This document shows, piece by piece, positions 1 to 64,000 of a DNA stretch of 64,000 bases. Below the pieces are notes generated by a model. That model did no database searches and was not told the DNA's origin. It saw nothing but the letters and a program-made list of their open reading frames with translations. The DNA comes from Cupriavidus pauculus (GTDB lineage Bacteria > Pseudomonadota > Gammaproteobacteria > Burkholderiales > Burkholderiaceae): NCBI RefSeq assembly GCF_008693385.1, contig NZ_CP044067.1:2771501-2835500 (forward strand), written 5' to 3'. Each line of letters begins with the position of its first letter. The first letter of the stretch is position 1. The position numbers and the translations under genes are program-made.

Positions 1-459
1 GAGGAAACGAGCCAGATCTTCGAGGCGCGCCGCGCGCTGGAGCGCGTGCTCGTGGAACTGGCGGTCCAGCGCGTGACGGCCGCCGACCTGCGCGACCTGC
101 GCCGGCAGCTGGACGAGGAACACGATGCGATGCATCGCTTCGACCAGCCGTCGTGGGCGCGGCTGGCCAGCGGTTTTCATCTGCGCATTGCCGCGCTCGC
201 GCGCAATCCCGTGTTGCAGCGCTACCTGACCGAACTGGTCTCGCGCTGCTCGCTCATCGTGGGCCTGTACGAGCCGCCGGGACACGCGCCGTGCGAGCAT
301 GACGAGCATGCGGCGATCGTGGCATGCATCGAGGCGCGCGACGCGGCCGGCGCGGTGGCGCTCATGGAGGCGCACCTGAACGACCTCGAGCAGCGCATCG
401 AGACGTCGCGCATGCAGGGCGAGAAATCGCTCGCGCAGATGCTCGGACTCGGAGGCTGA
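1..459 (+). CDS. GntR-family regulator, FCD domain (5' part outside window)
   Basis: The window opens inside this gene, so only 152 codons are visible. They form the all-helical FCD effector-binding domain of a FadR-subfamily GntR regulator; the DNA-binding winged helix lies upstream of the window. Residues that usually bind metal or ligand in FCD domains are recognisable: the His in SGFHLRIAAL, the His pair region in EHDEHAAIV and the His in MEAHLNDLE. The stop lies one base before the flavin reductase start, so the two are probably cotranscribed. Such regulators normally repress catabolic operons in response to an organic acid; the effector cannot be read from the sequence. Confidence 0.75.
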   Translation, partial: EETSQIFEARRALERVLVELAVQRVTAADLRDLRRQLDEEHDAMHRFDQPSWARLASGFHLRIAALARNPVLQRYLTELVSRCSLIVGLYEPPGHAPCEHDEHAAIVACIEARDAAGAVALMEAHLNDLEQRIETSRMQGEKSLAQMLGLGG

Positions 460-460
460 T

Positions 461-1096
461 ATGGAAGTCGATTTCGAAGCCATTACCGAATACCAGCGCT
501 ACAAGCTCATGGCGAGCCTGATCGTGCCGCGGCCGATCGCGCTCGTGACGACGCTCGGCCCCGACGGCACCGCCAACGCGGCGCCGTTCTCGATGTTCAA
601 CATGCTGGGCGAGGAACCGCCGATCGTGATGATCAGCGTCAACCGGCTCGGCGATGGCGCGCAGAAGGATACGGCCGCCAATATCGAGCGCACGGGCGAG
701 TTCGTCGTGCACCTGAGCGACGAGCCGATGGCGGAAAAGATGCATCGCTGCGGCGAACGCCTGCCCCCGCACGTGAGCGAGCTGGCGCACGTGGGCCTGA
801 CGGCCGCGCCGAGCACGGCGGTGGCGCCCCCGCGTATCGCCGAGGCACCGGTGGCATTCGAATGCCGGCTATGGGAAACGCTGGCGACCGAAAGCCGCCA
901 GATCTTCATCGGCCGCGTGCTGCGGCTGCATGCGCGCGAAGGGCTGATCGATACCGAGACGTGGCGCGTGCGGCTGCAGGACTATTTCCCGGTCGGACGG
1001 TTCGGCGCGAGCTTCTACGTGACGACGCGCGACCGGTTCTCGCTCGAGCAGAGCGCGGGCAAGCCGGCCGTATCCACGGCCATCGACGAAATGTAG
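461..1096 (+). CDS. Flavin reductase-like domain protein (FMN-binding split barrel)
   Basis: The 211-residue product has the flavin reductase-like split-barrel pattern: an N-terminal YKLMASLIVPRPIALVTT strand pair, followed by NAAPFSMFNMLGEEPPIVMIS, where the FMN phosphate and isoalloxazine normally bind. Family members are FMN-binding reductases, or small flavoproteins that supply reduced flavin to a monooxygenase. No partner oxygenase lies in the window, so the substrate system is unknown. It starts one base after the GntR gene and ends four bases before the convergent XRE-cupin gene. The family call is good; a specific function is not claimed. Confidence 0.8.
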   Translation: MEVDFEAITEYQRYKLMASLIVPRPIALVTTLGPDGTANAAPFSMFNMLGEEPPIVMISVNRLGDGAQKDTAANIERTGEFVVHLSDEPMAEKMHRCGERLPPHVSELAHVGLTAAPSTAVAPPRIAEAPVAFECRLWETLATESRQIFIGRVLRLHAREGLIDTETWRVRLQDYFPVGRFGASFYVTTRDRFSLEQSAGKPAVSTAIDEM

Positions 1097-1100
1097 CGAC

Positions 1101-1727
1101 TCAGGCGGGATGCATGACCACGAGCATGGCCGTCGCCACGGTCTTGCCCGGGTTCGAAATCGCATGGGGCAGGTCGGCGCCGTAGCGCGCCGTTTCCCCA
1201 TGCCGCAGCTTCTTCTCGTCGTCGCCGGCGCGCACCGTCATCGCGCCCGACAGCACCGACAGGTGCTCCTGCGTGCCCGCCTCATGCGGGTCCGATGCCA
1301 GCACGCCTCCGGGCTGGATCGTCAGTTCATACCATTCGAAACGTCCGGCCAGCTCGATCGGGCCGAGAATCCGCAATTCGCAGCGGGTGTCCGGGCTCTT
1401 GAGCGCCGGAATCGCATGCTGCTGCACCACGGCGATCGCCGGTGCGGGGCGTTCCGCGCCGCCGTTCTCCAGAAAATCCGTGAGGCTCACGCCCAGCGCA
1501 TTGGCCAGCCGCCACAACACAGCCACGGTCGGGTTGGCGAGGTTCCGTTCGATCTGCGACAGCATAGACTTGGAGACACCGGCGCGGCGCGACAGCTCGT
1601 CCAGCGACAACTGCTGGCTCTGGCGTAGCGACTGCAGCGCGGTGCCGACTGCCGGCGGGCCGTCGGATGAGGCGGAGGGGGGAAGCTGGGGAGGTTGCGC
1701 GGCCACTTTTCGTTCTGTATAGTGCAC
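1101..1727 (-). CDS. XRE-family regulator with C-terminal cupin domain
   Basis: The 208-residue product has a helix-turn-helix of the XRE type at about residues 30-85 ([21 protein letters not shown], a very typical recognition pattern) and a small cupin sensor domain at about 115-200 ([23 protein letters not shown]). XRE-cupin proteins regulate amino-acid or polyamine catabolic genes in many proteobacteria. It is divergent from kbl with only 73 bp between them, so control of the threonine pair, and of itself, is the obvious hypothesis. The GTG start used here has no clear ribosome binding site; a second GTG seven codons inside is possible. A small inverted repeat, CGAA-TTG-TTCG, overlaps the start region. 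Confidence 0.85.
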
Positions 1728-1800
1728 GAATTGTTCGTTATATGAAACTCGTTCGATTTATCGATCGAGTGACCCAGACACTACCACCGGGAGTCAGCGC

Positions 1801-3000
1801 ATGTCGAGTGCAGAGGCTTTCTACGCGTCCGTCCGCGCGGAACTGGACGCCATCCGCGAGGCGGGACTCTACAAGTCCGAGCGCATCATCGCCACGCCGC
1901 AGGGCGCCGTCGTGCGCACCGCCGACCAGCGCGAGGTCATCAACCTGTGCGCGAACAACTATCTGGGCCTGTCGTCCGACCCGCGCGTGCTGGAAGCGGC
2001 ACACGAAGCACTGCGCACGCATGGGTACGGGATGAGTTCGGTGCGCTTTATCTGCGGCACGCAGGATGTGCACAAGGAACTGGAGGCGCGGCTTGCGCGC
2101 TTTCTGGGCACCGAAGACACGATCCTTTACGGTTCGGCGTTCGATGCCAATGGCGGGCTGTTCGAGACCCTGCTCGGCGCGGAAGACGCCGTTATCAGCG
2201 ACGCGCTGAACCATGCGTCGATCATCGACGGCATCCGGCTGTCGAAGGCGCGCCGCTATCGCTACGACCATAACGACCTCGACGACCTGCGCACGCAACT
2301 CGCGCAGGCGGCGGCCGACGGCGCGCGGCACAAGCTCGTGTTCACGGACGGCGTGTTCTCGATGGACGGCACGGTGGCACGGCTCGACGAGATCCGCGCG
2401 ATCTGCGACGAGTATGGCGCGCTGCTCGGCATCGACGAATGCCATGCCAGCGGCTTCATGGGCGCACGCGGGCGCGGCACGCACGAGGCGCGCGGCGTCT
2501 TTGGCAAGATCGACATCATCACGGGCACGCTGGGCAAGGCGCTGGGCGGCGCGTCGGGCGGCTTCACCAGCGGCCGGCGGGAAGTCGTGGAGTTGCTGCG
2601 GCAGCGTTCGCGGCCCTATCTGTTCTCCAATACCGTGGCGCCGGCGATCGTGGGCGGCAGCCTGAAGGTGCTCGACATCCTGGAAGCGAGCACCGAGCTG
2701 CGCGACCGGCTCGAACGCAATACCGCGTTCTTCCGCGCGGGCCTCGGCAAGCTCGGGTTCGATATCAAGCCTGGCGACCATCCGATCATCCCGATCATGG
2801 TGTACGACGCGGAACGCGCGCAGGCGCTGGCCCAGCGGCTGCTGGAACTGGGCGTGTACGTGGTCGGCTTCTTCTTCCCGGTGGTGCCGCGGGGCCAGGC
2901 GCGCATTCGCGTGCAGATGAGCGCCAGCCATGACGAGGCCACGCTGCAGCGCGCGCTCGACGCGTTTGCGCAAGCCGGACGCGAGCTGGAGCTGATCTGA
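1801..3000 (+). CDS. kbl: 2-amino-3-ketobutyrate CoA ligase (glycine C-acetyltransferase)
   Basis: This cytosolic PLP enzyme of the alpha-oxoamine synthase family splits 2-amino-3-oxobutyrate with CoA into glycine and acetyl-CoA, the second step of threonine degradation. The 399-residue length is the usual one. Visible signature residues are the PLP-binding lysine in [10 protein letters not shown] (about K246), the DECHASGF motif (D212, H215) that contacts PLP, and ANNYLGLSS near the N-terminus. Its stop codon shares one base with the start of the downstream dehydrogenase, so the two are translationally coupled. The divergent XRE-cupin gene is the likely regulator. Confidence 0.95.
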
Positions 3001-3944
3001 TGCCGAATGTTCCACCCAGGATCCTGATCATCGGCGCGAACGGGCAGCTCGGTTCCGAACTGGCGACCGCGCTGGCGGAACGCCATGGCCGTGAGAACGT
3101 GATTACCTCGGACGTGGTGCCCACGGGCCGCCATCTCCATCTGACGCACGAGATGCTCAACGTGACCGACCGGGGCGAGCTGCTCACGGTGGTCGAGCGC
3201 CACGGCATCACGCAGATCTACCTGCTCGCGGCGGCGCTGTCGGCCACGGGGGAGAAGGCGCCGCAGTGGGCGTGGAACCTCAATATGAACGGGCTGCTGA
3301 ACGTGCTGGAGCTGGCGCGCCAGCATGGCATCGAGCGCGTGTTCTGGCCCAGTTCCATCGCCGCGTTCGGCCCAACCACGCCCGCGGTCGACACGCCGCA
3401 GAAGACCGTGATGGAGCCGACGACCGTGTACGGCATCTCCAAGCTGGCCGGGGAAGGGTGGTGCCGCTGGTATTTCGAGAACCACGGCGTCGATGTCCGC
3501 AGCGTGCGCTACCCGGGCCTGATCTCCCACAAGACGCCACCCGGCGGCGGTACCACGGACTACGCCGTCGATATCTTCCATTCGGCGGTCAAGGGCGAGC
3601 CGTACACGTGCTTCCTGGAGCCCGATGCGCGCCTGCCGATGATGTATATGCCCGACGCCATCCGTGCCACGCTGGAACTCATGGAGGCGCCGCGCGAGGC
3701 CGTGCGCGAGCGCGGCAGCTACAACCTCGCTGGCATGAGCTTCACGCCCGCCGAGATCGCGGCCGCCATCCAGGCGCGCGAGCCGGGCTTCGAGATCCGC
3801 TACGCGCCCGATTACCGGCAGGCGATCGCCTCGGGCTGGCCCGACTCGATCGACGACAGCGCGGCGCGCGCGGACTGGGGCTGGCAGCCGGAATTCAGTC
3901 TGGATGCGATGGTCGAGGACATGCTGCGCAGCTTGCGGACGTAG
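3000..3944 (+). CDS. NAD-dependent epimerase/dehydratase family L-threonine 3-dehydrogenase
   Basis: The 314-residue product is an extended short-chain dehydrogenase: a Rossmann glycine motif GANGQLG at residues 12-18, an active-site serine in WPSSIAAFGP (S118/119), and the catalytic pair Y144 and K148 in VYGISKLAGE. The TPQKTVMEPTTVYG segment and the 314-residue length match the SDR-type L-threonine dehydrogenases, which oxidise threonine to 2-amino-3-oxobutyrate with NAD. Overlap with kbl, whose product consumes that compound, strongly supports the assignment. It is not the zinc-dependent MDR-type Tdh of E. coli. A strong terminator follows 23 bp after the stop. Confidence 0.88.
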   Translation: MPNVPPRILIIGANGQLGSELATALAERHGRENVITSDVVPTGRHLHLTHEMLNVTDRGELLTVVERHGITQIYLLAAALSATGEKAPQWAWNLNMNGLLNVLELARQHGIERVFWPSSIAAFGPTTPAVDTPQKTVMEPTTVYGISKLAGEGWCRWYFENHGVDVRSVRYPGLISHKTPPGGGTTDYAVDIFHSAVKGEPYTCFLEPDARLPMMYMPDAIRATLELMEAPREAVRERGSYNLAGMSFTPAEIAAAIQAREPGFEIRYAPDYRQAIASGWPDSIDDSAARADWGWQPEFSLDAMVEDMLRSLRT

Positions 3945-3967
3945 TTCCCGCGATTTGACTAACCTGA

Positions 3968-3997
3968 AAGGGCGGCCACTGTAGCCGCCCTTTTTTT
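3968..3997 (+). terminator. Rho-independent terminator of the kbl operon
   Basis: A 9-bp perfect stem, AAGGGCGGC paired with GCCGCCCTT around a seven-base loop, is followed by a run of T. It closes the kbl-threonine dehydrogenase operon. Confidence 0.85.
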
Positions 3998-4073
3998 CGG
4001 CATCTGTGTTTCGCGGACAGGCGTTTGTGCGCCCAAAATGCATCGTCAGGCGAACCATCGATCTATATGCATT

Positions 4074-4099
4074 CAAACTATTCCATATGAAATAGTTTG
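4074..4099. promoter_or_regulatory. Near-perfect 26-bp palindrome, probable MarR operator
   Basis: The 26-bp sequence has outer arms CAAACTATT and AATAGTTTG and an inner CATATG, with a single mismatched pair. It ends 33 bp before the MarR start codon. Position, length and symmetry fit the autoregulatory operator of the MarR protein encoded next to it; the GCATT/CATTC-type flanks on both sides extend the symmetry weakly. Confidence 0.7.
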
Positions 4100-4132
4100 C
4101 ATTCTAATAATGTTGCGCCTATCATTCTGCCC

Positions 4133-4597
4133 ATGAAACAGATAGACGCCCTTCGCTTCGCCTTCACCGGACAGCTCATGCTGGCCGGCCGACAATGGCG
4201 ACAGATCAGCCACCACGCGCTGGCCCATCACAGCGTGTCGGCGGCCGCGGCCGCGCCGCTCCTGTTTATTCGCCGCCTCGGCGGTGGCGTCCGGCAGGTG
4301 ACGCTGGCCGACTACGTGGGCGTCGAGGGGGCCACCCTCGTGCGGCTCGTGGATCAGCTCTGCGCGGCGGGGCTGGCCAGGCGCGAGGTCGATCCGCACG
4401 ATCGCCGTGCCAACAGCCTCTCGCTCACGGAAGCGGGCGACGCCGCCGCCATCGAGATCGAGGAAGCCCTGCGCAACCTGCGCGCCGAGGTCTTCGCGGA
4501 CATCAGCGCCGAAGACATGGCCGCGACGCTGCGCGTGCTCGAGGCCCTTGCACGCGCAGCGGCGGCGGCCGGCGGCACGGGCAAGGCGGAGGCCTGA
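4133..4597 (+). CDS. MarR-family transcriptional regulator
   Basis: The product of 154 residues has the winged-helix pattern of MarR proteins: VTLADYVGVEGATLVRLVDQLCAAGLARREVDPHDRRANSLSLTEAG, where DPHDRR is the wing region that is typical of the family. I chose the ATG beginning MKQIDALRF; an upstream in-frame ATG would place the start inside the palindromic operator. The gene heads a co-directional efflux operon (FUSC, DUF1656, HlyD, NodT), with a five-base gap to the FUSC gene. It most likely represses the operon and is released by an aromatic acid or similar compound; the ligand is an inference from other such operons. Confidence 0.85.
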   Translation: MKQIDALRFAFTGQLMLAGRQWRQISHHALAHHSVSAAAAAPLLFIRRLGGGVRQVTLADYVGVEGATLVRLVDQLCAAGLARREVDPHDRRANSLSLTEAGDAAAIEIEEALRNLRAEVFADISAEDMAATLRVLEALARAAAAAGGTGKAEA

Positions 4598-4602
4598 GCG
4601 TC

Positions 4603-6744
4603 ATGCCGAACTGGCCTTCCGCGCGCGACTGGCTGTTCTCCGTCAAGGCGTTCATCGCCTCGATGCTCGCGCTCTGGATTGCGCTCTATATGGGATTGCC
4701 GCGTCCGTACTGGGCGATGGCGACCGTCTACGTCGTCGCGCATCCGCTGACCGGCGCCACGCGTTCGAAGGCGCTGTACCGCGTGCTCGGCACGCTGATC
4801 GGCGCGGCCGCGGCGGTAGCGTTCGTGCCGATGCTCGTCAATGCGCCGCCGCTGCTGATGGCGGTGGTATCGCTGTGGGCGGGCGCGTTGCTGTATCTCG
4901 CGCTCATGGATCGCACGCCGCGCAGCTATGTCTTCATGCTCGCGGCCTATACGCTGGCGCTTATCGCGCTGCCGACCGTCGACAATCCGTCCGGTATCTT
5001 CGACGTGGCCATCGCGCGTTCCGAGGAAATCTGCATCGGTATCGTCTGCGCGAGCGTCGTCGGCGCGGTGCTGTTCCCGACCAGCGTGACGGCCGTGCTC
5101 GGCGATCGCACGCGGCAGTGGATGACCGATGCCGCGGTGTGGGCGACCGATATGCTCTCCGCTAACCCGCAGGCACGCGCCACGCGCCACAAGAGCCGGC
5201 ACAAGCTTGCCGCCGACATCCTTGCGCTCGACCAGTTGATCAGCCAGCTGTCCTATGACACCGACTCGGCCGGCCGCGTGCGCGCGGCGCGCGAACTGCG
5301 CGGCCGCATGACGATGCTGCTGCCCGTGCTGTCGTCGCTGGCCGCGATCGTCGAGTCGATGCAGGCGCATCGCGGCGTGCCGGAAGCGCTGGCCGCGCGC
5401 ATGCGCGCGGTGTCGGACTGGATTCAGGCCGGTGCGCCCGCGCCGGCACCGACGATCGGTGACCTGTCTGGCGACCTGTCCGGCGACCGGTCCGGTGACC
5501 TGTCCGCGGGCAGGCGGGCCGCCGTGGCGGCCGATCAGGCAGCGGCCATCCCCGCCGATACGACCGCCGTGCAACCGGCATCCGCGCCCGACGCGGTCGA
5601 TCCGCGCGACGCCGACAACTGGGACGCCGCGATGCTGACCGCCGCGACCGATCGCCTCCAGCAGATGGTCGCCCTGTGGCAGGACTGCGTGTCGCTGCGC
5701 AATGCGATCTGCCGCCGCGACAAGGGCGCCTATGAACCGATGGCCGGCTGGGTGCCCGCGTTCCGCCGCTGGGAAGTGGGCGGCGCGCGCCACTACGACC
5801 ACGGCATGCTGTTGTTTTCCACGGGCACGATCGCGCTCGGCATCTTCCTGATGGGGATGATCTGGATCTGGAGCGGCTGGTCCGATGGCGCGGGCGCCGT
5901 GGCGCTCGGCGCGGTGGCATGCTGCTTCTTCGCGGCGGCCGATGAGCCCGCGCCGATGATTCAGAGCTTCTTCAACGCGAACGTCGCCGCGGTGGTGATG
6001 GCGATGGTGCTGCTGTTCGCGGTGCTGCCCATCGCCCAGAACTACGAACTGCTCGTGATCTCTTTCGCGATTCCGTTCCTTGGCATCGGGCTGCTGATCG
6101 CGCAGCCGCGTTTCGCGCCGATCGGCCTTGCGCTAGGCGTGGTGACCGCGACCGACATCGGCGTCCAGGGCGCGTACAGCGCCAACTTCACGACGTTCTT
6201 CAACGGCAATATCGCGGGTATCGCAGGCATTCTGTTCGCACTGCTATGGACGCTGACGGTGCGCCCGTTCGGGACGCAGGCCGCGGTGCGCCGGCTGGTG
6301 CGCGCGAGCTGGCGCGATATCGCCGATCATGCGAACGACGGCGATCCGGGCAGGCAGACGCTGCAACACACGCAGTTTCGCGCGCGCATGCTGGACCGCG
6401 TGTCGCAGCTCGTGCCGCGCCTTGCGGCCAGCGCCAGCGAGGTGTCCTCGGACGGCTTCAACGAAGTGCGTGTGGAGCTCAGCACGCTCGCGCTCCAGCG
6501 CGAATTGCCGAATCTCGAACCGAGCCAGCAGCATGCGGTGCGCCGCGTGTTGCGCAGTGTCGCCGGCTATTACGAAGCGCGGCTCAAGGGCAAGCTCGAG
6601 GCGCCGCCCCCCGCGCTCTGCACGCGCCTGTCGCGCGCGCAATCGCTGGTGCGCTCGCCCATCGCGTTGTCCGCGCTCGTCGAGATGCATGTGTCGATGT
6701 TCCCGCCGGCGGTATTGCCGGCTCCCATACCCGTAAAGCCATGA
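4603..6744 (+). CDS. FUSC-family inner-membrane efflux protein (AaeB / fusaric acid resistance type)
   Basis: The 713-residue protein has the FUSC layout: a membrane block near residues 12-165 (for example LALWIALYMGLPRPYWAMATVY, which carries the family's typical PYWA motif), a cytosolic middle part, a second membrane block near 400-560, and a C-terminal soluble helical tail. In AaeAB and fusaric-acid systems this protein drives export of aromatic carboxylic acids with an HlyD partner. The middle part contains four tandem Gly-Asp-Leu-Ser-type repeats at about residues 286-301, in a linker rich in Ala and Pro. Its stop overlaps the DUF1656 start (ATGA). The start chosen follows the MarR stop; the frame is open further upstream but that stretch overlaps the MarR gene. 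Confidence 0.88.
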   Translation: MPNWPSARDWLFSVKAFIASMLALWIALYMGLPRPYWAMATVYVVAHPLTGATRSKALYRVLGTLIGAAAAVAFVPMLVNAPPLLMAVVSLWAGALLYLALMDRTPRSYVFMLAAYTLALIALPTVDNPSGIFDVAIARSEEICIGIVCASVVGAVLFPTSVTAVLGDRTRQWMTDAAVWATDMLSANPQARATRHKSRHKLAADILALDQLISQLSYDTDSAGRVRAARELRGRMTMLLPVLSSLAAIVESMQAHRGVPEALAARMRAVSDWIQAGAPAPAPTIGDLSGDLSGDRSGDLSAGRRAAVAADQAAAIPADTTAVQPASAPDAVDPRDADNWDAAMLTAATDRLQQMVALWQDCVSLRNAICRRDKGAYEPMAGWVPAFRRWEVGGARHYDHGMLLFSTGTIALGIFLMGMIWIWSGWSDGAGAVALGAVACCFFAAADEPAPMIQSFFNANVAAVVMAMVLLFAVLPIAQNYELLVISFAIPFLGIGLLIAQPRFAPIGLALGVVTATDIGVQGAYSANFTTFFNGNIAGIAGILFALLWTLTVRPFGTQAAVRRLVRASWRDIADHANDGDPGRQTLQHTQFRARMLDRVSQLVPRLAASASEVSSDGFNEVRVELSTLALQRELPNLEPSQQHAVRRVLRSVAGYYEARLKGKLEAPPPALCTRLSRAQSLVRSPIALSALVEMHVSMFPPAVLPAPIPVKP
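5458..5505 (+). repeat. 12-bp in-frame tandem repeat, four copies, inside FUSC gene
   Basis: Four units close to GGYGACCTGTCC follow each other without a gap and encode the peptide GDLS/GDRS repeated four times. They lie in the cytosolic linker of the FUSC protein, not in a membrane helix, so copy-number change would be tolerated in frame. Confidence 0.85.
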
Positions 6745-6965
6745 CCCCCGGTGAAATCAATGTCTACGGTGTGTTCGTGCCCGTCCTGCTCCTATGGATG
6801 CTCGTCGCGTTCGCGCTCATGTCGGTGGTGCGCGCCGTGTTCGTGCGCGTGGGCTTCTACCGGCTCGTGTGGCACAGGTCCCTGTTCAATCTTGCTCTCT
6901 ACGTGATCATCCTGGGTGGGGTGGTCTATTTTGCGCCCTCGTTTGCGCCGCTGTTCTCATCATGA
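6741..6965 (+). CDS. DUF1656 small membrane protein (AaeX-like)
   Basis: This 74-residue protein begins MTPGEINVYGVFVPVLLLWMLVAFA and has two hydrophobic segments, about residues 10-30 and 48-68, as in DUF1656/AaeX proteins that always sit beside FUSC and HlyD efflux genes. Its role is not established; it probably helps assemble or stabilise the inner-membrane part of the pump. ATGA overlaps couple it both to the FUSC gene before it and to the HlyD gene after it. Confidence 0.85.
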   Translation: MTPGEINVYGVFVPVLLLWMLVAFALMSVVRAVFVRVGFYRLVWHRSLFNLALYVIILGGVVYFAPSFAPLFSS

Positions 6966-7885
6966 AACTAAAAATATCTTCCATCGGGCCGGTTGTGCTC
7001 ACGTTGGCCGTGGTCGCGGTCGGCGCGGTCGTCGTCAAGCATCTGTGGGACTACTACACGGTGGCCCCCTGGACGCGGGACGGTCATATCCGCGCGGACA
7101 TCGTGCAGGTGGCGCCCGACGTGTCGGGGCTGATCACGCGCGTCAACGTCAAGGACAACCAGCGCGTGAAGCAGGGCGAGGTGCTGTTCGAGATCGATAC
7201 CGATCGCTATGCGCTGGCGCTGCAACAGGCGCAGGCCACGGCCGCGTCCATTCGCGCCACGCTGGCGCAGTCGCGGCGCGAAGCGAAGCGTAGCCAGACC
7301 CTGGCGGACGTGGTGTCGAAGGAAGTCGTCGAAGAAGGGTTTGCCAGGGTGGCGCAGCAGGAAGCCAGCCTTGCGCAGGCCGAAGCCGCGATCAACGTGG
7401 CCAGGCTGAACCTCCAGCGCACGCGCGTGATCAGCCCCGTCGATGGCTACGTCAACGACAAGCTGCCGCGTCTTGGCGACTACGCCACCACGGGCCGGCC
7501 GGTGCTGGCGATGGTCGATGTGAATTCGTACCACGTGGAAGGGTATTTCGAGGAAACCAAGCTTCATGGCATCCATATCGGCTCGCCGGTCGATATGCGC
7601 GTCATGGGCGAGTCGCGCGTGCTGCATGGCCGCGTGCTCAGCATCGCGGCCGGTATCGAGGACCGCGACCGCACCACCGGCGCGAACCTGCTGCCCAACG
7701 TGAACCCGACGTTCAACTGGGTGCGGCTGGCGCAGCGCGTACCGGTGCGCGTGGTGTTCGACCCGATGCCGGACGATATCCGCCTGATCGCGGGACGCAC
7801 GGTCACGGTCACGGTGCGTGGAGAAGAGAAGAAGGCCGAGTCGCCTCAAGGCGCGGCCTCTGACGTTACTGGAGTATCGAAGTGA
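6962..7885 (+). CDS. HlyD-family periplasmic adaptor (AaeA/EmrA-like)
   Basis: The 307-residue membrane-fusion protein has one N-terminal anchor (about residues 9-28), a biotinyl-lipoyl half motif APDVSGLITRVNVKDNQRVKQGEVLFEID, a short alpha-helical hairpin (about 80-145) and the second lipoyl half around RTRVISPVDGYVND, followed by a beta-barrel part. It would join the FUSC inner-membrane protein to the NodT outer-membrane channel encoded next. Its start overlaps the DUF1656 stop, and its own stop overlaps the GTG start of the outer-membrane gene. Confidence 0.9.
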   Translation: MKLKISSIGPVVLTLAVVAVGAVVVKHLWDYYTVAPWTRDGHIRADIVQVAPDVSGLITRVNVKDNQRVKQGEVLFEIDTDRYALALQQAQATAASIRATLAQSRREAKRSQTLADVVSKEVVEEGFARVAQQEASLAQAEAAINVARLNLQRTRVISPVDGYVNDKLPRLGDYATTGRPVLAMVDVNSYHVEGYFEETKLHGIHIGSPVDMRVMGESRVLHGRVLSIAAGIEDRDRTTGANLLPNVNPTFNWVRLAQRVPVRVVFDPMPDDIRLIAGRTVTVTVRGEEKKAESPQGAASDVTGVSK

Positions 7886-9339
7886 AACCCGTCGTTCATG
7901 TCCTGGCCTCGGTGGTGCTGTCGTCGATGCTGGCGGCATGCGTGACCGTGGGGCCCGACTACAAGGTGCCCGAGAATGCGGTCGTCAACAACAAGGCAGC
8001 CAACGGTCCATTCGATGTCGATAGCCCGGCTGTCGCCCTCGCGCCGGTGCCCGATGACTGGTGGCGTCTCTACGACGACCCGCGCATCGACGACTTCGTG
8101 AAGCAGGCGCTCGTCGCCAATACGGACCTGCGCGTGGCCGCGGCCAATCTGCGGCGCGCGATCGCGCTCTATCACGAGGTGGAATCCGAGAACCTCGTGC
8201 AGGGCTCGGTCCACGCCGATGTGGCCCGCGGACTGGTGGCGGCCGAGCCGCTGCTGCATGAAGAGAAGGTGCCGGTGTTCAATTTCGGCGATACGGGCTT
8301 CCAGGTGTCGTACCTGATCGACTTCTTCGGCAAGCTCGCGCGCGCCGACGAGGCCGCGCTGGCCAACGCGCAGGCCAGCCAGGCCGCGCTCGACCAGGCC
8401 CGCGTCGGCGTGGTGGCCGAGACCGTGCGCGCGTACGTGCAGGGCTGCACGGCCACGCACGAACTGCATGTCGCCGAGCATCAGCTGGCGCTGCAGGAAG
8501 ATGCGGTCAAGCTGTCGCGCCGGCTTGCCGACGCGGGTCGCGGCCAGCCCGTCGATGTGCTGCGCGCGCAGGCGCAGGCCGAGGCATTGCGTGCCGCACT
8601 GCCGAGGTTCAAGGACCAGCAGGAAGTCGCGGCGTATCGCCTGGCCGTGATGATCGGCAAGCCGCCCACCGCGCTCGACGCGTCGGCCGTCGCCTGTACC
8701 GCCGTGCCGAAGCTGCGTCAGCCGCTGCCCGTCGGCGATGGCGCCGCGCTGCTCAAGCGCCGCCCCGACGTCCGTCAGGCCGAGCGCGAACTCGCCTATG
8801 CCACGGCCCGCATCGGCGTGGCCACGGCCGACCTCTATCCGTCGATCAGCATCGGCGCGTCGGCCGGCTTCTCGGGCATCCTCGAACATCTGGGGCAGTC
8901 GCAGACCGCGCACTGGAGCGTGGGTCCCGGCATCACGTGGAACCTGCCGACGAACGGCGTCCGCGCACGCATTCATGGCGCGGAAGCCGGTGCGGACGGC
9001 TCGCTCGCCAAGTTCGACGGCGTGGTCCTGAAGGCCCTGCGCGAAACGCAGACCGCGCTGTCGTCGTACACGCGGGAGCTGGAGCGCAACGATTCCCTGC
9101 GCGCCGCGCGCGACAAGTCGGAGGCTGCCGCAGGGCAGAACCGCCAGCTCTGGCAGGCGGGCCGCTCGCCCTACCTGCAATCCCTCGACGCCGACCGCAC
9201 GCTGGCCAACAACGACGCCACGCTGGCCGCGTCCGACGCGCAGGTGGCCATGGACCAGATCAACCTGTTCCTGGCGCTGGGCGGCGGCTGGCAAAACCCG
9301 CCGAAGATCGAGGAACACAAGATCGCGGAAAAGGAGTGA
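7882..9339 (+). CDS. NodT-family outer-membrane efflux lipoprotein
   Basis: The 485-residue protein has a lipoprotein signal peptide with lipobox LAAC (Cys20) and two outer-membrane efflux protein repeats of the TolC/NodT type. Typical segments are DDWWRLYDDPRIDDFVKQALVANTDL after the signal, and LLKRRPDVRQAERELAYATARIGVATADLYPSI in the second half. It forms the outer-membrane exit duct of the pump. Translation starts with GTG, overlapping the HlyD stop in a GTGA arrangement, so four structural genes of the pump are coupled in a row. Confidence 0.92.
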   Translation: MKPVVHVLASVVLSSMLAACVTVGPDYKVPENAVVNNKAANGPFDVDSPAVALAPVPDDWWRLYDDPRIDDFVKQALVANTDLRVAAANLRRAIALYHEVESENLVQGSVHADVARGLVAAEPLLHEEKVPVFNFGDTGFQVSYLIDFFGKLARADEAALANAQASQAALDQARVGVVAETVRAYVQGCTATHELHVAEHQLALQEDAVKLSRRLADAGRGQPVDVLRAQAQAEALRAALPRFKDQQEVAAYRLAVMIGKPPTALDASAVACTAVPKLRQPLPVGDGAALLKRRPDVRQAERELAYATARIGVATADLYPSISIGASAGFSGILEHLGQSQTAHWSVGPGITWNLPTNGVRARIHGAEAGADGSLAKFDGVVLKALRETQTALSSYTRELERNDSLRAARDKSEAAAGQNRQLWQAGRSPYLQSLDADRTLANNDATLAASDAQVAMDQINLFLALGGGWQNPPKIEEHKIAEKE

Positions 9340-9346
9340 GGCAGGC

Positions 9347-9374
9347 GGCCCGGTGTGGACAACCCGGGCCTTCT
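9347..9374 (+). terminator. Weak hairpin after the efflux operon
   Basis: A GGCCCGG / CCGGGCC stem with a ten-base loop is followed by TTCTATCCTT, which is only moderately T-rich. It may end the efflux operon. Confidence 0.4.
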
Positions 9375-9456
9375 ATCCTTAGTCGTTTTGCTTCGTTCAT
9401 CCGCCCGACCCGCTGCGTTAAGGTAGATCACCTTGATGCCGAATTCGGAGAAATCT

Positions 9457-10023
9457 GTGGCTAAGCCGCTCAAAGTCGTTGCCGTCAACGGCAGCGCCTA
9501 TCAACCGTCGCGCACGCGCGTGCTCGTCGAGGCCCTGCTGGCCGAACTTTCGCAAAGCCTTGTCGTGGAGGCGCAGGTCGTGGACCTGGCCGAGATCGCG
9601 CGCCCGCTGGGCGCGGCGCTGTCGCGCGACGAGTTGCCCGCGGAGATCGAGGCGCAATTGGTGGCCATCGAGTCGGCGGATCTGCTGATTGCCGCGGCGC
9701 CCGTGTATCGCGGGTCGTTCCCGGGCCATTTCAAGCATCTGTTCGATCTGGTCGGCATGAACGCGCTGATCGACAAGCCCGTGCTGCTGGCCGCGACCGG
9801 CGGCAGCGATCGCCATGCGCTGGTGCTCGAGCACCAGTTCCGTCCGCTGTTCGGTTTCCTGCAGGCCCTGTCGCTGCCGATCGGCGTGTATGCGTCGACG
9901 GCGGATTTCAATGGCTACGAAGTGGGCAGCCCCGCGCTGCAGGAACGCATCCGCCTTGCGGCCGAGCGCGCCGCGCCGCTGTTCGCCGACGCCGCGCGCC
10001 AGCCGCTGCGGCGCGTGGCATAG
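9457..10023 (+). CDS. msuE: NADPH-dependent FMN reductase, MsuE-like
   Basis: The product (188 residues from the chosen GTG) is a flavodoxin-fold FMN reductase. It begins AKPLKVVAVNGSAYQPSRTRVLVEALL, in which the NGSAYQPSRT loop binds FMN phosphate, and has AAPVYRGSFPGHFKHLFDLV, the usual dimer and flavin contact. MsuE-type enzymes supply FMNH2 to alkanesulfonate monooxygenases; no such monooxygenase is near, so it may serve another flavin-dependent oxygenase. I chose GTG at 9457 because GGAG lies seven bases upstream; an ATG at 9436 in the same frame is the alternative. The inverted repeat AAGGT-N5-ACCTT lies at 9420-9434. Confidence 0.75.
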   Translation: MAKPLKVVAVNGSAYQPSRTRVLVEALLAELSQSLVVEAQVVDLAEIARPLGAALSRDELPAEIEAQLVAIESADLLIAAAPVYRGSFPGHFKHLFDLVGMNALIDKPVLLAATGGSDRHALVLEHQFRPLFGFLQALSLPIGVYASTADFNGYEVGSPALQERIRLAAERAAPLFADAARQPLRRVA

Positions 10024-10045
10024 CGTTCCTGCGGTCTCTGCGTTC

Positions 10046-10294
10046 TCAGATACCGAGAATCTTCTTCGCTTCGCCGAGGGACTTCATCGAAGCATCGTGA
10101 TTGCCGGCCTTGTGCTGCGCCTCGCCCTCGGCACGCAGCTTGGTCACCTTGGCCTGGTCCTCCGGCGAGAGCGCCGGCTTGGTCGACAGCTTGGCGTCGA
10201 TGGCCTTCATCTCGTTGGGACAGTTGTGGGCGAGTGCCAGTCCACTCGCGCCAAGCAGCACGAGCGAAGCGAGAATGTGGGTGGTGGTACGCAT
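10046..10294 (-). CDS. Small periplasmic protein of unknown function
   Basis: The 82-residue product has a clear Sec signal peptide, MRTTTHILASLVLLGASGLALA, with cleavage near residue 22. The mature part of about 60 residues is charged and helical (CPNEMKAIDAKLSTKP, then LSPEDQAKVTKLRAEGEAQHKAGNHDASMKSLGEAKKIL), with a single cysteine. A good AGGAG ribosome binding site precedes the ATG chosen; a start ten codons earlier is not needed. The helical mature part looks like the small secreted helical proteins often seen in Burkholderiaceae. It is convergent with the FMN reductase gene. Function unknown. Confidence 0.7.
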   Translation of the reverse strand: MRTTTHILASLVLLGASGLALAHNCPNEMKAIDAKLSTKPALSPEDQAKVTKLRAEGEAQHKAGNHDASMKSLGEAKKILGI

Positions 10295-10498
10295 TGTCGG
10301 TCTCCTGTCGTGACGAAACGGCATTCGGGGAATGCCGCTTCAGCATAGTGCATGCGTCACGCCATTGCAGGCGGCGCCCCTCCGCGGCTTCTCCCCCCGC
10401 CCGCTCAACAATTCCGCATGACCCGCATGCAGTAACGTCGATTTACGGTCCGGCTCCCGGCACCAACAATGGTGTCATCCACATCGAGGATGTCGAAC

Positions 10499-11506
10499 AT
10501 GTCAGAGATCACCATGCAGGCGCTTGTCGTCGAGCAGGCCGGCGCGCCGCTGCGCCGGGTCACGTTGCCGCGTCCCGTCGCGGGACCGGGTCAGGTGCTC
10601 GTGCGCATTGCGGCGAGCGGCGTCAATCCGCTCGATACCAAGATTCGCGCGGGCGCTGCCGCGCATGCGCGGCAGCCGTTGCCGGCCGTGCTCGGGCTGG
10701 ATCTGGCCGGCACGGTCGAAGCGTTGGGCGAGGGCGTGAGCGAGTTTCGTCCCGGCGATGCGGTGTTCGGCATGACGGGCGGCGTCGGCGGCGTGCAAGG
10801 CTCGCTGGCCGAGTACGCGGCCGTGGATGCCGCGCGGCTGGCGCACAAGCCGGCCGGCCTGTCGATGCGCGAGGCCGCGGCGTTGCCGCTGATCGTCATT
10901 ACCGCGTGGGAGGGACTGATCGACCGCGCGCGCGTGAAAGCCGCCGACAAGGTGCTCGTGCACGGCGGCGCGGGCGGCGTCGGCCATATCGCGGTGCAAC
11001 TGGCGCGCGCGGCCGGGGCGCAGGTGTTTGCCACGGGCAAGGCCTCGCAGCGCGCGGTCATCGAGCAATTCGGCGCTACGTTCATCGACCACGAGGCGCG
11101 TACCGTGGCCGACTACGTGCAGCAGTTCACGGGCGGCGAAGGCTTCGACGTGGTCTACGACACGGTGGGCGGCGCGGTGCTCGACGCGTCGTTCGCGGCC
11201 GCGCGGACCTACGGCGGCCACGTGGTCAGCTGCCTGGGCTGGGGCACGCACGCGCTGGCGCCGCTGTCGTTCCGCGCCGCGACGTACTCGGGCGTCTTCA
11301 CGCTGTTGCCGCTGCTGACCGGCCGCGGCCGTGCGCATCATGGCGAGATCCTGCGGGAGGCGGCGCGGCTCGCGGAAGCGGGCAAGCTGGCCGTGCTGAT
11401 GGACCCGCGGACCTTCGGCTTCGACGATGCCAATGCGGCGCATGCTGCGCTCGAATCCCGCACGGCGCGCGGCAAGGTCGTCGTGGATGGCTATGTGGCC
11501 CGATAA
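10499..11506 (+). CDS. Zinc-independent quinone oxidoreductase-like MDR protein
   Basis: The 335-residue protein is a medium-chain dehydrogenase/reductase of the quinone oxidoreductase branch: a GroES-like N-terminal part with GQVLVRIAASGVNPLDTK and PAVLGLDLAGTV, then the NADPH-binding motif VHGGAGGVGHIAVQLARA and VVYDTVGG. The cysteines and histidines that bind zinc in alcohol dehydrogenases are absent. It probably reduces a quinone or an enone with NADPH. I chose the ATG at 10499 (MSEITMQAL) because GAGG lies nine bases before it; the ATG at 10490 has the same purine run directly against it. No operon partner is evident. Confidence 0.85.
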   Translation: MSEITMQALVVEQAGAPLRRVTLPRPVAGPGQVLVRIAASGVNPLDTKIRAGAAAHARQPLPAVLGLDLAGTVEALGEGVSEFRPGDAVFGMTGGVGGVQGSLAEYAAVDAARLAHKPAGLSMREAAALPLIVITAWEGLIDRARVKAADKVLVHGGAGGVGHIAVQLARAAGAQVFATGKASQRAVIEQFGATFIDHEARTVADYVQQFTGGEGFDVVYDTVGGAVLDASFAAARTYGGHVVSCLGWGTHALAPLSFRAATYSGVFTLLPLLTGRGRAHHGEILREAARLAEAGKLAVLMDPRTFGFDDANAAHAALESRTARGKVVVDGYVAR

Positions 11507-11509
11507 GGC

Positions 11510-11594
11510 AATGCGATAGCATTGTTTCCGGCAGAATAGTATTCGATAGTATTTCTTTTCGCCTTGCCTTCGCTGGACGGCTGGCACATACTAT
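11510..11594. promoter_or_regulatory. hipBA promoter region with repeated ATAGTAT elements
   Basis: This stretch holds an AATGC-GATA-GCATT inverted repeat (11510-11523), two direct copies of ATAGTATT starting ten bases apart (11536 and 11546), and an inverted copy ATACTAT (11588-11594) that overlaps a possible -10 box. Such spaced repeats directly before hipB fit autorepression by a HipB dimer; the exact operator is an inference. A TTGCCT at 11564 lies 19 bp before TACTAT and is a weak -35 candidate. Confidence 0.5.
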
Positions 11595-11622
11595 AGAAGC
11601 GTTTTGCACGGAAAAGAATGCT

Positions 11623-11925
11623 ATGTCATTACTTTCGCAGTCGCAGGCCATGCGACGCCAGCGGGGCATCACCATCGCGGACCTGAGCCGCATGGTAGGC
11701 ATGGCCGCGCAGAATCTGTCGGCGATCCTGCGCGGCAAGAAGGACAGCCGCGCCTCGACCTTCGAGGCGCTTGCGGCCGCCATGGATGCCGAATGGGTGA
11801 TGGTGCCCCGGGAGCGGCTGATGGAGGTCCGGCAGGTGCTCGAAGGGAAGGGCGCCGGGCCCGACCGCGCCGCCCGCTCGTCGCTCGACGTGTTTCTGAG
11901 CCCCGGCCGGGAGCCCGCCGAATGA
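11623..11925 (+). CDS. hipB: HipB-like XRE antitoxin/repressor
   Basis: The 100-residue product carries a compact XRE helix-turn-helix: MRRQRGITIADLSRMVGMAAQNLSAILRGKKDSRASTFEALAAAM, covering about residues 10-55. The tail after residue 75 is polar and probably disordered, as in other HipB proteins. It is the first gene of a two-gene unit whose second member is a HipA-type kinase, and its stop overlaps the hipA start in an ATGA. The expected roles are neutralising HipA and repressing the operon through the repeats just upstream. Confidence 0.85.
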   Translation: MSLLSQSQAMRRQRGITIADLSRMVGMAAQNLSAILRGKKDSRASTFEALAAAMDAEWVMVPRERLMEVRQVLEGKGAGPDRAARSSLDVFLSPGREPAE

Positions 11926-13262
11926 GCTTCGAACTGCATCCGCGCTTCCTCGAAGTCCGGCTTTACGACCGGCTCTGCGGCTACCTGTGCGAAGCCGGCG
12001 GCAATACGCGCTTCGTCCCGTCGGAGGCCTTCCGCGGCGATGCCGACCGGCCCACGCTGAGCCTGTCCATCACCGTGCCGACCGAAGCGGGCCGCGCGGC
12101 CACCTCCGAGGTCCTCGACAACCCCTTCCACCCGGCGATCTACAACACCGGCGCCGAGCTGCCGCCCTACTTTGCGGGCCTGCTGCCCGAGGGCGAACTG
12201 CGCCAGCGCCTCGAGGCCACGCGGGCCAATCCTGAAGACAAGGACGATTTCGGCGTGCTCGCGTCCGCGGGCAACGACCTGCCGGGCGCGGTCGTGGTGG
12301 TGCCGGCCGATATCGGCGCGCTACCCGAATACGTTCGCACCTACGGCGTGACGGGCGGCGCCGACAATCTCGAGATCGCGGTCGTGGAAGGCGCGACGGA
12401 GGGCGCGGCATCGGTCTCGGGCGTGCAGAACAAGCTCGCGCTTTCCACCGTGCGCAAGGGGGAGCGGTACACGCTGCCGACCCACGGCAAGGTGTCCGAC
12501 ATCATCGCCAAGCTACCGGCGAAGAACGACGATGCGCAGGTGTTCAACGAGTTCGTCTCGATGCAGCTGGCCGCGGCGGCGGGCGTCAATATCGCGCCGA
12601 TCCAGGTGCTGCCGATGTCGAGCATCGACGTCGACGGCCTCGCGGCGTCGCTGGGCGATGGCCTGCCGGGTCGCGGGCTACATTACCTCGCGGTGGATCG
12701 TTTCGACCGCGGCCCCGGTGGCCGCGTCCACGCCGAGGACGGTTGCCAGATGCTGGGCCGGATGCCTAGCCGCAAGTACGCCAATGCCGATGCCTATGTC
12801 CGGCTCGTGGCCGTGCTCTATCGCCTGAGCCCGAGCGGCGTGCAGAACGTGCGCCAGTTCTTTCTGCGGCAGGCCGTCAATACGCTGATCGGCAACAGCG
12901 ACGCGCATCTCAAGAACTTCTCGGTGATCTATCACAACGGCCGCTTGCCCGAGCTGTCTCCCGCGTACGACATCGTGTGCGTGGCCGCGCTGCCGAACTT
13001 CACGTCCTATGGACAGAACGTGGCGATCGACGCGCGGCAGCGGCAGGAGACGCTCGCCGATTACGAGCGCATCGCGGAACAGGCCGGTGTTCCGAAACGC
13101 ATCGCCACGGCCGCGGTGAAAGAGGCCGTGGCGCTCGCGCATGCGCACTGGCCCGCGCTGCTGAACACGCTCGATGCGCCGCAGCCGATCCGCGACGTGA
13201 TTACCGAGCGGCTGGCCACGCTGCCGCTGGCCAGCGCCGGCAGGCCGCGGACGTCGCGCTGA
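11922..13262 (+). CDS. hipA: HipA-type serine/threonine kinase toxin
   Basis: The 446-residue protein has the HipA N-terminal subdomain 1 (PFHPAIYNTGAELPPYFAGLLPEG is a family hallmark) and a HipA C-terminal kinase domain. Catalytic features are present: SGVQNKLAL at about 166-174, corresponding to the glycine-rich, autophosphorylated loop of E. coli HipA; GNSDAHLKNFSV at 324-335 with D327, H329, K331 and N332 of the catalytic loop; and AYDIV with D350 as the likely metal-binding aspartate. HipA kinases stop translation by phosphorylating aminoacyl-tRNA synthetases such as GltX; the target here is unknown. The kinase looks intact, so the pair is probably functional. Confidence 0.9.
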   Translation: MSFELHPRFLEVRLYDRLCGYLCEAGGNTRFVPSEAFRGDADRPTLSLSITVPTEAGRAATSEVLDNPFHPAIYNTGAELPPYFAGLLPEGELRQRLEATRANPEDKDDFGVLASAGNDLPGAVVVVPADIGALPEYVRTYGVTGGADNLEIAVVEGATEGAASVSGVQNKLALSTVRKGERYTLPTHGKVSDIIAKLPAKNDDAQVFNEFVSMQLAAAAGVNIAPIQVLPMSSIDVDGLAASLGDGLPGRGLHYLAVDRFDRGPGGRVHAEDGCQMLGRMPSRKYANADAYVRLVAVLYRLSPSGVQNVRQFFLRQAVNTLIGNSDAHLKNFSVIYHNGRLPELSPAYDIVCVAALPNFTSYGQNVAIDARQRQETLADYERIAEQAGVPKRIATAAVKEAVALAHAHWPALLNTLDAPQPIRDVITERLATLPLASAGRPRTSR

Positions 13263-13281
13263 CGTTCCGTGTGGAGACGCA

Positions 13282-13803
13282 TCAGCCGGCCCGGGCCCGC
13301 GCGCCGTTCGCCGACACCGCGTGCGAGGCCGCCACGCGCGACACGTCCTGCTTCAGCAGATACACCGACACCACGAGCAGCACGAGGTCTTTCAGCAGAA
13401 AGGCCGACACGATCGTCATGGCGGGAAAACCGCCCGCGCCTTGCTCCCATGCATCGGGCGCGAACGGCATGATCGTGACCGTCGTGATGAACGTGAAGGT
13501 CGATCCGAGTGCGCCCAGCGCGCCGAGTTTCTTGTTCCAGAAGCCCAGGAAGATCAGCGTGCCGAAGGTCCATTCCGCGGTGCCCAGCAGGATGCTGGTG
13601 CCCTTGATGCCCAGCAGGGGAATCATCCAGAACGTCATCGGGCCATGCGTGAGCAGCGGTAGCAGTCCGGTGATGACCGCTTCGAACCACTTGTCGTAGC
13701 CGAACCACGCGAAGATGATCACCATCGCCGCGCGCAGCAGGTGGTAGTCGAGGTCGCTCTTCAGCAGGACCGATCGGTTCAGTTTGTCCAGAACGGCGTT
13801 CAT
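13282..13803 (-). CDS. DUF417 (YkgB-like) inner-membrane protein
   Basis: The 173-residue protein has four hydrophobic segments (about residues 23-45, 55-80, 85-105 and 125-150) and begins with the DUF417 pattern LLRAAMVIIFAWFGYDKWFEAVI, followed by SPLIHG-like LLTHGPMTFW and GTAEWTFGTLIFLGFW. Members are also called RclC/YkgB and occur in reactive-chlorine or stress loci, but their activity is unknown. I chose MNAVLDKLNRS because GGAG precedes it; the open frame extends 33 codons upstream without a good start. It is followed, after the hipBA operon, on the opposite strand. Confidence 0.82.
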   Translation of the reverse strand: MNAVLDKLNRSVLLKSDLDYHLLRAAMVIIFAWFGYDKWFEAVITGLLPLLTHGPMTFWMIPLLGIKGTSILLGTAEWTFGTLIFLGFWNKKLGALGALGSTFTFITTVTIMPFAPDAWEQGAGGFPAMTIVSAFLLKDLVLLVVSVYLLKQDVSRVAASHAVSANGARARAG

Positions 13804-13917
13804 GTTCGTTCTCCATATTGCGTTGAGGGTGAACGCAGTATGGTTGCCGGCCCCCAGCCGGTTAAGGCTCGCGCGGATCGACGGCATGCTCGAAAGTATC
13901 AATGACTTCCCGCTCCG

Positions 13918-14865
13918 CTACTCCGCTCCGCTACTCCGATCCGCTTCCGCGCGGCGCCATTCGGCGGGCGTTGCGCCCATGTGGTCCTTGAAGGCGCGGC
14001 GGAAGGCCGCGACGGACTGATAGCCGACGCGCTCGGCAATCGCTTCCGTGGAAGCGGTCGATGCGCGCAGGGTGTCCGCGGCCAACGCCATGCGGATATC
14101 GGTCAGCAGATCGCTCGGGGAACGCCCGATCTTTTCCTGGAAATGCCGCAGGAGCGTCGCGCGCGACATGTTGCAACGCGCGGCCAGCGCCGGCGCGGTC
14201 CAGGGATGGGACGGACGGTCGAACATGGCCATCAGGGCAGGCGCCAGCCTCGGATAGCCCACCAGCGACAGCAGGCCGGCCGGCGGCGCCTCCGACTCGC
14301 TGGCCAGCCGCAAGGCGAGCGCAAACAGTGCGGACGACAGGCCGTTGAGCATCGCCATGCCGCCGAGCGCGTCGGCGGCCGACTCGTCTCGCATCAGGCC
14401 GACCAGGCCCATGACTTTCGCGGCGGTCGCTGTCGGTGCGGGCAAGGGCGGCGCGGCACCCCGGGCGATGAGCACGGCAGGCAGGTAGCGACGCACCAGC
14501 CGCTCGTGCTGGGGGTCCACGATAAAGCGGCCGCACAGCATATCGAGTCGTTCGCCCGCGCCAGGATTCTCGCTGACGACGATATGGGAGGCATCGCGCT
14601 TGCGCACGGCCAATGGATCCCTGCCGCTTCCGTCATGCAGGAAATGCGCGTCGCCATGGGACAGGATCACGATGTCTCCCGCATGGAGGGGGTATCGCGT
14701 CTTGCCGTCCTCGAGGATGGCGGTGCCGGCCACGATCACGTGGAACGGCATTTCCCCGGCCGACGAGGGCGCGTAGTTCACGCGCCATGGCGCGCCGTAG
14801 AGGCATCGAACCTCCAGACGGCCCCTGACGCGCATGATGTCGAGAAGGTTGCTCAGCCAGTCCAT
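13918..14865 (-). CDS. AraC-family regulator with cupin_6 sensor
   Basis: The 315-residue product has an N-terminal cupin-type sensor (about residues 10-190, with HAGDIVILSHGDAHFLHDGSG) and two C-terminal AraC helix-turn-helix motifs: WTAPALAARCNMSRATLLRHFQEKIG and STEAIAERVGYQSVAAFRRAFKDHMGATPAEWR. This combination is the RclR/cupin_6 subgroup, often next to oxidoreductase genes. The ATG lies two bases after the stop of the SDR gene encoded upstream on the same strand, so the two are cotranscribed. DUF417 follows 114 bp downstream, also on the minus strand. The start at MDWLSNLLDIM is preferred over earlier in-frame starts that overlap the SDR gene. Confidence 0.87.
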   Translation of the reverse strand: MDWLSNLLDIMRVRGRLEVRCLYGAPWRVNYAPSSAGEMPFHVIVAGTAILEDGKTRYPLHAGDIVILSHGDAHFLHDGSGRDPLAVRKRDASHIVVSENPGAGERLDMLCGRFIVDPQHERLVRRYLPAVLIARGAAPPLPAPTATAAKVMGLVGLMRDESAADALGGMAMLNGLSSALFALALRLASESEAPPAGLLSLVGYPRLAPALMAMFDRPSHPWTAPALAARCNMSRATLLRHFQEKIGRSPSDLLTDIRMALAADTLRASTASTEAIAERVGYQSVAAFRRAFKDHMGATPAEWRRAEADRSSGAE

Positions 14866-14867
14866 CG

Positions 14868-15638
14868 TTACACCGATTTCACTTCCCCGCCGTCGATACG
14901 CAGCACCGTACCGGTCATCCACCGGGCCGCCGGCGACACCGCGAACGCCATCGCCTCGGCAATCTCGGCCGCCTCACCGAAGCGCGCAATACCGGCCTGT
15001 GCGAGGAACGCCGCGCTGGCCTGCTCGATGGTCACGCCCTTTGCGGCGGCTGCGTTCTCCAGCATGCCGAGCCGGCGCCCGGTCATGATCGCGCCGGGGG
15101 AGATGCTGTTGACCTGCACGCCGTCCTCGATACCGCGCTCGGCGAAAGCCTTGGCAAGCGCCTCGATCGCGGCGTTGATGGCGCCCACGGCAGCGGCGGC
15201 CGGCTTCGGGGTGATGGCCGCCGTCCCGGACGTGAACACCACCGCGCCGCGCGATATCTTCAGCGCCTGCCACGCCGCGATGGTCAGGCGCCGCGCGCCG
15301 TGGAACTTGAGTTCCATGCCCGCCTGCCATTGTGCGTCGGTCATCCGCAGCACGTCCACGCCGGGGACCGCTCCCGCGATATTGAGCAAGGCATCGATAC
15401 GACCGAAGCGCTCGAGCGTGCGTGTCACGACGATGTCGCCCGCCGTGGGTTCCATGAGGTCCAGGTCGACGACGAGGGGTGTGCTGCCGAGCGCCCTGAT
15501 CTGCGCGGCGACGGAGGATAGTTGTTCGCCGGCGCGCGCGACGATGGCCACGTTTGCAAAGTCGCGTGCGAGGCGCAAGGCCGTCGCCCTGCCGATACCC
15601 GAGCTGGCGCCCGTCACGATGGCAACCGATTCCGACAT
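14868..15638 (-). CDS. Short-chain dehydrogenase/reductase lacking the usual YxxxK pair
   Basis: The 256-residue product is an SDR by fold: nucleotide-binding TGASSGIGRATALRLA at the N-terminus, NIAG in the middle, and VNSISPGAI near the end. The place of the catalytic Tyr-x-x-x-Lys, however, reads AAAAVGAINAAIEAL: both the Tyr and the Lys are replaced, while the serine in FTSGTA is kept. It may bind NAD(P) without the standard chemistry, or use other residues; atypical SDRs of this kind are found in other bacteria. The start follows a GGGAG ribosome binding site. It is divergent from an MDR reductase and two bases ahead of the AraC gene. Confidence 0.82.
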   Translation of the reverse strand: MSESVAIVTGASSGIGRATALRLARDFANVAIVARAGEQLSSVAAQIRALGSTPLVVDLDLMEPTAGDIVVTRTLERFGRIDALLNIAGAVPGVDVLRMTDAQWQAGMELKFHGARRLTIAAWQALKISRGAVVFTSGTAAITPKPAAAAVGAINAAIEALAKAFAERGIEDGVQVNSISPGAIMTGRRLGMLENAAAAKGVTIEQASAAFLAQAGIARFGEAAEIAEAMAFAVSPAARWMTGTVLRIDGGEVKSV

Positions 15639-15766
15639 GAGTGATCTCCCTGATGCATCGAGCATGTTGTGATGCGGGCCAATGTAATCGCAACGGGCGC
15701 CGCGATTGTGCTCAGGAATGCAACGGTGTTCTTCGTCCGTTTTCGGCGTAACCGTCAAATTAACGA

Positions 15767-15794
15767 TTGAAAAGTTACGCGAGACAACTAGGAT
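15767..15794 (+). promoter_or_regulatory. Possible sigma-70 promoter of the MDR reductase gene
   Basis: TTGAAA and TAGGAT are separated by 16 bp, and lie 33 bp before the start codon with an AGGAGG ribosome binding site in between. The arrangement fits a housekeeping promoter; the spacer is one base short of optimal. Confidence 0.5.
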
Positions 15795-15826
15795 GGAGCC
15801 TCCAACACAGTCGCTCAGGAGGCACC

Positions 15827-16807
15827 ATGAAAGCAATCGTTCTCGATGGATTCGGCGGGCTCGACGCCCTGCAGTACCGCGATATCCCGAAACCCGAAGC
15901 CGTGCCGGGCACGGTGCTCATCAGGATCAAGGCGTTCGGCATCAATCACGCGGAGATGCATATGCGCCGGGGGGAATGGGCCGAGGCAGCGCCCGTGAGC
16001 GGTATCGAATGCGTGGGCATCGTGGAAGCGTGCCCGGGCGGCGAGTTCGCGGTGGGGACGAAGGTGGCCGCCTTCATGGGCGGCCTGGGCAGGACGATCA
16101 ACGGCAGCTATGCGGAATACACGCTCGCGTCCGTCAACAACGTCGCGGCCATCGAGTCGGATCTGCCGTGGGCGGAGCTGGCCGCGCTGCCCATCACCTA
16201 TGCCACGGCATGGACGACCCTGTTCCGCAACCTCGACCTCCAGGCGGGCCAGACGCTGGTGATCCGCGGCGCCACCTCGTCACTCGGGCTCGCGGCGGTG
16301 AACCTCGCGGTGGCTGCCGGCGCAAGGGTGATCGCCACCGCCGTGAACGACACGCAGTTCGAGAAGCTGCGGAACCTGGGCGTCATGCGATGCGAGCTGG
16401 AGAGCCCGCGGCTATCGGAGCGGCTTGCCGACAAGGGCCAGATCGACGCCGTGCTCGATCTCGTCGGCAATAGCGTGGTACTCGATTCGCTCAGGATCGT
16501 GCGGCGCGGCGGCAAGGTATGCCTTGCCGGCTGGCTGGGCGGCCTCGATCCGATTCCCGACTTCAATCCGCTGCTGCAGATGGCGAGCGGCGTCTACCTG
16601 ACGTTCTTCGGCAGCTTCGTGTTCGGCTCGCCGCAGTTTCCGGTCTCGGATGTTCCGCTGCAGGCCATCGCGGCCGACGTCGCGGCGGGACGGTACCAGG
16701 CAAAGCCATCGCGTATCTTCCGCTTCGACGAGGTGCGCGAGGCGCATCGCGTGATGGAAGCGAACGACGCGAAAGGCAAGATGGTCGTGGTGCACGACGA
16801 TGCCTGA
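15827..16807 (+). CDS. Quinone oxidoreductase-like MDR protein
   Basis: The 326-residue product belongs to the zinc-independent MDR group: GTVLIRIKAFGINHAEMHMRRGEW in the GroES-like part, VSGIECVGIVEACPGGEFAVGTKV, and the cofactor motif VIRGATSSLGLAAVNLAVAAGA. IDAVLDLVGNSVVLDSL lies at the end of the Rossmann fold. It probably reduces a quinone or alpha,beta-unsaturated carbonyl with NADPH. The ATG is preceded by a perfect AGGAGG at 15817-15822. It is divergent from the atypical SDR and AraC genes, which suggests that AraC or a shared operator in the 188-bp gap may control it. Confidence 0.85.
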   Translation: MKAIVLDGFGGLDALQYRDIPKPEAVPGTVLIRIKAFGINHAEMHMRRGEWAEAAPVSGIECVGIVEACPGGEFAVGTKVAAFMGGLGRTINGSYAEYTLASVNNVAAIESDLPWAELAALPITYATAWTTLFRNLDLQAGQTLVIRGATSSLGLAAVNLAVAAGARVIATAVNDTQFEKLRNLGVMRCELESPRLSERLADKGQIDAVLDLVGNSVVLDSLRIVRRGGKVCLAGWLGGLDPIPDFNPLLQMASGVYLTFFGSFVFGSPQFPVSDVPLQAIAADVAAGRYQAKPSRIFRFDEVREAHRVMEANDAKGKMVVVHDDA

Positions 16808-16827
16808 CGGCGCCTGACCGGGGCCGC

Positions 16828-17736
16828 TCAGCCCTCGATATCGGGGTTCGCGCGCAGCGTCTCCGCCAGCCAGTCCATGAACGTGCGCACGGCCGAGTTG
16901 ATATGGTTGCGATTCGGATAGACGATCGATAGCGGGGTGGTCAGCGTTCTCGCATCCTGCAGGATCTCGACGAGCCGGCCCTCGCGGACGGCCTCGGCCA
17001 CATAGAAGCGTGTGGGCTGGATGACGCCGAGCCCGCGTACCGCGCTCTCGATATAGGCGGCCCCCTCGTTGACGGCGAGCCGTCCCTTCATGGCAATGGC
17101 AACCGGGCGGCCATCGTCGATAAACTCGAATGGCAGGATGCGTCCCGTGCGAGGGGAGGCGTAGTTGACGGCGACGTGATGCTCGAGGTCGGCGATGGTT
17201 CGCGGCACCCCATGCCGCTTCAGGTAGGCCGGCGACGCGCACGTGGTAATGCGCGCATCGCCGATGCGGCGGGCCACGAGGCTCGACTCCTCGAGCTCGC
17301 CCGCGCGGATCACGAAATCGACGCCTTCCTGGATCAGGTCGATATTGCGGTCGGCGATGCCGATCCGCACATCGATATCGGGATACTCGGCGTAGAACGC
17401 CTCGAGCGCGGGAATCACGAGCGATCTTGCTATCGAGCCGGACGTATCGATGCGCACCGTACCTTGCGTGACCGTGCGCGCGTGGGTCAGCTGCGCTTCC
17501 ACTTCGGCAAGGTCCGTCAGGATCTGCTGGCAGCGCTCGTAATAGAGCTTGCCCGCATCGGTCAGGCTGACCTGGCGCGTGCTGCGGCTCAGCAGCCGCA
17601 CATCGAGCTGCTCCTCGAGCGTCTGGATGGTGCGGCTGACCGACCCCCGGGGGATATCCATGAGGTCCGCCGTCTTCGAGAAACTTTGTGTCTCCGCGAC
17701 TTTCGTGAAGATCCGGATTGCTTCCAGCCGACCCAT
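16828..17736 (-). CDS. LysR-family transcriptional regulator
   Basis: The 302-residue product has the LysR N-terminal winged helix (RLEAIRIFTKVAETQSFSKTADLMDIPRGSVSRTIQTLEEQLDVRLLSRSTRQVSLT in short overlapping blocks, residues 3-60) and a periplasmic-binding-like effector domain. The ending LSIVYPNRNHINSAVRTFMDWLAE is typical of the DsdC/AaeR-like LysR group that has N-terminal RxVSRTIQ motifs. It is convergent with the MDR reductase, 20 bp away. Its target is not evident, since no gene is divergent from it at close range. I took the ATG of MGRLEAIRIF, the normal length for the family. Confidence 0.9.
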   Translation of the reverse strand: MGRLEAIRIFTKVAETQSFSKTADLMDIPRGSVSRTIQTLEEQLDVRLLSRSTRQVSLTDAGKLYYERCQQILTDLAEVEAQLTHARTVTQGTVRIDTSGSIARSLVIPALEAFYAEYPDIDVRIGIADRNIDLIQEGVDFVIRAGELEESSLVARRIGDARITTCASPAYLKRHGVPRTIADLEHHVAVNYASPRTGRILPFEFIDDGRPVAIAMKGRLAVNEGAAYIESAVRGLGVIQPTRFYVAEAVREGRLVEILQDARTLTTPLSIVYPNRNHINSAVRTFMDWLAETLRANPDIEG

Positions 17737-17803
17737 TCGCGTGCCCCAACCCAAACGTAGTGTGAAGCCGCCAGTGTAACCACTGACCGCCCGGTTTGCG
17801 CCG

Positions 17804-18673
17804 TCAGGTTTCCGTGCCCAGCGCGGCAATCGTGGCATCGAGCAGCGCGCGCAGTCTCAGCACGCGCCGGAGGTCCTTGTGATAGCCCACCCACACGTCG
17901 CGGCCCGGCGGCGCGGTGTCGGTGTCGGTGTCGGTGTCGATACGCCGGAGGCCGTCGATGCGCGCGGCCAGCAGGCAGGGCAGCACGGCCACGCCGACGC
18001 CAGCCGCGCACAGGCGCGCCTGCGCCTCGCGGTTGTTGCTGCGGAACACGACATGCGCGTTGGGCAGCCGCGCATGGAGCCACTGCACGTCGGGCAGGTC
18101 CGCGAACGCGGTGTCCATCGTGATGAGGCCGATGCCCGTGCCATCTCCCGGTGTCGGCGCCGCGGCATCGCGCGCGGTATATAGCCCGTACTCCATGCGC
18201 ATGAGTTTCCGCTGCGCGATATCGGGCGCGTCGAACGGCAGGATGCGGAACACGAGGTCGGCCTCGCGCCGCGACAGGTCCATCAGCCGGGACTCGGTCA
18301 GCAGTTCCACGCTGACACGCGGGTGGGCCTGCACGAAGGCCGCGATGACCGGTGCCAGCACATACACGCCGAACCAGTCGGACGACGACACGCGCAGCGT
18401 GCCCTCGAGCACGTCGTCATGGCCGGCGAGCGTGCGCTCGAGCGCCAGCGCTTCCTGCTCCATGCGCTCGGCATGGCCAAGCATCGCGGACCCTTCGTCG
18501 GTCAGTACCAGCCCGTCGGCGGTGCGCTGGAACAGCGCGTGGCCGACGGCCTCCTCGAGCGCGCGCAACCTGCGGCCCATCGTCGGCTGCGTCTGCCCGG
18601 TCGCGCGCGCGGCACCCTGCAGCGTGCCCGCCCGCGCGATGGCCAGAAAGATCCGGATGTCGCTCCATTCCAT
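17804..18673 (-). CDS. LysR-family regulator of the formaldehyde operon
   Basis: The 289-residue product begins MEWSDIRIFLAIARAGTLQGAARATGQTQPTMGRRLRALEEAVGHALFQRT, given here as the recognisable winged helix in pieces (residues 1-58), and continues with a LysR substrate-binding domain. It lies 11 bp after fghA and on the same strand, so it is the third gene of an adhC-fghA-lysR operon and may respond to formaldehyde or a thiol adduct. An unusual run of Asp-Thr repeats (about residues 246-253), from a 6-bp DNA repeat, sits in a surface part of the effector domain. Unusually for LysR genes, it is not divergent from its presumed target. Confidence 0.88.
   Translation of the reverse strand: MEWSDIRIFLAIARAGTLQGAARATGQTQPTMGRRLRALEEAVGHALFQRTADGLVLTDEGSAMLGHAERMEQEALALERTLAGHDDVLEGTLRVSSSDWFGVYVLAPVIAAFVQAHPRVSVELLTESRLMDLSRREADLVFRILPFDAPDIAQRKLMRMEYGLYTARDAAAPTPGDGTGIGLITMDTAFADLPDVQWLHARLPNAHVVFRSNNREAQARLCAAGVGVAVLPCLLAARIDGLRRIDTDTDTDTAPPGRDVWVGYHKDLRRVLRLRALLDATIAALGTET
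17915..17938 (-). repeat. 6-bp tandem repeat (GGTGTC, four copies) inside the LysR gene
   Basis: Four perfect GGTGTC units on the plus strand encode DTDTDTDT on the minus strand. Pure hexamer repeats like this are prone to slippage but stay in frame, so length variants between strains are likely. Confidence 0.9.
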
Positions 18674-18684
18674 GGCGCAACGCC

Positions 18685-19533
18685 TCAGAGCTGGGCCGCG
18701 TGATGCCGGATATGGTCCTCGATGAAGGTCGAGATAAAGTAGTAGCCGTGGTCGTAGCGAGCATGGCGCCGCAGCGTCAGCGGCTGCCCCACGGCCTGGC
18801 AGGCCGCCTCGAACGCTTCCGGATGCAGCTGTTCGGCGAGGAATTTGTCGTCGAGGCCCTGATCGATCAGGATGCCGTTCGGAAACGGCGCCGACGCCTG
18901 CGCGGCCATGAGCGCGCTCGCATCGTGCTGGGCCCAGCGCGCGCGATCGTCGCCGAGGTAGCCCGTGAACGCCTTTTCGCCCCACGGGCATTGCGACGGC
19001 GCGGCGATCGGCGCGAACGCCGACACCGACTTGTACCGTCGCGGATGCCGCTGCGCGAGCACGAGCGCGCCATGTCCGCCCATCGAATGGCCGAACACGC
19101 CGACGCGGTTGCGATCGACGGGGAGGGACGTGGCGACGAGGTCGAACAATTCGTCGGCCACGTAGCTCTCCATGCGCCAGTGCATGCGCCACGGTGCCTC
19201 GGTGGCATCGACGTAGAAGCCCGCGCCCACGCCGAAGTCCCACGCATCGGCCTCGCCCGGCACGTTCGCGCCGCGCGGGCTCGTGTCCGGCGCAACGAGC
19301 GCGAGACCATGTTCGGCCGCGTAGCGCTGCGCGCCCGCCTTGATCGCGAACGTCTCTTCCGTGCAGGTCAGGCCCGCGAGGTAGAAGAGCCCGGGCACCG
19401 GCGCCGCGCCGGCGGCCAGCGCCTGCGGCGGCAGGAAGATCGAGAAGCGCATCGGCAGTCCGATCGCCGACGACTGATGGCGGTAGAAGCGCTGCACGCC
19501 GCCGTGGCAACCGTGTTCGGACAGCAGTTCCAT
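18685..19533 (-). CDS. fghA: S-formylglutathione hydrolase
   Basis: The 282-residue alpha/beta hydrolase of the esterase D group hydrolyses S-formylglutathione to formate and glutathione in the cytosol. The nucleophile elbow VFGHSMGGHGAL places Ser150 as catalytic serine; the acid is in IDQGLDDKFLAEQ and the histidine in YDHGYYF. The conserved LAGLTCTEETFAIKAGAQRYAAE stretch contains the cysteine (about C57) found in this family. It follows the alcohol dehydrogenase gene by nine bases and precedes a LysR gene by 11, so the three are one operon for glutathione-dependent formaldehyde oxidation. Confidence 0.95.
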   Translation of the reverse strand: MELLSEHGCHGGVQRFYRHQSSAIGLPMRFSIFLPPQALAAGAAPVPGLFYLAGLTCTEETFAIKAGAQRYAAEHGLALVAPDTSPRGANVPGEADAWDFGVGAGFYVDATEAPWRMHWRMESYVADELFDLVATSLPVDRNRVGVFGHSMGGHGALVLAQRHPRRYKSVSAFAPIAAPSQCPWGEKAFTGYLGDDRARWAQHDASALMAAQASAPFPNGILIDQGLDDKFLAEQLHPEAFEAACQAVGQPLTLRRHARYDHGYYFISTFIEDHIRHHAAQL

Positions 19534-19542
19534 GTGCGGGCC

Positions 19543-20649
<1,107 letters not shown>

Positions 20650-20767
20650 GTTGGCTCCTTGGCGAATACAGATGCGGATGCGGGCCCGGTGCCCGCGAAC
20701 AGGCCAAGACTATACGGCGATCGCGGCATGTCGGCCAGCGCCTGCGCGATTATCGGCTAGCGGCGCA

Positions 20768-22141
20768 TTATTCCCGCGAAGTCAGCGTTTCCGCGAGCGG
20801 CGCATCGGCGGGCCGCGTTGCCTTCGGCAACTGTCCCTCGTGATGCCGCCCGAGCCACCACCCGAGCGCGGCCCAGGCGATGGCGAGCACCGCGCCCGCG
20901 AGCGCGACCACCGCGGGATGCCCGGACAGCGCATCGATCGCGGTCTTCACCCACGCGCTGACCGCGTCGCCGGCACGGTAGACGGCGGTGTCGATGACGT
21001 TCTTCGCCTTGTACTTGGTTTCCGGATCGACCACGGTGAACAGCATTTCGCGGCCCGGCCGCAGCAGCGCGTACTCGCCGACGCGCCGCACGATCATCGC
21101 GCCCGCGAGCACGGCAAAGGTCGGATGGAACGCGAGCACGACAAAGCCCACGGTGACGAGCAGCGGCACCGACGTGAGCAGGGCGGTCACGCCATAGCGC
21201 CGCGCCACGCGGCCCGAGAAGAACAGCTGCACGAGGATCGTCAGCGCCTGCACCGTGGCGTCGAGCGCGCTGAACACCTGCGTCTGCTGCGCGCGCGACG
21301 GGTAGGCCTCGGCCACGAGCCGCGCCTGCTCGAAGTACAGGAACGTGCTCGCGGTGGCGAGCAGGATCACGAACAGGCTGATGCCGAGCAGGTAGCGCGA
21401 GCGCATGACGAGCGTCAGGCCGGCCCAGAGTCCGCCGCCTACCGCGTGGGAAGGGTCGGTGGAAACGGGGCCGGCATCGTCAGCGCTGGCTAGCCTGCCG
21501 ACCGCGCCGGCGCCTTCGCGCGCGCGCCAGCCGAACAGATATCCCACACCGGGCAGCGTGGCCGCCAGCAATGCCGCGGACAGCAGCATCAAACCCGTCA
21601 GCCCGATGCGCTCGACGAGCCAGCCGCCGAGCACCGGTCCCGCCAGCCCGCCCGTGCTGGCGCCCGCCGCGATCAGCGCGAACAGCCGCCGCGCCTGCCC
21701 GGGACGGAACACATCGGCCATGAGGCTCCATGCGACCGAGACGACAAACAGGTTGAACACCGAGAGCCACACATAGAACACGCGCGCGAGCCATACGTTG
21801 TCCGGCGCGCGCTGCGTGGCGAACGCGAAGGCCAGCAGGTTCGCGATAAAGAACGCGTAGACCCATGGGACGAAGCGGCGGCGCGGCAGCCATGCGCACA
21901 CCGCGCCGTAGATCGGAATGGCCACGAGCATGACCACGAACGTGGCCGTGAACAGCCATTGCAGATTGCGGACGCCGCCCGCGATACCCATGGTCTCGCG
22001 CACGGGGCGCAGCATGAAGTAGCTGGCGAACAGGCAGAAGAAGAACAGGAAGGCGGCCACCACCGCGCCGGTCTCGCCGGGCTGGAGGCCGAAGCCGCGC
22101 AGCAGCCGGTTCGGCTGGGACTGTGGGGCGGGGGCAATCAC
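20768..22141 (-). CDS. MFS / NTP-NDP-exchange-like transporter
   Basis: The 457-residue protein has about 12 hydrophobic segments and starts its first helix with ETGAVVAAFLFFFCLFASYFMLRPVRETMG. The RPVRE...G..NLQWLFTATFVVML pattern is that of bacterial carriers annotated as MFS or NTP/NDP exchange transporters (COG3202 type), whose substrate is mostly unknown. The start is a GTG that overlaps the aldo/keto reductase stop in a GTGA, which indicates translational coupling. A longer open frame upstream lies inside the reductase gene and was not used. Substrate cannot be inferred; the coupling suggests a function linked to the exported reductase. Confidence 0.78.
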   Translation of the reverse strand: MIAPAPQSQPNRLLRGFGLQPGETGAVVAAFLFFFCLFASYFMLRPVRETMGIAGGVRNLQWLFTATFVVMLVAIPIYGAVCAWLPRRRFVPWVYAFFIANLLAFAFATQRAPDNVWLARVFYVWLSVFNLFVVSVAWSLMADVFRPGQARRLFALIAAGASTGGLAGPVLGGWLVERIGLTGLMLLSAALLAATLPGVGYLFGWRAREGAGAVGRLASADDAGPVSTDPSHAVGGGLWAGLTLVMRSRYLLGISLFVILLATASTFLYFEQARLVAEAYPSRAQQTQVFSALDATVQALTILVQLFFSGRVARRYGVTALLTSVPLLVTVGFVVLAFHPTFAVLAGAMIVRRVGEYALLRPGREMLFTVVDPETKYKAKNVIDTAVYRAGDAVSAWVKTAIDALSGHPAVVALAGAVLAIAWAALGWWLGRHHEGQLPKATRPADAPLAETLTSRE

Positions 22142-23115
22142 GCCAGCAGGGCCGCGATGCGCGCGCGCTCGCGCGTGTCGGGCATGCGGCCGTGGCCGGC
22201 CGCGAGGTTGTCGGCCATGTTCTTCGGTTTGGACGTGGCCGGAATCGCCGACGTCACGGCCGGATGGCTGACGATGAATTTCAGGAACAGCTGGCCCCAC
22301 GAGTTGCAGTCGATCTCGCCGGCCCAGTCGGGCAGGGGACGGCCCTTGACCGCCGCGAAGATATTGCCGTCCTGGAACGGGCGGTTGATCAGCACGGCCA
22401 CGCCGCGGTCCCGCGCGAGCGGCAGCAGCACGTTCTCGGCATTGCGGTCGCCGGCCGAGTAATTGACCTGCAGGAAGTCCACGCGCTCGCTGCGCAGGAT
22501 CTGCGCGAGCTGCTCGTGCGATTCGTCGCGATAGTGCGTGATGCCGATATAGCGAACCTTGCGCTGCTCCTTGAGCTGGCGCATCCAGCGCAGGTTCTCG
22601 CGCCAGTCGACGAGGTTGTGCACCTGCAGCAGATCAACGGTATCGGTGCGCAGGTCCGCGAGCGACTGGGCGAACTGGGCCGGCGCGTTGGTATGGCTCG
22701 TGGAGATCTTGGTGGCAAGGAACACGCGTTTGCGCGCTTGCGCCGGCTGCGCGGACGCGATCAGGTCGCCCGTGACGGCTTCCGAGTTGCCGTAGCTCGG
22801 CGCGGTATCGACCACGGCGTTCGACGCGTCGCGCAGCAGCAGCGAAAGGACTTCGACGAGTGGCGCGCGTTCCTCGCTGCCCTTGCCCACGTCGAATGTG
22901 CCCGAGGTGCCCATGCCGATCACGGGCAGCGCTTCGGTGGTGCCGGGAATGGTGCGGCGCAGCGGTGCCGCCACGGTAGCGGCGGCGGCCGTGGCGCCCA
23001 GCGCGCCCGGACTGACGGGTAGCGCGAGCGCGGCGGCGAGACCAAGGAAGGTGCGGCGGTCCAGAGTGCGGCGGTCCAGGGTTCGGCGGTCCAGGGTGCG
23101 GCGGTCCATTGACAT
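22138..23115 (-). CDS. Tat-exported aldo/keto reductase
   Basis: The 325-residue protein has a twin-arginine signal (DRRTFLGLAAALALPVSPGALGATAAAA) preceded by three further DRRTL copies, so four RR pairs stand in a row before the hydrophobic core. The mature part is an aldo/keto reductase TIM barrel with the catalytic tyrosine in DTAPSYGNSEAVTG and the histidine in LLQVHNLVDW, and IGITHYRDESHEQL. Tat export implies folding with its nicotinamide cofactor in the cytoplasm before transport, as known for a few periplasmic reductases. The ATG of MSMDRRT follows GAGGAC. It is coupled to the transporter gene downstream by a GTGA overlap. Confidence 0.85.
   Translation of the reverse strand: MSMDRRTLDRRTLDRRTLDRRTFLGLAAALALPVSPGALGATAAAATVAAPLRRTIPGTTEALPVIGMGTSGTFDVGKGSEERAPLVEVLSLLLRDASNAVVDTAPSYGNSEAVTGDLIASAQPAQARKRVFLATKISTSHTNAPAQFAQSLADLRTDTVDLLQVHNLVDWRENLRWMRQLKEQRKVRYIGITHYRDESHEQLAQILRSERVDFLQVNYSAGDRNAENVLLPLARDRGVAVLINRPFQDGNIFAAVKGRPLPDWAGEIDCNSWGQLFLKFIVSHPAVTSAIPATSKPKNMADNLAAGHGRMPDTRERARIAALLA
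23051..23109 (-). repeat. 15-bp tandem repeat, about four copies, in the Tat signal peptide
   Basis: Units close to GTGCGGCGGTCCAGG follow each other four times (the last one partial) and encode DRRTL, DRRTL, DRRTL, DRRTF. Each unit adds a twin arginine, but only the last one is adjacent to the hydrophobic region. Confidence 0.9.
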
Positions 23116-23192
23116 GGCGGCGTCCTCAGCGTCGGGTCCGGTGACCATAGCGCTTTGGGCGTCGCTTGTAAACATGCGCGGGCCGGACGCCC

Positions 23193-23687
23193 TCAGTCCG
23201 CCTTCAGCGTGACGTGCCGGATCCCCTGACGCACCATCTTGGAGTACGGACAGACGCGTTCCGTCTGATGGATCAGTTCCTCGGCGATCGCCGCATCCAT
23301 GCCGGGCAGATGCACGCGCAACTCGGCGGTCAGCATATAGAGGCCATCGACGGGATCGCGGCCGAACTCGACATGGGCCTCGACCCTGGCGTCACGGATG
23401 GGAATACCCGCGCGCGTGGCGAGCAGAAACATCGCGCCGTGGAAGCACGCGGCATAGCCGGCCGCGAACAGCTGCTCGGGATTCGGGCCGCCGCCGGGGC
23501 CTTCGAGATCCTTCGGCATGCGCAGGTCGAGGTTCAGGTCGCCTTCCTTCGAGCACGCGATACCCGAGGCGCGGCCGTGGCCGGTCTCTCCGCCCGTCAC
23601 CACGACGGTGGCATGGTAGAGCGGCAGGAAGTCCCTGCCGGTGTACTTGTCCAGCAGCGCGGTGGATGGCGGGCGGAGGTCGGACAT
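23193..23687 (-). CDS. ohr: Organic hydroperoxide resistance protein (Ohr/OsmC family)
   Basis: The 164-residue product is a thiol peroxidase of the Ohr branch. The two catalytic cysteines lie in AACFHGAM (C81) and VCPYSKMVRQG (C146), 65 residues apart as in characterised Ohr, and the N-terminal DKYTGRDFLPLYHATVVVTGGETGHGRASG is typical. It reduces organic and fatty-acid hydroperoxides with lipoylated partners in the cytosol. The gene lies 15 bp after the NmrA-like gene on the same strand. The protein is about 20 residues longer at the N-terminus than the common 142-residue form. No MarR-type OhrR gene is adjacent. Confidence 0.92.
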   Translation of the reverse strand: MSDLRPPSTALLDKYTGRDFLPLYHATVVVTGGETGHGRASGIACSKEGDLNLDLRMPKDLEGPGGGPNPEQLFAAGYAACFHGAMFLLATRAGIPIRDARVEAHVEFGRDPVDGLYMLTAELRVHLPGMDAAIAEELIHQTERVCPYSKMVRQGIRHVTLKAD

Positions 23688-23702
23688 GCGCGAACGTCCG
23701 GA

Positions 23703-24455
23703 CTAGCGCTTTGCCTGCGAGGCGACCCACTGTTCGAGGCCGATGTTGCCGAGGCGTGCCTGGCCGGCCGGCACGAGCGTGTCGTCGGCGAGTCTTGCGC
23801 CGAAGTACCGGGCCTCGGGGTCGCTCACGATCTTGCGCGTGTCGCCGGTGAGCGCAAAGTACCGCGTCATCAGCTCGCTCATGCGCAGGCGGTCCGGGCC
23901 CGCCGTTTCCACGATGCCATTGACGGGCGAGGCCAGCGCGGCATCGGCGACCGCTTCCGCCACGTCGTCGGAGGCCATGGGCTGGATATACGCGGTGGAC
24001 AGATGCACGGCGTCGCCCTGCGTGCCGGCCTGCGCGATGCCGCCGAGGAATTCGAAGAACTGCGTGGCCTGCACGATCGTGTAGGGGACGCCTGCTTCGC
24101 GGATCAGCGCTTCCTGCGCGATCTTGGCGCGGAAGTATCCGCTCTCGGCGAGCTTGTCGGTGCCGACGACGGACAGCGCGACGTGGTGCTTCACGCCTGC
24201 GGTCTTCTCCGCCGCCAGCAGATTGCGCCCCGACGTCTCGAAGAACGCGAGCACGGCCTTGTCCTCGAACGAGGGCGAGTTGGCGACATCGACCACGACG
24301 TCCGCGCCTTGCAGCGCCTGCGCGAGGCCTTCCCCGGTGAGGGTGTTCACCCCGGAGGCCGGCGACGCGGCCACCGCCTCATGCCCGCGCGCGCGCAGCA
24401 ACGCGACGACCTTGCTGCCGATCAGGCCCGTGCCGCCGATGACGACGATTTTCAT
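23703..24455 (-). CDS. NmrA-like NAD(P)-binding protein (atypical SDR)
   Basis: The 250-residue product starts MKIVVIGGTGLIGSKVVALLRARGHE, a clear Rossmann glycine motif, and continues with NmrA/YwnB-like features: VDVANSPSFEDKAVLAFFETSGRNLLAAEKTAGVKHHVALSVVGTDKL and YTIVQATQFFEF. Such proteins bind NAD(P)(H) and act as redox sensors or small reductases; there is no YxxxK catalytic motif. It is cotranscribed with ohr (15-bp gap). The ATG at MKIVVIGG is the natural start; the frame is open for 23 more codons upstream. Redox-linked neighbours fit a stress role. Confidence 0.85.
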   Translation of the reverse strand: MKIVVIGGTGLIGSKVVALLRARGHEAVAASPASGVNTLTGEGLAQALQGADVVVDVANSPSFEDKAVLAFFETSGRNLLAAEKTAGVKHHVALSVVGTDKLAESGYFRAKIAQEALIREAGVPYTIVQATQFFEFLGGIAQAGTQGDAVHLSTAYIQPMASDDVAEAVADAALASPVNGIVETAGPDRLRMSELMTRYFALTGDTRKIVSDPEARYFGARLADDTLVPAGQARLGNIGLEQWVASQAKR

Positions 24456-24575
24456 GATGTATCCCCAGCAATGAATGAATACCTCATGGTAGTCAGTGAC
24501 CATTGGTGCCGGAAGCGACGTCAACGGACGCAGCGTGTTGCCGTTCGGGCACCAATGGCTGGCGGCTTGCGCTCG

Positions 24576-25568
24576 TCAGAGAGGAAACGGCAACGCGATA
24601 TCGAGTGCCCGCGTTCGCTCCGTCACCTCGTCGATAAAGACGCGAATGCGCGAAGGCAGCTGCTTGCGACTCAGGTAACAGACATAGTGGCCGCGGTCCG
24701 CGGGCGCATAGCGGCCGAGGCAGGCCACGAGCCGTCCATCGCGCAGCGGTTCGCACGCCTGATAGGCCGCCAGCTGCGCGATGCCATGCCCCGCGAGTAC
24801 CGACTGGAGCACGAGATCCGCGTCGTTGAACGTCTGCCGCGACGACGGTGCCAGCGTGAGCGGCCGGCCGGCGACCTTGAATTCCCACTCGGTGATCCGG
24901 CCATTCGTCCCGCGATGCATGACGCATCGATGCGCGGCCAGCTCGTCGAGCGTGGCCGGCAGCCCATGCGCGCGCTCATAGTCCGGCGAGGCGCAGGTGA
25001 TCAGCTGCATCGGAATCAGCTGCCGCGCGATGACCTGACTGTCCTCCATGCGCCCATCGCGAAACGCCACATCGACGCGATCGCTCGTAAAGTCGGCGGG
25101 CCGGTCGTCGAGCTGGAAATCGAGGGAAATATCGGGATAGCGCGCATGAAACGCCCCGAGCATCGGCGCGATCACGCGCCGACCGAACCCGGTGGCCGCG
25201 CGCACCCGCAGATGCCCGCGCGGCGGGCCGCTGCGCAACTCGTGCATATCCTCGATGGCCTGCGTAATCCGATCCATCCCCGGACTGCAGTTCTGGAAGA
25301 AGGTCTCGCCCTCGCGCGTCAGCGAGGTGCTGCGCGTGGTCCGCACGAACAGCCGCGCGCCGAGTTGTGCCTCGAGCTTCTGCACATTGCGGCTGACCGC
25401 CGAGCGGCCGATGCCGAGCCGGTCGCCGGCCCGCGCAAAGCTGCCTTCGCTGACCACGGCGAGAAATGCGACCACCCCGGCATAACTGGTCGCAAAGCTC
25501 GTCGCGAGCGGGTCGGCGGAGGACGCGACGGCGGAAGGGGAGGCTGGAGTGCGGGCAAGAGTATCCAT
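24576..25568 (-). CDS. LysR-family transcriptional regulator
   Basis: The 330-residue protein has an N-terminal extension of about 30 residues rich in Ala and Ser, then the LysR winged helix (YAGVVAFLAVVSEGSFARAGDRLGIGRSAVSRNVQKLEAQLG, residues about 30-72) and a substrate-binding domain ending LSRKQLPSRIRVFIDEVTERTR. It lies between the cupin gene and the NmrA-like gene, all on the minus strand, so the usual divergent target is missing. Control of ohr or of the NmrA-like gene is possible but not shown. The chosen ATG (MDTLART) gives the extension; an internal start would give the common 300 residues. Confidence 0.88.
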   Translation of the reverse strand: MDTLARTPASPSAVASSADPLATSFATSYAGVVAFLAVVSEGSFARAGDRLGIGRSAVSRNVQKLEAQLGARLFVRTTRSTSLTREGETFFQNCSPGMDRITQAIEDMHELRSGPPRGHLRVRAATGFGRRVIAPMLGAFHARYPDISLDFQLDDRPADFTSDRVDVAFRDGRMEDSQVIARQLIPMQLITCASPDYERAHGLPATLDELAAHRCVMHRGTNGRITEWEFKVAGRPLTLAPSSRQTFNDADLVLQSVLAGHGIAQLAAYQACEPLRDGRLVACLGRYAPADRGHYVCYLSRKQLPSRIRVFIDEVTERTRALDIALPFPL

Positions 25569-25647
25569 ACCCGCATAGACGAGCCACGGCCGCTGCTTGT
25601 GACAACGACCGTGCAAAAAAATCGCCGTGTGCCCCAGCCGGGGAGGG

Positions 25648-26094
25648 TTACTTCACCGGCGTCAGGATCGGCGCGCCCTTGTCCTTGAGCAACAGCACAA
25701 GGAATCTGGCGGGCTGCGTCTTGCTGGCATTGCGCCCCACGGTATGGACATCGCTGGGACCTTCGTGGAACGACTGCCCCGGTCCGAGCGTCACTTCCTT
25801 GCCACCCTTGACGCCCATGACGATCGACCCTTCGAGCACGTAGATAAAGCCATGCGCGTCGTGGCGATGCACGGGATCCGCGGCACCGGGCGCGTACTCG
25901 ACGGTGATCATCACCGCTTCCTTGCCCGGGTAGTCGGGCAGCGCCTGCGTCATCACGGGCGTGACGGTCACGCCCTCGAAGCCGGCGGCCGCCAGCGCCG
26001 GGCGCGCCACGGCGAGCGCGCCGGCCAGGCACAGCATCGTGCCCAGCCGGGTGCTCCACTGCGGCATGCCGAAACCAGTCTTGGCATTGCCCAT
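25648..26094 (-). CDS. Secreted cupin-domain protein
   Basis: The 148-residue protein has a signal peptide-like N-terminus (LGTMLCLAGALAVARPALAAAGFE, cleavage near residue 36) and a single cupin barrel with metal-binding pattern DPVHRHDAHGFIYVLEGSIVMG and PGQSFHEGPSDVHTVGRN. The histidines and glutamate of these motifs usually bind one metal ion. It follows the AhpD-like gene by four bases, so the two form an operon under the ECF sigma gene just upstream. Periplasmic cupins of this type are often linked to redox stress; the substrate is unknown. Confidence 0.85.
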   Translation of the reverse strand: MGNAKTGFGMPQWSTRLGTMLCLAGALAVARPALAAAGFEGVTVTPVMTQALPDYPGKEAVMITVEYAPGAADPVHRHDAHGFIYVLEGSIVMGVKGGKEVTLGPGQSFHEGPSDVHTVGRNASKTQPARFLVLLLKDKGAPILTPVK

Positions 26095-26098
26095 GGCG

Positions 26099-26581
26099 TT
26101 ACTCCAGGTTGGCCTTGGTGAGCCCGAACATCTTGTCTTGCGTGCCCGGCTCGCTCTGGAACGCGATGTTGACGCGGTTCCAGGCGTTGATGGTCATCAC
26201 GTGGTACGTCAGGTCGACGAGTTCCTGCTCCGAGAACTGGGTACGCACGCGTTCGTACACGTCGTCGGGCACGCCGTGCGGGGGCAGCTGCGTCAGCACT
26301 TCGGTCCACGCGAGCGCGGCGCGTTCGCGCGGCGAGAACAGTTTGGATTCGCGCCAGATGGCCACGTGGTAAAGGCGGAGTTCGCGCTCGCCATGGATCT
26401 TGGCCTGCTTGACGTGCATGTCGAGGCAGAATGCGCAGCCATTGAGCTGCGAGGCGCGGACTTCGATCAGATGCTGGATCGGGCCCTCGATCTTGCTGGC
26501 CTTGCCCAGCGCCATGCTGAACTCGGCGAACTTCTTGAACAATTCGGGGGCTTGCTCGATGTAGTTGAGGCGTTGCGTCAC
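26099..26581 (-). CDS. Carboxymuconolactone decarboxylase-like (AhpD-type) protein
   Basis: The 160-residue protein carries the AhpD active-site pattern NGCAFCLDMHVKQAKIHGE, with C49, C52 and H56, in an all-helical fold (LNYIEQAPELFKKFAEFSMAL, TEVLTQL, VDLTYHVMTINAWNRVNIAF). Such proteins act as thioredoxin-like peroxidase partners or alkylhydroperoxidases. Genes of this kind are the classical partners of ECF41 sigma factors, and an ECF41 gene lies 160 bp upstream in the same direction. The cupin gene follows with a four-base gap. I could not find an ECF41-type promoter (TGTCACA / CGTC) before it. Confidence 0.9.
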   Translation of the reverse strand: MTQRLNYIEQAPELFKKFAEFSMALGKASKIEGPIQHLIEVRASQLNGCAFCLDMHVKQAKIHGERELRLYHVAIWRESKLFSPRERAALAWTEVLTQLPPHGVPDDVYERVRTQFSEQELVDLTYHVMTINAWNRVNIAFQSEPGTQDKMFGLTKANLE

Positions 26582-26741
26582 GGTGGCTCCTGTCGATCTG
26601 AGGGATGGGATCCCGGCGGGAGGGCCGGGGGACCGTGGCAGCCCAGGGGCCGCCGCTCAGAAGAATCTTAGGGAGCCGGAGCGCGCTCCGGTAGGCATGT
26701 GGAGGGGCTCATATTGTTGAGCGCCGGACACCAATGTGGCG

Positions 26742-27632
26742 TCAGGCCGCCAGCCCGGCGCCGCGCCCGGCGGCAATGCGCGCGAGCTTGTCGGGATTGC
26801 GCTGCACGAGGATGCGCACGATGCGCTCGCCGTCGGTCTCGTACGACTGCGCGGACTCGAGTGTCTCGTCCACGTATCGCAGCAGTGCCCATTCGCCATT
26901 GAGCCGCACGAGCTCCACGCGCACCGCCGCGCCAAAGCGGCGGTGCCCCGCGTAGAACAGCTGCGCGATACGGCGCCCGCCCTTGAGCGGCCACGGAAAG
27001 CTTTGCGTCTTGCCGCCGCCGTCGCCGATGAGTTCGGCATCGGGCGCCAGCATGCCGCTGAGCGTGGTGAAGTCCCCGACCGCCATCGCGTGCGCGAACG
27101 CCTGCAGCAGCCGGTGATGGATCTCGCGCGGCACCGCGAAGCGGGGGCGCTCTTCGCGGACCTGCGTGCGTGCGCGGCTTACGAGCTGCCGGCACGCGGC
27201 CTCGCTCTTGCCGACGATGGCGGCCACCTCGCCGTAATCGACGTCGAAGACTTCGCGCAACAGGAACGCCGCGCGTGCCTCGGGCGTCAGCCGTTCCAGC
27301 ACCCTCAGAAAGGCCACGGACAGATCGTCCGCGCGCTCGCGCAGTTCCTCGGGCGTCGGCGGCGAGGCCTCCAGCAACGGCTCGGGCAGCCAGATCCCCG
27401 CATAGTGCTCGCGCTGGACCCTGGCCGCGCGCAGGCGGTCGATCGCGATGCGCGTGGTCACGGCCACGAGCCACGCTTCGGGATTCTCCACGCCGTCACG
27501 GTCCGTGCCGTGCCAGCGCAGCCAGGCATCCTGCACGGCGTCCTCGGCCTCGGCCACCACGCCGAGCATCCGGTAGGCGATACCGAGCAGGCGTGGGCGA
27601 AGCTGATTGAAGGTCCGGGTGAGGTCGTCCAT
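26742..27632 (-). CDS. ECF41-type sigma factor with SnoaL-like C-terminal domain
   Basis: The 296-residue product has sigma region 2 (LTRTFNQLRPRLLGIAYRMLGVVAEAEDAVQDAWLRW, residues 4-40), region 4 (LERLTPEARAAFLLREVFDVDYGEVAAIVGKSEAACRQLVSRAR, about 112-155) and a C-terminal NTF2/SnoaL-like domain. The two diagnostic ECF41 motifs are present: DGGGK at 204-208 and NPDKL at 279-283. In ECF41 proteins this domain replaces the anti-sigma factor and tunes activity. The neighbouring AhpD-like gene is a standard ECF41 target, so it probably controls the AhpD-cupin pair. The start (MDDLTRTF) gives the usual length. Confidence 0.92.
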   Translation of the reverse strand: MDDLTRTFNQLRPRLLGIAYRMLGVVAEAEDAVQDAWLRWHGTDRDGVENPEAWLVAVTTRIAIDRLRAARVQREHYAGIWLPEPLLEASPPTPEELRERADDLSVAFLRVLERLTPEARAAFLLREVFDVDYGEVAAIVGKSEAACRQLVSRARTQVREERPRFAVPREIHHRLLQAFAHAMAVGDFTTLSGMLAPDAELIGDGGGKTQSFPWPLKGGRRIAQLFYAGHRRFGAAVRVELVRLNGEWALLRYVDETLESAQSYETDGERIVRILVQRNPDKLARIAAGRGAGLAA

Positions 27633-27660
27633 GGAGGCGTCGTCGGAAAGTGCCGAGCAG

Positions 27661-27686
27661 TGTCGCGCGAGTGGCTTCCCGCGACA
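27661..27686. promoter_or_regulatory. Inverted repeat upstream of the ECF41 gene
   Basis: TGTCGCG and CGCGACA are separated by 12 bp, and the repeat begins 29 bp before the sigma-factor start codon. The TGTC arms recall the -35 element of ECF41 promoters, but the match is incomplete, so it is only a candidate operator or promoter element. Confidence 0.35.
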
Positions 27687-27895
27687 AGCCTCTTTTGCAG
27701 GCTTTCGCGTGGCGGGTGGCCGGTGAGGGCATCGGAAAAGGCTGATTCCGGTGGGGGTGTTTTGAGAAACGTCCCATATACGGGGAGGGGGGCGATGCGA
27801 AGAATGGCTCTGTCGCCGCGTCGTGGCGATCGTTGCGCAGTCGGCGCCGTGGCGCGCGATGGAAACCGGTTCGGCGCAGAAAGGAGAACCCCTGC

Positions 27896-27967
27896 ATGTA
27901 TCGCATGACCTGTCGCGAGACATCGGACTTCACGATCCCGCCCTTAATACGCGGGGTACCGTCGTGA
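27896..27967 (+). CDS. Possible 23-residue small ORF with a good ribosome binding site
   Basis: An AGGAG at 27882-27886 lies nine bases before an ATG that opens a short frame (MYRMTCRETS... ending VPS). Its stop falls inside the small palindrome ACCGTC-GT-GACGGT, and a perfect 12-bp hairpin follows 15 bp later. I do not recognise the peptide. It could be a small protein, a leader peptide or part of a small RNA, or chance. It is the only gene-like feature in the 410-bp gap between the sigma-factor gene and the cytochrome gene. Confidence 0.3.
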   Translation: MYRMTCRETSDFTIPPLIRGVPS

Positions 27968-27982
27968 CGGTGTCTTGAGGGG

Positions 27983-28010
27983 CCGGACGGTCCCATCGGG
28001 GACCGTCCGG
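27983..28010. terminator. Perfect 12-bp stem hairpin between sigma-factor and cytochrome genes
   Basis: CCGGACGGTCCC pairs with GGGACCGTCCGG around the loop ATCG. On the plus strand TTT follows, so it could terminate a plus-strand transcript that includes the small ORF at 27896; on the minus strand, where the cytochrome gene ends 32 bp earlier, there is no T run. Confidence 0.5.
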
Positions 28011-28042
28011 TTTACAGGCTTGGTAACGGCGTTACGACATTG

Positions 28043-28369
28043 TCACTGGGGCTTGAGGCCGTTGTAGAACGCGGCGAGATTGGCGATGTCCGCGTCGGAC
28101 AGGGGCTTCGCCATCATGTTCATCATCTCGTCCTTGCGCTTGCCCGAGCGGTAGTCCTTCAGCGCCTTGATCAGGTACGGCTCCGTCTGCCCCGCAAGGT
28201 TGGGCGCTTCGGGCAGCTTGGACATGCCGTCGAGACCATGGCAGGCGGAACACTGCACCGCCTTCGCGCGGCCCGCCTGCGCGTCGGCGGCCATGGCTGG
28301 CACGGTGCCGGCCACGAGGGCCGTGGCCAGCGAGAAGCAAAGCACCGCGTTCCGTAACGCTACCGTCAT
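28043..28369 (-). CDS. Periplasmic class I c-type cytochrome
   Basis: The 108-residue protein has a signal peptide (about 27 residues, ending PAMAA) and one haem c site CSACHG (C40, C43, H44); the axial methionine is one of those in MMNMMAKPLSD. LSDADIANLAAFYNGL near the C-terminus is typical of the short cytochromes of the c553/c5 group. It lies 28 bp after the sugar dehydrogenase gene, so it is probably the electron acceptor of that PQQ enzyme, passing electrons to the respiratory chain. Confidence 0.9.
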   Translation of the reverse strand: MTVALRNAVLCFSLATALVAGTVPAMAADAQAGRAKAVQCSACHGLDGMSKLPEAPNLAGQTEPYLIKALKDYRSGKRKDEMMNMMAKPLSDADIANLAAFYNGLKPQ

Positions 28370-28397
28370 GTTGACCCCTTCATTGAGACTCCTTCAT

Positions 28398-29663
28398 TTA
28401 CTTTGCCCCGGCATACGAGATGCGATAGATCGCGCCGGCATAGTCGTCCGACACCAGCAGCGACCCGTCCGCGAGCGGCATCACATCGACCGGGCGGCCC
28501 ATGTATTCGCCGGTGGGCGTAAGCCAGCCTTCGGCAAAGACCTCGGTCTCGCCCGCGGTGCCGTCGGACTTGACCGCCGTGTACATGATGCGCGCGCCGA
28601 TCGGCTTGGTACGGTTCCACGAGCCGTGCTCGGCCGCGAACACGCCGCCCTTGTACTTGGCCGGGAACATGCTGCCCGAGTAGAACGTCATGCCGAGGTC
28701 GGCCGCATGCGCGGCGTATTCGACTTCGGGGAACACCACGTTCGCGGGCACCTTGGCATCCTTGTACTCCACGGTGCGTACCTTGCCGCCGCCGTACCAC
28801 GGGAAACCGAAATTCAACCCGGCCTTGGGCGCGCGATTGAGTTCGCCCGGCGGCTGGTCGTCGCCCATGCCGTCCACCTGGTTGTCGGTGAACCACAACA
28901 CCTTGTCGGCCGGATTGAAGTCCATGCCGACCGAATTGCGGATGCCGAGCGCGAAGACCTCGCGGTTCTTGCCGTCCTGATCCATGCGGATGATGCCCGC
29001 GAGGCCGGCCTTGTCGAGCGCGGCCAGCTTGTCCTTCGGCGGCACGTTCCACGGCTGGCCGAGCGTGATGTACAGCTTCTTGTCCGGACCGATGCGGCAG
29101 GTGCGGGCGCCGTGGTTGAAGCTCTCGAACTCGGTCGGAATCAGCTTGCCCTGCGGCACGACCACGCCGGCGGCCACGTCGGGGCCGCCTTCGCCGAAGA
29201 ATTGCGCGGCCGGGAACGCCAGCACGCGGTTCTGCTCGACGACGTACAGCACGCCGTCGGGCGAGAAGCAGACGCCGTTCGGTACCTTGAAGGCGATCGA
29301 CGTGGCAAAGGCCACCACATCGTCGGCCACGCGCCGTTTGGTGCGGTCCGTGATCTGCCAGACGCGATTCTTGCGCGTGCCCGCGAACACCACGCCCGTC
29401 GACGGTTCCACCGCCATATGGCGCGCGTCGGGCACGACCGCATAGAGCTCGATCTTGAAGCCCTGCGGCAGCTTGATCGCCTTGAGATTCTCCCGCAGCG
29501 CGTCCGCCTTCTGCCCGGTCTGCGGCACGCTTTCGGGCGTGGCGGTACCGGTCGGCTTGAACTGCTGGAGCTTGCTGAGATTGTTGTCGGCCGCGAAGGC
29601 CGGGGTGGCGGCGGCCAGCCACGCTGCGGCGGCCAACGGCAGGAGCCTTGGAAGGTAGCTCAT
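28398..29663 (-). CDS. PQQ-dependent sugar dehydrogenase (sorbosone/glucose dehydrogenase-like beta-propeller)
   Basis: The 421-residue protein has a signal peptide (LPLAAAAWLAAATPAFA) and a six-bladed beta-propeller of the soluble glucose/L-sorbosone dehydrogenase family. Typical strands are IELYAVVPDARHMAVEPSTGVVFAGT, GVCFSPDGVLYVVEQNRVLAFP, GARTCRIGPDKKLYITLGQP, and AAEHGSWNRTKPIGARIMYT. It should oxidise an aldose or a related sugar in the periplasm with PQQ and pass electrons to the cytochrome c encoded 28 bp downstream. No PQQ biosynthesis gene is in the window. A CCTATA-N6-TATAGG motif lies 195 bp upstream of the start codon. Confidence 0.88.
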   Translation of the reverse strand: MSYLPRLLPLAAAAWLAAATPAFAADNNLSKLQQFKPTGTATPESVPQTGQKADALRENLKAIKLPQGFKIELYAVVPDARHMAVEPSTGVVFAGTRKNRVWQITDRTKRRVADDVVAFATSIAFKVPNGVCFSPDGVLYVVEQNRVLAFPAAQFFGEGGPDVAAGVVVPQGKLIPTEFESFNHGARTCRIGPDKKLYITLGQPWNVPPKDKLAALDKAGLAGIIRMDQDGKNREVFALGIRNSVGMDFNPADKVLWFTDNQVDGMGDDQPPGELNRAPKAGLNFGFPWYGGGKVRTVEYKDAKVPANVVFPEVEYAAHAADLGMTFYSGSMFPAKYKGGVFAAEHGSWNRTKPIGARIMYTAVKSDGTAGETEVFAEGWLTPTGEYMGRPVDVMPLADGSLLVSDDYAGAIYRISYAGAK

Positions 29664-29857
29664 GGGATTGTCTCCGGAGGTTTCTGTCTACTTTTGAGCC
29701 CGCGACTGCAAAAGGAACAACCATCCAACGGAACGTCGCCACGTTCGCTCGGATCCCCTGCCTGGCGGGGTGATGACACGACGGGTATGACAGGAAAGAG
29801 CTTAGGACAAACTTTTGTGCTGTGGAAAGCTCGATTTCCGGAGGAGACGGGTGGGGA

Positions 29858-29875
29858 CCTATATCTAGGTATAGG
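29858..29875. promoter_or_regulatory. CCTATA-N6-TATAGG motif, copy 1
   Basis: Perfect inverted repeat CCTATA and TATAGG with a TCTAGG spacer, in the 289-bp gap between the small secreted protein gene and the sugar dehydrogenase gene. It starts 195 bp before the dehydrogenase start codon. Three more copies with the same spacing occur within the next 4.1 kb. The gap shows no gene. Confidence 0.6.
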
Positions 29876-29952
29876 GAGCGGGACGCTGTGAGCGGGCCGC
29901 AACGGGCCCGGAGGGCCCCCCTGGGGCGGGGGACCCGATAAAAAACCGGGGC

Positions 29953-30306
29953 TTAGCCCGCCGTGTGCTTCCCATCCTGGTCCGGCGGCGCCGAGACGCC
30001 GGTCCGGTCCATCCCGGCGAATACGCCGGAGAAGCCGTTGGAAGCGGTATGGCTCGAGCCATCGGGCAGCCAGTCGGTCATCCGGCTGATGGCGCCGTTG
30101 CCATCGTCGGCGCGCCCGCGCGCGCCTTCCGCGTAGGGGTCTCGGGCGCCTTCGGCGTAGGGGTCTCGCGGTCCGTTATGGAACGTGTAGCCATAGCGGT
30201 CACCGGAAGTGGCGCTCGTGCGCGGCTCCGAGGCGGAAGCGTTGGCGAGCGAGGCGGCGCCGGCGATCAGGGCGGCCAGCGAGAAATGAATGATGCGTTG
30301 CGTCAT
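29953..30306 (-). CDS. Small secreted protein with RDPYAEGA repeats
   Basis: The 117-residue product has a signal peptide (MTQRIIHFSLAALIAGAASLANASA, cleavage near residue 25). The mature part is hydrophilic with two direct copies of RDPYAEGA (residues 47-62) and no cysteine. I recognise no family; it looks like the small secreted stress or surface proteins common in Burkholderiaceae. It is encoded on the same strand as the PQQ dehydrogenase, 289 bp upstream of that gene. A motif copy (30504) lies 198 bp before its start, at nearly the same distance as the copy before the dehydrogenase. Confidence 0.65.
   Translation of the reverse strand: MTQRIIHFSLAALIAGAASLANASASEPRTSATSGDRYGYTFHNGPRDPYAEGARDPYAEGARGRADDGNGAISRMTDWLPDGSSHTASNGFSGVFAGMDRTGVSAPPDQDGKHTAG
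30121..30168 (-). repeat. 24-bp tandem repeat, two copies, in the small secreted protein gene
   Basis: Two adjacent 24-bp units, differing at a few bases, encode RDPYAEGA twice. Confidence 0.9.
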
Positions 30307-30503
30307 GTCGAACTCCGCAGAGAGTCAAATGGGCATCTGGTCTGCTCCCCAGCCAGGGCCCTTGTCGAGGGGCGGTGTGGATTCAAGACATCCCGGCCGA
30401 GGTGCCACCCCCGTGCACCACGGCCGTGCCTGAATCCTAGGGAGCAAGGCGCGCGAGCGCAGCCATCCATGCGGACGCCCGGACCGCGCATAGGTCTCGG
30501 GAC

Positions 30504-30521
30504 CCTATCCGCCTGTATGGG
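30504..30521. promoter_or_regulatory. CCTATA-N6-TATAGG motif, copy 2 (degenerate)
   Basis: CCTATC-CGCCTG-TATGGG matches the motif with one change in each arm. It lies in the 526-bp gap between the small secreted protein gene and the receiver gene, 198 bp before the start of the former. Apart from this and copy 3, the gap shows no gene. Confidence 0.45.
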
Positions 30522-30791
30522 CGTGGCGATGCAGAAGGGCAGCCCGTGGTGAAATCGGGATGGGAAACGCCGAAACAGGGATTGGGCACCGGGAAATGCG
30601 AGCGGAGTGATGTGTGCGTTTCCCGGCATTGACGCGATGCGGCATTTTGTCGCGTGAATGGGGTTTCGCTTTTGTCCGACATCGCAGACAATGCTGCCGC
30701 TGACGATTGCGTAGTAGTACGTAGTGGTTGCGCACTCGATCACGTTTTCCGCAATTCGCACGGACTCGGGCGAGGGGTTCGCCTTCGCCCG

Positions 30792-30809
30792 CCTATACGA
30801 ACATATAGT
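30792..30809. promoter_or_regulatory. CCTATA-N6-TATAGG motif, copy 3
   Basis: CCTATA-CGAACA-TATAGT: the left arm is perfect and the right arm differs only in its last base. It lies 23 bp before the ATG of the receiver-only regulator, close to where a promoter would be expected. Confidence 0.5.
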
Positions 30810-30832
30810 TATCCGGGCGGAGGGCCACCCCT

Positions 30833-31279
30833 ATGATCCGGCCCACGGGTGCTGCGACGATTGGGTTGCAGATCGCCGCATGCTCACGAGGCTGGGGTAC
30901 TCGCTTGCAGAACACGCTGATTGTTGCAATCGTCGACGATGACGAATCCGTTCGCCTGGCTACGTCCAGGCTTGTCCGTTCGCTGGGTTGGGAGGTGCGG
31001 CCGTATGATTCGGCGCGCGCGTTCCTGGACTCGGGAAGGATTGGCGAAGCGGACTGTGTCATCACGGATTTCCAGATGCCTGGCATGACCGGGCTGGAGA
31101 TGCAGCGCACATTGACCGAGCGCCATTATTCGGTGCCGGTTATCTTCATCACTGCCTACTGCACGGATGCGGTCAGGCGGCAGGCGCTCGACAGTGGCGC
31201 GATGTCGGTGCTGCCGAAACCCGTGGATGGTGCATCGGTGAAGGCCTGTCTCGAGCGGGTGGCATTGGACGCGGGATAA
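30833..31279 (+). CDS. Receiver-only response regulator (FixJ-type REC domain)
   Basis: The 148-residue protein consists of a receiver domain with no output domain. The acidic pocket is VAIVDDDES (D35-D37), the phosphoacceptor is D79 in CVITDFQMPGMTG, and T107 (FITAYC) and K129 (LPKPVD) complete the site. It resembles the receivers of FixJ-type regulators and could act as a phosphate sink or as a second target of the PAS kinase encoded 118 bp downstream. The ATG has GGAGGG about ten bases upstream; an internal TTG directly before LQNTLIVAIVDDDE is an alternative start, since the first 24 residues are not receiver-like. Confidence 0.8.
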   Translation: MIRPTGAATIGLQIAACSRGWGTRLQNTLIVAIVDDDESVRLATSRLVRSLGWEVRPYDSARAFLDSGRIGEADCVITDFQMPGMTGLEMQRTLTERHYSVPVIFITAYCTDAVRRQALDSGAMSVLPKPVDGASVKACLERVALDAG

Positions 31280-31397
31280 ATTCCCGCAAACCACGCACGC
31301 CCCCAGCACGGAACATCGCACGGACCCTCGCATCGAAGTCCCCGGCCGCGGCGCCGGGTGGTTTGCCACGCGCGCGCCGTGGCACAATCGGCTCCCC

Positions 31398-33191
31398 ATG
31401 CATCCCAACTCCCGAATGCTGTCGATCATCGCCGGGGTTTGTGCGTTGACCATATTCATGGTCGATGCGATGACCCCACTGGACATCGCTATCGCGGTGC
31501 TCTACGTCGTTGTCGTGCTGCTGGTGGCGTCCACCGGCTCGCGCAAGGCCACCATCACCGCCAGCGCGATCTGCGCGGTGCTGACGGTGCTCGGCTATCT
31601 GATCTCCACGCCGCCGAATTCCGGGGTGGCGCCGCTCGCGCGCTGCTTCGTCAGCCTGCTGGCCAACAGCACGGCCACGCTGCTGGCCTTGCGCGGGCTC
31701 GGCAACACCGCGCGCCTGCGCGAGCAGATCCAGATGCTGAACCTCACGCACGACGCCATCGTCGTGCACGACATGGACGACATCATCACGTTCTGGAACC
31801 GGGGCGCGCATGAAGTCTACGGCTGGACGGCCGCCGAGGCCGTCGGCCAGTCGATCCACGCGCTGACGCGCACCACGTTCCCGATCCCGATCGAGCATAT
31901 CCACGACGAACTGCTGCGCGTGGGCCACTGGGACGGCGAGGTGCAGCGCGTGCGCAAGGACGGCCAGCTGCTGACCATTTCCAGCAGGTGGGCATTGTGG
32001 CGCGACGCGCGCGGTAACCCGGTGGCGATCGTCGCGACCAGCAACGACATTACGGACCGCAAGCGCGCGGAAGCCGCGCTCGCGCGCAGCGAGGCGTTCC
32101 TGTCCGAGGCCCAGCGGCTCAGCAAGACCGGGAGCATGGCGCTCCAGCCGCCGTACTCGGAAATGACGTGGTCGCCTGAAGCGTATCGGATTCTCGGTTA
32201 CGATCGCGATGTCACGCCGTCGCCGGAGCTCATCGCCGCGCGCACGCACCCGGACGACCTTGCGCGCGTCAGCGCGTCCCGGCAGATGTTGCGCGAAGGG
32301 AAGCCCTATATCGATCTCGAGCACCGATTATTGATGCCCGATGGCAGTATTCGGTATGTGCACTTCGTCGCGCGGCGTACCAACGCCGCGCCGCTGCTTC
32401 CGGAGTATGTGGGCGCGCTGATGGACGTCACCGATGCGGCTGTCACGCAGGAAGCGTTACAGCGTTCGCAGGCGGAACTCGCGCACGTGACGCGCGTCAC
32501 AACACTCGGCGAGCTGGCGGCATCCATCGCCCACGAGGTCAGCCAGCCGCTGGCGGCGATCGTGACGTGCGGCGACTCGGCCGTGCGCTGGCTGGATCGC
32601 GCGCCGCCCGATATCGCCGAAGCCCAGCTGTCGATCGGGCAGATGGTCCGCGATGCGCGCCGCGCCACGGATATCATCCATCAGATCCGTTCGATGGCGA
32701 AAAAGCGCGATCCGGTCTACGAGCGACTGGACCTCAACGTGCTCGTAACGGAAGCCGCCAGCCTGGTGCGGCGAGAATTCCAGGCCAACCGCGTGGAGCC
32801 GGATATCCGGCTCGCGCCGACGGCACTCTATGTGTCGGGAGACCGCGTGCAGCTCCATCAGGTCCTGATCAACCTGCTGGTGAACGCGGTACAGGCGATG
32901 GCGTCCATTCGCGACCGCCGCAGGGATTTGTGGGTCGTCACCGAGCGCGTGCAGGGCGTGCGCTATGCGGCGATCACCGTACGGGATGCCGGCTGCGGAT
33001 TTCCGCCGGCGGATGCGGACAAGCTGTTCAACGCGTTTTACTCCACAAAAAAGGACGGCATGGGAATGGGGTTGTCAATCTGCCGCTCGATCGTCGAAGC
33101 CCATGGAGGAAGAATATGGGCCGAATCGCCTCCGGAGAGAGGTGCGACGCTACGGGTGGAACTTCCGTTGCATGAGGAGGTACTCCAATGA
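31398..33191 (+). CDS. Membrane-bound PAS sensor histidine kinase (FixL/TodS-like)
   Basis: The 597-residue protein has four hydrophobic N-terminal segments (about residues 8-25, 29-46, 52-70 and 78-100), two PAS domains (about 112-222 and 240-350, with DAIVVHDMDDIITFWNRGAHEVYGW and WSPEAYRILGYDRDVTPSPE), a HisKA dimerisation domain with H379 in ASIAHEVSQPLAAI, and an HATPase domain with LINLLVNAVQAM, DAGCGF and GMGMGLSICRSIVEAHGG. It is an orthodox kinase of the HPK4/FixL type. Its stop overlaps the start of the cognate FixJ-type regulator. The signal sensed cannot be told. Confidence 0.93.
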   Translation: MHPNSRMLSIIAGVCALTIFMVDAMTPLDIAIAVLYVVVVLLVASTGSRKATITASAICAVLTVLGYLISTPPNSGVAPLARCFVSLLANSTATLLALRGLGNTARLREQIQMLNLTHDAIVVHDMDDIITFWNRGAHEVYGWTAAEAVGQSIHALTRTTFPIPIEHIHDELLRVGHWDGEVQRVRKDGQLLTISSRWALWRDARGNPVAIVATSNDITDRKRAEAALARSEAFLSEAQRLSKTGSMALQPPYSEMTWSPEAYRILGYDRDVTPSPELIAARTHPDDLARVSASRQMLREGKPYIDLEHRLLMPDGSIRYVHFVARRTNAAPLLPEYVGALMDVTDAAVTQEALQRSQAELAHVTRVTTLGELAASIAHEVSQPLAAIVTCGDSAVRWLDRAPPDIAEAQLSIGQMVRDARRATDIIHQIRSMAKKRDPVYERLDLNVLVTEAASLVRREFQANRVEPDIRLAPTALYVSGDRVQLHQVLINLLVNAVQAMASIRDRRRDLWVVTERVQGVRYAAITVRDAGCGFPPADADKLFNAFYSTKKDGMGMGLSICRSIVEAHGGRIWAESPPERGATLRVELPLHEEVLQ

Positions 33192-33829
33192 GTCACGGGA
33201 CGGACGGTGCCGCGGGGAGCGCGATCGTCTACGTCGTCGATGACGACGAATCCATGCGCAACGCGGTGCGCATGCTGCTGCGGTCCGTGGGATTTCGCGT
33301 CGAGGTGTTTGCCACGGCCGCGGAGTTCCTGGAGCAGGAACTCGAGGATGCGCCCAGCTGCCTCGTGCTCGATGTTCGCCTGAAAGGGCAAAGCGGGCTG
33401 GCCGTTCAGCAGCAGATCATGGAGGAGCGGGTACCCATTCCGATCATCTTCATGACCGCGCACGGCGACATTGCGATGTCGGTCAAGGCCATGAAGGCCG
33501 GCGCCACGGACTTTCTCGCAAAGCCGTTTCGCGATCAGGACATGCTGGATGCGGTGGCGGACGCGCTCGCGCGCGACGAGGAACGCCGCAATTCCGACCG
33601 TTCGCTGTCCGAGCTGCGACGACGATACGACTCGCTCACGCCCCGTGAACGCGAGGTAATGGCGCTGGTGACGCGCGGGCTCATGAACAAGCAGATCGCT
33701 TCGGAGATGAGCCTCAGCGAGATCACGGTCAAGCTGCATCGCGGCCAGGCCATGCGCAAGATGGCCGCGCGGTCCCTCGCGGACCTCGTTCTCAAGGCCG
33801 AAGCCCTCGGCGTGGCGCCGGCCAACTGA
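33188..33829 (+). CDS. FixJ-type response regulator (REC + LuxR HTH)
   Basis: The 213-residue protein has a receiver domain (IVYVVDDDESMRNAVRMLL, phosphoacceptor D62 in LVLDVRLKG, T in FMTAHG, K in LAKPFRDQDML) and a LuxR/NarL helix-turn-helix (LTPREREVMALVTRGLMNKQIASEMSLSEITVKLHRGQAMRKM). Translation is coupled to the kinase by an ATGA overlap. It is the best candidate for the protein that binds the CCTATA-N6-TATAGG sites around it; FixJ-family regulators bind inverted repeats as dimers. Confidence 0.94.
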   Translation: MSHGTDGAAGSAIVYVVDDDESMRNAVRMLLRSVGFRVEVFATAAEFLEQELEDAPSCLVLDVRLKGQSGLAVQQQIMEERVPIPIIFMTAHGDIAMSVKAMKAGATDFLAKPFRDQDMLDAVADALARDEERRNSDRSLSELRRRYDSLTPREREVMALVTRGLMNKQIASEMSLSEITVKLHRGQAMRKMAARSLADLVLKAEALGVAPAN

Positions 33830-33935
33830 CCGCCGATGGCGTACCCGGCCCGGATCCGCGATGGATCCGGGTTTGGGATGGAGGGCGTCCCCGGATGGGG
33901 CGGTAGCGGGCGATTCCGCAAAAACCGGGCGTCAC

Positions 33936-33953
33936 CCTATACAAAGGTATAAG
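33936..33953. promoter_or_regulatory. CCTATA-N6-TATAGG motif, copy 4
   Basis: CCTATA-CAAAGG-TATAAG: the left arm is perfect and the right arm has one change. It lies between the FixJ-type regulator gene and the AraC gene, 134 bp before the AraC start. Confidence 0.5.
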
Positions 33954-34086
33954 GTCTACAAACTTAATCACGGCGTGCGTAAACGGATGTCTGTCTGGTT
34001 GTCGGCAAGCGGCTGATATACCTTGGAAGGCATGTTGGCGGTGCATGGTTGCACTGCCTTGCCAACCCCCAGATAGCAGGTTTGAC

Positions 34087-35058
34087 ATGACCGGAACTAC
34101 CGCATACAGCCCCGATATCAGTCCTGAACTCGCCACCCCGGTGCGCCCCGCGTTTGCCGACTCCCCGATCGGGGAGGAGGTCAACTGGCGTGAACACTCG
34201 GCGGGGCTGGACGCCACGGCCGTGCGTTCCCGGCATGTCCCCGTGGCACGCTGGATTCGCCCCGACGCGGGCCCGCTCGAGGTCAGCCACGATGGCTTCG
34301 ACGCGCATCACTGCATCGGCCTGAGCCTGCGCAGCCTCAATTGCACGTTCCAGTCGGCGGGCCGGCTGATCGTCCAGGGCCGCGTGGCGGCCGGCGCGGT
34401 GCAGATCACGGCGCCGCGCGTGCCCGTCAACGCCACGTTCGAATCGGCCAGCGACGTGCTGCACCTGTTCGTGCCGCAGGGCGTGCTGGCGGATTGCCAT
34501 CAGGATTTGTTCGGGCGTCCGCACAACGGCGATATCGTGCTGTCGGACCCGCGGCTGATCACCGATACGACGATGGAACGCCTGGGCCAGGCACTGGCGA
34601 TGGCGCATACGCAGGACCCGAGCCTGGGCCGCCTGTTCATCGACAGCGTGAGCCTCGCCATCGTGTCGCGTCTGGTCAGCAACCACTTCAACCGCGTGGC
34701 CACGCAGTCGCGCCACGTGTCGGGTCTGCCGGCATGGCGCCTGCGCCGGGTGGTGGAATATATCGACGCGCATCTCTCGGAGGCGATCGGCCTGGCCGAT
34801 ATCGCCGAGAGCGCGGGCCTGACGCGCATGCACTTTGCCGCGCAGTTCCGTCTTGCCACCGGCCTGCGTCCGCACGAATACCTGCTGCGCCGCCGGATCG
34901 AGCACGCACAGGATCTGCTGCGCGACGACAAGGGGAGTGTGCTGGACGTGGCGCTGCGCTGCGGCTTCCGCTCGCAGGCGCACTTCACGACGGTGTTTCG
35001 CCGCTTCGTGGGGGATACGCCTTACCGCTGGCGCAGCAAGGTCGCCGTCACGGGCTAG
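34087..35058 (+). CDS. AraC-family transcriptional regulator
   Basis: The 323-residue protein has a C-terminal AraC domain with two helix-turn-helix motifs: EAIGLADIAESAGLTRMHFAAQFRLATGLRPHEYLLRRRIEHAQ and SVLDVALRCGFRSQAHFTTVFRRFVGDTPYRWR. The first 220 residues are a sensor region without a recognised domain (VNWREHSAGLDATAVRSRHV near residue 35). The motif copy 4 lies upstream, so it may be under control of the two-component system. It is convergent with gntP across a GC-rich hairpin. The ATG follows an AGG by six bases. Confidence 0.88.
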   Translation: MTGTTAYSPDISPELATPVRPAFADSPIGEEVNWREHSAGLDATAVRSRHVPVARWIRPDAGPLEVSHDGFDAHHCIGLSLRSLNCTFQSAGRLIVQGRVAAGAVQITAPRVPVNATFESASDVLHLFVPQGVLADCHQDLFGRPHNGDIVLSDPRLITDTTMERLGQALAMAHTQDPSLGRLFIDSVSLAIVSRLVSNHFNRVATQSRHVSGLPAWRLRRVVEYIDAHLSEAIGLADIAESAGLTRMHFAAQFRLATGLRPHEYLLRRRIEHAQDLLRDDKGSVLDVALRCGFRSQAHFTTVFRRFVGDTPYRWRSKVAVTG

Positions 35059-35081
35059 GCGGCGCGCCGCGCGCGGCGCGT

Positions 35082-35106
35082 TCCCCTCTCCCGCGGGGAG
35101 AGGGGA
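35082..35106. repeat. REP-like palindrome between convergent genes
   Basis: TCCCCTCTCCC pairs perfectly with GGGAGAGGGGA around a GCG loop, followed by GC-rich sequence without a T run. Similar CCCTCTCCC hairpins are common intergenic elements in GC-rich proteobacteria. It separates the AraC gene from gntP and may act as a two-way terminator. Confidence 0.55.
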
Positions 35107-35124
35107 GCGGGGCAGGGGGAAGGG

Positions 35125-36477
35125 TCAAACGATTGTGGCCAGTCCCAGCGTCAGCAGCAGTGCCACCACGGAGATGATCGTCTCCGCGACCGACCAGGTC
35201 TTGAAGGTCTGGGTCACGGTCATGTTGAAGTACTCCTTCACCAGCCAGAAGCCCGCGTCGTTCACGTGCGACAGGATCAGCGAGCCGGCGCCGGTGGTCA
35301 GCACCAGCAGTTCCGGACGCGTGCCCGGCACGCTCGCCGCGATCGGCGCGACGATGCCGGCCGCCGTGGTCATCGCCACCGTGGCGGAACCCGTGGCGAT
35401 CCGGATCAGCACCGCCACCAGCCAGCCCAGCACGAGCACCGACACGTGCGCGCTCGTGGCCACATCGACGATGGCGTTCGAGATGCCCGAGTCGCGCAGC
35501 ACGCGGCCGAAGCCGCCGCCCGCGCCGACCACGAGCGTGATGATGGCGGTAGGCGCCACGCACTCGTTGGTGAACTTCAGGATGGTCTCGCGATTGAAGC
35601 CGCGTGCCTTGCCGAACGTGAAGAAGCTCACGAGCGTGCCGATCAGCAGCGCCATCACCGAGTTGCCGATCAGCTTCAGGAAGTCGTTGGCAAACGTCTT
35701 GGGCGTCGTGAACAGGTCCGCCCAGCTGCCGATCAGCATCAGGATTACCGGCAGCAGGATCGTGAACACCGTGATGCCGAAGCTCGGCAGTTCATGGCGT
35801 TCCGCCGCTTCCTCGGTCAGTTGCTCGGCCAGCGGGTTGATCGCGGGCAGATCGACGTAGCGGTCCATCAGGCGCGCGAACAACGGACCGGCGATGGCGG
35901 CCGTGGGAATGCCGACGATCAGCGCGTACATGATCGTGCGGCCCATATCGGCACCGTAGGCGGACACCGCGAGCAGCGCGGCCGGATGCGGCGGAATCAG
36001 GCCGTGCACGACCGAGAGACCCGCCACCATCGGAATCCCCACGAGCACCATCGACGTGCCTGTACGCTTGGCCACGTTGAAGGCAATGGGCACGAGCAGC
36101 ACGAAGCCCACTTCGAAGAACACGGGCAGGCCGACGATGAACGCGATGGTCACCATGGCCCAGTGCACGTTCTTCTCGCCGAAGAAGTCGATGAGCGTGA
36201 GCGCCACGCGCTCCGCGCCGCCGGACTCCGCCATCATCTTGCCGAGCATGGTGCCCAGCCCGATCACGAGCGCGATATGCCCGAGCGTGCCGCCGACGCC
36301 GGCCTCGAACGACTTGACGATGTCGCCCATCGGCATGCCCGACGAGAAACCGAGCAGCACCGAGACCACGACGAGCGTGATGAACGGGTTGAGCTTGAAC
36401 TTGGCGATCAGGATCACCAGCGCGATCACGGCGATCAGCGCGTACACCAATAGCGTGGTTCCGGTTACGGCACCCAT
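35125..36477 (-). CDS. GntP-family sugar acid/proton symporter
   Basis: The 450-residue protein has 12 or more membrane segments of the gluconate:H+ symporter family, e.g. ALVIGLGTMLGKMMAESGGAERVALTLIDFFGE and GLIPPHPAALLAVSAYGADMG, the latter carrying the family's HPAAL motif. GntP proteins import gluconate and related sugar acids; with its neighbours here a D-glucosaminate-type substrate is the best guess. It is the last gene of the RpiR-aminoacylase-RidA-GntP operon, 49 bp after ridA. Confidence 0.92.
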   Translation of the reverse strand: MGAVTGTTLLVYALIAVIALVILIAKFKLNPFITLVVVSVLLGFSSGMPMGDIVKSFEAGVGGTLGHIALVIGLGTMLGKMMAESGGAERVALTLIDFFGEKNVHWAMVTIAFIVGLPVFFEVGFVLLVPIAFNVAKRTGTSMVLVGIPMVAGLSVVHGLIPPHPAALLAVSAYGADMGRTIMYALIVGIPTAAIAGPLFARLMDRYVDLPAINPLAEQLTEEAAERHELPSFGITVFTILLPVILMLIGSWADLFTTPKTFANDFLKLIGNSVMALLIGTLVSFFTFGKARGFNRETILKFTNECVAPTAIITLVVGAGGGFGRVLRDSGISNAIVDVATSAHVSVLVLGWLVAVLIRIATGSATVAMTTAAGIVAPIAASVPGTRPELLVLTTGAGSLILSHVNDAGFWLVKEYFNMTVTQTFKTWSVAETIISVVALLLTLGLATIV

Positions 36478-36526
36478 GTTGTCTCCTTACGGATGTATGT
36501 TGATTGGCTCGTTGGGGAAAAAGGAA

Positions 36527-36910
36527 TTACCGCTTGTAGGCGATGCAGTCGATCTCGACCTTGCAATCGACGACCATCGACGACTGCACGCAGGCGCGGG
36601 CCGGCGGGTTCGCGCCGAAATACTGCTTGAAGATCTTGTTGAACGATGCGAAGTCGCGCGCATCGTCCAGCCATACGCCGCAGCGCACGATGTGCTCGGG
36701 GCCGTAGCCCGCCTCGGCGAGGATCGCCAGCACGTTCCGGATGGCCTGATGCGTCTGCGGCACGATGCCGCCGTCGACGACTTCGCCGTCGACCATCGGG
36801 ACCTGGCCCGAAACATAGAGCCAGCCGTCGGCGCTGACCGCGCGGGCAAAGGGCATGTGCTGGCCACCGGTGCCGGTGCCGCCTTCCACGCCGTATCGTT
36901 TGATTTCCAT
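36527..36910 (-). CDS. RidA-family enamine/imine deaminase
   Basis: The 127-residue protein has the RidA/YjgF pattern: PFARAVSADGWLYVSGQVPM, GGIVPQTHQAIRNVLAILAEAGYG, and RACVQSSMVVDCKVEIDCIAYKR at the end. The substrate-binding arginine that usually reads R-x-C/T-V is present in PPARACVQ. RidA hydrolyses the reactive enamine/imine products of PLP dehydratases; a PLP dehydratase is encoded in the divergent operon. It sits 29 bp after the aminoacylase gene and 49 bp before gntP. Confidence 0.9.
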   Translation of the reverse strand: MEIKRYGVEGGTGTGGQHMPFARAVSADGWLYVSGQVPMVDGEVVDGGIVPQTHQAIRNVLAILAEAGYGPEHIVRCGVWLDDARDFASFNKIFKQYFGANPPARACVQSSMVVDCKVEIDCIAYKR

Positions 36911-36939
36911 TGGGGATTCCCGTGGAGAAGTGGAAAGAT

Positions 36940-38412
36940 CTATGCGCGCGCCGCCGGCGCGCGCGGGAGAAAGCGCCCCGCGCGCAGACCCGTGGGCGCG
37001 CGGTGCTGCCATGAGAGTTCGCCATTGACCCAGACCGCCTCGATGCCCTCGGCCGGCGCCACCGGCTCGGTGAACGTCGCGGCGTCGCGGATCGTGGCGG
37101 GGTCGAACAGCACGAGGTCGGCCCAGTAGCCCTCGCGCACGAAGCCGCGTCCGGCCAGGCCGAAGCGCTCGGCGGAGAGGCCCGTCATCTTGTTGACGGC
37201 CACCGTGAGCGGAAACAGTTCGCGGTCGCGCGCGTAGTGGCCCAGCACGCGTGGGAATGCGCCCCACAGCCGCGGATGCGGCAGCGGGTCGTTGGGCAGG
37301 CCGTCGGAGCCGATGACCGTGGCCGGGTGGCGCAGGATGCGATCGACGTCGGCGTCTTCCATGCCGTGATACACGGCGCCGGCCGGTTGCAGGCGGCGCG
37401 CGGCCGCATGCAGATCCACGCCCCATTCGGCCGCGATATCGGCGAGCAGGCGGCCGCCCATCGCGGGCTCGGGCTCGGACCACGTGATCAGGATGTCGAA
37501 GTCGCTCGTCACCTGCTTGAGGTCGAGCGTCGAAGAACTGGCCGCATAGGGGTAGCAGTCGCAGCCGACCTGTTGCCAGCGCTGGGCCTGTTCGAGCGCG
37601 CCCAGCACCTCGCCGCTGCGGCCCCAGTTGGCCACGCCCGCGCACTTGAGGTGCGAGATCACGACGGGCACGCGCGCATGGCGGCCGATGCGGAACGCTT
37701 CGTCCATCGCGTCGAGGATCTCGGCGAATTCGCTGCGCAGATGGGTCGCATAGAGGCCGCCGGCGTTCGCAAGCGGCTCGGCCAGCGCCAGCACTTCTTC
37801 GGTGGGCGCCGAGAATGCGTTCGCATACGCGAGTCCCGTGGACAGGCCGAGCGCACCGGCATCCAGCGCCTCCTGCAGCTGCGCGCGCATGGCCGCGATT
37901 TCCGCGGCGGTGGCCGCGCGGTCGAAGCGGTCCATATGGTTGCTGCGCAGCGCCGTGTGGCCCACGAGCGCGGCCACGTTGACGGCCGGCTGCGCGGCAT
38001 CGACCGCCGCCACGTAGCTGCGGAAGTCGGGGTAGCGGAAGGCCTCGGCATGGCCGAGCAGGTTCATCGGGTCCGGCGGGTCGCCCGCGAGCGTGACCGG
38101 CGCCGCGCTGATGCCGCAGTTGCCGACGATCACGGTGGTCACGCCCTGCGAGAGCTTGGGCGTCATGGCCGGTTCGCGCACGACATTGGTGTCGTCGTGC
38201 GTGTGCACGTCGATAAAGCCCGGGGCCAGCGCGAGGCCATGGCCTTCGACCACATGCGCGGCGCTGTCGGGGTCGATCGGCGTGTCTTCGTCAAGCCATG
38301 CGATGCGCGCGATGCGGCCATCGCGCACGCCGACGTCGGCCATGCGCGGGGCCGCGCCGGAACCGTCCAGCAGCAGCACGCAGCGAATCAGGGTATCGAA
38401 CAGGTGGGGCAT
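36940..38412 (-). CDS. N-acyl-D-amino-acid deacylase (D-aminoacylase)
   Basis: The 490-residue amidohydrolase has the metal ligands expected for D-aminoacylases: GFIDVHTHDD (H70, H72) and the bridging cysteine in VGNCGIS (C99), plus the family segments SQGVTTVIVGNCG, STGLAYANAFSAPTEEVLALAEPL and PVVISHLKCAG. These enzymes hydrolyse the N-acyl group from N-acyl-D-amino acids. In this operon N-acetyl-D-glucosaminate, which has D configuration at C2, is a plausible substrate. It starts one base after the RpiR stop (GTG-like start region resolved to the ATG of MPHLFDTL) and is therefore coupled. Confidence 0.92.
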   Translation of the reverse strand: MPHLFDTLIRCVLLLDGSGAAPRMADVGVRDGRIARIAWLDEDTPIDPDSAAHVVEGHGLALAPGFIDVHTHDDTNVVREPAMTPKLSQGVTTVIVGNCGISAAPVTLAGDPPDPMNLLGHAEAFRYPDFRSYVAAVDAAQPAVNVAALVGHTALRSNHMDRFDRAATAAEIAAMRAQLQEALDAGALGLSTGLAYANAFSAPTEEVLALAEPLANAGGLYATHLRSEFAEILDAMDEAFRIGRHARVPVVISHLKCAGVANWGRSGEVLGALEQAQRWQQVGCDCYPYAASSSTLDLKQVTSDFDILITWSEPEPAMGGRLLADIAAEWGVDLHAAARRLQPAGAVYHGMEDADVDRILRHPATVIGSDGLPNDPLPHPRLWGAFPRVLGHYARDRELFPLTVAVNKMTGLSAERFGLAGRGFVREGYWADLVLFDPATIRDAATFTEPVAPAEGIEAVWVNGELSWQHRAPTGLRAGRFLPRAPAARA

Positions 38413-38413
38413 G

Positions 38414-39313
38414 TCAGTCTCCCAGCGGCTGGCGGCTATCGGCGTGCGTGCCGCGGTGGTCGTCCAGCACATACTTGATGCGGCGCAGACGTTCCTGGCT
38501 CTGGTCCTGGTGCAGCAGCGCGATCTGGGTCGCCAGCACGTCGAGCACGAGCAGCATCGCGTAGCGCGAGGCCGACGGCTTGAAGATAAAGTCGGTCTCG
38601 AGCGTGCGCACCGGCAGCAGCACGTCCGCCAGCGCGGCCAGCGGAGAGCCGAGCGCGGTCACCGCGACGAGCTTCGCGCCGTATTCGCGCGCGATCTCGC
38701 AACTGGCGAGCATCTCGGGCACGTTGCCGCTCGCGGAGAACGCCAGTACCACGTCGTCGCGCACGAGGGTGGCGGCCATCATCTTCTGGAGCAGCGCATC
38801 GTGATAGCTCGCGGCCGGATGGCCGAGCCGCGCGAGCCGGTGACTGGCTTCATCGGCGAGCATCGTCGAGGCACCGCCCATGCCAAAAGCGTAGACCATG
38901 CGGGCATCGCACAACAGGCGCGCGGCGGTTTCGATGCGTTCGGGGTCGATCATCTTGCGATTGGCATCGAGCGCGGCCACCGCGTCGGCATGGACGCGAT
39001 CGGCCAGCGTGGCCGGTGCGGCCTCGTGCGCGCCGCCCGCGTGGGCGCCGCCGCTCGGCAGAAACCGCGAGCCCACGGCAGTGGCCTGCGCCAGCCGCAG
39101 CTTCAGGTCACGCACATCGCGGCAGCCCAGCGCCTTGGCCAGGCGCGTCACGCTCGCCTCGCTGACCCCGGCCTTTCGCGCGAGCGCGTTGATGCTCGCG
39201 GCCGCGGCGCCGGCGACATCTTCGAGGATCACCTGCGCCACCTTCTGCTCGGCCAGCCGCAGCGCGGGGCCGCGCTCGGCGATGCGGGTGAGGATGTCGA
39301 AGGGGGCGGTCAT
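38414..39313 (-). CDS. MurR/RpiR-family transcriptional regulator
   Basis: The 299-residue protein has the RpiR helix-turn-helix (KVAQVILEDVAGAAAASINALARKAGVSEASVTRLAKALGC, about 20-65) and a C-terminal SIS domain with the sugar-phosphate-binding pattern VYAFGMGGASTMLADEASHRLARLG and ALVLAFSASGNVPEML-like DDVVLAFSASG. RpiR proteins sense sugar phosphates; KDPG, made by the divergent operon, is a likely effector. It is the first gene of its operon. The 92-bp gap to the divergent dehydratase gene carries two inverted repeats. Confidence 0.92.
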   Translation of the reverse strand: MTAPFDILTRIAERGPALRLAEQKVAQVILEDVAGAAAASINALARKAGVSEASVTRLAKALGCRDVRDLKLRLAQATAVGSRFLPSGGAHAGGAHEAAPATLADRVHADAVAALDANRKMIDPERIETAARLLCDARMVYAFGMGGASTMLADEASHRLARLGHPAASYHDALLQKMMAATLVRDDVVLAFSASGNVPEMLASCEIAREYGAKLVAVTALGSPLAALADVLLPVRTLETDFIFKPSASRYAMLLVLDVLATQIALLHQDQSQERLRRIKYVLDDHRGTHADSRQPLGD

Positions 39314-39322
39314 GGCGTCTCG

Positions 39323-39372
39323 TGTTACTTTCTAACAAACGGTGGCGCATGGTAATTTCCCGCTATTATTAC
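39323..39372. promoter_or_regulatory. Divergent regulatory region with two inverted repeats
   Basis: The first repeat is TGTTA-CTTTC-TAACA (39323-39337), ten bases upstream of the RpiR start codon on the other strand; the second is GTAAT-N11-ATTAC (39352-39372). They lie between the two divergent operons and are candidate RpiR operators. Confidence 0.5.
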
Positions 39373-39405
39373 GTCAACCCGCGTATTTACCCCAAAGCAA
39401 TAACG

Positions 39406-40680
39406 ATGCATGAGACAAAGTATCAGCCGGGCATGATCGACCCGGTGAACAAGGCACTGGGCCGTCTGCCGGCGCCCCTGGCCCCGGACTCGGCAGGCGA
39501 AGTCGGCTGGCGACTGCTCGACGAAGACCTGAGCCTGCCCGCCGCGGTGCTCTACGAGGATCGTCTGGCGCACAACCTCGACTGGATGCGCCGCTTCATG
39601 GGCGAGTACGGCGTGCAGCTCGCGCCGCATGGCAAGACCACGATGGCCCCGAAGCTGTTCGCGCGCCAGCTCGCGGAAGGCGCATGGGGCATCACGCTCG
39701 CCACCGCGCACCAGACGGCCGCCGCCCATGCCCACGGCGTCACGCGCGTGCTGATGGCCAATCAGCTCGTCGGCCGACGCAATATGGAAATCATCGCGGA
39801 CCTGCTGCAGGACCCCGATTTCGAATTCTTCACGCTCGTGGATTCCGCCGAGCTCGTCGATCGGCTCGGTGCGTTCTTCCACCAGCGCGGGCAGCGACTG
39901 CAGGTGCTGCTCGAGGTCGGTGTGACAGGGGGCCGCACGGGTGTGCGCGACGCCGCGCAGCAGGCCGCGGTGCTGGCCGCGCTGCAACGCTGGCCCCATG
40001 CGCTCTCGCTGGCGGGCGTGGAAGTGTACGAAGGGGTCGTGCAACAGGAGTCCGAGGTCCGCGCATTCCTGCGCCGCACGGTCGCCGTCACGCGCGAACT
40101 CGCGGCGGCCGGCGCGTTCGGCCGGCAGCCCGTCATCCTGTCGGGCGCCGGGTCGGCGTGGTACGACGTCGTGGCCGAGGAGTTTTCCGGCGCGAACATC
40201 GGTGCCCCGGTCGACGTCGTGCTGCGCCCCGGCTGCTACCTCACGCACGACGTCGGTATCTACCGCGCCGCGCAGGAACGCATCCTCGCGGGCAACCCCG
40301 TTGCGCAGAAGATGCGCGAAGGCCTGTTGCCCGCGTTGCAGCTGTGGGCCTACGTGCAATCGATTCCCGAACCGGGCCGCGCGATCGTCGGCCTTGGCAA
40401 GCGCGACGCGGCGTTCGACGCGGGCCTGCCGATTCCCGCGCGCCACTACCGGCCGCAGGGCGCGACCACGGCGCCGGTGGACACCCCGCCGCATTGGAAG
40501 ATCACGGGCATGATGGACCAGCATGCCTACCTCGAGATTCGTGCTGGCGATGACCTGCGCGTCGGCGATATGATTGCCTTCGACATCTCGCATCCGTGCC
40601 TGACGTTCGACAAGTGGCGCCATATTCCGGTGCTCGACCGTCAGTTCCGCGTCATCGATATCGTGCAGACCTTCTTCTGA
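39406..40680 (+). CDS. PLP-dependent dehydratase/deaminase of the D-threonine aldolase / DSD1 family, possible D-glucosaminate dehydratase
   Basis: The 424-residue fold-type III PLP enzyme has the lysine in QLAPHGKTTMAPKLF (K77) and, near the C-terminus, a metal-binding-like SHPCLTFDKWR. Relatives include D-threonine aldolase and D-serine dehydratase; from memory, the D-glucosaminate dehydratase of Pseudomonas also belongs here. The next two genes encode KDG kinase and KDPG aldolase, which would consume 2-keto-3-deoxygluconate, the product of D-glucosaminate dehydration. This context favours D-glucosaminate over a plain D-amino acid. The ATG of MHETKYQPG is used; the frame is open 28 codons further into the regulatory region. 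Confidence 0.85.
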   Translation: MHETKYQPGMIDPVNKALGRLPAPLAPDSAGEVGWRLLDEDLSLPAAVLYEDRLAHNLDWMRRFMGEYGVQLAPHGKTTMAPKLFARQLAEGAWGITLATAHQTAAAHAHGVTRVLMANQLVGRRNMEIIADLLQDPDFEFFTLVDSAELVDRLGAFFHQRGQRLQVLLEVGVTGGRTGVRDAAQQAAVLAALQRWPHALSLAGVEVYEGVVQQESEVRAFLRRTVAVTRELAAAGAFGRQPVILSGAGSAWYDVVAEEFSGANIGAPVDVVLRPGCYLTHDVGIYRAAQERILAGNPVAQKMREGLLPALQLWAYVQSIPEPGRAIVGLGKRDAAFDAGLPIPARHYRPQGATTAPVDTPPHWKITGMMDQHAYLEIRAGDDLRVGDMIAFDISHPCLTFDKWRHIPVLDRQFRVIDIVQTFF

Positions 40681-40694
40681 GGAGCGACTGCGAC

Positions 40695-41630
40695 ATGAGC
40701 ATCGACATTCTTGCCTACGGCGAGCCGCTGGTGGAATTCAACCAGCAGCCCGACGATCCCGCGCGCTACCTGCAGGGTTTTGGCGGCGATACATCGAACT
40801 TCTGCATCGCGGCCGCGCGCCAGGGAGCCACCACGGGCTACATCGCCGCCGTCGGCGCCGACAGCTTCGGCGAGCGCCTGCGCGAGCTGTGGACGCGCGA
40901 ACGCGTGGATACGCGCCACGTCAGCGTGAATCCCTCCGCGCCCACGGGCGTGTATTTCGTCTCGCACGACAGCCACGGCCATCGGTTCGACTACCTGCGC
41001 GAAGGTTCGGCGGCGGCCCGCTACCATCACGAGCAGCTACCGCTTGCCGCCATCGCGCAGGCACGCTTTCTTCACGTGTCGGGCATCAGCCTCGCCATCA
41101 GCACGAGCGCGTGCGACGCGGGCCTCGCCGCGATGGAGCATGCGCGCAAGGCCGGCGTGCAGGTTTCGCTGGACACCAATCTGCGCCTGCGGCTGTGGTC
41201 GCTCGCCCGCGCGCGCGGCATCATGCGCGAGGCCTTTTCGCTGACCGATATCTGCCTGCCCAGCTGGGACGACATCACGGTGCTGACCGGACTCGACGAC
41301 CGCGACGCGATCGTCGATTACCTGCTGGGCTGCGGCATCGGCCTGATTGCGCTGAAGCTGGGCGAGGAGGGCAGCTATGTGGCCACGCCCGAATCGCGCG
41401 CGCTGGTGCCGCCGTTCCCCGTGGAGCCGCTCGACGCCACGGGCGCCGGCGATTGCTTCGGCGGCAGCTTTATCGCGCGGCTCGCGGCCGGCGCCGATCC
41501 GTTCGCGGCCGCGCGCTACGCCAATGTGGCCGCCGCCCTGTCCACGACCGGTTATGGCGCGGTAGCGCCGATCCCGCGCGCGGAGGCCGTGCTCGCGCGG
41601 CTGGAACATTCGGTCTCCGTGATTGCCTGA
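40695..41630 (+). CDS. kdgK: 2-keto-3-deoxygluconate kinase (PfkB family)
   Basis: The 311-residue ribokinase-type sugar kinase begins with the KDG-kinase pattern DILAYGEPLVEFNQQP and YLQGFGGDTSNFCIAAARQGA, and ends its active site with DATGAGDCFGGSFIARLAAG, where the GAGD aspartate is the catalytic base. It would phosphorylate 2-keto-3-deoxygluconate to KDPG with ATP. It lies 14 bp after the dehydratase gene with a GAGGAG ribosome binding site and 45 bp before eda. Confidence 0.9.
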   Translation: MSIDILAYGEPLVEFNQQPDDPARYLQGFGGDTSNFCIAAARQGATTGYIAAVGADSFGERLRELWTRERVDTRHVSVNPSAPTGVYFVSHDSHGHRFDYLREGSAAARYHHEQLPLAAIAQARFLHVSGISLAISTSACDAGLAAMEHARKAGVQVSLDTNLRLRLWSLARARGIMREAFSLTDICLPSWDDITVLTGLDDRDAIVDYLLGCGIGLIALKLGEEGSYVATPESRALVPPFPVEPLDATGAGDCFGGSFIARLAAGADPFAAARYANVAAALSTTGYGAVAPIPRAEAVLARLEHSVSVIA

Positions 41631-41675
41631 TTCTTATGCCGGGCCAGTATCGGCCCGGCCCAAACGCTCAATGTC

Positions 41676-42317
41676 ATGACAACTCCTTCGACTTCCCTGC
41701 TGGAACGCCTGTCCAACGTGCCGGTGATTCCGGTCCTCGAATACCACTCCGTGGACGAAGCCCTGCATGTCAGCGAGGCGCTCGTCTCCGGTGGCCTGCC
41801 GTGGCTGGAGATCACGCTGCGCACGCCGGTGGCGCTCGACGCCATTCGCGAGGTCGCCAAGGCGCTGCCGCAGGCGGTGGTCGGCGCCGGCACCGTGCTG
41901 AACAGCGATCAGCTGCACGCCGTGCGCGACGCGGGCGCGCAGTTCGCGGTATCGCCGGGCCTGACGCAGACGCTCGCGGACGGCGCGCGCGATGCGGGCA
42001 TCGCGCTGCTGCCGGGCGTGGCCACGGCCAGCGAGGCGATGTTCGCGCTCGAGAACGGCTTTACCTTCCTGAAATTTTTTCCGGCCGAAGCGGCCGGCGG
42101 CGTGCCGATGCTGAAGTCGCTGTACGGCCCGCTCGCGCAGCTGAAGTTCTGCCCGACCGGCGGCATCGACGCGAACAAGGCGCTGACCTATCTGGCGCTG
42201 CCGAACGTCGTGTGCGTGGGCGGCTCGTGGGTCGTGCCGAAGGATGCAGTGGCGGGCAAGGACTGGGCGCGCATACGCGGTCTGGCCGAGGAAGCGTCGC
42301 GACTGCGCGGCAAGTAA
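41676..42317 (+). CDS. eda: KDPG/KHG aldolase
   Basis: The 213-residue class I aldolase has the family's catalytic residues: E45 and R49 in LPWLEITLRTP, and the Schiff-base lysine K133 in FTFLKFFPAEAAGG. GTVLNSDQ and TGGIDANKALTYLAL are also typical. It splits KDPG into pyruvate and glyceraldehyde 3-phosphate. It is the last gene of the dehydratase-kinase-aldolase operon; a terminator follows 16 bp after the stop. Confidence 0.95.
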   Translation: MTTPSTSLLERLSNVPVIPVLEYHSVDEALHVSEALVSGGLPWLEITLRTPVALDAIREVAKALPQAVVGAGTVLNSDQLHAVRDAGAQFAVSPGLTQTLADGARDAGIALLPGVATASEAMFALENGFTFLKFFPAEAAGGVPMLKSLYGPLAQLKFCPTGGIDANKALTYLALPNVVCVGGSWVVPKDAVAGKDWARIRGLAEEASRLRGK

Positions 42318-42333
42318 GACGCGTTAACGAAGA

Positions 42334-42361
42334 ACGGGCGCCCGAGGGCGCCCGTCTTGTT
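42334..42361. terminator. Terminator between eda and the entericidin gene
   Basis: ACGGGCGCCC pairs with GGGCGCCCGT almost without a loop, followed by CTTGTT on the plus strand. The genes on both sides converge on it. Confidence 0.75.
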
Positions 42362-42378
42362 GACGGTTGGGCAGCGAC

Positions 42379-42510
42379 TTACTTGGCCCGCTCGGCCGAG
42401 TTTTCGAGCTTCTGGCCGCCCTTCTGTACATCCTGACCAACGCCGGCCATCGTGTTGCAACCGGCCAGGAACGTGGCAACCAGCACGCCGAGGATCCATG
42501 CTTTTTTCAT
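42379..42510 (-). CDS. ecnB: Entericidin A/B-family lipoprotein
   Basis: The 43-residue lipoprotein precursor has signal and lipobox MKKAWILGVLVATFLAGC (Cys18) followed by NTMAGVGQDVQKGGQKLENSAERAK, the typical entericidin tail. Mature peptides of this family are small outer-membrane-associated lipoproteins linked to stress and programmed lysis in enterics. It is too short for most gene finders; the frame upstream in this strand is not coding. It stands alone, convergent with eda. Confidence 0.9.
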   Translation of the reverse strand: MKKAWILGVLVATFLAGCNTMAGVGQDVQKGGQKLENSAERAK

Positions 42511-42643
42511 TGTCCGACTCCTATTCAAGGGTAGTGTGCGCCGGGCAGAATTTACCGGCTGCCCTGACGGTAAAGATGGACGATGGAGGCTTGCATGTAA
42601 ATTGGACAACGTCTGACACGCGTGTGCGTGTTCCTCTGACACG

Positions 42644-43978
42644 CTAGCCGGAGCCCAGCAACTGGCGGGCGCGCGCGGCAATCGCACCGTGCGTCTGCGC
42701 GAGCCAGTGCGCGGGAAACGGCTGGGCCAGCAGATAGCCCTGCATGCCGTCGCAGCCCCAGTCGCGCACCATCTGGAGCTGCCCGCGCGTCTCCACGCCC
42801 TTGGCGCACACCACCGCGCCTGCCTGCCGCGCGAGCGCGCAGGCGGTGCGCAACGGCTCGGGATCGTCCGCGCGCGTGGCGTGGCCCACATGGCGCGCAT
42901 CGAGCGTCACCGCATCGGGCCGCAGCAATTCCAGCGCGCGCATCGCTGCGGGCGTGTTCGTGAAGTCGCCGAGCGCGATGCGCACGCCGGACGCGCGCAG
43001 CATCGCGGCCTTGCGCGAGGTCATGGGGTCGTCGGGCACGATATCGGCCGGCACTTCGATGCAGAGGCGGCCATTCGGAATGTCGAACGCCTCCACGCTG
43101 CGGCGAAGCAGGTCCAGGGTCTCGTTGCCATGCAGCTGGGCGCTGGACGCGAGCAGCGTGAACTGGACCGGCGCCACGGCCTCGGTGGCGCGCATCAGCG
43201 GCAGCATCGTCTGCAGCAGCCAGGCGCCCATCTGATGCATCATGCCCAGCGATTCGGCCACGGGGAGAAAGTCCTGCGGCGCAACGCGCCCGAACAGCGC
43301 ATGTTGCCAACGTAACCGCACCGTATAGCCGGACACGTCGCCGGTGCCGAACATCGCGCGCGGCTGCAACTGCAATCCGAACTCGCCGCGCGCCAGCGCA
43401 TCGGGCAGGGCGGAGATGAGGGAGGCCAGCCGCGGCGAGGCCGGCGTTGCCGCATTGCCGATGCCATCGCCGCCGCGGCGGTACACCTGCAGCATCGCGT
43501 CGAACGCCAGCTGGAGGTTACGCTCCGTCGCGGTTTCAGGATGGTCGAGCGCGCTCCCGATGCTGCAGGAGAGGAACAGTTCGTAGCCATCGATCTGGAA
43601 AGGGCGGCCGAGCGCGGCGGCGATGCTCGCGCCGATCGCCGCCGTGTCGCCATCCTGGGGCAGCACACAGGCCGCGCCGAGGTCGGCGGGCCCGAGCCAC
43701 TGGGCAACGAGCGGCGCGGCCACGTTCCCGACGCGCGTTTCGATGTGCTCGCGCAGCCGATGCGCGCGCTCGAGGCCGATCGTCTCGCAGACGTTCTGAA
43801 ACCGGTCGAGCCGGATGACGAATACCGCGAGGGGGTGCGCGCCGCGCAGGGCGGCGCGGTGAGCGTCGAGGGCGGCGATGAACGTGGCGGGCTGCACGGC
43901 GGGCCGCACGCCACCCGCCTGCGGAGTGTCCGCTGCATCGCCGGTGAGGCGCCTGGCACCCCCGGTATCTGGATCCAT
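42644..43978 (-). CDS. Degenerate GGDEF-EAL protein, probably inactive in c-di-GMP turnover
   Basis: The 444-residue product has an N-terminal half that aligns by pattern with a GGDEF domain but lacks the signature (LFLSCSIGSALDHPETATERNLQLAFDAML remains) and a C-terminal EAL half. Catalytic EAL positions are lost: the EAL motif site reads LQLQPRAMF, the usual DDFGTG reads LGDFTNTP, and the EGVE site reads AKGVETRGQ. The ending DGMQGYLLAQPFPAHWL is typical. It is therefore probably a c-di-GMP sensor or a structural protein rather than a phosphodiesterase. The start is uncertain; ATG at 43978 was chosen. Confidence 0.85.
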   Translation of the reverse strand: MDPDTGGARRLTGDAADTPQAGGVRPAVQPATFIAALDAHRAALRGAHPLAVFVIRLDRFQNVCETIGLERAHRLREHIETRVGNVAAPLVAQWLGPADLGAACVLPQDGDTAAIGASIAAALGRPFQIDGYELFLSCSIGSALDHPETATERNLQLAFDAMLQVYRRGGDGIGNAATPASPRLASLISALPDALARGEFGLQLQPRAMFGTGDVSGYTVRLRWQHALFGRVAPQDFLPVAESLGMMHQMGAWLLQTMLPLMRATEAVAPVQFTLLASSAQLHGNETLDLLRRSVEAFDIPNGRLCIEVPADIVPDDPMTSRKAAMLRASGVRIALGDFTNTPAAMRALELLRPDAVTLDARHVGHATRADDPEPLRTACALARQAGAVVCAKGVETRGQLQMVRDWGCDGMQGYLLAQPFPAHWLAQTHGAIAARARQLLGSG

Positions 43979-44303
43979 CAGTCTTCGTGCGCCCCTGCAT
44001 TGCGTGACCTTACGCAAGCGGATCGCATACCCGTTGAACAAGTGCTTATGTAATCGTTTTCAGCCCCGTCGCTCTGTCGGCGCGAATGCTTGTAGTTGGA
44101 TGGTGCAGGCTCGCATCATACGGCAGCCTGAGAGAGAATCAGAAGACACGAAGCTGTTCGAGTGCGGTAGCCGCCGCTTGCTGTTGTTTCTCGTCGATGA
44201 GCGGGAATGTCCTAACCTTTGGCGTATTGACCCGGGGACAACGCATGAAGTAATGGGGAGGGCGCGGTTTTCCCCTCCCCGTGGGCGCCTTCGCGGTGGA
44301 TCG
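43979..44303. other. Intergenic stretch without recognised gene
   Basis: About 325 bp between the EAL gene start and the CorC/HlyC-like gene end. I see no conserved frame, hairpin with a T run, or repeat. Confidence 0.5.
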
Positions 44304-45617
44304 TCAGCCCGTGGTTTCGGGCTCCGGACCGTCCTCGGGCGGAATGCGGCTGGCCAGCACCTTGTCGATGCGCTTGCCGTCCATGTCGATGATCTCGAAT
44401 TTCCAGCCGTCCCACTCGACGGTGTCGGCGGTCTGGGGCAGGCGGCCGAGCAGCAGCAACAGCATGCCGGAGAGCGTGTGATAACGCTCCTTGTCCTCTT
44501 CCGGCACGACGCGGATGCCGGTGCGGTCCTTGAGTTCGGGTATCGGGATCAGGCCATCGAGCAGCCACGAACCGTCGTCGCGCTGCACGGCCCATTCCTC
44601 GCCGGCCGTCTCGGTCTTGAACTCGCCCGTGATGGCCTCGATCAGATCCTGCAGCGTCACGAGGCCGAGCACCTCGCCGTACTCGTCGATCACGAACGCC
44701 ATCTGACCGCCCGACGCCCGGAAGTTCTCGAGCAGTTCCATGCCCGTAACGCTTTCGGGGACGAACACGGCTGCCTGGAGCACGGCCGTCAGTTCGGCCT
44801 TCTCGCCGCGCAGACGGCGTGCCAGCAGCTGGCGCGCGCTCACCACGCCGAGAATGTCGTGCATGCCGCCGCGCACGACCGGAAAGCGCGAATGATCGGA
44901 CTCCTCGATGCGGCGCAGGTTCTCTTCCTCGGTCGCTTCGACGTCGAGCGCGATCACATCGCCGCGCGGGACCATCAGCGAGGCGATCTGGCGATCGTCG
45001 AGGCGGAACACGTTGCGCACCATCGTGTGTTCGTGGTGCTCGATCACGCCGGCCTCGGAGCCCTCCACGAGCAGCGCGTGGATTTCTTCCTCGGTCACGG
45101 CGGGGCCGCGGTCCGATTTCACGCCGAGCAGGCGCAGGACCAGCAGCGTGGAACCGGACAACAGCTTGACGAAAGGCTTCGAGGCGACCGACAGAAACGA
45201 GATGGGACGCGCCACGAGGCGCGCGATGGCTTCCGGTGCCAGCTGGCCCAGCCGCTTGGGCACGAGTTCGCCGAGCACGATCGAGAAATAGGTCAGGCCC
45301 GCGACGACGATCGCGGTGGCCACATAGCCAGCCGTGGTCGCCGGCATGCCGAACTGTTGCAGCCAGACGCCCAGCGGCGCGGCGAGCGTCGATTCGCCGA
45401 CCACACCGTTGAGCACGCCGATCGACGTGATGCCGATCTGCACGGTGGAGAGGAAGCGCGTGGGATCCTCGCCAAGCTTGACCGCGGCGATCGCCCCGCG
45501 ATCGCCGTCTTCGATCAGACGCTGCAGCCGCGCCTTGCGCGCGGTGACGAGCGCGATCTCCGACATCGCGAAAAGACCGTTGAGAAGAATCAGCGCCAGC
45601 AGTATGGCAATTTCCAT
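44304..45617 (-). CDS. CNNM/CBS-domain membrane protein (CorC/HlyC family)
   Basis: The 437-residue protein has an N-terminal DUF21/CNNM membrane part (about residues 1-190, with LALILLNGLFAMSEIALVTARKARLQ), two CBS domains (about 205-325, with MVPRGDVIALDVEATEEENLRRIEESDHSRFPVV and FVIDEYGEVLGLVTLQDLIEAITG) and a CorC/HlyC domain at the end. Members are implicated in magnesium/cobalt homeostasis and are misnamed hemolysins. It is the last gene on the minus strand before the divergent ribB leader. The ATG of MEIAILLAL is used because it gives a normal first helix. Confidence 0.92.
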   Translation of the reverse strand: MEIAILLALILLNGLFAMSEIALVTARKARLQRLIEDGDRGAIAAVKLGEDPTRFLSTVQIGITSIGVLNGVVGESTLAAPLGVWLQQFGMPATTAGYVATAIVVAGLTYFSIVLGELVPKRLGQLAPEAIARLVARPISFLSVASKPFVKLLSGSTLLVLRLLGVKSDRGPAVTEEEIHALLVEGSEAGVIEHHEHTMVRNVFRLDDRQIASLMVPRGDVIALDVEATEEENLRRIEESDHSRFPVVRGGMHDILGVVSARQLLARRLRGEKAELTAVLQAAVFVPESVTGMELLENFRASGGQMAFVIDEYGEVLGLVTLQDLIEAITGEFKTETAGEEWAVQRDDGSWLLDGLIPIPELKDRTGIRVVPEEDKERYHTLSGMLLLLLGRLPQTADTVEWDGWKFEIIDMDGKRIDKVLASRIPPEDGPEPETTG

Positions 45618-45780
45618 CAGGGTGCACGCCCTTGCGCGCGCGGGTATTGAAGAAGAAGGCCTAGCATACCACCCGCGTGTGACGTAGGTCCCGCAAACCG
45701 GGGTCGTGCCCGGCGGCAAACGTGCGGACGTGTTAACATCGCTGCGCCGCCGCGAAGCCTTCGCGACGGCAACGTTACGT

Positions 45781-45936
45781 CTTCAGGGCGGGGTGAAAGT
45801 CCCCACCGGCGGTATGTCGCACGCGGTCATTTCCATGGCCCGCGACGAGCCCGCGAGCGCCCGCATGCGAATGCGGGGTCAGCAGACCTGGTGAGAGGCC
45901 AGGGCCGACGGTCATAGTCCGGATGAAAGAAGATGG
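45781..45936 (+). promoter_or_regulatory. FMN riboswitch (RFN element)
   Basis: The conserved blocks are all present: GGGCGGGGTGAAAGTCCCC at the 5' side, CCGGCGGTAT, a variable stem, AGCCCGCGAGCGCCC, GGTCAGCAGACCTGGTGAGA, and CGACGGTCATAGTCCGGATG at the 3' side. The fold lies 108 bp before the ribB start, so FMN should repress ribB by termination or by hiding the ribosome binding site. Confidence 0.95.
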
Positions 45937-46043
45937 GGCGCCTCGTCACGACCTGTCGTGCGCTTTCCACGCGCGCGCGGTCGTGCGCGGTCGCCTGTCC
46001 TCCCCTGAAACGCCCACAGTCCTTGCCTTTATGGAGCGTTTCA

Positions 46044-46715
46044 ATGCAGAGCATTTCCGCCGATCCCGAAGTTTCCGAAATTTCCAACGAGTCCAGCGTT
46101 TCCGGTTCCCTCGCCGAACGCATCGCGCGCGCGCTCGATGCCATGCGTGAAGGCCGCCCCGTCGTGCTGCTCGACGACGACGACCGCGAGAACGAGGCCG
46201 ACCTGATCCTCGCCGCTGAGCGGCTCACGCCCGCCAACATGGCGATGATGATCCGCGAATGCAGCGGCATCGTGTGCCTGTGCCTGACCGCGGCGCGTGT
46301 GCGCGAGCTCGGCCTGCGGCCGATGGTCGAGAACAATCGCAGCCAGTACGGCACCGCGTTCACGGTCTCCATCGAGGCGCGCGAAGGCGTGACCACCGGT
46401 GTCAGCGCCGTCGACCGCATCACGACGATCCATGCCGCGGTGTCGGGCGAGGCCGATGCCGTCGTGAGCCCTGGCCACGTGTTTCCGCTCGTCGCGCGCG
46501 ATGGCGGTGTGCTCGCGCGCCGCGGCCATACCGAGGGATCGGTCGATCTCGCGCGCCTCGCGGGCCTGCAGCCGGCCGCCGTGCTGTGCGAGCTGATGAA
46601 CCCCGATGGCACCATGGCCCGCCAGCCCGAGGCACTCGTGTTCGCGCGCGAGCATGGCCTGCCCGTGCTCACGATCGCCGATCTCGCGGCGTGGCGGGAA
46701 GCGAATGCCTGCTGA
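46044..46715 (+). CDS. ribB: 3,4-dihydroxy-2-butanone 4-phosphate synthase
   Basis: The 223-residue enzyme makes the four-carbon precursor of lumazine from ribulose 5-phosphate in riboflavin synthesis. The metal- and substrate-binding [12 protein letters not shown] (about 44-55) and [16 protein letters not shown] are intact. It is the stand-alone form, without a fused GTP cyclohydrolase II. Regulation by the FMN riboswitch upstream is clear. The ATG of MQSISADP follows GGAG by seven bases. Confidence 0.95.
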
Positions 46716-46824
46716 GGGGCTGCAAGAAAATTGAAACAATACGCACCGCGGGGGCCAAAGCCCCCGCATGCGTATGCGACAATCGGGTCCTGCTTTTTCT
46801 CCCGTCCGCACGAGGGCAGCCCCA

Positions 46825-47349
46825 ATGTCCCATTCAGTTCGTCTCGCCGCGACCGCCTTTGCCATCGCGGCTACCTGCTTCACCGCCGTGGTCCATGCCG
46901 ATGACGGCATGGAGATGCCAGGTGCCATGTCCGGTGCCATGCCCAGGATGGGTAGCACCACAGGCAGCACCACAGGCAGCGGGCAGGTGGAGGCCGCACC
47001 TCCCGATCCGCAACGCTGGCTGCCCGTGCTCGGCACGACCGGCATGGTGTCGTACTTCGACCAGACCGCCGTGCGCCGCCGCGGCAGCGAGGTCGGCGTC
47101 GTCGTCGTGCGCAATTCGCCGGCCGGCGTCATCCGCACCACGAGCGGCGAGACCATCCGCTCGTCGCTCAAGCGCATGGTCCTCAACTGCGCCACGTCGA
47201 TGTATGCCGTGGTGGAGCAGACGCTCTACAGCAAGCGTTTTGCGCGCGGCGAGTCCATCTATACGATCCACGCGCCGCAGCTCGGCAAGCCGCAGCGCGC
47301 GCAGACCGGCACCATCGCCGGCGAGTTGATCGACAAGCTCTGCCGCTAG
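46825..47349 (+). CDS. Secreted protein with surface-adhesin-E-like C-terminal part
   Basis: The 174-residue product has a signal peptide (LAATAFAIAATCFTAVVHA), a low-complexity segment with GAMSGAM and STTGSTTGS repeats, and a domain beginning QRWLPVLGTTGMVSYFDQTAVRRRG and ending YTIHAPQLGKPQRAQTGTIAGELIDKLC. The pattern of a short Tyr-Phe-Asp motif after a tryptophan, an LNC cysteine and a C-terminal cysteine recalls the surface-adhesin E family, but the match is by eye only. It is convergent with the small surface-antigen-like gene. Confidence 0.6.
   Translation: MSHSVRLAATAFAIAATCFTAVVHADDGMEMPGAMSGAMPRMGSTTGSTTGSGQVEAAPPDPQRWLPVLGTTGMVSYFDQTAVRRRGSEVGVVVVRNSPAGVIRTTSGETIRSSLKRMVLNCATSMYAVVEQTLYSKRFARGESIYTIHAPQLGKPQRAQTGTIAGELIDKLCR
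46921..46980 (+). repeat. Two short 12-bp tandem repeats in the adhesin-E-like gene
   Basis: GGTGCCATGTCC and GGTGCCATGCCC follow each other (46921-46944), then GGTAGCACCACA and GGCAGCACCACA plus half a unit (46951-46980). They encode GAMS/GAMP and GSTT repeats in the linker after the signal peptide. Confidence 0.85.
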
Positions 47350-47354
47350 GCCGT

Positions 47355-47756
47355 TCAGTCGGATACCTGACGCGCCTTCCACTGGCCGTTCGACTGCTTG
47401 CAGAACCAGCCCGACCACGCTTCGGTGGCGCTGCCGCGCTTGAGGTCCGACTTCAGCCGGCGGCACGACTGGCCCTTGTCCGTCTTGCTCTGGACGGGCG
47501 TGATGGTGCCGTCGATCGCCTGCCGGCGGCCTTCCGCCGGGTAATGCCATTCCACCGCTGTGTCGTCGGCGGTGTCGACGAGCGCTTTCCTGACGATCTG
47601 CTGCAACGCGGCGGCTTCCTTCTGATTCAATGTGCCGATGATGCTGCCCGAGAGGTAGTGATCGAAGTAGGCGAGGGCGGGCGCGCTCGCGCCAAGCATC
47701 AAAGTGGGGACCAGGCCCGTTAGCAGTGCGGACCGAATCGACTTCCGAGTGGGCAT
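47355..47756 (-). CDS. RT0821/Lpp0805-like (17 kDa surface antigen type) small secreted protein
   Basis: The 133-residue protein has a signal peptide ending SAPALA and a mature part with the pattern of the rickettsial 17-kDa surface antigen C-terminal domain: TAVEWHYPAEGRRQAIDGTITPV, QSCRRLKSDLKRGS, WSGWFCKQSNGQWK. The two cysteines are placed as in that family. The middle segment GSIIGTLNQKEAAALQQIVRKAL is helical. Function unknown, probably envelope-associated. It ends five bases from the adhesin-like gene. The 423-bp gap to opgG holds a 15-bp direct repeat. Confidence 0.7.
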   Translation of the reverse strand: MPTRKSIRSALLTGLVPTLMLGASAPALAYFDHYLSGSIIGTLNQKEAAALQQIVRKALVDTADDTAVEWHYPAEGRRQAIDGTITPVQSKTDKGQSCRRLKSDLKRGSATEAWSGWFCKQSNGQWKARQVSD

Positions 47757-48041
47757 GACGGCTCCTGAACGAAGTGACGGAGATGGGAGGGCGGCGCTTC
47801 GGGTCGTCCCGAAGTGGCGCCTCGTCCATTGTATGCGCGCCGCGGCGTGCCGCGTCAGGGTCTCATTCATGTAACCGGCCCGCGCCCCGCACGGCCAAAA
47901 AGTGGGCGATCGCCCGCAAACGCTTGTGTGGAGCGGCTTCCAGCCGACAGGGGTTTCATTTTGTTGCAAACCTTGCGTGCAGGAAACGTGACTTTTTAGA
48001 CGCGAATTGTTAAGGTCTGCCCTCGCATGGTGGCGATGGTC

Positions 48042-48071
48042 CGGCTCTTGCTCTCTCGGCTCTTGCTCTCT
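48042..48071 (+). repeat. 15-bp direct repeat upstream of opgG
   Basis: CGGCTCTTGCTCTCT occurs twice, back to back and identical, 109 bp before the chosen opgG start. It lies in the leader region. Confidence 0.9.
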
Positions 48072-48179
48072 CCCTTCGCCCGCCACGCCACACCCTTCAA
48101 CCGCAAGATTCAACCGGCCTTCATGACCGTCTCGCCCCTGCCAGATTTTCCGCACAGTTCCGCCTGCCAACCGCCCGAG

Positions 48180-49739
48180 ATGCGCGCCCGCGTCGCCTTC
48201 GGACGCCTGCATGGAAGACTGGCGCGATGGCTCGGGGCCGGCGCGGTCATGCTGACGACGATGGTGGCAGCCACCGCCGCGCACGCATTCGACTTCGAAA
48301 CCGTGTCCGCGCGCGCGCGTCAGCTGGCGGGCGCGCCTTACAAGCCTGCGCAGCAAAATCTGCCACGCGAACTCGCCGAACTGTCCTACGAGCGGTACAA
48401 GGACATTGAATACAAGCCCGAGCGCTTTGCGTGGCGCAATGCGCGGCTGCCGTTCGAGCTGTCGTTCTTCCACGAAGGCATGGTGTTCGACCAGCCCGTG
48501 CGCATCAATGAAATCGTCGGCGGCAGCGTGCGCGAGTTCCGCTTCGATCCCACGGCGTTCAACTACGGCCCGCACAAGGTCGACCCGGCCAAGCTCAAGG
48601 GGCTTGGTTTCGCCGGATTCCGCCTCATGTATCCGGTGAACCAGGGCACCAAGGGCAAGAAGGACGAGCTCGCGTCGTTCCTCGGCGCCAGCTATTTCCG
48701 CGCGTTGGGCCGCGACCAGTGGTACGGCCTGTCGGCACGCGGCATCGCCGTGGACACGGGCCTGAATTCGGGCGAGGAGTTTCCGCGCTTCACCGAATTC
48801 TGGATCGAGCGTCCGGGCCCGAACGACAAGCAGCTGACCCTGTACGCGCTGATGGACTCGCGCCGCCTGTCCGGCGCGTATCGCTTCATCATCAAGCCCG
48901 GCACGGAAACTGTCATGGAGGTCAAGGCGCGACTATTCTTGCGAGAGAACGTCACCAAGCTGGGCCTCGCGCCGCTGACCAGCATGTATCTGTTCGGCGA
49001 GAATCAGCCGTCGCCCACCGTCGACGTGCGCCCCGAAGTGCATGACTCGGACGGCCTGTCGATTCATCTCGGCACGGGCGAATGGGTCTGGCGCCCGCTC
49101 GTGAATCCGAAGCGTCTGCTCGTGACGTCATTCGCCTCGACCAATCCGCAGGGGTTCGGCCTCATGCAACGCGACCGCAGTTTCGACAACTACCAGGAGA
49201 TCGGCTCCTGGTACGAGCGCCGTCCCAGCGGCTGGGTCGAGCCGCGCGGCAACTGGGGCTCGGGCCGTATCGAGCTCGTGCAGATTCCGACGCCGGACGA
49301 GACCAACGACAACATCGTTGCGTACTGGATTCCCGACAATCCGCCGAAGCCGAAGCAGGCCTTCGACTACGAATACCGCCTGCTCTGGCAGAAGGAGACG
49401 GCCAACCTGCCGCCGCTGTCGTGGGTCACGCAGACCCGGCGCGGGCAGGGCCTCACACGCAAGCCTGACGATACGAGCTTCTCGCTGACCGTCGATTTCG
49501 AAGGTCCGGCGTTCAAGAAGCTGCCCGAGGAGACAAAGCTGGAGCCCGTGATCTCGGCCGATGCCAACGGCGAACTGCTCAAGACGTCGGTGGTGCGGAA
49601 CGAGGCAACGGGTGGATGGCGCATGACGATGTTCCTGCGCCGCAAGGACGAGAACAAGCCGGTTGAGTTGCGCGGCTATCTTCGCAACGGCAATACGACT
49701 CTTTCCGAGACATGGAGCTACATCTTACCCCCCGGCTAA
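48180..49739 (+). CDS. opgG: Periplasmic glucans biosynthesis protein OpgG
   Basis: The 519-residue periplasmic protein is needed with OpgH to make osmoregulated periplasmic glucans and probably adds beta-1,6 branches. The MdoG domain is clear: [20 protein letters not shown] right after the signal peptide, [32 protein letters not shown], and [20 protein letters not shown]. With the ATG at 48180 the signal peptide is [19 protein letters not shown]... cleaved at AHA; an upstream ATG at 48123 is possible. Its end overlaps opgH by 28 bases. Confidence 0.93.
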
Positions 49740-52321
49740 AGCAGCGCCCGGCCCTGGCGGCAGCATGCGAGCGATATGTCGATCGCCTGCCCGCATCGCC
49801 GGAGTTGCGCAGCGAACTGCTCGCAGACGCCCAACCGACGCCGGTGACGTGCGTGCCGGCCGATGGCAGCGAGACGCCCTCGGCCATGATTGAATTGCAG
49901 ACCCGCCTGGCGGGCCTGCGCGAGCCGTCGAAAGAAGGCCCGCGTCCCGCGTCTCCGGACGCGACGACGCCCGGCGGCGCCACCTATGCTTCCGTGAGCC
50001 GCCGCTTCGGCATGGCTTACGGCAATCCGCAGATCGACGGCGAACCGCTGCTCCAGCGTCGCGACGACGGCACCGTGCATGTCAACACGGGGCCCGACCC
50101 CGAGCGCGCATCGATGGTGCCGCGCCAGTGGCCGCCGCACGTGGTGAGCGGCTGGCTGCGCAATACGTGGCGCCGCATGGTCGGCCGCCCGCCCGTGCCC
50201 GAGACGTGGGACACGCTGCATGACGGGCCCGACGCGGAAGGCAAGTGGCATCCGGCCGGCTCGCATCGCCGCTGGTTCCTGCTGGGCCTCGTGGTCGCGC
50301 AGACCGCGGCCGCCACGTACGCCATGACCAACGTGCTGCCGTACAAGGGCGCGGATCCGCTCGAAGTGGCGATCCTCGTGCTGTTCGCGGTGCTGTTCTC
50401 GTGGGTGTCCGCGGGCTTCTGGACCGCGATGATGGGTTTCCTCGTGCTGGCCAAGGGCGGCGACAAGCATCTGATCTCGCGCTCGGCCGCGGGCGATGCG
50501 CCGATCGACCCCAAGGCGCGCACGGCCGTGATCATGCCGATCTGCAACGAGGACGTGACCCGCGTATTCGCGGGGCTGCGCGCCACGTACGAATCGCTCG
50601 AGCGCACCGGGCAGATGGCGCCGTTCGACTTCTTCGTGCTGTCGGACAGCGGCAATCCCGACCTGCGTACCGCCGAACACGACGCGTGGATGGAAGTGTG
50701 CCGCGCGGTCGGCGGCTTCGGCCGCATCTTCTACCGCTGGCGCCGTCACCGCGTCAAGCGCAAGACGGGCAATGTGGCCGACTTCTGCCGCCGCTGGGGC
50801 AGCAAGTACCGCTATATGATCGTGCTCGATGCGGACAGCGTGATGAGCGGCGAATGCCTGGCCACGATGCTGCGGCTGATGGAAGCGAATCCGGGCGCGG
50901 GCATTATCCAGACCGCCCCGATCGCGGTGGGACGCGACACGCTCTATGCGCGCGTGCAGCAATTCTCCACGCGCGTGTACGGTCCGCTGTTCACGGCCGG
51001 CCTCCATTACTGGCAGCTTGGCGAGTCCCATTACTGGGGCCATAACGCGATTATCCGCATCAAGCCCTTCATGGAGCATTGCGCGCTCGCGCCGCTGCCG
51101 GGCAAGGGACCGCTTTCGGGCGAAATCCTCTCGCACGACTTTGTCGAGGCGGCGCTGATGCGGCGCGCGGGGTGGGGCGTGTGGATCGCCTACGATCTGC
51201 CGGGCTCGTTCGAGGAAATGCCGCCGAACCTGCTCGACGAGGTCAAGCGCGACCGCCGCTGGTGCCAGGGCAACCTGATGAACTTCCGGCTATGGATGAA
51301 GCAGGGCTTCCACGCGGTGCACCGCGCGGTGTTCCTGACGGGCATCATGGCCTACCTGTCGGCACCGTTGTGGTTCCTGTTCCTGCTGCTCTCGACGGCG
51401 ATGCTGGCCAAGCACGCGCTGGTGCCGCCGACGTATTTCTCGCAGCCGTACCAGTTCTTCCCGACCTGGCCCGAGTGGCATCCGGAGAAGGCGCTCGCGC
51501 TGTTCTCGGCCACGGCGACGCTGCTGTTCCTGCCGAAGATCCTGAGCGTGCTGCTGTTGATGAAGGATGCGCGCAACTACGGCGGTCCGGTACGGCTCGT
51601 GCTCAGCATGCTGATCGAGGTGACGCTCTCCGCGTTGCTGGCCCCGACACGCATGCTGTTCCATACGAAGTTCGTGGTCGCGGCTTACAGCGGCTGGGGC
51701 ATTTCGTGGAAATCGCCGCCGCGGGAAGACGCGGAAACCACGTGGGGCGAAGCATTCCGTCGCCACGGTGGCCACACGCTGCTCGGCCTGGTCTGGGGCG
51801 GCGGGGTGTACTGGCTGAGCCCGGGCTTTATCTGGTGGCTGCTGCCGATCGTCGGTTCGCTGGCGCTGTCGATTCCGCTGTCGGTGTTTCTGTCGCGCGT
51901 TTCGCTGGGCCGCGCCGCGCGCCGCGCGGGGCTGTTCATGATCCCCGAAGAAACGCAGGTGCCGCGTGAGGTCGTGGAAACGCAGCAGCATGTGGAGTCC
52001 GCACATGAAGTGCCGGGCTTCGTCGATGCGGTGGTGGACCCGGTGACCAACGCGCTGATGTGCGCCACGTCCAGCGCGCGCCGCGTGCAACCGGAACCGA
52101 CGCGCATGCAGCATGCCTCGCTGGTGCAGCACGCGCTGACCCACGGGCCCGGCGCGCTGAGCGCCACCCAGAAGCATCTGCTGCTGGGCGATCCGTTCGC
52201 GCTGTCGCGCCTGCATGAACTGGTGTGGGCGTCGCCGCTGGCCGATGCGGCTTGGAAGGAAACGCGCGTGCTGATGCGCCGCGCGGCCAACGTGCTGCCG
52301 CTGCGCCCGCGACCGGCCTGA
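49712..52321 (+). CDS. opgH: Glucans biosynthesis glucosyltransferase OpgH
   Basis: The 869-residue inner-membrane protein polymerises beta-1,2-glucose from UDP-glucose. It has a GT2 glycosyltransferase domain (about residues 255-530) with [34 protein letters not shown] and the QxxRW-type [11 protein letters not shown], and about six to eight membrane segments before and after it ([17 protein letters not shown] near 195). The start overlaps the opgG end by 28 bases, as expected for an opgGH operon. A terminator follows. Confidence 0.95.
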
Positions 52322-52355
52322 CTTTCAAGCGCCGGAACTTCAAACCCCGGAAACG

Positions 52356-52390
52356 ACAAGGCCCCGTCTGACACACGGGGCCTTGTTTTT
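52356..52390 (+). terminator. Rho-independent terminator of opgGH
   Basis: ACAAGGCCCCGT pairs with ACGGGGCCTTGT around a seven-base loop and is followed by TTTTT. Confidence 0.92.
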
Positions 52391-52408
52391 CGTGGTGGCG
52401 TCGTACCG

Positions 52409-52999
52409 CTACCGCAGGGCCGATACGCAGATCGGCGCGTTGATGTACACGTCTCCGACGCGGCGCTCGCCGCGGTCGTTTCGCGTCATGTAGCGAAACA
52501 TCATGCTGACCCCGAGCTTGGTCAGGATTTCCACGTCACGGTTTGCGCAGATATTGCGCTGGAGCGGCGCCGCATAGTTGACCTCGAAACTGGCGAGGTC
52601 GAGCATCGGGCCGCGATAGTTCGTGAGTTCCAGCTGAAACAGTACGTGCTTGCCCGGTACCGACTGGCAGCGGCGCAGCCGCGTCTCGGCATCGATGTCC
52701 ATCGGCAGCACGTCGTTCAGCTGCCTGCACGCGCGCGCGAGGATGCTGTCGGGGCGGTTGGTATTGCGCAGGAATTCGGGCACGCCGGCCGCGCCGGTGT
52801 TCTGGCCGGTGGCGGCGCCCTTGAGCATGCGCGATAGCGCGTCCGCTTCGTCGACGGCCGGTGGCGTCGGCGGCGGGGCGGGTTGCGCGAGTGGTGGACC
52901 GCCTCGCACTGGTGCCGCCTGCACGGGCAAAGGCGGCAGCCAGGTCGCGATAGCGGCCAGGCTCAGCGTGGCAATCAACGGCGAATATTGTCTGGTCAT
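52409..52999 (-). CDS. Secreted protein of unknown function
   Basis: The 196-residue product has a signal peptide (about 28 residues, ending PVQA), a proline-rich stretch (PPLAQPAPPPTPPAVDEADA), and a domain with conserved-looking cysteines: ILARACRQLNDVLPMDIDAETRLRRCQSVPG, LQRNICANRDVEILTKLGVSMMFRYMTRND and YINAPICVSAL. I do not recognise the family. It is convergent with opgH across the terminator. The 317-bp gap to the next gene shows no gene. Confidence 0.65.
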   Translation of the reverse strand: MTRQYSPLIATLSLAAIATWLPPLPVQAAPVRGGPPLAQPAPPPTPPAVDEADALSRMLKGAATGQNTGAAGVPEFLRNTNRPDSILARACRQLNDVLPMDIDAETRLRRCQSVPGKHVLFQLELTNYRGPMLDLASFEVNYAAPLQRNICANRDVEILTKLGVSMMFRYMTRNDRGERRVGDVYINAPICVSALR

Positions 53000-53316
53000 G
53001 CAGGATAACGTTGCCGGGGACGGTTCCCGTGATGATCCGTCGTCCGCGATGCGTCTGGCTGCGCGGCCGGCACGTCACGCGCGCCGACAGGCAGGCATTG
53101 TACCCTCCACCTCGCCATGCGCGAAAGCCGCGCCACGTATGGCATCCGGCCCATTGCGCGGTTTGCGACAGAATCGTGGATACGGGGAAAGCCACCACTT
53201 GACGGGTGTGCCGTCACGCGTTCCCGGGGCACGGTTATGTAACAATCGCCGTTTGCCGGGCCGCGCACCTCCTTCCTCGGGGCCGCTCGCCGTCCCGCCC
53301 GCTTTCCGGAATCTCC

Positions 53317-54516
53317 ATGACGTCTCCCCGTTTTCCCCTCTGGCTGCTGATCTGCGCGTCGCTGACCGCGCTCGCGCCGCTTTCCATCGACATGTACCTC
53401 CCGAGCTTTCCGGCGCTCGCGGCGGACCTGCACGTCGATATCAGCCGCATCCAGCTGACGCTTGGCGCGTTTCTGATCGGGCTGGCGATCGGGCAGGCGT
53501 TTTACGGGCCGATCAGCGATCGCTACGGACGCAAGCCGCCGTTGTATCTGGGCCTCGTGCTCTATGCGCTCGCGGCGGCCGGTTGCGCGCTCGCGGGCAG
53601 CGTGGAGTCGCTGATGTGGTGGCGTTTCCTGGCGGCGCTGGGTGGATGCGCGGGCATCGTGGTATCGCGCGCGGTCATCCGGGACAGGCTGGAAGCGCGA
53701 GAGTCCGCGCGCGCGTTCTCGTCGCTGATGCTGGTCATGGGCCTGGCGCCGATTCTCGCGCCCATCATCGGCGGGGCGCTTCTCGCGTCGTTCGGCTGGC
53801 GCGCGATCTTCTGGGTGCATTGCGGCGCGGCGCTGCTGATTCTGCTGCTCGTGCATCGCCGCATGGAAGAGTCGCTCGATCCCGCGCGGGCGCAGCCGTT
53901 GCATCCGGCTTCCGTGATGCGGAGCTATGCGGACCTGCTGCGCGCGCGGGAGTTCGTCGGCTACACGCTCGCGGCGGGCTGCTCGCAGGCGGCCATGTTC
54001 GCGTACATCGCCGGCTCGCCGTTCGTACTTATCGAACTCCACGGCATCGATCCTTCGTACTATGGCTTCGTGTTCGGCGCCAACGCGTTTGGCCTGATCT
54101 CCATGGCGCAGGTCAACGCGCGGCTCGTGCGCGCGCGTTCGCTGGACGGCGTGCTACGCGTCGCGCTGTTCGCGCCCTGTCTGGCAGGCGTGGTCCTCGC
54201 GGCGGCCGCGCTGACCGGGACGGCAACGCTGCCGGTGCTGCTGGTCTGCTTCTTCGTGTGCCTGTCCGGTATGGGATGCATCCTGCCGAACGCCTCGGCC
54301 CTCGCGCTCTCCCATCAGGGCCATCGCGCGGGCACGGCATCGGCGCTGATGGGCACGCTGCAATTCACGCTCGGCACCCTCGCGGGTGCCGCGGTCAGCT
54401 TCTGGCACGACGGCACCGCGCTACCGCTCGCCGTGGTGATGGCGGTGTGCGGCGTGGCGGCGATGGCGATGCGGTGGTATGGGCATGCCGGTCTGGCGCG
54501 CCAGCCGGCAGCCTGA
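53317..54516 (+). CDS. Bcr/CflA-family multidrug efflux MFS transporter
   Basis: The 399-residue inner-membrane protein has 12 predicted segments and the DHA1 signature LAPLSIDMYLPSFPALAADL in helix 1, then LIGLAIGQAFYGPISDRYGRKPPLYLGLVLY (motif A) and a motif C-like LAPILAPIIGGALLASFGWRAIFW. Bcr/CflA members export chloramphenicol, bicyclomycin or similar drugs by proton antiport; the substrate is unknown. The start is the ATG of MTSPRFPLWLL. It is convergent with the MscS gene, three bases apart. Confidence 0.9.
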   Translation: MTSPRFPLWLLICASLTALAPLSIDMYLPSFPALAADLHVDISRIQLTLGAFLIGLAIGQAFYGPISDRYGRKPPLYLGLVLYALAAAGCALAGSVESLMWWRFLAALGGCAGIVVSRAVIRDRLEARESARAFSSLMLVMGLAPILAPIIGGALLASFGWRAIFWVHCGAALLILLLVHRRMEESLDPARAQPLHPASVMRSYADLLRAREFVGYTLAAGCSQAAMFAYIAGSPFVLIELHGIDPSYYGFVFGANAFGLISMAQVNARLVRARSLDGVLRVALFAPCLAGVVLAAAALTGTATLPVLLVCFFVCLSGMGCILPNASALALSHQGHRAGTASALMGTLQFTLGTLAGAAVSFWHDGTALPLAVVMAVCGVAAMAMRWYGHAGLARQPAA

Positions 54517-54519
54517 GGA

Positions 54520-55386
54520 CTAGGCGGCCTCGTTCGCCGACTGCGCCGGGGTCATCGGCATCGCCGGCGCGCCCTGCATCACCACCACCTGTGCCGGCAT
54601 CGGGGCCGCGAACCCCGCCTCGCCGAAGCTTTCGCGAATCACGCGGTTGGTGTCGAAGTACACCTGCCAGTAATGGTCGTTATGGCAGTACGGCCGCACG
54701 GCAAGCACGGGGCCCACGAGCGTGAACTCGAGGATCTCGACATCGACCGGCGGTTCCGTCAGCACGTTGGGAATGGCCGCGATGCGTGCCTTGAGCAGGG
54801 CCACGGCGGCCGCCGCATCGGTCGAGCCCGCCAGCTGCGCCTTGAGTTCGACGCGGCGGAAGGCATTCGCCGAGAAGTTCTGGATGGTGTCGGTGAAGAT
54901 CTTGTTGTTGCCGACGACGGTCAGCACGTTGTCCGGCGTATCGAGCGTGGTGGCAAACAGCCCCACCTCGCGCACGGTGCCCGTGACGCCGCCGATGGTC
55001 ACGAAATCTCCGACCTTGAACGGCCGCAGCACGATCAGGAACGCACCGGCCGCGAAGTTCGACATCAGCCCCGACCATGCCATGCCGATGGCTACGCCTG
55101 CCGCGGCAATCAGCGCCGCGAACGTCGTGGTCTGGATGCCGAAGTAGCCGAGGATGCCGATGACCAGCACGACGTTCAGCGTGACCGTGACGATCGAGCC
55201 GATATAGCGCATCAGCGTCGGGTCCACCTGCTGGCGCCCCAGCGTTTTCTGCAACATGCGGACGACGAAGTGGATCAGCCACCGGCCGACGATCCAGAAG
55301 GCGAGCGCGGCGAGAATCTTGACGCCAAAGACAGTGGCGTAGCCGATGACGACGTCGCGGAAACTGAGCAGCGATTCGGAATCCAT
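54520..55386 (-). CDS. mscS: Small-conductance mechanosensitive channel (MscS)
   Basis: The 288-residue protein has three membrane helices and a cytoplasmic cage. The pore helix reads AALIAAAGVAIGMAWSGLMSNFAAGAFLIVLRPFKVGDFV with the glycine/alanine packing of TM3, followed by the beta-domain TIGGVTGTVREVGLFATTLDTPDN. It opens under membrane tension to release solutes during hypo-osmotic shock, in line with the nearby opgGH genes. The ATG (MDSESLLS) has GGAG seven bases before it. Confidence 0.93.
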   Translation of the reverse strand: MDSESLLSFRDVVIGYATVFGVKILAALAFWIVGRWLIHFVVRMLQKTLGRQQVDPTLMRYIGSIVTVTLNVVLVIGILGYFGIQTTTFAALIAAAGVAIGMAWSGLMSNFAAGAFLIVLRPFKVGDFVTIGGVTGTVREVGLFATTLDTPDNVLTVVGNNKIFTDTIQNFSANAFRRVELKAQLAGSTDAAAAVALLKARIAAIPNVLTEPPVDVEILEFTLVGPVLAVRPYCHNDHYWQVYFDTNRVIRESFGEAGFAAPMPAQVVVMQGAPAMPMTPAQSANEAA

Positions 55387-55576
55387 GGGCATTCTCCAGT
55401 GATGGGAAGCTGGAAACGACGGCCCGCGCGGCGCCGCAAATTGGCAGAAATGCGACAAGCGGGCAAGGCATTATTGGCCCCGCAAATGCGGAAGTTCAAG
55501 TAAATAATCCGCAGGAGGGAATAAAGGCGGCCGCCCGAAGCCGCCAATCGGCAGCGGCACCGCAGCCGCGGGCCGC

Positions 55577-55602
55577 AAAAAAAGCCACCCATTGGGTGGC
55601 TT
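55577..55602 (-). terminator. Terminator of amtB
   Basis: Read on the minus strand, AAGCCACCCA pairs with TGGGTGGCTT and is followed by a run of seven T. It lies 25 bp after the amtB stop. Confidence 0.85.
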
Positions 55603-55626
55603 CGGGGGGATGGCGGAGAGAGCGGC

Positions 55627-56829
55627 TTACCAGTTGGTCTCGCGCTCGGGCGTCGCCGAGATGCGGTGCAGCGTCAGGTCCGCGCCATGGAATTCGGCCT
55701 CGGGATCGAGCCGGATACCGACGAACTTCTTGAGCGTGCCGTAGACGACCGTGCCGCCGACGACGGCGATCACGATGCCCAGTCCCGTGCCGATCAGCTG
55801 CGCGCCGATGGACACCCCGCCAAGGCCGCCCAGCGCATGGGAGCCGAAGATGCCCGCGGCAATGCCGCCCCACGCGCCACAGAGGCCATGCAGCGGCCAG
55901 ACGCCCAGTACGTCATCGATATGCCATTTGTTCTGCGCGAGCGTAAACAGATGCACGAACAGCACGCCGGCAATGGCGCCGGTCACGAGCGCGCCGAGCG
56001 GATGCATGAGGTCCGAGCCCGCGCAGACCGCGACGAGACCGGCCAGCGGGCCGTTGTACGCAAAGCCCGGATCGTTGCGGCCTGCCCACCAGGCCGACAG
56101 CGTGCCGCCGGCCATCGCCATCAGCGAGTTGATGGCCACCAGTCCGCTGATCTTGTCGACACTCTGCGCGCTCATCACGTTGAAGCCGAACCAGCCCACA
56201 GCGAGTACCCACGCGCCCAGCGCGAGGAACGGAATGTTCGACGGCGGATGCGCGCTGATGCGGCCGTCCTTCTGATAGCGGCCGCGGCGCGCGCCAAGCA
56301 GCAGAATGGCGGGCAGCGCAATCCAGCCACCGACCGCGTGCACGACCACCGAGCCGGCAAAGTCGTGGAACGGCGCGCCGGCCACGCGGGCGATCCAGTC
56401 CTGCACGCCGAAATGCTGGTTCCAGACAATGCCCTCGAAGAACGGATACACGAAGCCGACGAGGATGAACGTGGCGACCAGCTGCGGGCTGAAGCGCGAA
56501 CGTTCCGCGATACCGCCGGAAATAATTGCGGGAATCGCCGCCGCAAACGTCGCGAGAAAGAAGAATTTCACCAATTCATAGCCGTTTTTCTGCGCCAGAA
56601 CCTCCGCGCTCGACATGAATTGGACGCCATAGGCCACGGTATAACCAATGAAAAAGTAAGCAATCGTTGAAACGGCAAAATCAACGAGGATTTTCACGAG
56701 TGCATTGACCTGGTTTTTCTTTCGGACCGTCCCGAGTTCCAGGAACGCGAATCCCGCATGCATGGCCAGCACCATGATCGCTCCAAGCAGGATGAACAGG
56801 GCATCCGTGCCAGACTTCCAGTTTTCCAT
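55627..56829 (-). CDS. amtB: Ammonium transporter
   Basis: The 400-residue membrane protein of the Amt/MEP/Rh family has about 11 helices; [24 protein letters not shown], the twin-histidine region [14 protein letters not shown] and [14 protein letters not shown], and a C-terminal segment with [11 protein letters not shown]. It transports ammonium when nitrogen is limiting. A GAGG ribosome binding site lies just upstream of MENWKSGT. The promoter region has a sigma-54-like element. The usual upstream partner glnK is not next to it. It is convergent with MscS. Confidence 0.93.
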
Positions 56830-56862
56830 TGTGACCTCATGCGCAAAATGGGAGCGCGAGTA

Positions 56863-56879
56863 CGCAAGAAGCATTCCAG
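56863..56879 (-). promoter_or_regulatory. Sigma-54-like promoter of amtB
   Basis: On the minus strand CTGGAATGCTTCTTGCG has GG and GC exactly ten bases apart, matching TGG-N10-GC with TTGC at -12. It lies about 35 bp before the amtB start and fits nitrogen-controlled expression. Confidence 0.6.
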
Positions 56880-56914
56880 AATGGGCTAAAACGGGGCGAA
56901 TCGCGCCCGAACGC

Positions 56915-57056
56915 GGTGCGAAGTGCACCGGGATGGCGTCGCGGCGTCGGCCGGCCACGCCTGCCGCCCGGATGGCGAGACCGGAGCGCCGGGTTTCGAT
57001 GCCTCGATATGCAGCATTTCGGTGCGTCTTCATGCCGCAAAACGGTGCGTTGCACC
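56915..57056. promoter_or_regulatory. GGTGC/GCACC inverted repeats upstream of amtB
   Basis: Two inverted repeats, GGTGC-GAAGT-GCACC (56915-56929) and GGTGC-GTT-GCACC (57044-57056), lie upstream of the sigma-54-like element, with a further single GGTGCG at 57021. GCACC/GGTGC are the half sites of NtrC operators, but here their order is reversed (GGTGC outside). They may be enhancer sites for an activator. The rest of the 475-bp amtB-HU gap shows no gene. Confidence 0.4.
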
Positions 57057-57304
57057 ACGGTCGGGCGGACGGTTCGGTAGGGCCGGGGTGTCGAACGGGC
57101 GGCCCTCGCGGGGCCGTTCGATTGCCCGAAAAGAGGGGTAAAACCCCCGCTAAGTCTTGTCAGGGAACGATTTGCGGCGATTTCCGTTGCATTGGTGCCA
57201 CTTGGGATTGCGCTTGGCGCGAAGGGCAGATTAGACTGCGCCGATCGGTGATTTGCCGCCTGGCAGATACATCGGTGACGACGACCAAACAAGGGAAATC
57301 AGCC

Positions 57305-57586
57305 ATGAATAAAGGTGAACTGGTATCGGCCATCGCCGCGGACGCAGAACTCAGCAACGCCGCCGCCGAGCGCGCGTTGAACGCAGCGCTGGACAGTATC
57401 AAGAAGGCAGTTGCAAAGGGTGATTCGGTGACGCTCGTGGGTTTCGGCAGCTTCAGCTCCGGCAAGCGCGCGGCCCGTACCGGCCGTAACCCGCGTACCG
57501 GCGAAACCATCAAGATCCCGGCCGCCAAGACGGTGAAGTTCTCCGCCGGCCAAGGCTTCAAGGACGCCGTGAACAAGAAGAAGTAA
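57305..57586 (+). CDS. hupB: Histone-like DNA-binding protein HU
   Basis: The 93-residue protein has the HU fold: [51 protein letters not shown], then the DNA-binding arm [23 protein letters not shown] with the intercalating proline in RNPRTG, and the end [16 protein letters not shown]. It bends DNA as a dimer. Length is normal. A second HU-like protein is encoded 3 kb downstream. Confidence 0.96.
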
Positions 57587-57609
57587 GACTTTCGCGTTCG
57601 ACAAGTCGC

Positions 57610-57640
57610 AAAGCGGCCTTCCGGGCCGCTTTTCTTTTTT
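57610..57640 (+). terminator. Rho-independent terminator of hupB
   Basis: AAAGCGGCC pairs with GGCCGCTTT around TTCCG and runs into TTCTTTTTT. Confidence 0.9.
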
Positions 57641-57731
57641 CTGCTTCCCATTCGTTTATCGCGACGCTGCGCCGGGTTAAACTGCGCGCGCGAGCCAAGC
57701 TCGCTTCTGGCCTGTTTATGGAATACCCGCG

Positions 57732-58220
57732 ATGAACGATCTGTCCCACCAGCTTTCCATGACCGTGCTGATGACGCCGGACATGGCCAACTTCTCCGGC
57801 AACGTGCACGGGGGCACCATTCTCAAATACCTGGATATGGTCGCGTATGCCTGCGCCAGCCGTTATGCGGGCCGCTACGTGGTCACGCTGTCGGTGGACC
57901 AGGTCATGTTCCGCCAGCCCATCCACGTGGGCGAGCTCGTGACCTTTCTGGCGTCGGTCAACTACACGGGCCGCAGCTCGATGGAAATCGGTATCAAGGT
58001 GATTACCGAGAATATCCGCAGCAAGCTCGTGCGCCATACCAATAGCTGTTATTTCACGATGGTCGCCGTGGACGACAACGGGCGGCCAGCCGAGGTGCCG
58101 TCGCTGCAGCCGCGCGACGAGGAAGAGCGCCAACGCTTCGAAGCCGCGCAGCAGCGCCGCGCGTTGCGGCAGGAAATGGAAAAGCGCCACGACGACATCA
58201 AGCAGCGGTCGGTCGGGTGA
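57732..58220 (+). CDS. Acyl-CoA thioesterase, YciA-type hotdog
   Basis: The 162-residue protein has the YciA/BACH pattern: [38 protein letters not shown], in which the N-terminal asparagine/aspartate region binds CoA and acts in catalysis, then [21 protein letters not shown]. The C-terminus is a charged helix (about residues 130-160). It hydrolyses acyl-CoA in the cytosol. CreA follows after 11 bp, so they probably form an operon. Confidence 0.92.
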
Positions 58221-58231
58221 GCGGAGCGCCT

Positions 58232-58720
58232 ATGCAAAGCGAACGATGGGGATGGATGATGGTCTGTGGGGCTGCCGTCGCGTGCGCGATGGCGGCGGCG
58301 CCCGCCGGGGCGGAGGAGATCGGCAGCGTCAGCACGAACTTCCGCGTGACGGGCTCGGACAAGGTCGTCATCGAGGCGTATGACGACCCGCAGGTGCAGG
58401 GCGTGACGTGCTACGTGTCGCGCGCCCGCACCGGCGGCATCAAGGGTTCGCTCGGCATGGCGGAAGACCCGCCCGAGGCGTCGATCGCCTGCCGGCAGGT
58501 GGGCCCGATCTCGTTCAAGGGTCCCCTGCGTGCACAGGAGGACGTGTTCTCCGAGCGCATGTCGGTCCTGTTCAAGACCTTGCACGTGGTGCGCGCGGTG
58601 GACCGCAAGCGCAATACGCTCGTGTACCTCACGTACTCGGACCGCATCGTCAGCGGCAGCCCGCAGAACGCGGTCACCGCGGTGCCGGTGCCGGCGGAAA
58701 CCGCGATTCCCGTGAAGTAA
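58232..58720 (+). CDS. creA: CreA-family secreted protein
   Basis: The 162-residue product has a signal peptide ([17 protein letters not shown]) and the CreA domain: [53 protein letters not shown], then RQVGPISF. CreA is a conserved periplasmic protein of unknown function. The ATG has GGAG five bases before it; an in-frame GTG that overlaps the thioesterase stop is the alternative. It is convergent with the SDR gene. Confidence 0.9.
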
Positions 58721-58737
58721 TCACATCGAACCGCGCG

Positions 58738-59502
58738 TCAGATCGTCACGCCGCCATCCACGACCACCGCCTGGCCGGTCATGAACGAACTCGCGGCGGA
58801 GGCGAGGAAGCACGCCGCGCCGGCGATCTCGATCGGCTCGCCGATGCGCCGCAGCGGCGCCCCCTCCGTCGACTGCCGATAGCGCACCGGATCTTCCCAC
58901 AGCGCGCGCGCGAAATCCGTCTTGATGAGCCCCGGCGCAATGCAGTTCACGCGCACGTTGTGCGGTCCGAACTCGACCGCGAGGTTGCGTGCGAGCTGGA
59001 AATCCGCGGCCTTCGACACGTTGTAGACGCCGATCGTCGGCGACCCCCGCAGTCCGCCGATCGACGACACGATGACGATGGACCCATCGCGCCGCGCGAT
59101 CATCTGCGGCGCCACCATCTGGATAAGCCAGTGATTGGCAATCACGTTGTTGTCGAGCACCTTGCGGAACTGCTCGTCGCTGACGCCGCTCATCGGACCG
59201 TAGTAGGGGTTCGAGGCCGCGTTGCACACCAGCACGTCGATACGTCCGAACACGCGGTTGGTCTCATCGACCAGCCGCTGCAGATCCGCCTTCGATGAAA
59301 TGCTGGCCGCCACCGCGATCGCGGTGCCTTCGCCATGCTCCGCGTTGATGGCCGCGGCCACCTCCTCGCATGCGTCCAGCTTGCGCGAAGAAATCACCAC
59401 TTTGGCACCCTGTACGGCCATCTGCTCCGCGATCGCCCGGCCGATGCCGCGCGAGGAACCCGTGATGATCGCAACCTTGCCGGTCAGATCGAACAATGAC
59501 AT
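58738..59502 (-). CDS. Short-chain dehydrogenase/reductase
   Basis: The 254-residue protein is a classical SDR with TGSSRGIGRAIAEQMA, NAASNPYYGPM, the active site VSSIGGLRGSPTIGVYNVSKAADFQLARNLA (Y-x-x-x-K intact) and RVNCIAPGLIKTDFARALW. It probably reduces or oxidises a hydroxyl substrate with NAD(P). The C-terminus (MTGQAVVVDGGVTI) is typical. Substrate unknown. Confidence 0.88.
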   Translation of the reverse strand: MSLFDLTGKVAIITGSSRGIGRAIAEQMAVQGAKVVISSRKLDACEEVAAAINAEHGEGTAIAVAASISSKADLQRLVDETNRVFGRIDVLVCNAASNPYYGPMSGVSDEQFRKVLDNNVIANHWLIQMVAPQMIARRDGSIVIVSSIGGLRGSPTIGVYNVSKAADFQLARNLAVEFGPHNVRVNCIAPGLIKTDFARALWEDPVRYRQSTEGAPLRRIGEPIEIAGAACFLASAASSFMTGQAVVVDGGVTI

Positions 59503-59702
59503 GGATGTCTCCCGATTGTTTTTCGATGTCGGCCCATTATGGAGACGCCCCGCACGCGCAGTCCACAGCTAAACACCCACGCCGGCACGCTTATCAGCAA
59601 ACTTTCTGCGGGCAATTCACGCGATGCATGGCACGCGTTTGGAAGACATCTTCCACGCGATCGTGCCTACCATGGGAGGACAACAACAGCGCGGAGACGC
59701 CC

Positions 59703-60224
59703 GTGAAAACCCTGATCGATCATCTTGGCCAGTACGCCGCCTACCATCGCAACCCCCGCAATGTGTTCACGCACTTTATCGGCATCCCGATGATCGTGCT
59801 GGCCGTCACGACGCTGCTCGCGCGGCCCGCGATCGCGCTCGGCGACGGCCCGATGTTTCTGACCCCGGCAATCGTCGTGTACGTGCTCTCGTGCCTGTTC
59901 TACCTGCGGTTGTCGCTCGCATTCGGTGCGGCGATGGCGGCGATTCTCGCGGTGTTCGTTGCGGTCGGCGCCTGGCTCGCGGCCATGCCGGACGTGGTCT
60001 GGCTCGGCGCAGGCATCGGACTGTTCGTAGTCGGATGGATCATCCAGTTCGTCGGTCACCACTACGAGGGACGCAAGCCGGCGTTCGTCGATGACCTGGC
60101 CGGACTGCTGATCGGCCCACTGTTCCTGGTTGCGGAAACCGCGTTCGCACTGGGTTTCGCACGGCGTTTGCGTGTTGCGTTGGGTGCGGCAACGGGTGCC
60201 ACGACGGGTGCGCACGGACACTAG
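59703..60224 (+). CDS. Mpo1-like (DUF962) membrane protein
   Basis: The 173-residue protein begins VKTLIDHLGQYAAYHRNPRNVFTHFIGIPMIV, the hallmark of the DUF962/Mpo1 family, and has GHHYEGRKPAFVDDL near the end; the histidines HxxP...H...GHHYE form the iron-binding set of the yeast 2-hydroxy fatty acid dioxygenase. Four membrane segments lie between. The bacterial function is not established. I chose the GTG at 59703, which has GGAG seven bases before it; the frame is open upstream. Confidence 0.85.
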   Translation: MKTLIDHLGQYAAYHRNPRNVFTHFIGIPMIVLAVTTLLARPAIALGDGPMFLTPAIVVYVLSCLFYLRLSLAFGAAMAAILAVFVAVGAWLAAMPDVVWLGAGIGLFVVGWIIQFVGHHYEGRKPAFVDDLAGLLIGPLFLVAETAFALGFARRLRVALGAATGATTGAHGH

Positions 60225-60359
60225 AAAACAGAGTGTGACAGGGCACCGGGGATGCGAAAGTGGGGGGACGTACCCCACCAACGCATGCATGCTGACGCAA
60301 ACCAGCGACAAAACACGGGGTTTTCACTGGGTTTCACGTATCTGGCTTACGAAAACTCC

Positions 60360-60386
60360 TTGACTCGCGGCTGTTTCCGCTATGAT
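60360..60386 (+). promoter_or_regulatory. Possible promoter of the HU-like gene
   Basis: TTGACT and TATGAT are 15 bp apart, two bases shorter than usual, in the 297-bp gap before the HU-like gene. No other gene is seen in this gap. Confidence 0.35.
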
Positions 60387-60521
60387 TCAGTGCGTACCGG
60401 CACCCAGGATCGACAGCGTGTCGATTCGTTGCAAGGCAAGCGTAGTACGACAGCTTTGCAACGGGACGTTGAGATTGGTGCCGGACGTTTTGTTCAACTC
60501 TTGAACTCTTGTTTATTGGAT

Positions 60522-60986
60522 ATGGCGACCAAAGCGAAACCGACCGCGAAGACTGCAGCGAAGCCCGCTGCAACCAAGACCGCTGCCAAGAAGGCTGCGG
60601 CGCCCAAGACTGCTGCCAAGAAGGCCGCTCCGGCAAAGAAGGCTGCTCCGGCTGCTGCGACGCCCGTCGCCAAGCCGCTGAAGGACACCTTCAACAAGTC
60701 GAGCCTGGTCGCTCACCTGGTGGCACAGACCCAGCTGGAGCCGAAGGCCGTGAAGACGGTGCTGGCTCATCTGGAAAACACGATCGTCAGCGCGCTGAAC
60801 AAGAAGGGCGCTGGCGAATTCACGCTGCCGGGCCTGCTGAAGGTGACCGCGCAGCAAGTGCCGGCCAAGAAGAAGCGCTTCGGCAAGGACCCGTTCACCG
60901 GCGAAGAGCGCTGGTTCCCGGCCAAGCCTGCCAGCGTGAAGGTCAAGGTCCGTCCGCTGAAGAAGCTGAAGGACGCAGCGGCCTGA
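60522..60986 (+). CDS. HU-like DNA-binding protein with Ala/Lys-rich N-terminal tail
   Basis: The 154-residue protein has an N-terminal part of about 50 residues made of AAK, KTAA and KKAA repeats, then an HU-like domain: FNKSSLVAHLVAQTQLEPKAVKTVLAHLENTIVSALNKKGAGEFTLPGLLKVTAQQVPAKKKRFGKDPFTGEERWFPAK. The tail resembles histone H1 and AlgP-like proteins and should bind DNA by charge. It has a classical nucleoid-protein layout of beta-proteobacteria. A terminator follows. The weak ribosome binding site precedes MATKAKPT. Confidence 0.9.
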   Translation: MATKAKPTAKTAAKPAATKTAAKKAAAPKTAAKKAAPAKKAAPAAATPVAKPLKDTFNKSSLVAHLVAQTQLEPKAVKTVLAHLENTIVSALNKKGAGEFTLPGLLKVTAQQVPAKKKRFGKDPFTGEERWFPAKPASVKVKVRPLKKLKDAAA

Positions 60987-61044
60987 TAGCCGCCTGACAG
61001 TGCGCCTGGTATCTGGCGCCGGTTCTCCGGTGCCAGTCTTGCCG

Positions 61045-61077
61045 AAGGCCCTCCCTTGTGGAGGGCCTTGTTTTTTT
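61045..61077 (+). terminator. Rho-independent terminator of the HU-like gene
   Basis: AAGGCCCTCC pairs with GGAGGGCCTT and is followed by GTTTTTTT. The stem also lies near the end of the convergent GlxA-type gene. Confidence 0.92.
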
Positions 61078-61099
61078 GTGCCGACGGTTCCCGCCGGCG

Positions 61100-62053
61100 T
61101 CATGCGGCCGTGGCGGTGGCCGCGCCGCGCGCCATGCGTCGAATCGCCTGCGGCGGCTGACCGTACGCGCGCAGAAAAGAGCGGCGCATGCGCTCGCGAT
61201 CGCCGAAGCCCGTCTCGCGGGCGACCACGTCGATCGAATGCCGGCCCGATTCCATCATGAGGCGCGCGGCTTCCACGCGCAGATGCTCGACGGCCTTGGC
61301 CGGCGTCTCGCCGGTTTCCTCGCGAAACGCGCGCGCAAACTGCCGCGGGCTCAGATGCGCGGCCTCGGCGAGCTGATCGACCGACAACTCGTCCTGCAGA
61401 TTGGACCGCGCGTAATCGAGTGCCGCCTGGATGCGGTCCGAGCGCGGCTGCAGCTCCAGCATCTTCGAATACTGTGACTGACCGCCGGTGCGCCGGTGAT
61501 AGACCACGAGTTTCTTGGCAACGTCGCGCGCCACCTCGGGGCCGCAGTCGCGCTCGACGATCGCCAGCGCGAGGTCGATGCACGCCGTCATGCCGGCCGA
61601 CGTCCACACCGATCCATCGGTAATGAAGATGCGATCGTCCTCCACCTCGATATCGGGATACCGCTCGCGCAGCATGTCCGCATGGAACCAGTGCGTGGTC
61701 GCACGCCGGCCCGCCAGCACACCGGCCTCGGCCAGATTGAACGCGCCCGTGCACGTCGCGCCCATGCGGCGCGCGGTCTTCGCCGTGCGGCGGAGAAACT
61801 CGACGAGCGCGGGCGGCGTGGGCCGGACGTCGTTGTCGCCGACCACGAGCACGGTGTCGTAGCGGCGGCGGTTGAAGGGCTCCGTGGTCACCGTGAACCC
61901 GCCCGAGCACATGACGGGCCCGCCGTGCTCGGAGAGCAGATGCACGGCATACAGCGGCTCCGGCAGTTCCTTGTTGGCGAACTCGAGCACGGTGGAGACC
62001 GCGAGGTTCAGCACCTGGAACCCCGGATACAGCGCGATAGCGATCTTGAGCAT
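61100..62053 (-). CDS. GlxA-family regulator (DJ-1/PfpI domain + AraC HTH)
   Basis: The 317-residue protein has an N-terminal DJ-1/PfpI-like domain (LKIAIALYPGFQVLNLAVSTVLEFANKEL, then RMGATCTGAFNLAEAGVLAGRRATTHW with the nucleophile cysteine position) and an AraC helix-turn-helix domain (LSVDQLAEAAHLSPRQFARAFREETGETPAKAVEHLRVEAAR). Such proteins activate genes after binding a small molecule in the amidase-like domain. It is divergent from an SDR gene, with 118 bp between, so that gene is its probable target. Confidence 0.92.
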   Translation of the reverse strand: MLKIAIALYPGFQVLNLAVSTVLEFANKELPEPLYAVHLLSEHGGPVMCSGGFTVTTEPFNRRRYDTVLVVGDNDVRPTPPALVEFLRRTAKTARRMGATCTGAFNLAEAGVLAGRRATTHWFHADMLRERYPDIEVEDDRIFITDGSVWTSAGMTACIDLALAIVERDCGPEVARDVAKKLVVYHRRTGGQSQYSKMLELQPRSDRIQAALDYARSNLQDELSVDQLAEAAHLSPRQFARAFREETGETPAKAVEHLRVEAARLMMESGRHSIDVVARETGFGDRERMRRSFLRAYGQPPQAIRRMARGAATATAA

Positions 62054-62171
62054 GGCAGAAAAGGTGGTTTCTATGACATTTGAGCCATTGCATTATGGCA
62101 CTAATCTTGGCATCAGGCAGGCGGCATACCCGCCCGCAACTCTCAATGTCACAGGAATCGGAGTCTTCATC

Positions 62172-62969
62172 ATGAGCAAGCAAAACACGGGCAAGGCGGT
62201 CGTCACGGGCGCATCGTCGGGTATCGGCGCCATCTACGCGGACCGTCTCGCCCGCCGCGGTCACGATCTGATCCTCGTCGCGCGCAACCGGGGCCGCCTC
62301 GAGCAACTGGCCGCGCGCATCGAGCGCGAGACCGGCCGCACCGCGCAGATCGTCGTCGCGGACCTGGGCAAGGTGGAAGACATGAAGCGCGTGGAGCAGC
62401 TGCTGCGTGACGATCCGGCCATCACGGTGCTGGTCAACAACGCCGGCGTGGGCGCCGCGGCGCCGCTGCTGCAGGCGGACGTGGACACGATGCAGGCGAT
62501 GATCGAGGTCAACGTGACGGCGCTGACGCGCCTGACCTATGCCGCCGTACCGGGCTTCGTGGCCCGCGGCGCTGGCACCATCATCAATATCGCGTCGATC
62601 GTCGCGGTGGCGCCCACGCTGCTGAACGGCGTGTACGGCGGCTCCAAGGCGTTCGTGCTGGCCTTCACGCAGTCCCTGCAACACGAACTCGCGGACAAGG
62701 GCGTGCGCGTGCAGGCCGTACTGCCGGGCGCGACGCGCACGGAGTTCTGGGATGTGGCGGGCCACTCGGTGGACGCGCTGCCGCAGGAGTGGGTGATGAG
62801 CGGCGACGATCTCGTCGATGCGGCGCTGGCCGGCTTCGATCAGGGCGAAGTGGTGACCGTGCCGTCGCTGCCCGAGGTGGCGGACTGGAATGCGTTCGAG
62901 TCCGCGCGTGCGGCGTTGGGGCCGAACCTGTCGCGCAGCAAGCCGGCCGCGCGGTTTGGCGTGCAATAA
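62172..62969 (+). CDS. Short-chain dehydrogenase/reductase, probable GlxA target
   Basis: The 265-residue SDR has VVTGASSGIGAIYADRLARRGHD, VNNAGVGAAAPLL, and the active site NIASIVAVAPTLLNGVYGGSKAFVLAFTQSL with Y-x-x-x-K intact. It belongs to the DltE/YqjQ-like subgroup. It is divergent from the GlxA-type regulator, as in many bacteria where this pair occurs together. Substrate unknown. A terminator follows at once. Confidence 0.88.
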   Translation: MSKQNTGKAVVTGASSGIGAIYADRLARRGHDLILVARNRGRLEQLAARIERETGRTAQIVVADLGKVEDMKRVEQLLRDDPAITVLVNNAGVGAAAPLLQADVDTMQAMIEVNVTALTRLTYAAVPGFVARGAGTIINIASIVAVAPTLLNGVYGGSKAFVLAFTQSLQHELADKGVRVQAVLPGATRTEFWDVAGHSVDALPQEWVMSGDDLVDAALAGFDQGEVVTVPSLPEVADWNAFESARAALGPNLSRSKPAARFGVQ

Positions 62970-62998
62970 AAAACGGCCCCTGCGGGGGCCGTTTTTTC
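62968..62998. terminator. Bidirectional terminator between the SDR and kdgD genes
   Basis: AAAAAACGGCCCC pairs with GGGGCCGTTTTTT around TGCG, giving a long A-T extended stem that can work in both directions. Confidence 0.92.
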
Positions 62999-63031
62999 GA
63001 GGCGTCCTCCCCGAGGGGAGGGCACATCGAC

Positions 63032-63946
63032 TTACTGCGGTCCGAGCTTCTTGATCAGCGCGTCCAGCTGTTCCAGTTCCGCGCCGGTCAGGTCCGTCAG
63101 CGGTGCGCGCACCGGGCCCGCATCGTAGCCGACCAGCTTGGCGCCGGCCTTTACGATCGACACCGCGTAGCCTTGCTTGCGGTTACGGATGTCCAGGTAC
63201 GGCAGGAAGAACGAGTCGATCAGCTTGCCGACGGTCTCGTGATCGTCCGCGGCGATCGCGCGGTAGAACTCCATCGCGGTCTTCGGGATGAAGTTGAACA
63301 CGGCCGACGAGTACACGGGCACGCCCAGTGCCTTGTAGGCGGCGGCGTAGACTTCGGCGGTCGGCAGGCCACCGAGGTAAGCCAGACGGTCGCCGAGCTT
63401 GCGGCGCACGCGCACCATCGCTTCGATGTCGCCCACGCCGTCCTTGAAACCGATCAGGTTCGGGCACTTGTCCACGACCTTGGCCAGCAGATCGGCACCG
63501 ATACGCGAGTTGGCGCGGTTGTAGACGATCACGCCGCACTTGGTGGCCTTGCAAACCTCTTCGATATGGTTGGCAATCCCGTCTTCGCTGGCTTCCGTCA
63601 GGTAATGCGGCATCAACAGGATGCCGTGCGCGCCCAGACGTTCCGCTTCCTTCGCGTATTCGATCGCCACGCGGGTCGGGCCACCGGCACCGGCCAGGAT
63701 GGGCACCTTGCCACGGCAGGTTTCCACCGCGGTGCGGATGACGTTCGAATAGTCCTGTTGCGTCAGCGAGAAGAACTCGCCGGTGCCGCCGGCCGCGAAC
63801 AGGGCCGACGCACCATACGGCGCGAGCCATTCAAGGCGGGCTGCATAGGTGTCCGCGCGGAAGTTGCCTTGCGCGTCGAAGTCGGTCACGGGGAACGACA
63901 GCAGGCCTTCGGAGATGATCTGCTTGAGTTCTTGCGGTGTAGTCAT
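63032..63946 (-). CDS. kdgD: 5-dehydro-4-deoxyglucarate dehydratase
   Basis: The 304-residue class I aldolase-fold enzyme dehydrates and decarboxylates 5-keto-4-deoxy-D-glucarate to 2-oxoglutarate semialdehyde, a step in glucarate/galactarate degradation. The family pattern is [48 protein letters not shown] near the start and the Schiff-base lysine in [30 protein letters not shown] holds the catalytic tyrosine. The ATG of [10 protein letters not shown] gives the usual length and follows AGGA by eight bases. Partner genes of the pathway would lie to the right of the window. Confidence 0.94.
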
Positions 63947-64000
63947 GTCGCTGTTCCTGATCGCCACATGGCGAAGAAAGGGTGGTGGTGGTGCGTTGAG

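Follow-up and report, generated by a model that had tools for sequence, protein, structure and literature searches.

The window analysed here, a stretch of 64,000 nucleotides, comes from a genome which homologue searches place as Cupriavidus-like. Between positions 35125 and 42317 it carries seven genes in two divergent operons. The genes named in the original prediction, with their strands, were all confirmed by open reading frames and Pfam/NCBIfam profile matches, as was the control region between the operons, a 92-bp intergenic gap shared by ongR and ongC. The features are:

35125-36477, minus strand: GntP-family permease (PF02447, 549 bits; TIGR00791 over cut-off)
36527-36910, minus strand: RidA-family protein, OngD homologue (PF01042)
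36940-38412, minus strand: D-aminoacylase-type amidohydrolase, OngB homologue (PF07969)
38414-39313, minus strand: RpiR/MurR-family regulator, OngR homologue (PF01418 and PF01380)
39323-39337, strand not assigned: predicted OngR operator TGTTACTTTCTAACA (TGTTA-N5-TAACA)
39406-40680, plus strand: D-serine/D-threonine-type PLP enzyme of fold-type III, OngC homologue (PF14031 and PF01168)
40695-41630, plus strand: PfkB-family kinase, predicted 2-keto-3-deoxygluconate (KDG) kinase, KdgK (PF00294)
41676-42317, plus strand: KDPG aldolase Eda (PF01081; TIGR01182 and NF004325 over cut-off)

With the start codons that we chose for the seven genes, the gaps within the operons are 49, 29, 1, 14 and 45 bp.

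A homologous cluster is known from Pseudoalteromonas, in which the ong pathway was demonstrated by mutants and assays (PMC9537276). There, OngB deacetylates N-acetylglucosaminate, OngC carries out the deamination to KDG, and phosphorylation follows; the route was demonstrated as far as KDPG, and the aldolase step was hypothesised. In P. prydzensis, RidA and the transporter are needed and OngR acts as a repressor (PMC9537276). The two operons resemble the cluster of P. prydzensis ACAM 620 in the proposed order of reactions and in having a PfkB-type kinase (PMC9537276). Compared with the sister cluster of P. shioyasakiensis (L153), the identities are 47% for OngC, 47% for OngR, 54% for OngB and 60% for RidA, whereas the kinase is only 28% identical to the Pseudoalteromonas ong kinase. 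Furthermore, unlike the Pseudoalteromonas cluster, the gene set in the window is laid out as two divergent operons, includes eda, has no TonB receptor or GH20 among its seven genes, and encodes GntP where Pseudoalteromonas uses the SSS-family inner-membrane symporter OngIT. Judged by these sequence comparisons, the two operons very probably represent the Cupriavidus form of the ong cluster for catabolism of N-acetyl-D-glucosaminate (GlcNAc1A), and we infer growth on this compound.

The pathway is not new. It was described for Pseudoalteromonas in 2022 (PMC9537276), and C. necator H16_B1211-B1213 had been linked to glucosaminate in 2013 (PMC3734047). The section of PMC3734047 on these genes does not cover the deacetylation step or the other operon, and the likeness to the window is drawn from its description rather than from the H16 sequence. 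The new glucosamine route of GapMind was rejected as the same pathway, as it proceeds by NagX acetylation (PMC9007349).

In the proposed mechanism, GntP would import GlcNAc1A or D-glucosaminate, and the OngB-type amidohydrolase would take the acetate off GlcNAc1A. The OngC-type PLP enzyme would then convert D-glucosaminate to KDG and ammonia with the assistance of RidA, KdgK would phosphorylate KDG to KDPG, and Eda would split KDPG into pyruvate and glyceraldehyde 3-phosphate. OngR would repress both operons through the TGTTA-N5-TAACA site between them until the substrate or an intermediate lifts repression. The substrate of GntP, which is predicted from gene position only to be N-acetyl-D-glucosaminate and/or D-glucosaminate, and the DNA binding and ligand of OngR are what we infer here. 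The best NCBIfam match of the kinase is the KDG/KDGal kinase family, with a score below the cut-off. In the Dga phosphotransferase route of Salmonella, D-glucosaminate likewise ends as KDPG; the sugar acid is phosphorylated at uptake, a different lyase acts, and no acetyl group is removed. Pfam profiles found neither PTS uptake nor D-glucosaminate-6-phosphate lyase families among the seven genes. Up to KDPG, the chemistry of the original prediction (uptake, deacetylation, PLP-dependent deamination to KDG, then kinase and aldolase) matches the homologous ong cluster, and the OngB residues discussed below fit it. The role given to RidA, clearance of the enamine, is no more than a proposal: OngD, the RidA protein of P. 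prydzensis, is required for growth, but in vitro OngB and OngC suffice to yield KDG and ammonia (PMC9537276).

The gene set recurs widely among related loci. A search for relatives of the PLP enzyme returned 288, and the locus counts rest on the best 80 of these 288, a choice of near relatives that biases the counts towards conservation. Among them, RidA, the aminoacylase and the RpiR regulator lie alongside the PLP enzyme in 75 of 80, GntP is near the cluster in 72 of 80, the kinase is present in 69 of 80 and all seven genes occur together in 45 of 80. All 36 Cupriavidus-group loci (L009-L044) have the seven, with the PLP enzyme followed by kinase and aldolase. Given this repeated co-occurrence in related loci, the gene set is no chance assembly. 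Conservation of exactly this set holds for the Cupriavidus group and, rearranged, for Ralstonia, but not for other loci, where Eda, KdgK or GntP is missing beside the core four. In the stretch examined, the core stands without GntP or KdgK in Pandoraea (L050, L052), Paraburkholderia (L078) and Burkholderia (L086), while in L057 and L068 the neighbours of OngC are missing. An SSS transporter was found in the Pseudoalteromonas locus L155 and in the distant relatives L109 and L110.

The shared gap points to a regulatory site. Of 75 related ongR-ongC gaps, 62 have perfect TGTTA/TAACA half-sites, which occur nowhere in the other 1.34 Mb of the same loci, and TGTTACTTTNTAACA, searched with up to one mismatch, has a single match in the whole 7.06-Mb genome. 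Two Pseudoalteromonas ong clusters (L153, L155) carry paired operator-like sites, located at the receptor and ongC promoters, that is, at the operons which OngR represses in P. prydzensis (PMC9537276). No such site lies within one mismatch at ongC in L087, L107, L108, L110 or L061. The motif is probably the OngR operator, common to Pseudoalteromonas as well; a keyword search of the main text of PMC9537276 found no OngR operator, for which TGTTA-N5-TAACA is now a concrete candidate. A sigma-70 scan of 8.2 kb found one promoter-like site, in the ongR-ongC gap, with 0.7 expected, and no weight is placed on it.

We also considered whether the regulator is a HexR ortholog, and rejected this: it is 34% identical to the HexR-like protein of the same genome versus 47% to OngR of L153. 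It scores 175 bits in the NCBIfam HexR model against a cut-off of 296, which the edd-linked HexR-like paralogue of the genome, at 266 bits, also fails to reach. RccR, a HexR relative with TGTAGT/ACTACA sites, binds KDPG (PMC5489143). The idea that OngR reads KDPG is unsupported: OngR targets in P. prydzensis stay repressed on glucose (PMC9537276), and the loop S-x-S-G-x-T of the HexR-like protein is S-A-S-G-N-V in the window OngR. HexR control of eda was rejected too. Exact HexR sites (TGTAGA-N3-TCTACA) are absent from the cluster and occur at edd/hexR only. With up to two mismatches, the window has nine HexR-like sites against 3.6 expected (2 of 100 shuffles reach nine); one of these sites falls within gntP, and the intergenic gaps of the cluster have none. 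In the search that gave the exact sites, allowing up to one mismatch yielded five places and a backwards-pattern control 11, and for this reason only the two exact places were used.

The position of eda has consequences beyond amino-sugar acids. In a genome-wide profile search, Eda is the only PF01081 match, and the genome has two edd; PF01081 is kept in 59 of 60 Cupriavidus genomes, and eda lies a short way 3′ of ongC in all 38 OngC-bearing Cupriavidus genomes compared. For C. necator H16, induction of the cluster during growth-phase culture on fructose has been described (PMC3734047). It is possible, although we lean against it, that all Entner-Doudoroff catabolism of sugars in Cupriavidus needs this amino-sugar-acid operon as its lower half: with a single eda, any sugar broken down through KDPG would rely on an operon controlled by OngR instead of HexR. 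OngR would then also sense a metabolite of ordinary sugar growth, or an internal promoter would drive eda. If true, the scavenging of oxidised chitin sugars would be coupled to general sugar metabolism. The ong operon has a putative regulatory link to sugar catabolism, and how the sole Cupriavidus KDPG aldolase is switched on with fructose or gluconate is a testable question in an industrially used genus. The same observations (a single aldolase beside two edd, its retention in the genus and the fructose induction) could mean that acting as the Entner-Doudoroff lower arm is now the main task of the plus-strand operon, its amino-sugar-acid function being secondary or lost. We consider this unlikely, as the window carries intact copies of ongC, ongB, ridA, ongR and gntP, the OngB specificity residues are kept and 38 of 40 listed Cupriavidus genomes retain ongC. 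The presence of a conserved RNA hairpin in the kdgK-eda gap was considered and discarded: the window and L013 have a strong stem there, but further loci have either a stem that differs in sequence or no stem at all.

The amidohydrolase and the PLP enzyme belong to families acting on amino acids, which raises the alternative of a cluster for N-acetyl-D-amino acids, degraded via a D-aminoacylase and a D-amino acid deaminase. The specificity residues of PpOngB and BbDam were taken from PMC12017989, BbDam itself being unaligned. The window OngB is 54% identical to the GlcNAc1A deacetylase PpOngB (PDB 9kb1, 9kb3; PMC12017989) and 51% to AfDam of Alcaligenes faecalis (PDB 1m7j, 1rjp), with which it shares fold family and metal ligands. 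Catalytic and substrate-binding residues were compared with PpOngB at 21 positions and are identical at every one, among them Ala193, Glu226, Ala256, Ser290-292, Gln298 and Gly348. Two D-aminoacylases, AfDam and one annotated in Azospirillum, depart from it at specificity positions; at 193, 256, 290, 292 and 348, the Ala, Ala, Ser, Ser and Gly of the window protein are replaced in AfDam by Phe, Met, Gly, Thr and Met. A D-aminoacylase of the AfDam/BbDam type was rejected: the hydrophobic pocket of AfDam, the Arg of BbDam at the side-chain site and Thr292 are all missing, and Ala193, Ala256, Ser292, Gln298 and Gly348 are present. Except for 348, the positions compared with PpOngB are constant in all 74 OngB sequences (the window plus 73 of the 77 loci with a match, four broken or cut ones being dropped); distant relatives have Gly at 290 (L109, L110) or Ala at 291 (L108). 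The minus-strand amidohydrolase, by fold a member of the D-aminoacylase family, is predicted to deacetylate N-acetyl-D-glucosaminate.

The closest solved relative of the PLP enzyme, PDB 3gwq, was deposited as D-serine deaminase, and P. prydzensis OngC also deaminates D-serine and D-threonine (PMC9537276). The motifs PHGKTTM and SHPCLTFDKWR are invariant in 13 aligned OngC sequences, including that of the window. We predict a D-glucosaminate deaminase/dehydratase; the activity on D-glucosaminate expected originally agrees with the homologous OngC, and exclusivity is not claimed, given the D-Ser and D-Thr activity of the Pseudoalteromonas relative. Even so, the amino-acid alternative is improbable: the window OngB has the specificity residues of PpOngB, for which none of the N-acetyl-D-amino acids assayed gave detectable activity (PMC12017989), and KDG kinase and KDPG aldolase, which follow ongC throughout the Cupriavidus group, would have no evident role. 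This suggests that Burkholderiaceae proteins named D-aminoacylase, D-serine deaminase or amino acid deaminase may be sugar-acid enzymes. A different substrate, be it a free aldonate or some other 2-acylamino-2-deoxy aldonate such as N-acetyl-D-galactosaminate, is very improbable. GntP permeases take several aldonates and the C4 epimer is compatible with all tests run here, but every PpOngB residue that binds a hydroxyl at C3-C6 of GlcNAc1A is kept, and the last gene of the operon encodes a KDPG-type aldolase, as would fit KDPG derived from the gluco form.

Finally, the source of the substrate was considered. The genome has no match to LPMO (AA10, PF03067) or to the GH20 hexosaminidase OngA (PF00728), and no above-cut-off match to a membrane PQQ dehydrogenase, so the bacterium looks like a scavenger of GlcNAc1A monomer. 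The claim that every step from uptake to central metabolism is encoded thus holds, as a prediction, for handling of the monomer but not for the upstream part. Apart from one betaproteobacterial exception, the full route with both ong genes and LPMO was reported from Gammaproteobacteria (PMC9537276), and Aeromonas has no clear OngB/OngC according to PMC11653859. An OngC match is present in 221 of 299 sampled Burkholderiaceae genomes (E <= 1e-60; a few matches are weak, above 1e-100), and the ong core without LPMO, which was searched in the window's own genome only, is widespread in this family. While tblastn gave no match to it in the other 79 loci, a GH20 hexosaminidase adjoins the cluster in Silvimonas terrae (L045).

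The seven genes named in the original prediction are all present and intact, in divergent operons separated by a 92-bp gap: gntP, ridA (ongD), ongB and ongR on the minus strand, ongC, kdgK and eda on the plus strand. The genome containing the window comprises 7.06 Mb in three contigs. Among the loci returned for the PLP enzyme OngC, a set from which nearer records may be missing, the closest named ones belong to Cupriavidus plantarum (92% over this enzyme) and C. pampae (90%); the genome is accordingly termed Cupriavidus-like.

The gene set resembles the ong cluster of Pseudoalteromonas prydzensis. There, OngB deacetylates N-acetyl-D-glucosaminate (GlcNAc1A), OngC converts the product to 2-keto-3-deoxygluconate (KDG) and ammonia, and KdgK phosphorylates KDG (PMC9537276). 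Growth on GlcNAc1A is lost in mutants of ongB, ongC, ongD (RidA) or kdgK, the repressor OngR belongs to the MurR/RpiR family, and the ong clusters of Vibrio, Klebsiella and Serratia additionally contain kdgA (PMC9537276). Compared with the annotated cluster of P. shioyasakiensis (L153), the window proteins reach 47% for OngC and OngR, 54% for OngB and 60% for RidA, whereas KdgK matches the L153 kinase at only 28%. Homology to ong and the OngB residues support the chemistry predicted from sequence; however, the pathway was already known and its assignment in Cupriavidus is partly in print. The structure 3gwq, deposited as a D-serine deaminase, aligns with the window OngC (39406-40680) over its full length at 620 bits and may represent a glucosaminate deaminase.

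The residues which make OngB a GlcNAc1A deacetylase were defined by Wang et al. 2025 (PMC12017989). The window enzyme is identical to crystallised PpOngB at 21 of 21 aligned positions, including Ala193, Glu226, Ala256, Ser290-292, Gln298 and Gly348. OngB matches were found in 77 loci, of which 73 encode unbroken proteins (L011, L015, L051 and L075 were dropped). Across these and the window (74 sequences), the compared positions are invariant except for position 348 (Cys in 56, Asn in 12, Gly in 6). Four distant relatives retain Ser292 and Gln298, with some variation at 290 or 291 (Gly290 in L109 and L110, Ala291 in L108). Two D-aminoacylases differ: AfDam carries Phe193, Met256, Gly290, Thr292 and Met348, and an annotated Azospirillum enzyme Leu256, Thr292, Lys298 and Asn348. 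Opposite Gln298, AfDam has Arg in our sequence alignment and Leu in PMC12017989, Gln in neither. Since the window enzyme follows PpOngB where these two D-aminoacylases depart from it, GlcNAc1A is a much likelier substrate than N-acetyl-D-amino acids. The structures 9g5m and 9gv8, an amidohydrolase without specific name, show 63% to the window OngB (36940-38412); this protein is probably also a GlcNAc1A deacetylase because it carries the OngB residues at the compared positions, apart from Asn at 348. PMC12017989 names Cys79 for the alpha metal site; when the remaining metal ligands are aligned, PpOngB has Pro at position 79, and Cys79 is possibly a slip for another residue.

Conservation was examined in the best 80 of 288 OngC loci, where OngB is found in 77, RidA and RpiR in 76 each, GntP in 72, KdgK in 69 and Eda in 45. 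All seven genes occur together in 45 of the 80, including all 36 Cupriavidus-group loci. In nine Ralstonia-group loci eda lies at the opposite end, beyond gntP. KdgK is missing from Silvimonas (L045, L046) and Amantichitinum (L061), where GntP comes after OngC; in the stretches covered, Pandoraea (L050, L052), Paraburkholderia (L078) and Burkholderia (L086) keep the core without GntP and KdgK, the last two with an MFS protein nearby. The distant genomes G012 and G165 show OngC-GntP-RpiR-OngB-RidA in one direction, and in G365 and G272 an SSS transporter takes GntP's place. Thus the core is stable while the transporter is exchanged. OngC matches (E <= 1e-60) occur in 221 of 299 genomes of the family sample, a few of them weak, and in 5 of 369 of the class sample, the window's own included. 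L057 and L068 hold OngC homologues (70-71%) without RidA, OngB or RpiR nearby, on contigs running 2.9 and 9 kb further on that side; L074 is cut by its contig.

The divergent gap contains a candidate control site:

39323-39337, in the 92-bp gap: predicted OngR operator TGTTACTTTCTAACA, of the form TGTTA-N5-TAACA

Allowing at most one mismatch, TGTTACTTTNTAACA has one match genome-wide, in the divergent gap, and its backward control none; for the half-site form with up to one mismatch, 0.11 sites are expected in the window (11 of 100 shuffles have one). The perfect form occupies the ongR-ongC gap of 62 of 75 loci, many of them close kin and hence not independent events, with six different spacers and no occurrence in the other 1.34 Mb of these loci. 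Six of the 13 remaining loci were inspected: L061 lacks the site, and the other five carry it with one mismatch. At ongC of L087, L107, L108 and L110 the site was not found. The most telling support for the putative operator comes from Pseudoalteromonas. Two perfect sites 32 bp apart lie between a TonB-receptor gene and ongC in L153, and two sites with the same spacing precede the TonB receptor before ongC in P. piscicida (L155). Markov-1 random sequences give 0.04 sites per locus and such a pair in 0 of 400 for either locus. The corresponding P. prydzensis operons, ongOT-1 and ongCRBD, are under OngR (PMC9537276); none of six binding-site terms occurs in the main text of that paper. The L153 receptor gene (5827-7956) is absent from the gene table, and a single open frame covers no more of it than the barrel.

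The cluster eda is the single PF01081 match in the genome, which also encodes two 6-phosphogluconate dehydratases above the edd cut-off. PF01081 occurs in 59 of 60 genus genomes, once in 53 and more often in six; the extra matches do not exceed 103 bits, and the main match never falls below 229. Of the 40 genus genomes listed in the family sample, a listing that leaves out 58 further genomes without a match, 38 have OngC (exceptions G416 and G426). In all 38, eda is encoded on the same strand as OngC, 1.0-1.5 kb downstream of it. G426 (7.7 Mb, 97% complete) has neither an OngC match nor a PF01081 aldolase. For R. eutropha an addiction system that depends on KDPG aldolase has been described, which fits a single aldolase gene. 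A mutant reportedly underlies that system. In C. necator H16, which lacks phosphofructokinase, B1211-B1213 are assigned to glucosaminate degradation plus the Entner-Doudoroff pathway and are induced during the growth phase on fructose (PMC3734047).

A HexR-like gene adjoins edd. The stretch separating the two (L111:9495-9692; G000 contig C1 near 2030508-2030674) contains two exact TGTAGA-N3-TCTACA palindromes, and the genome has no other exact copy. Since the sole eda lies in the cluster with the OngR site and exact HexR sites occur only at edd, eda is predicted to be under OngR, not HexR. Candidate routes to its expression on fructose without GlcNAc1A are a shared ligand, leaky repression and an internal promoter. 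OngR targets are repressed on glucose in P. prydzensis (PMC9537276), which counts against KDPG as the OngR ligand there.

Genome-wide profile searches gave no match to PF03067 (LPMO) or PF00728 (GH20), and nothing above cut-off for the membrane PQQ dehydrogenase TIGR03074 (one 27.8-bit piece). The likeliest lifestyle would be scavenging of monomers released by others. We rate three features as distinguishing the Cupriavidus form, judged from its genes: GntP in place of SSS, an apparently monomer-only supply, and a built-in eda as sole aldolase. In Silvimonas terrae a GH20 hexosaminidase (L045:3099-5516) adjoins the cluster, which hints that the GntP form is connected with chitin sugars; tblastn found no match to it in the other 79 loci.

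Upstream of the cluster (31398-33829 and 34045-35058) lie a PAS sensor kinase, a FixJ-like response regulator and an AraC-type regulator; among 80 loci, relatives of the latter two (>60 bits) adjoin the cluster in L009 and L013 only. An EAL-domain protein follows on the opposite strand (42644-44041), and occupies the same place in many Cupriavidus-group loci.
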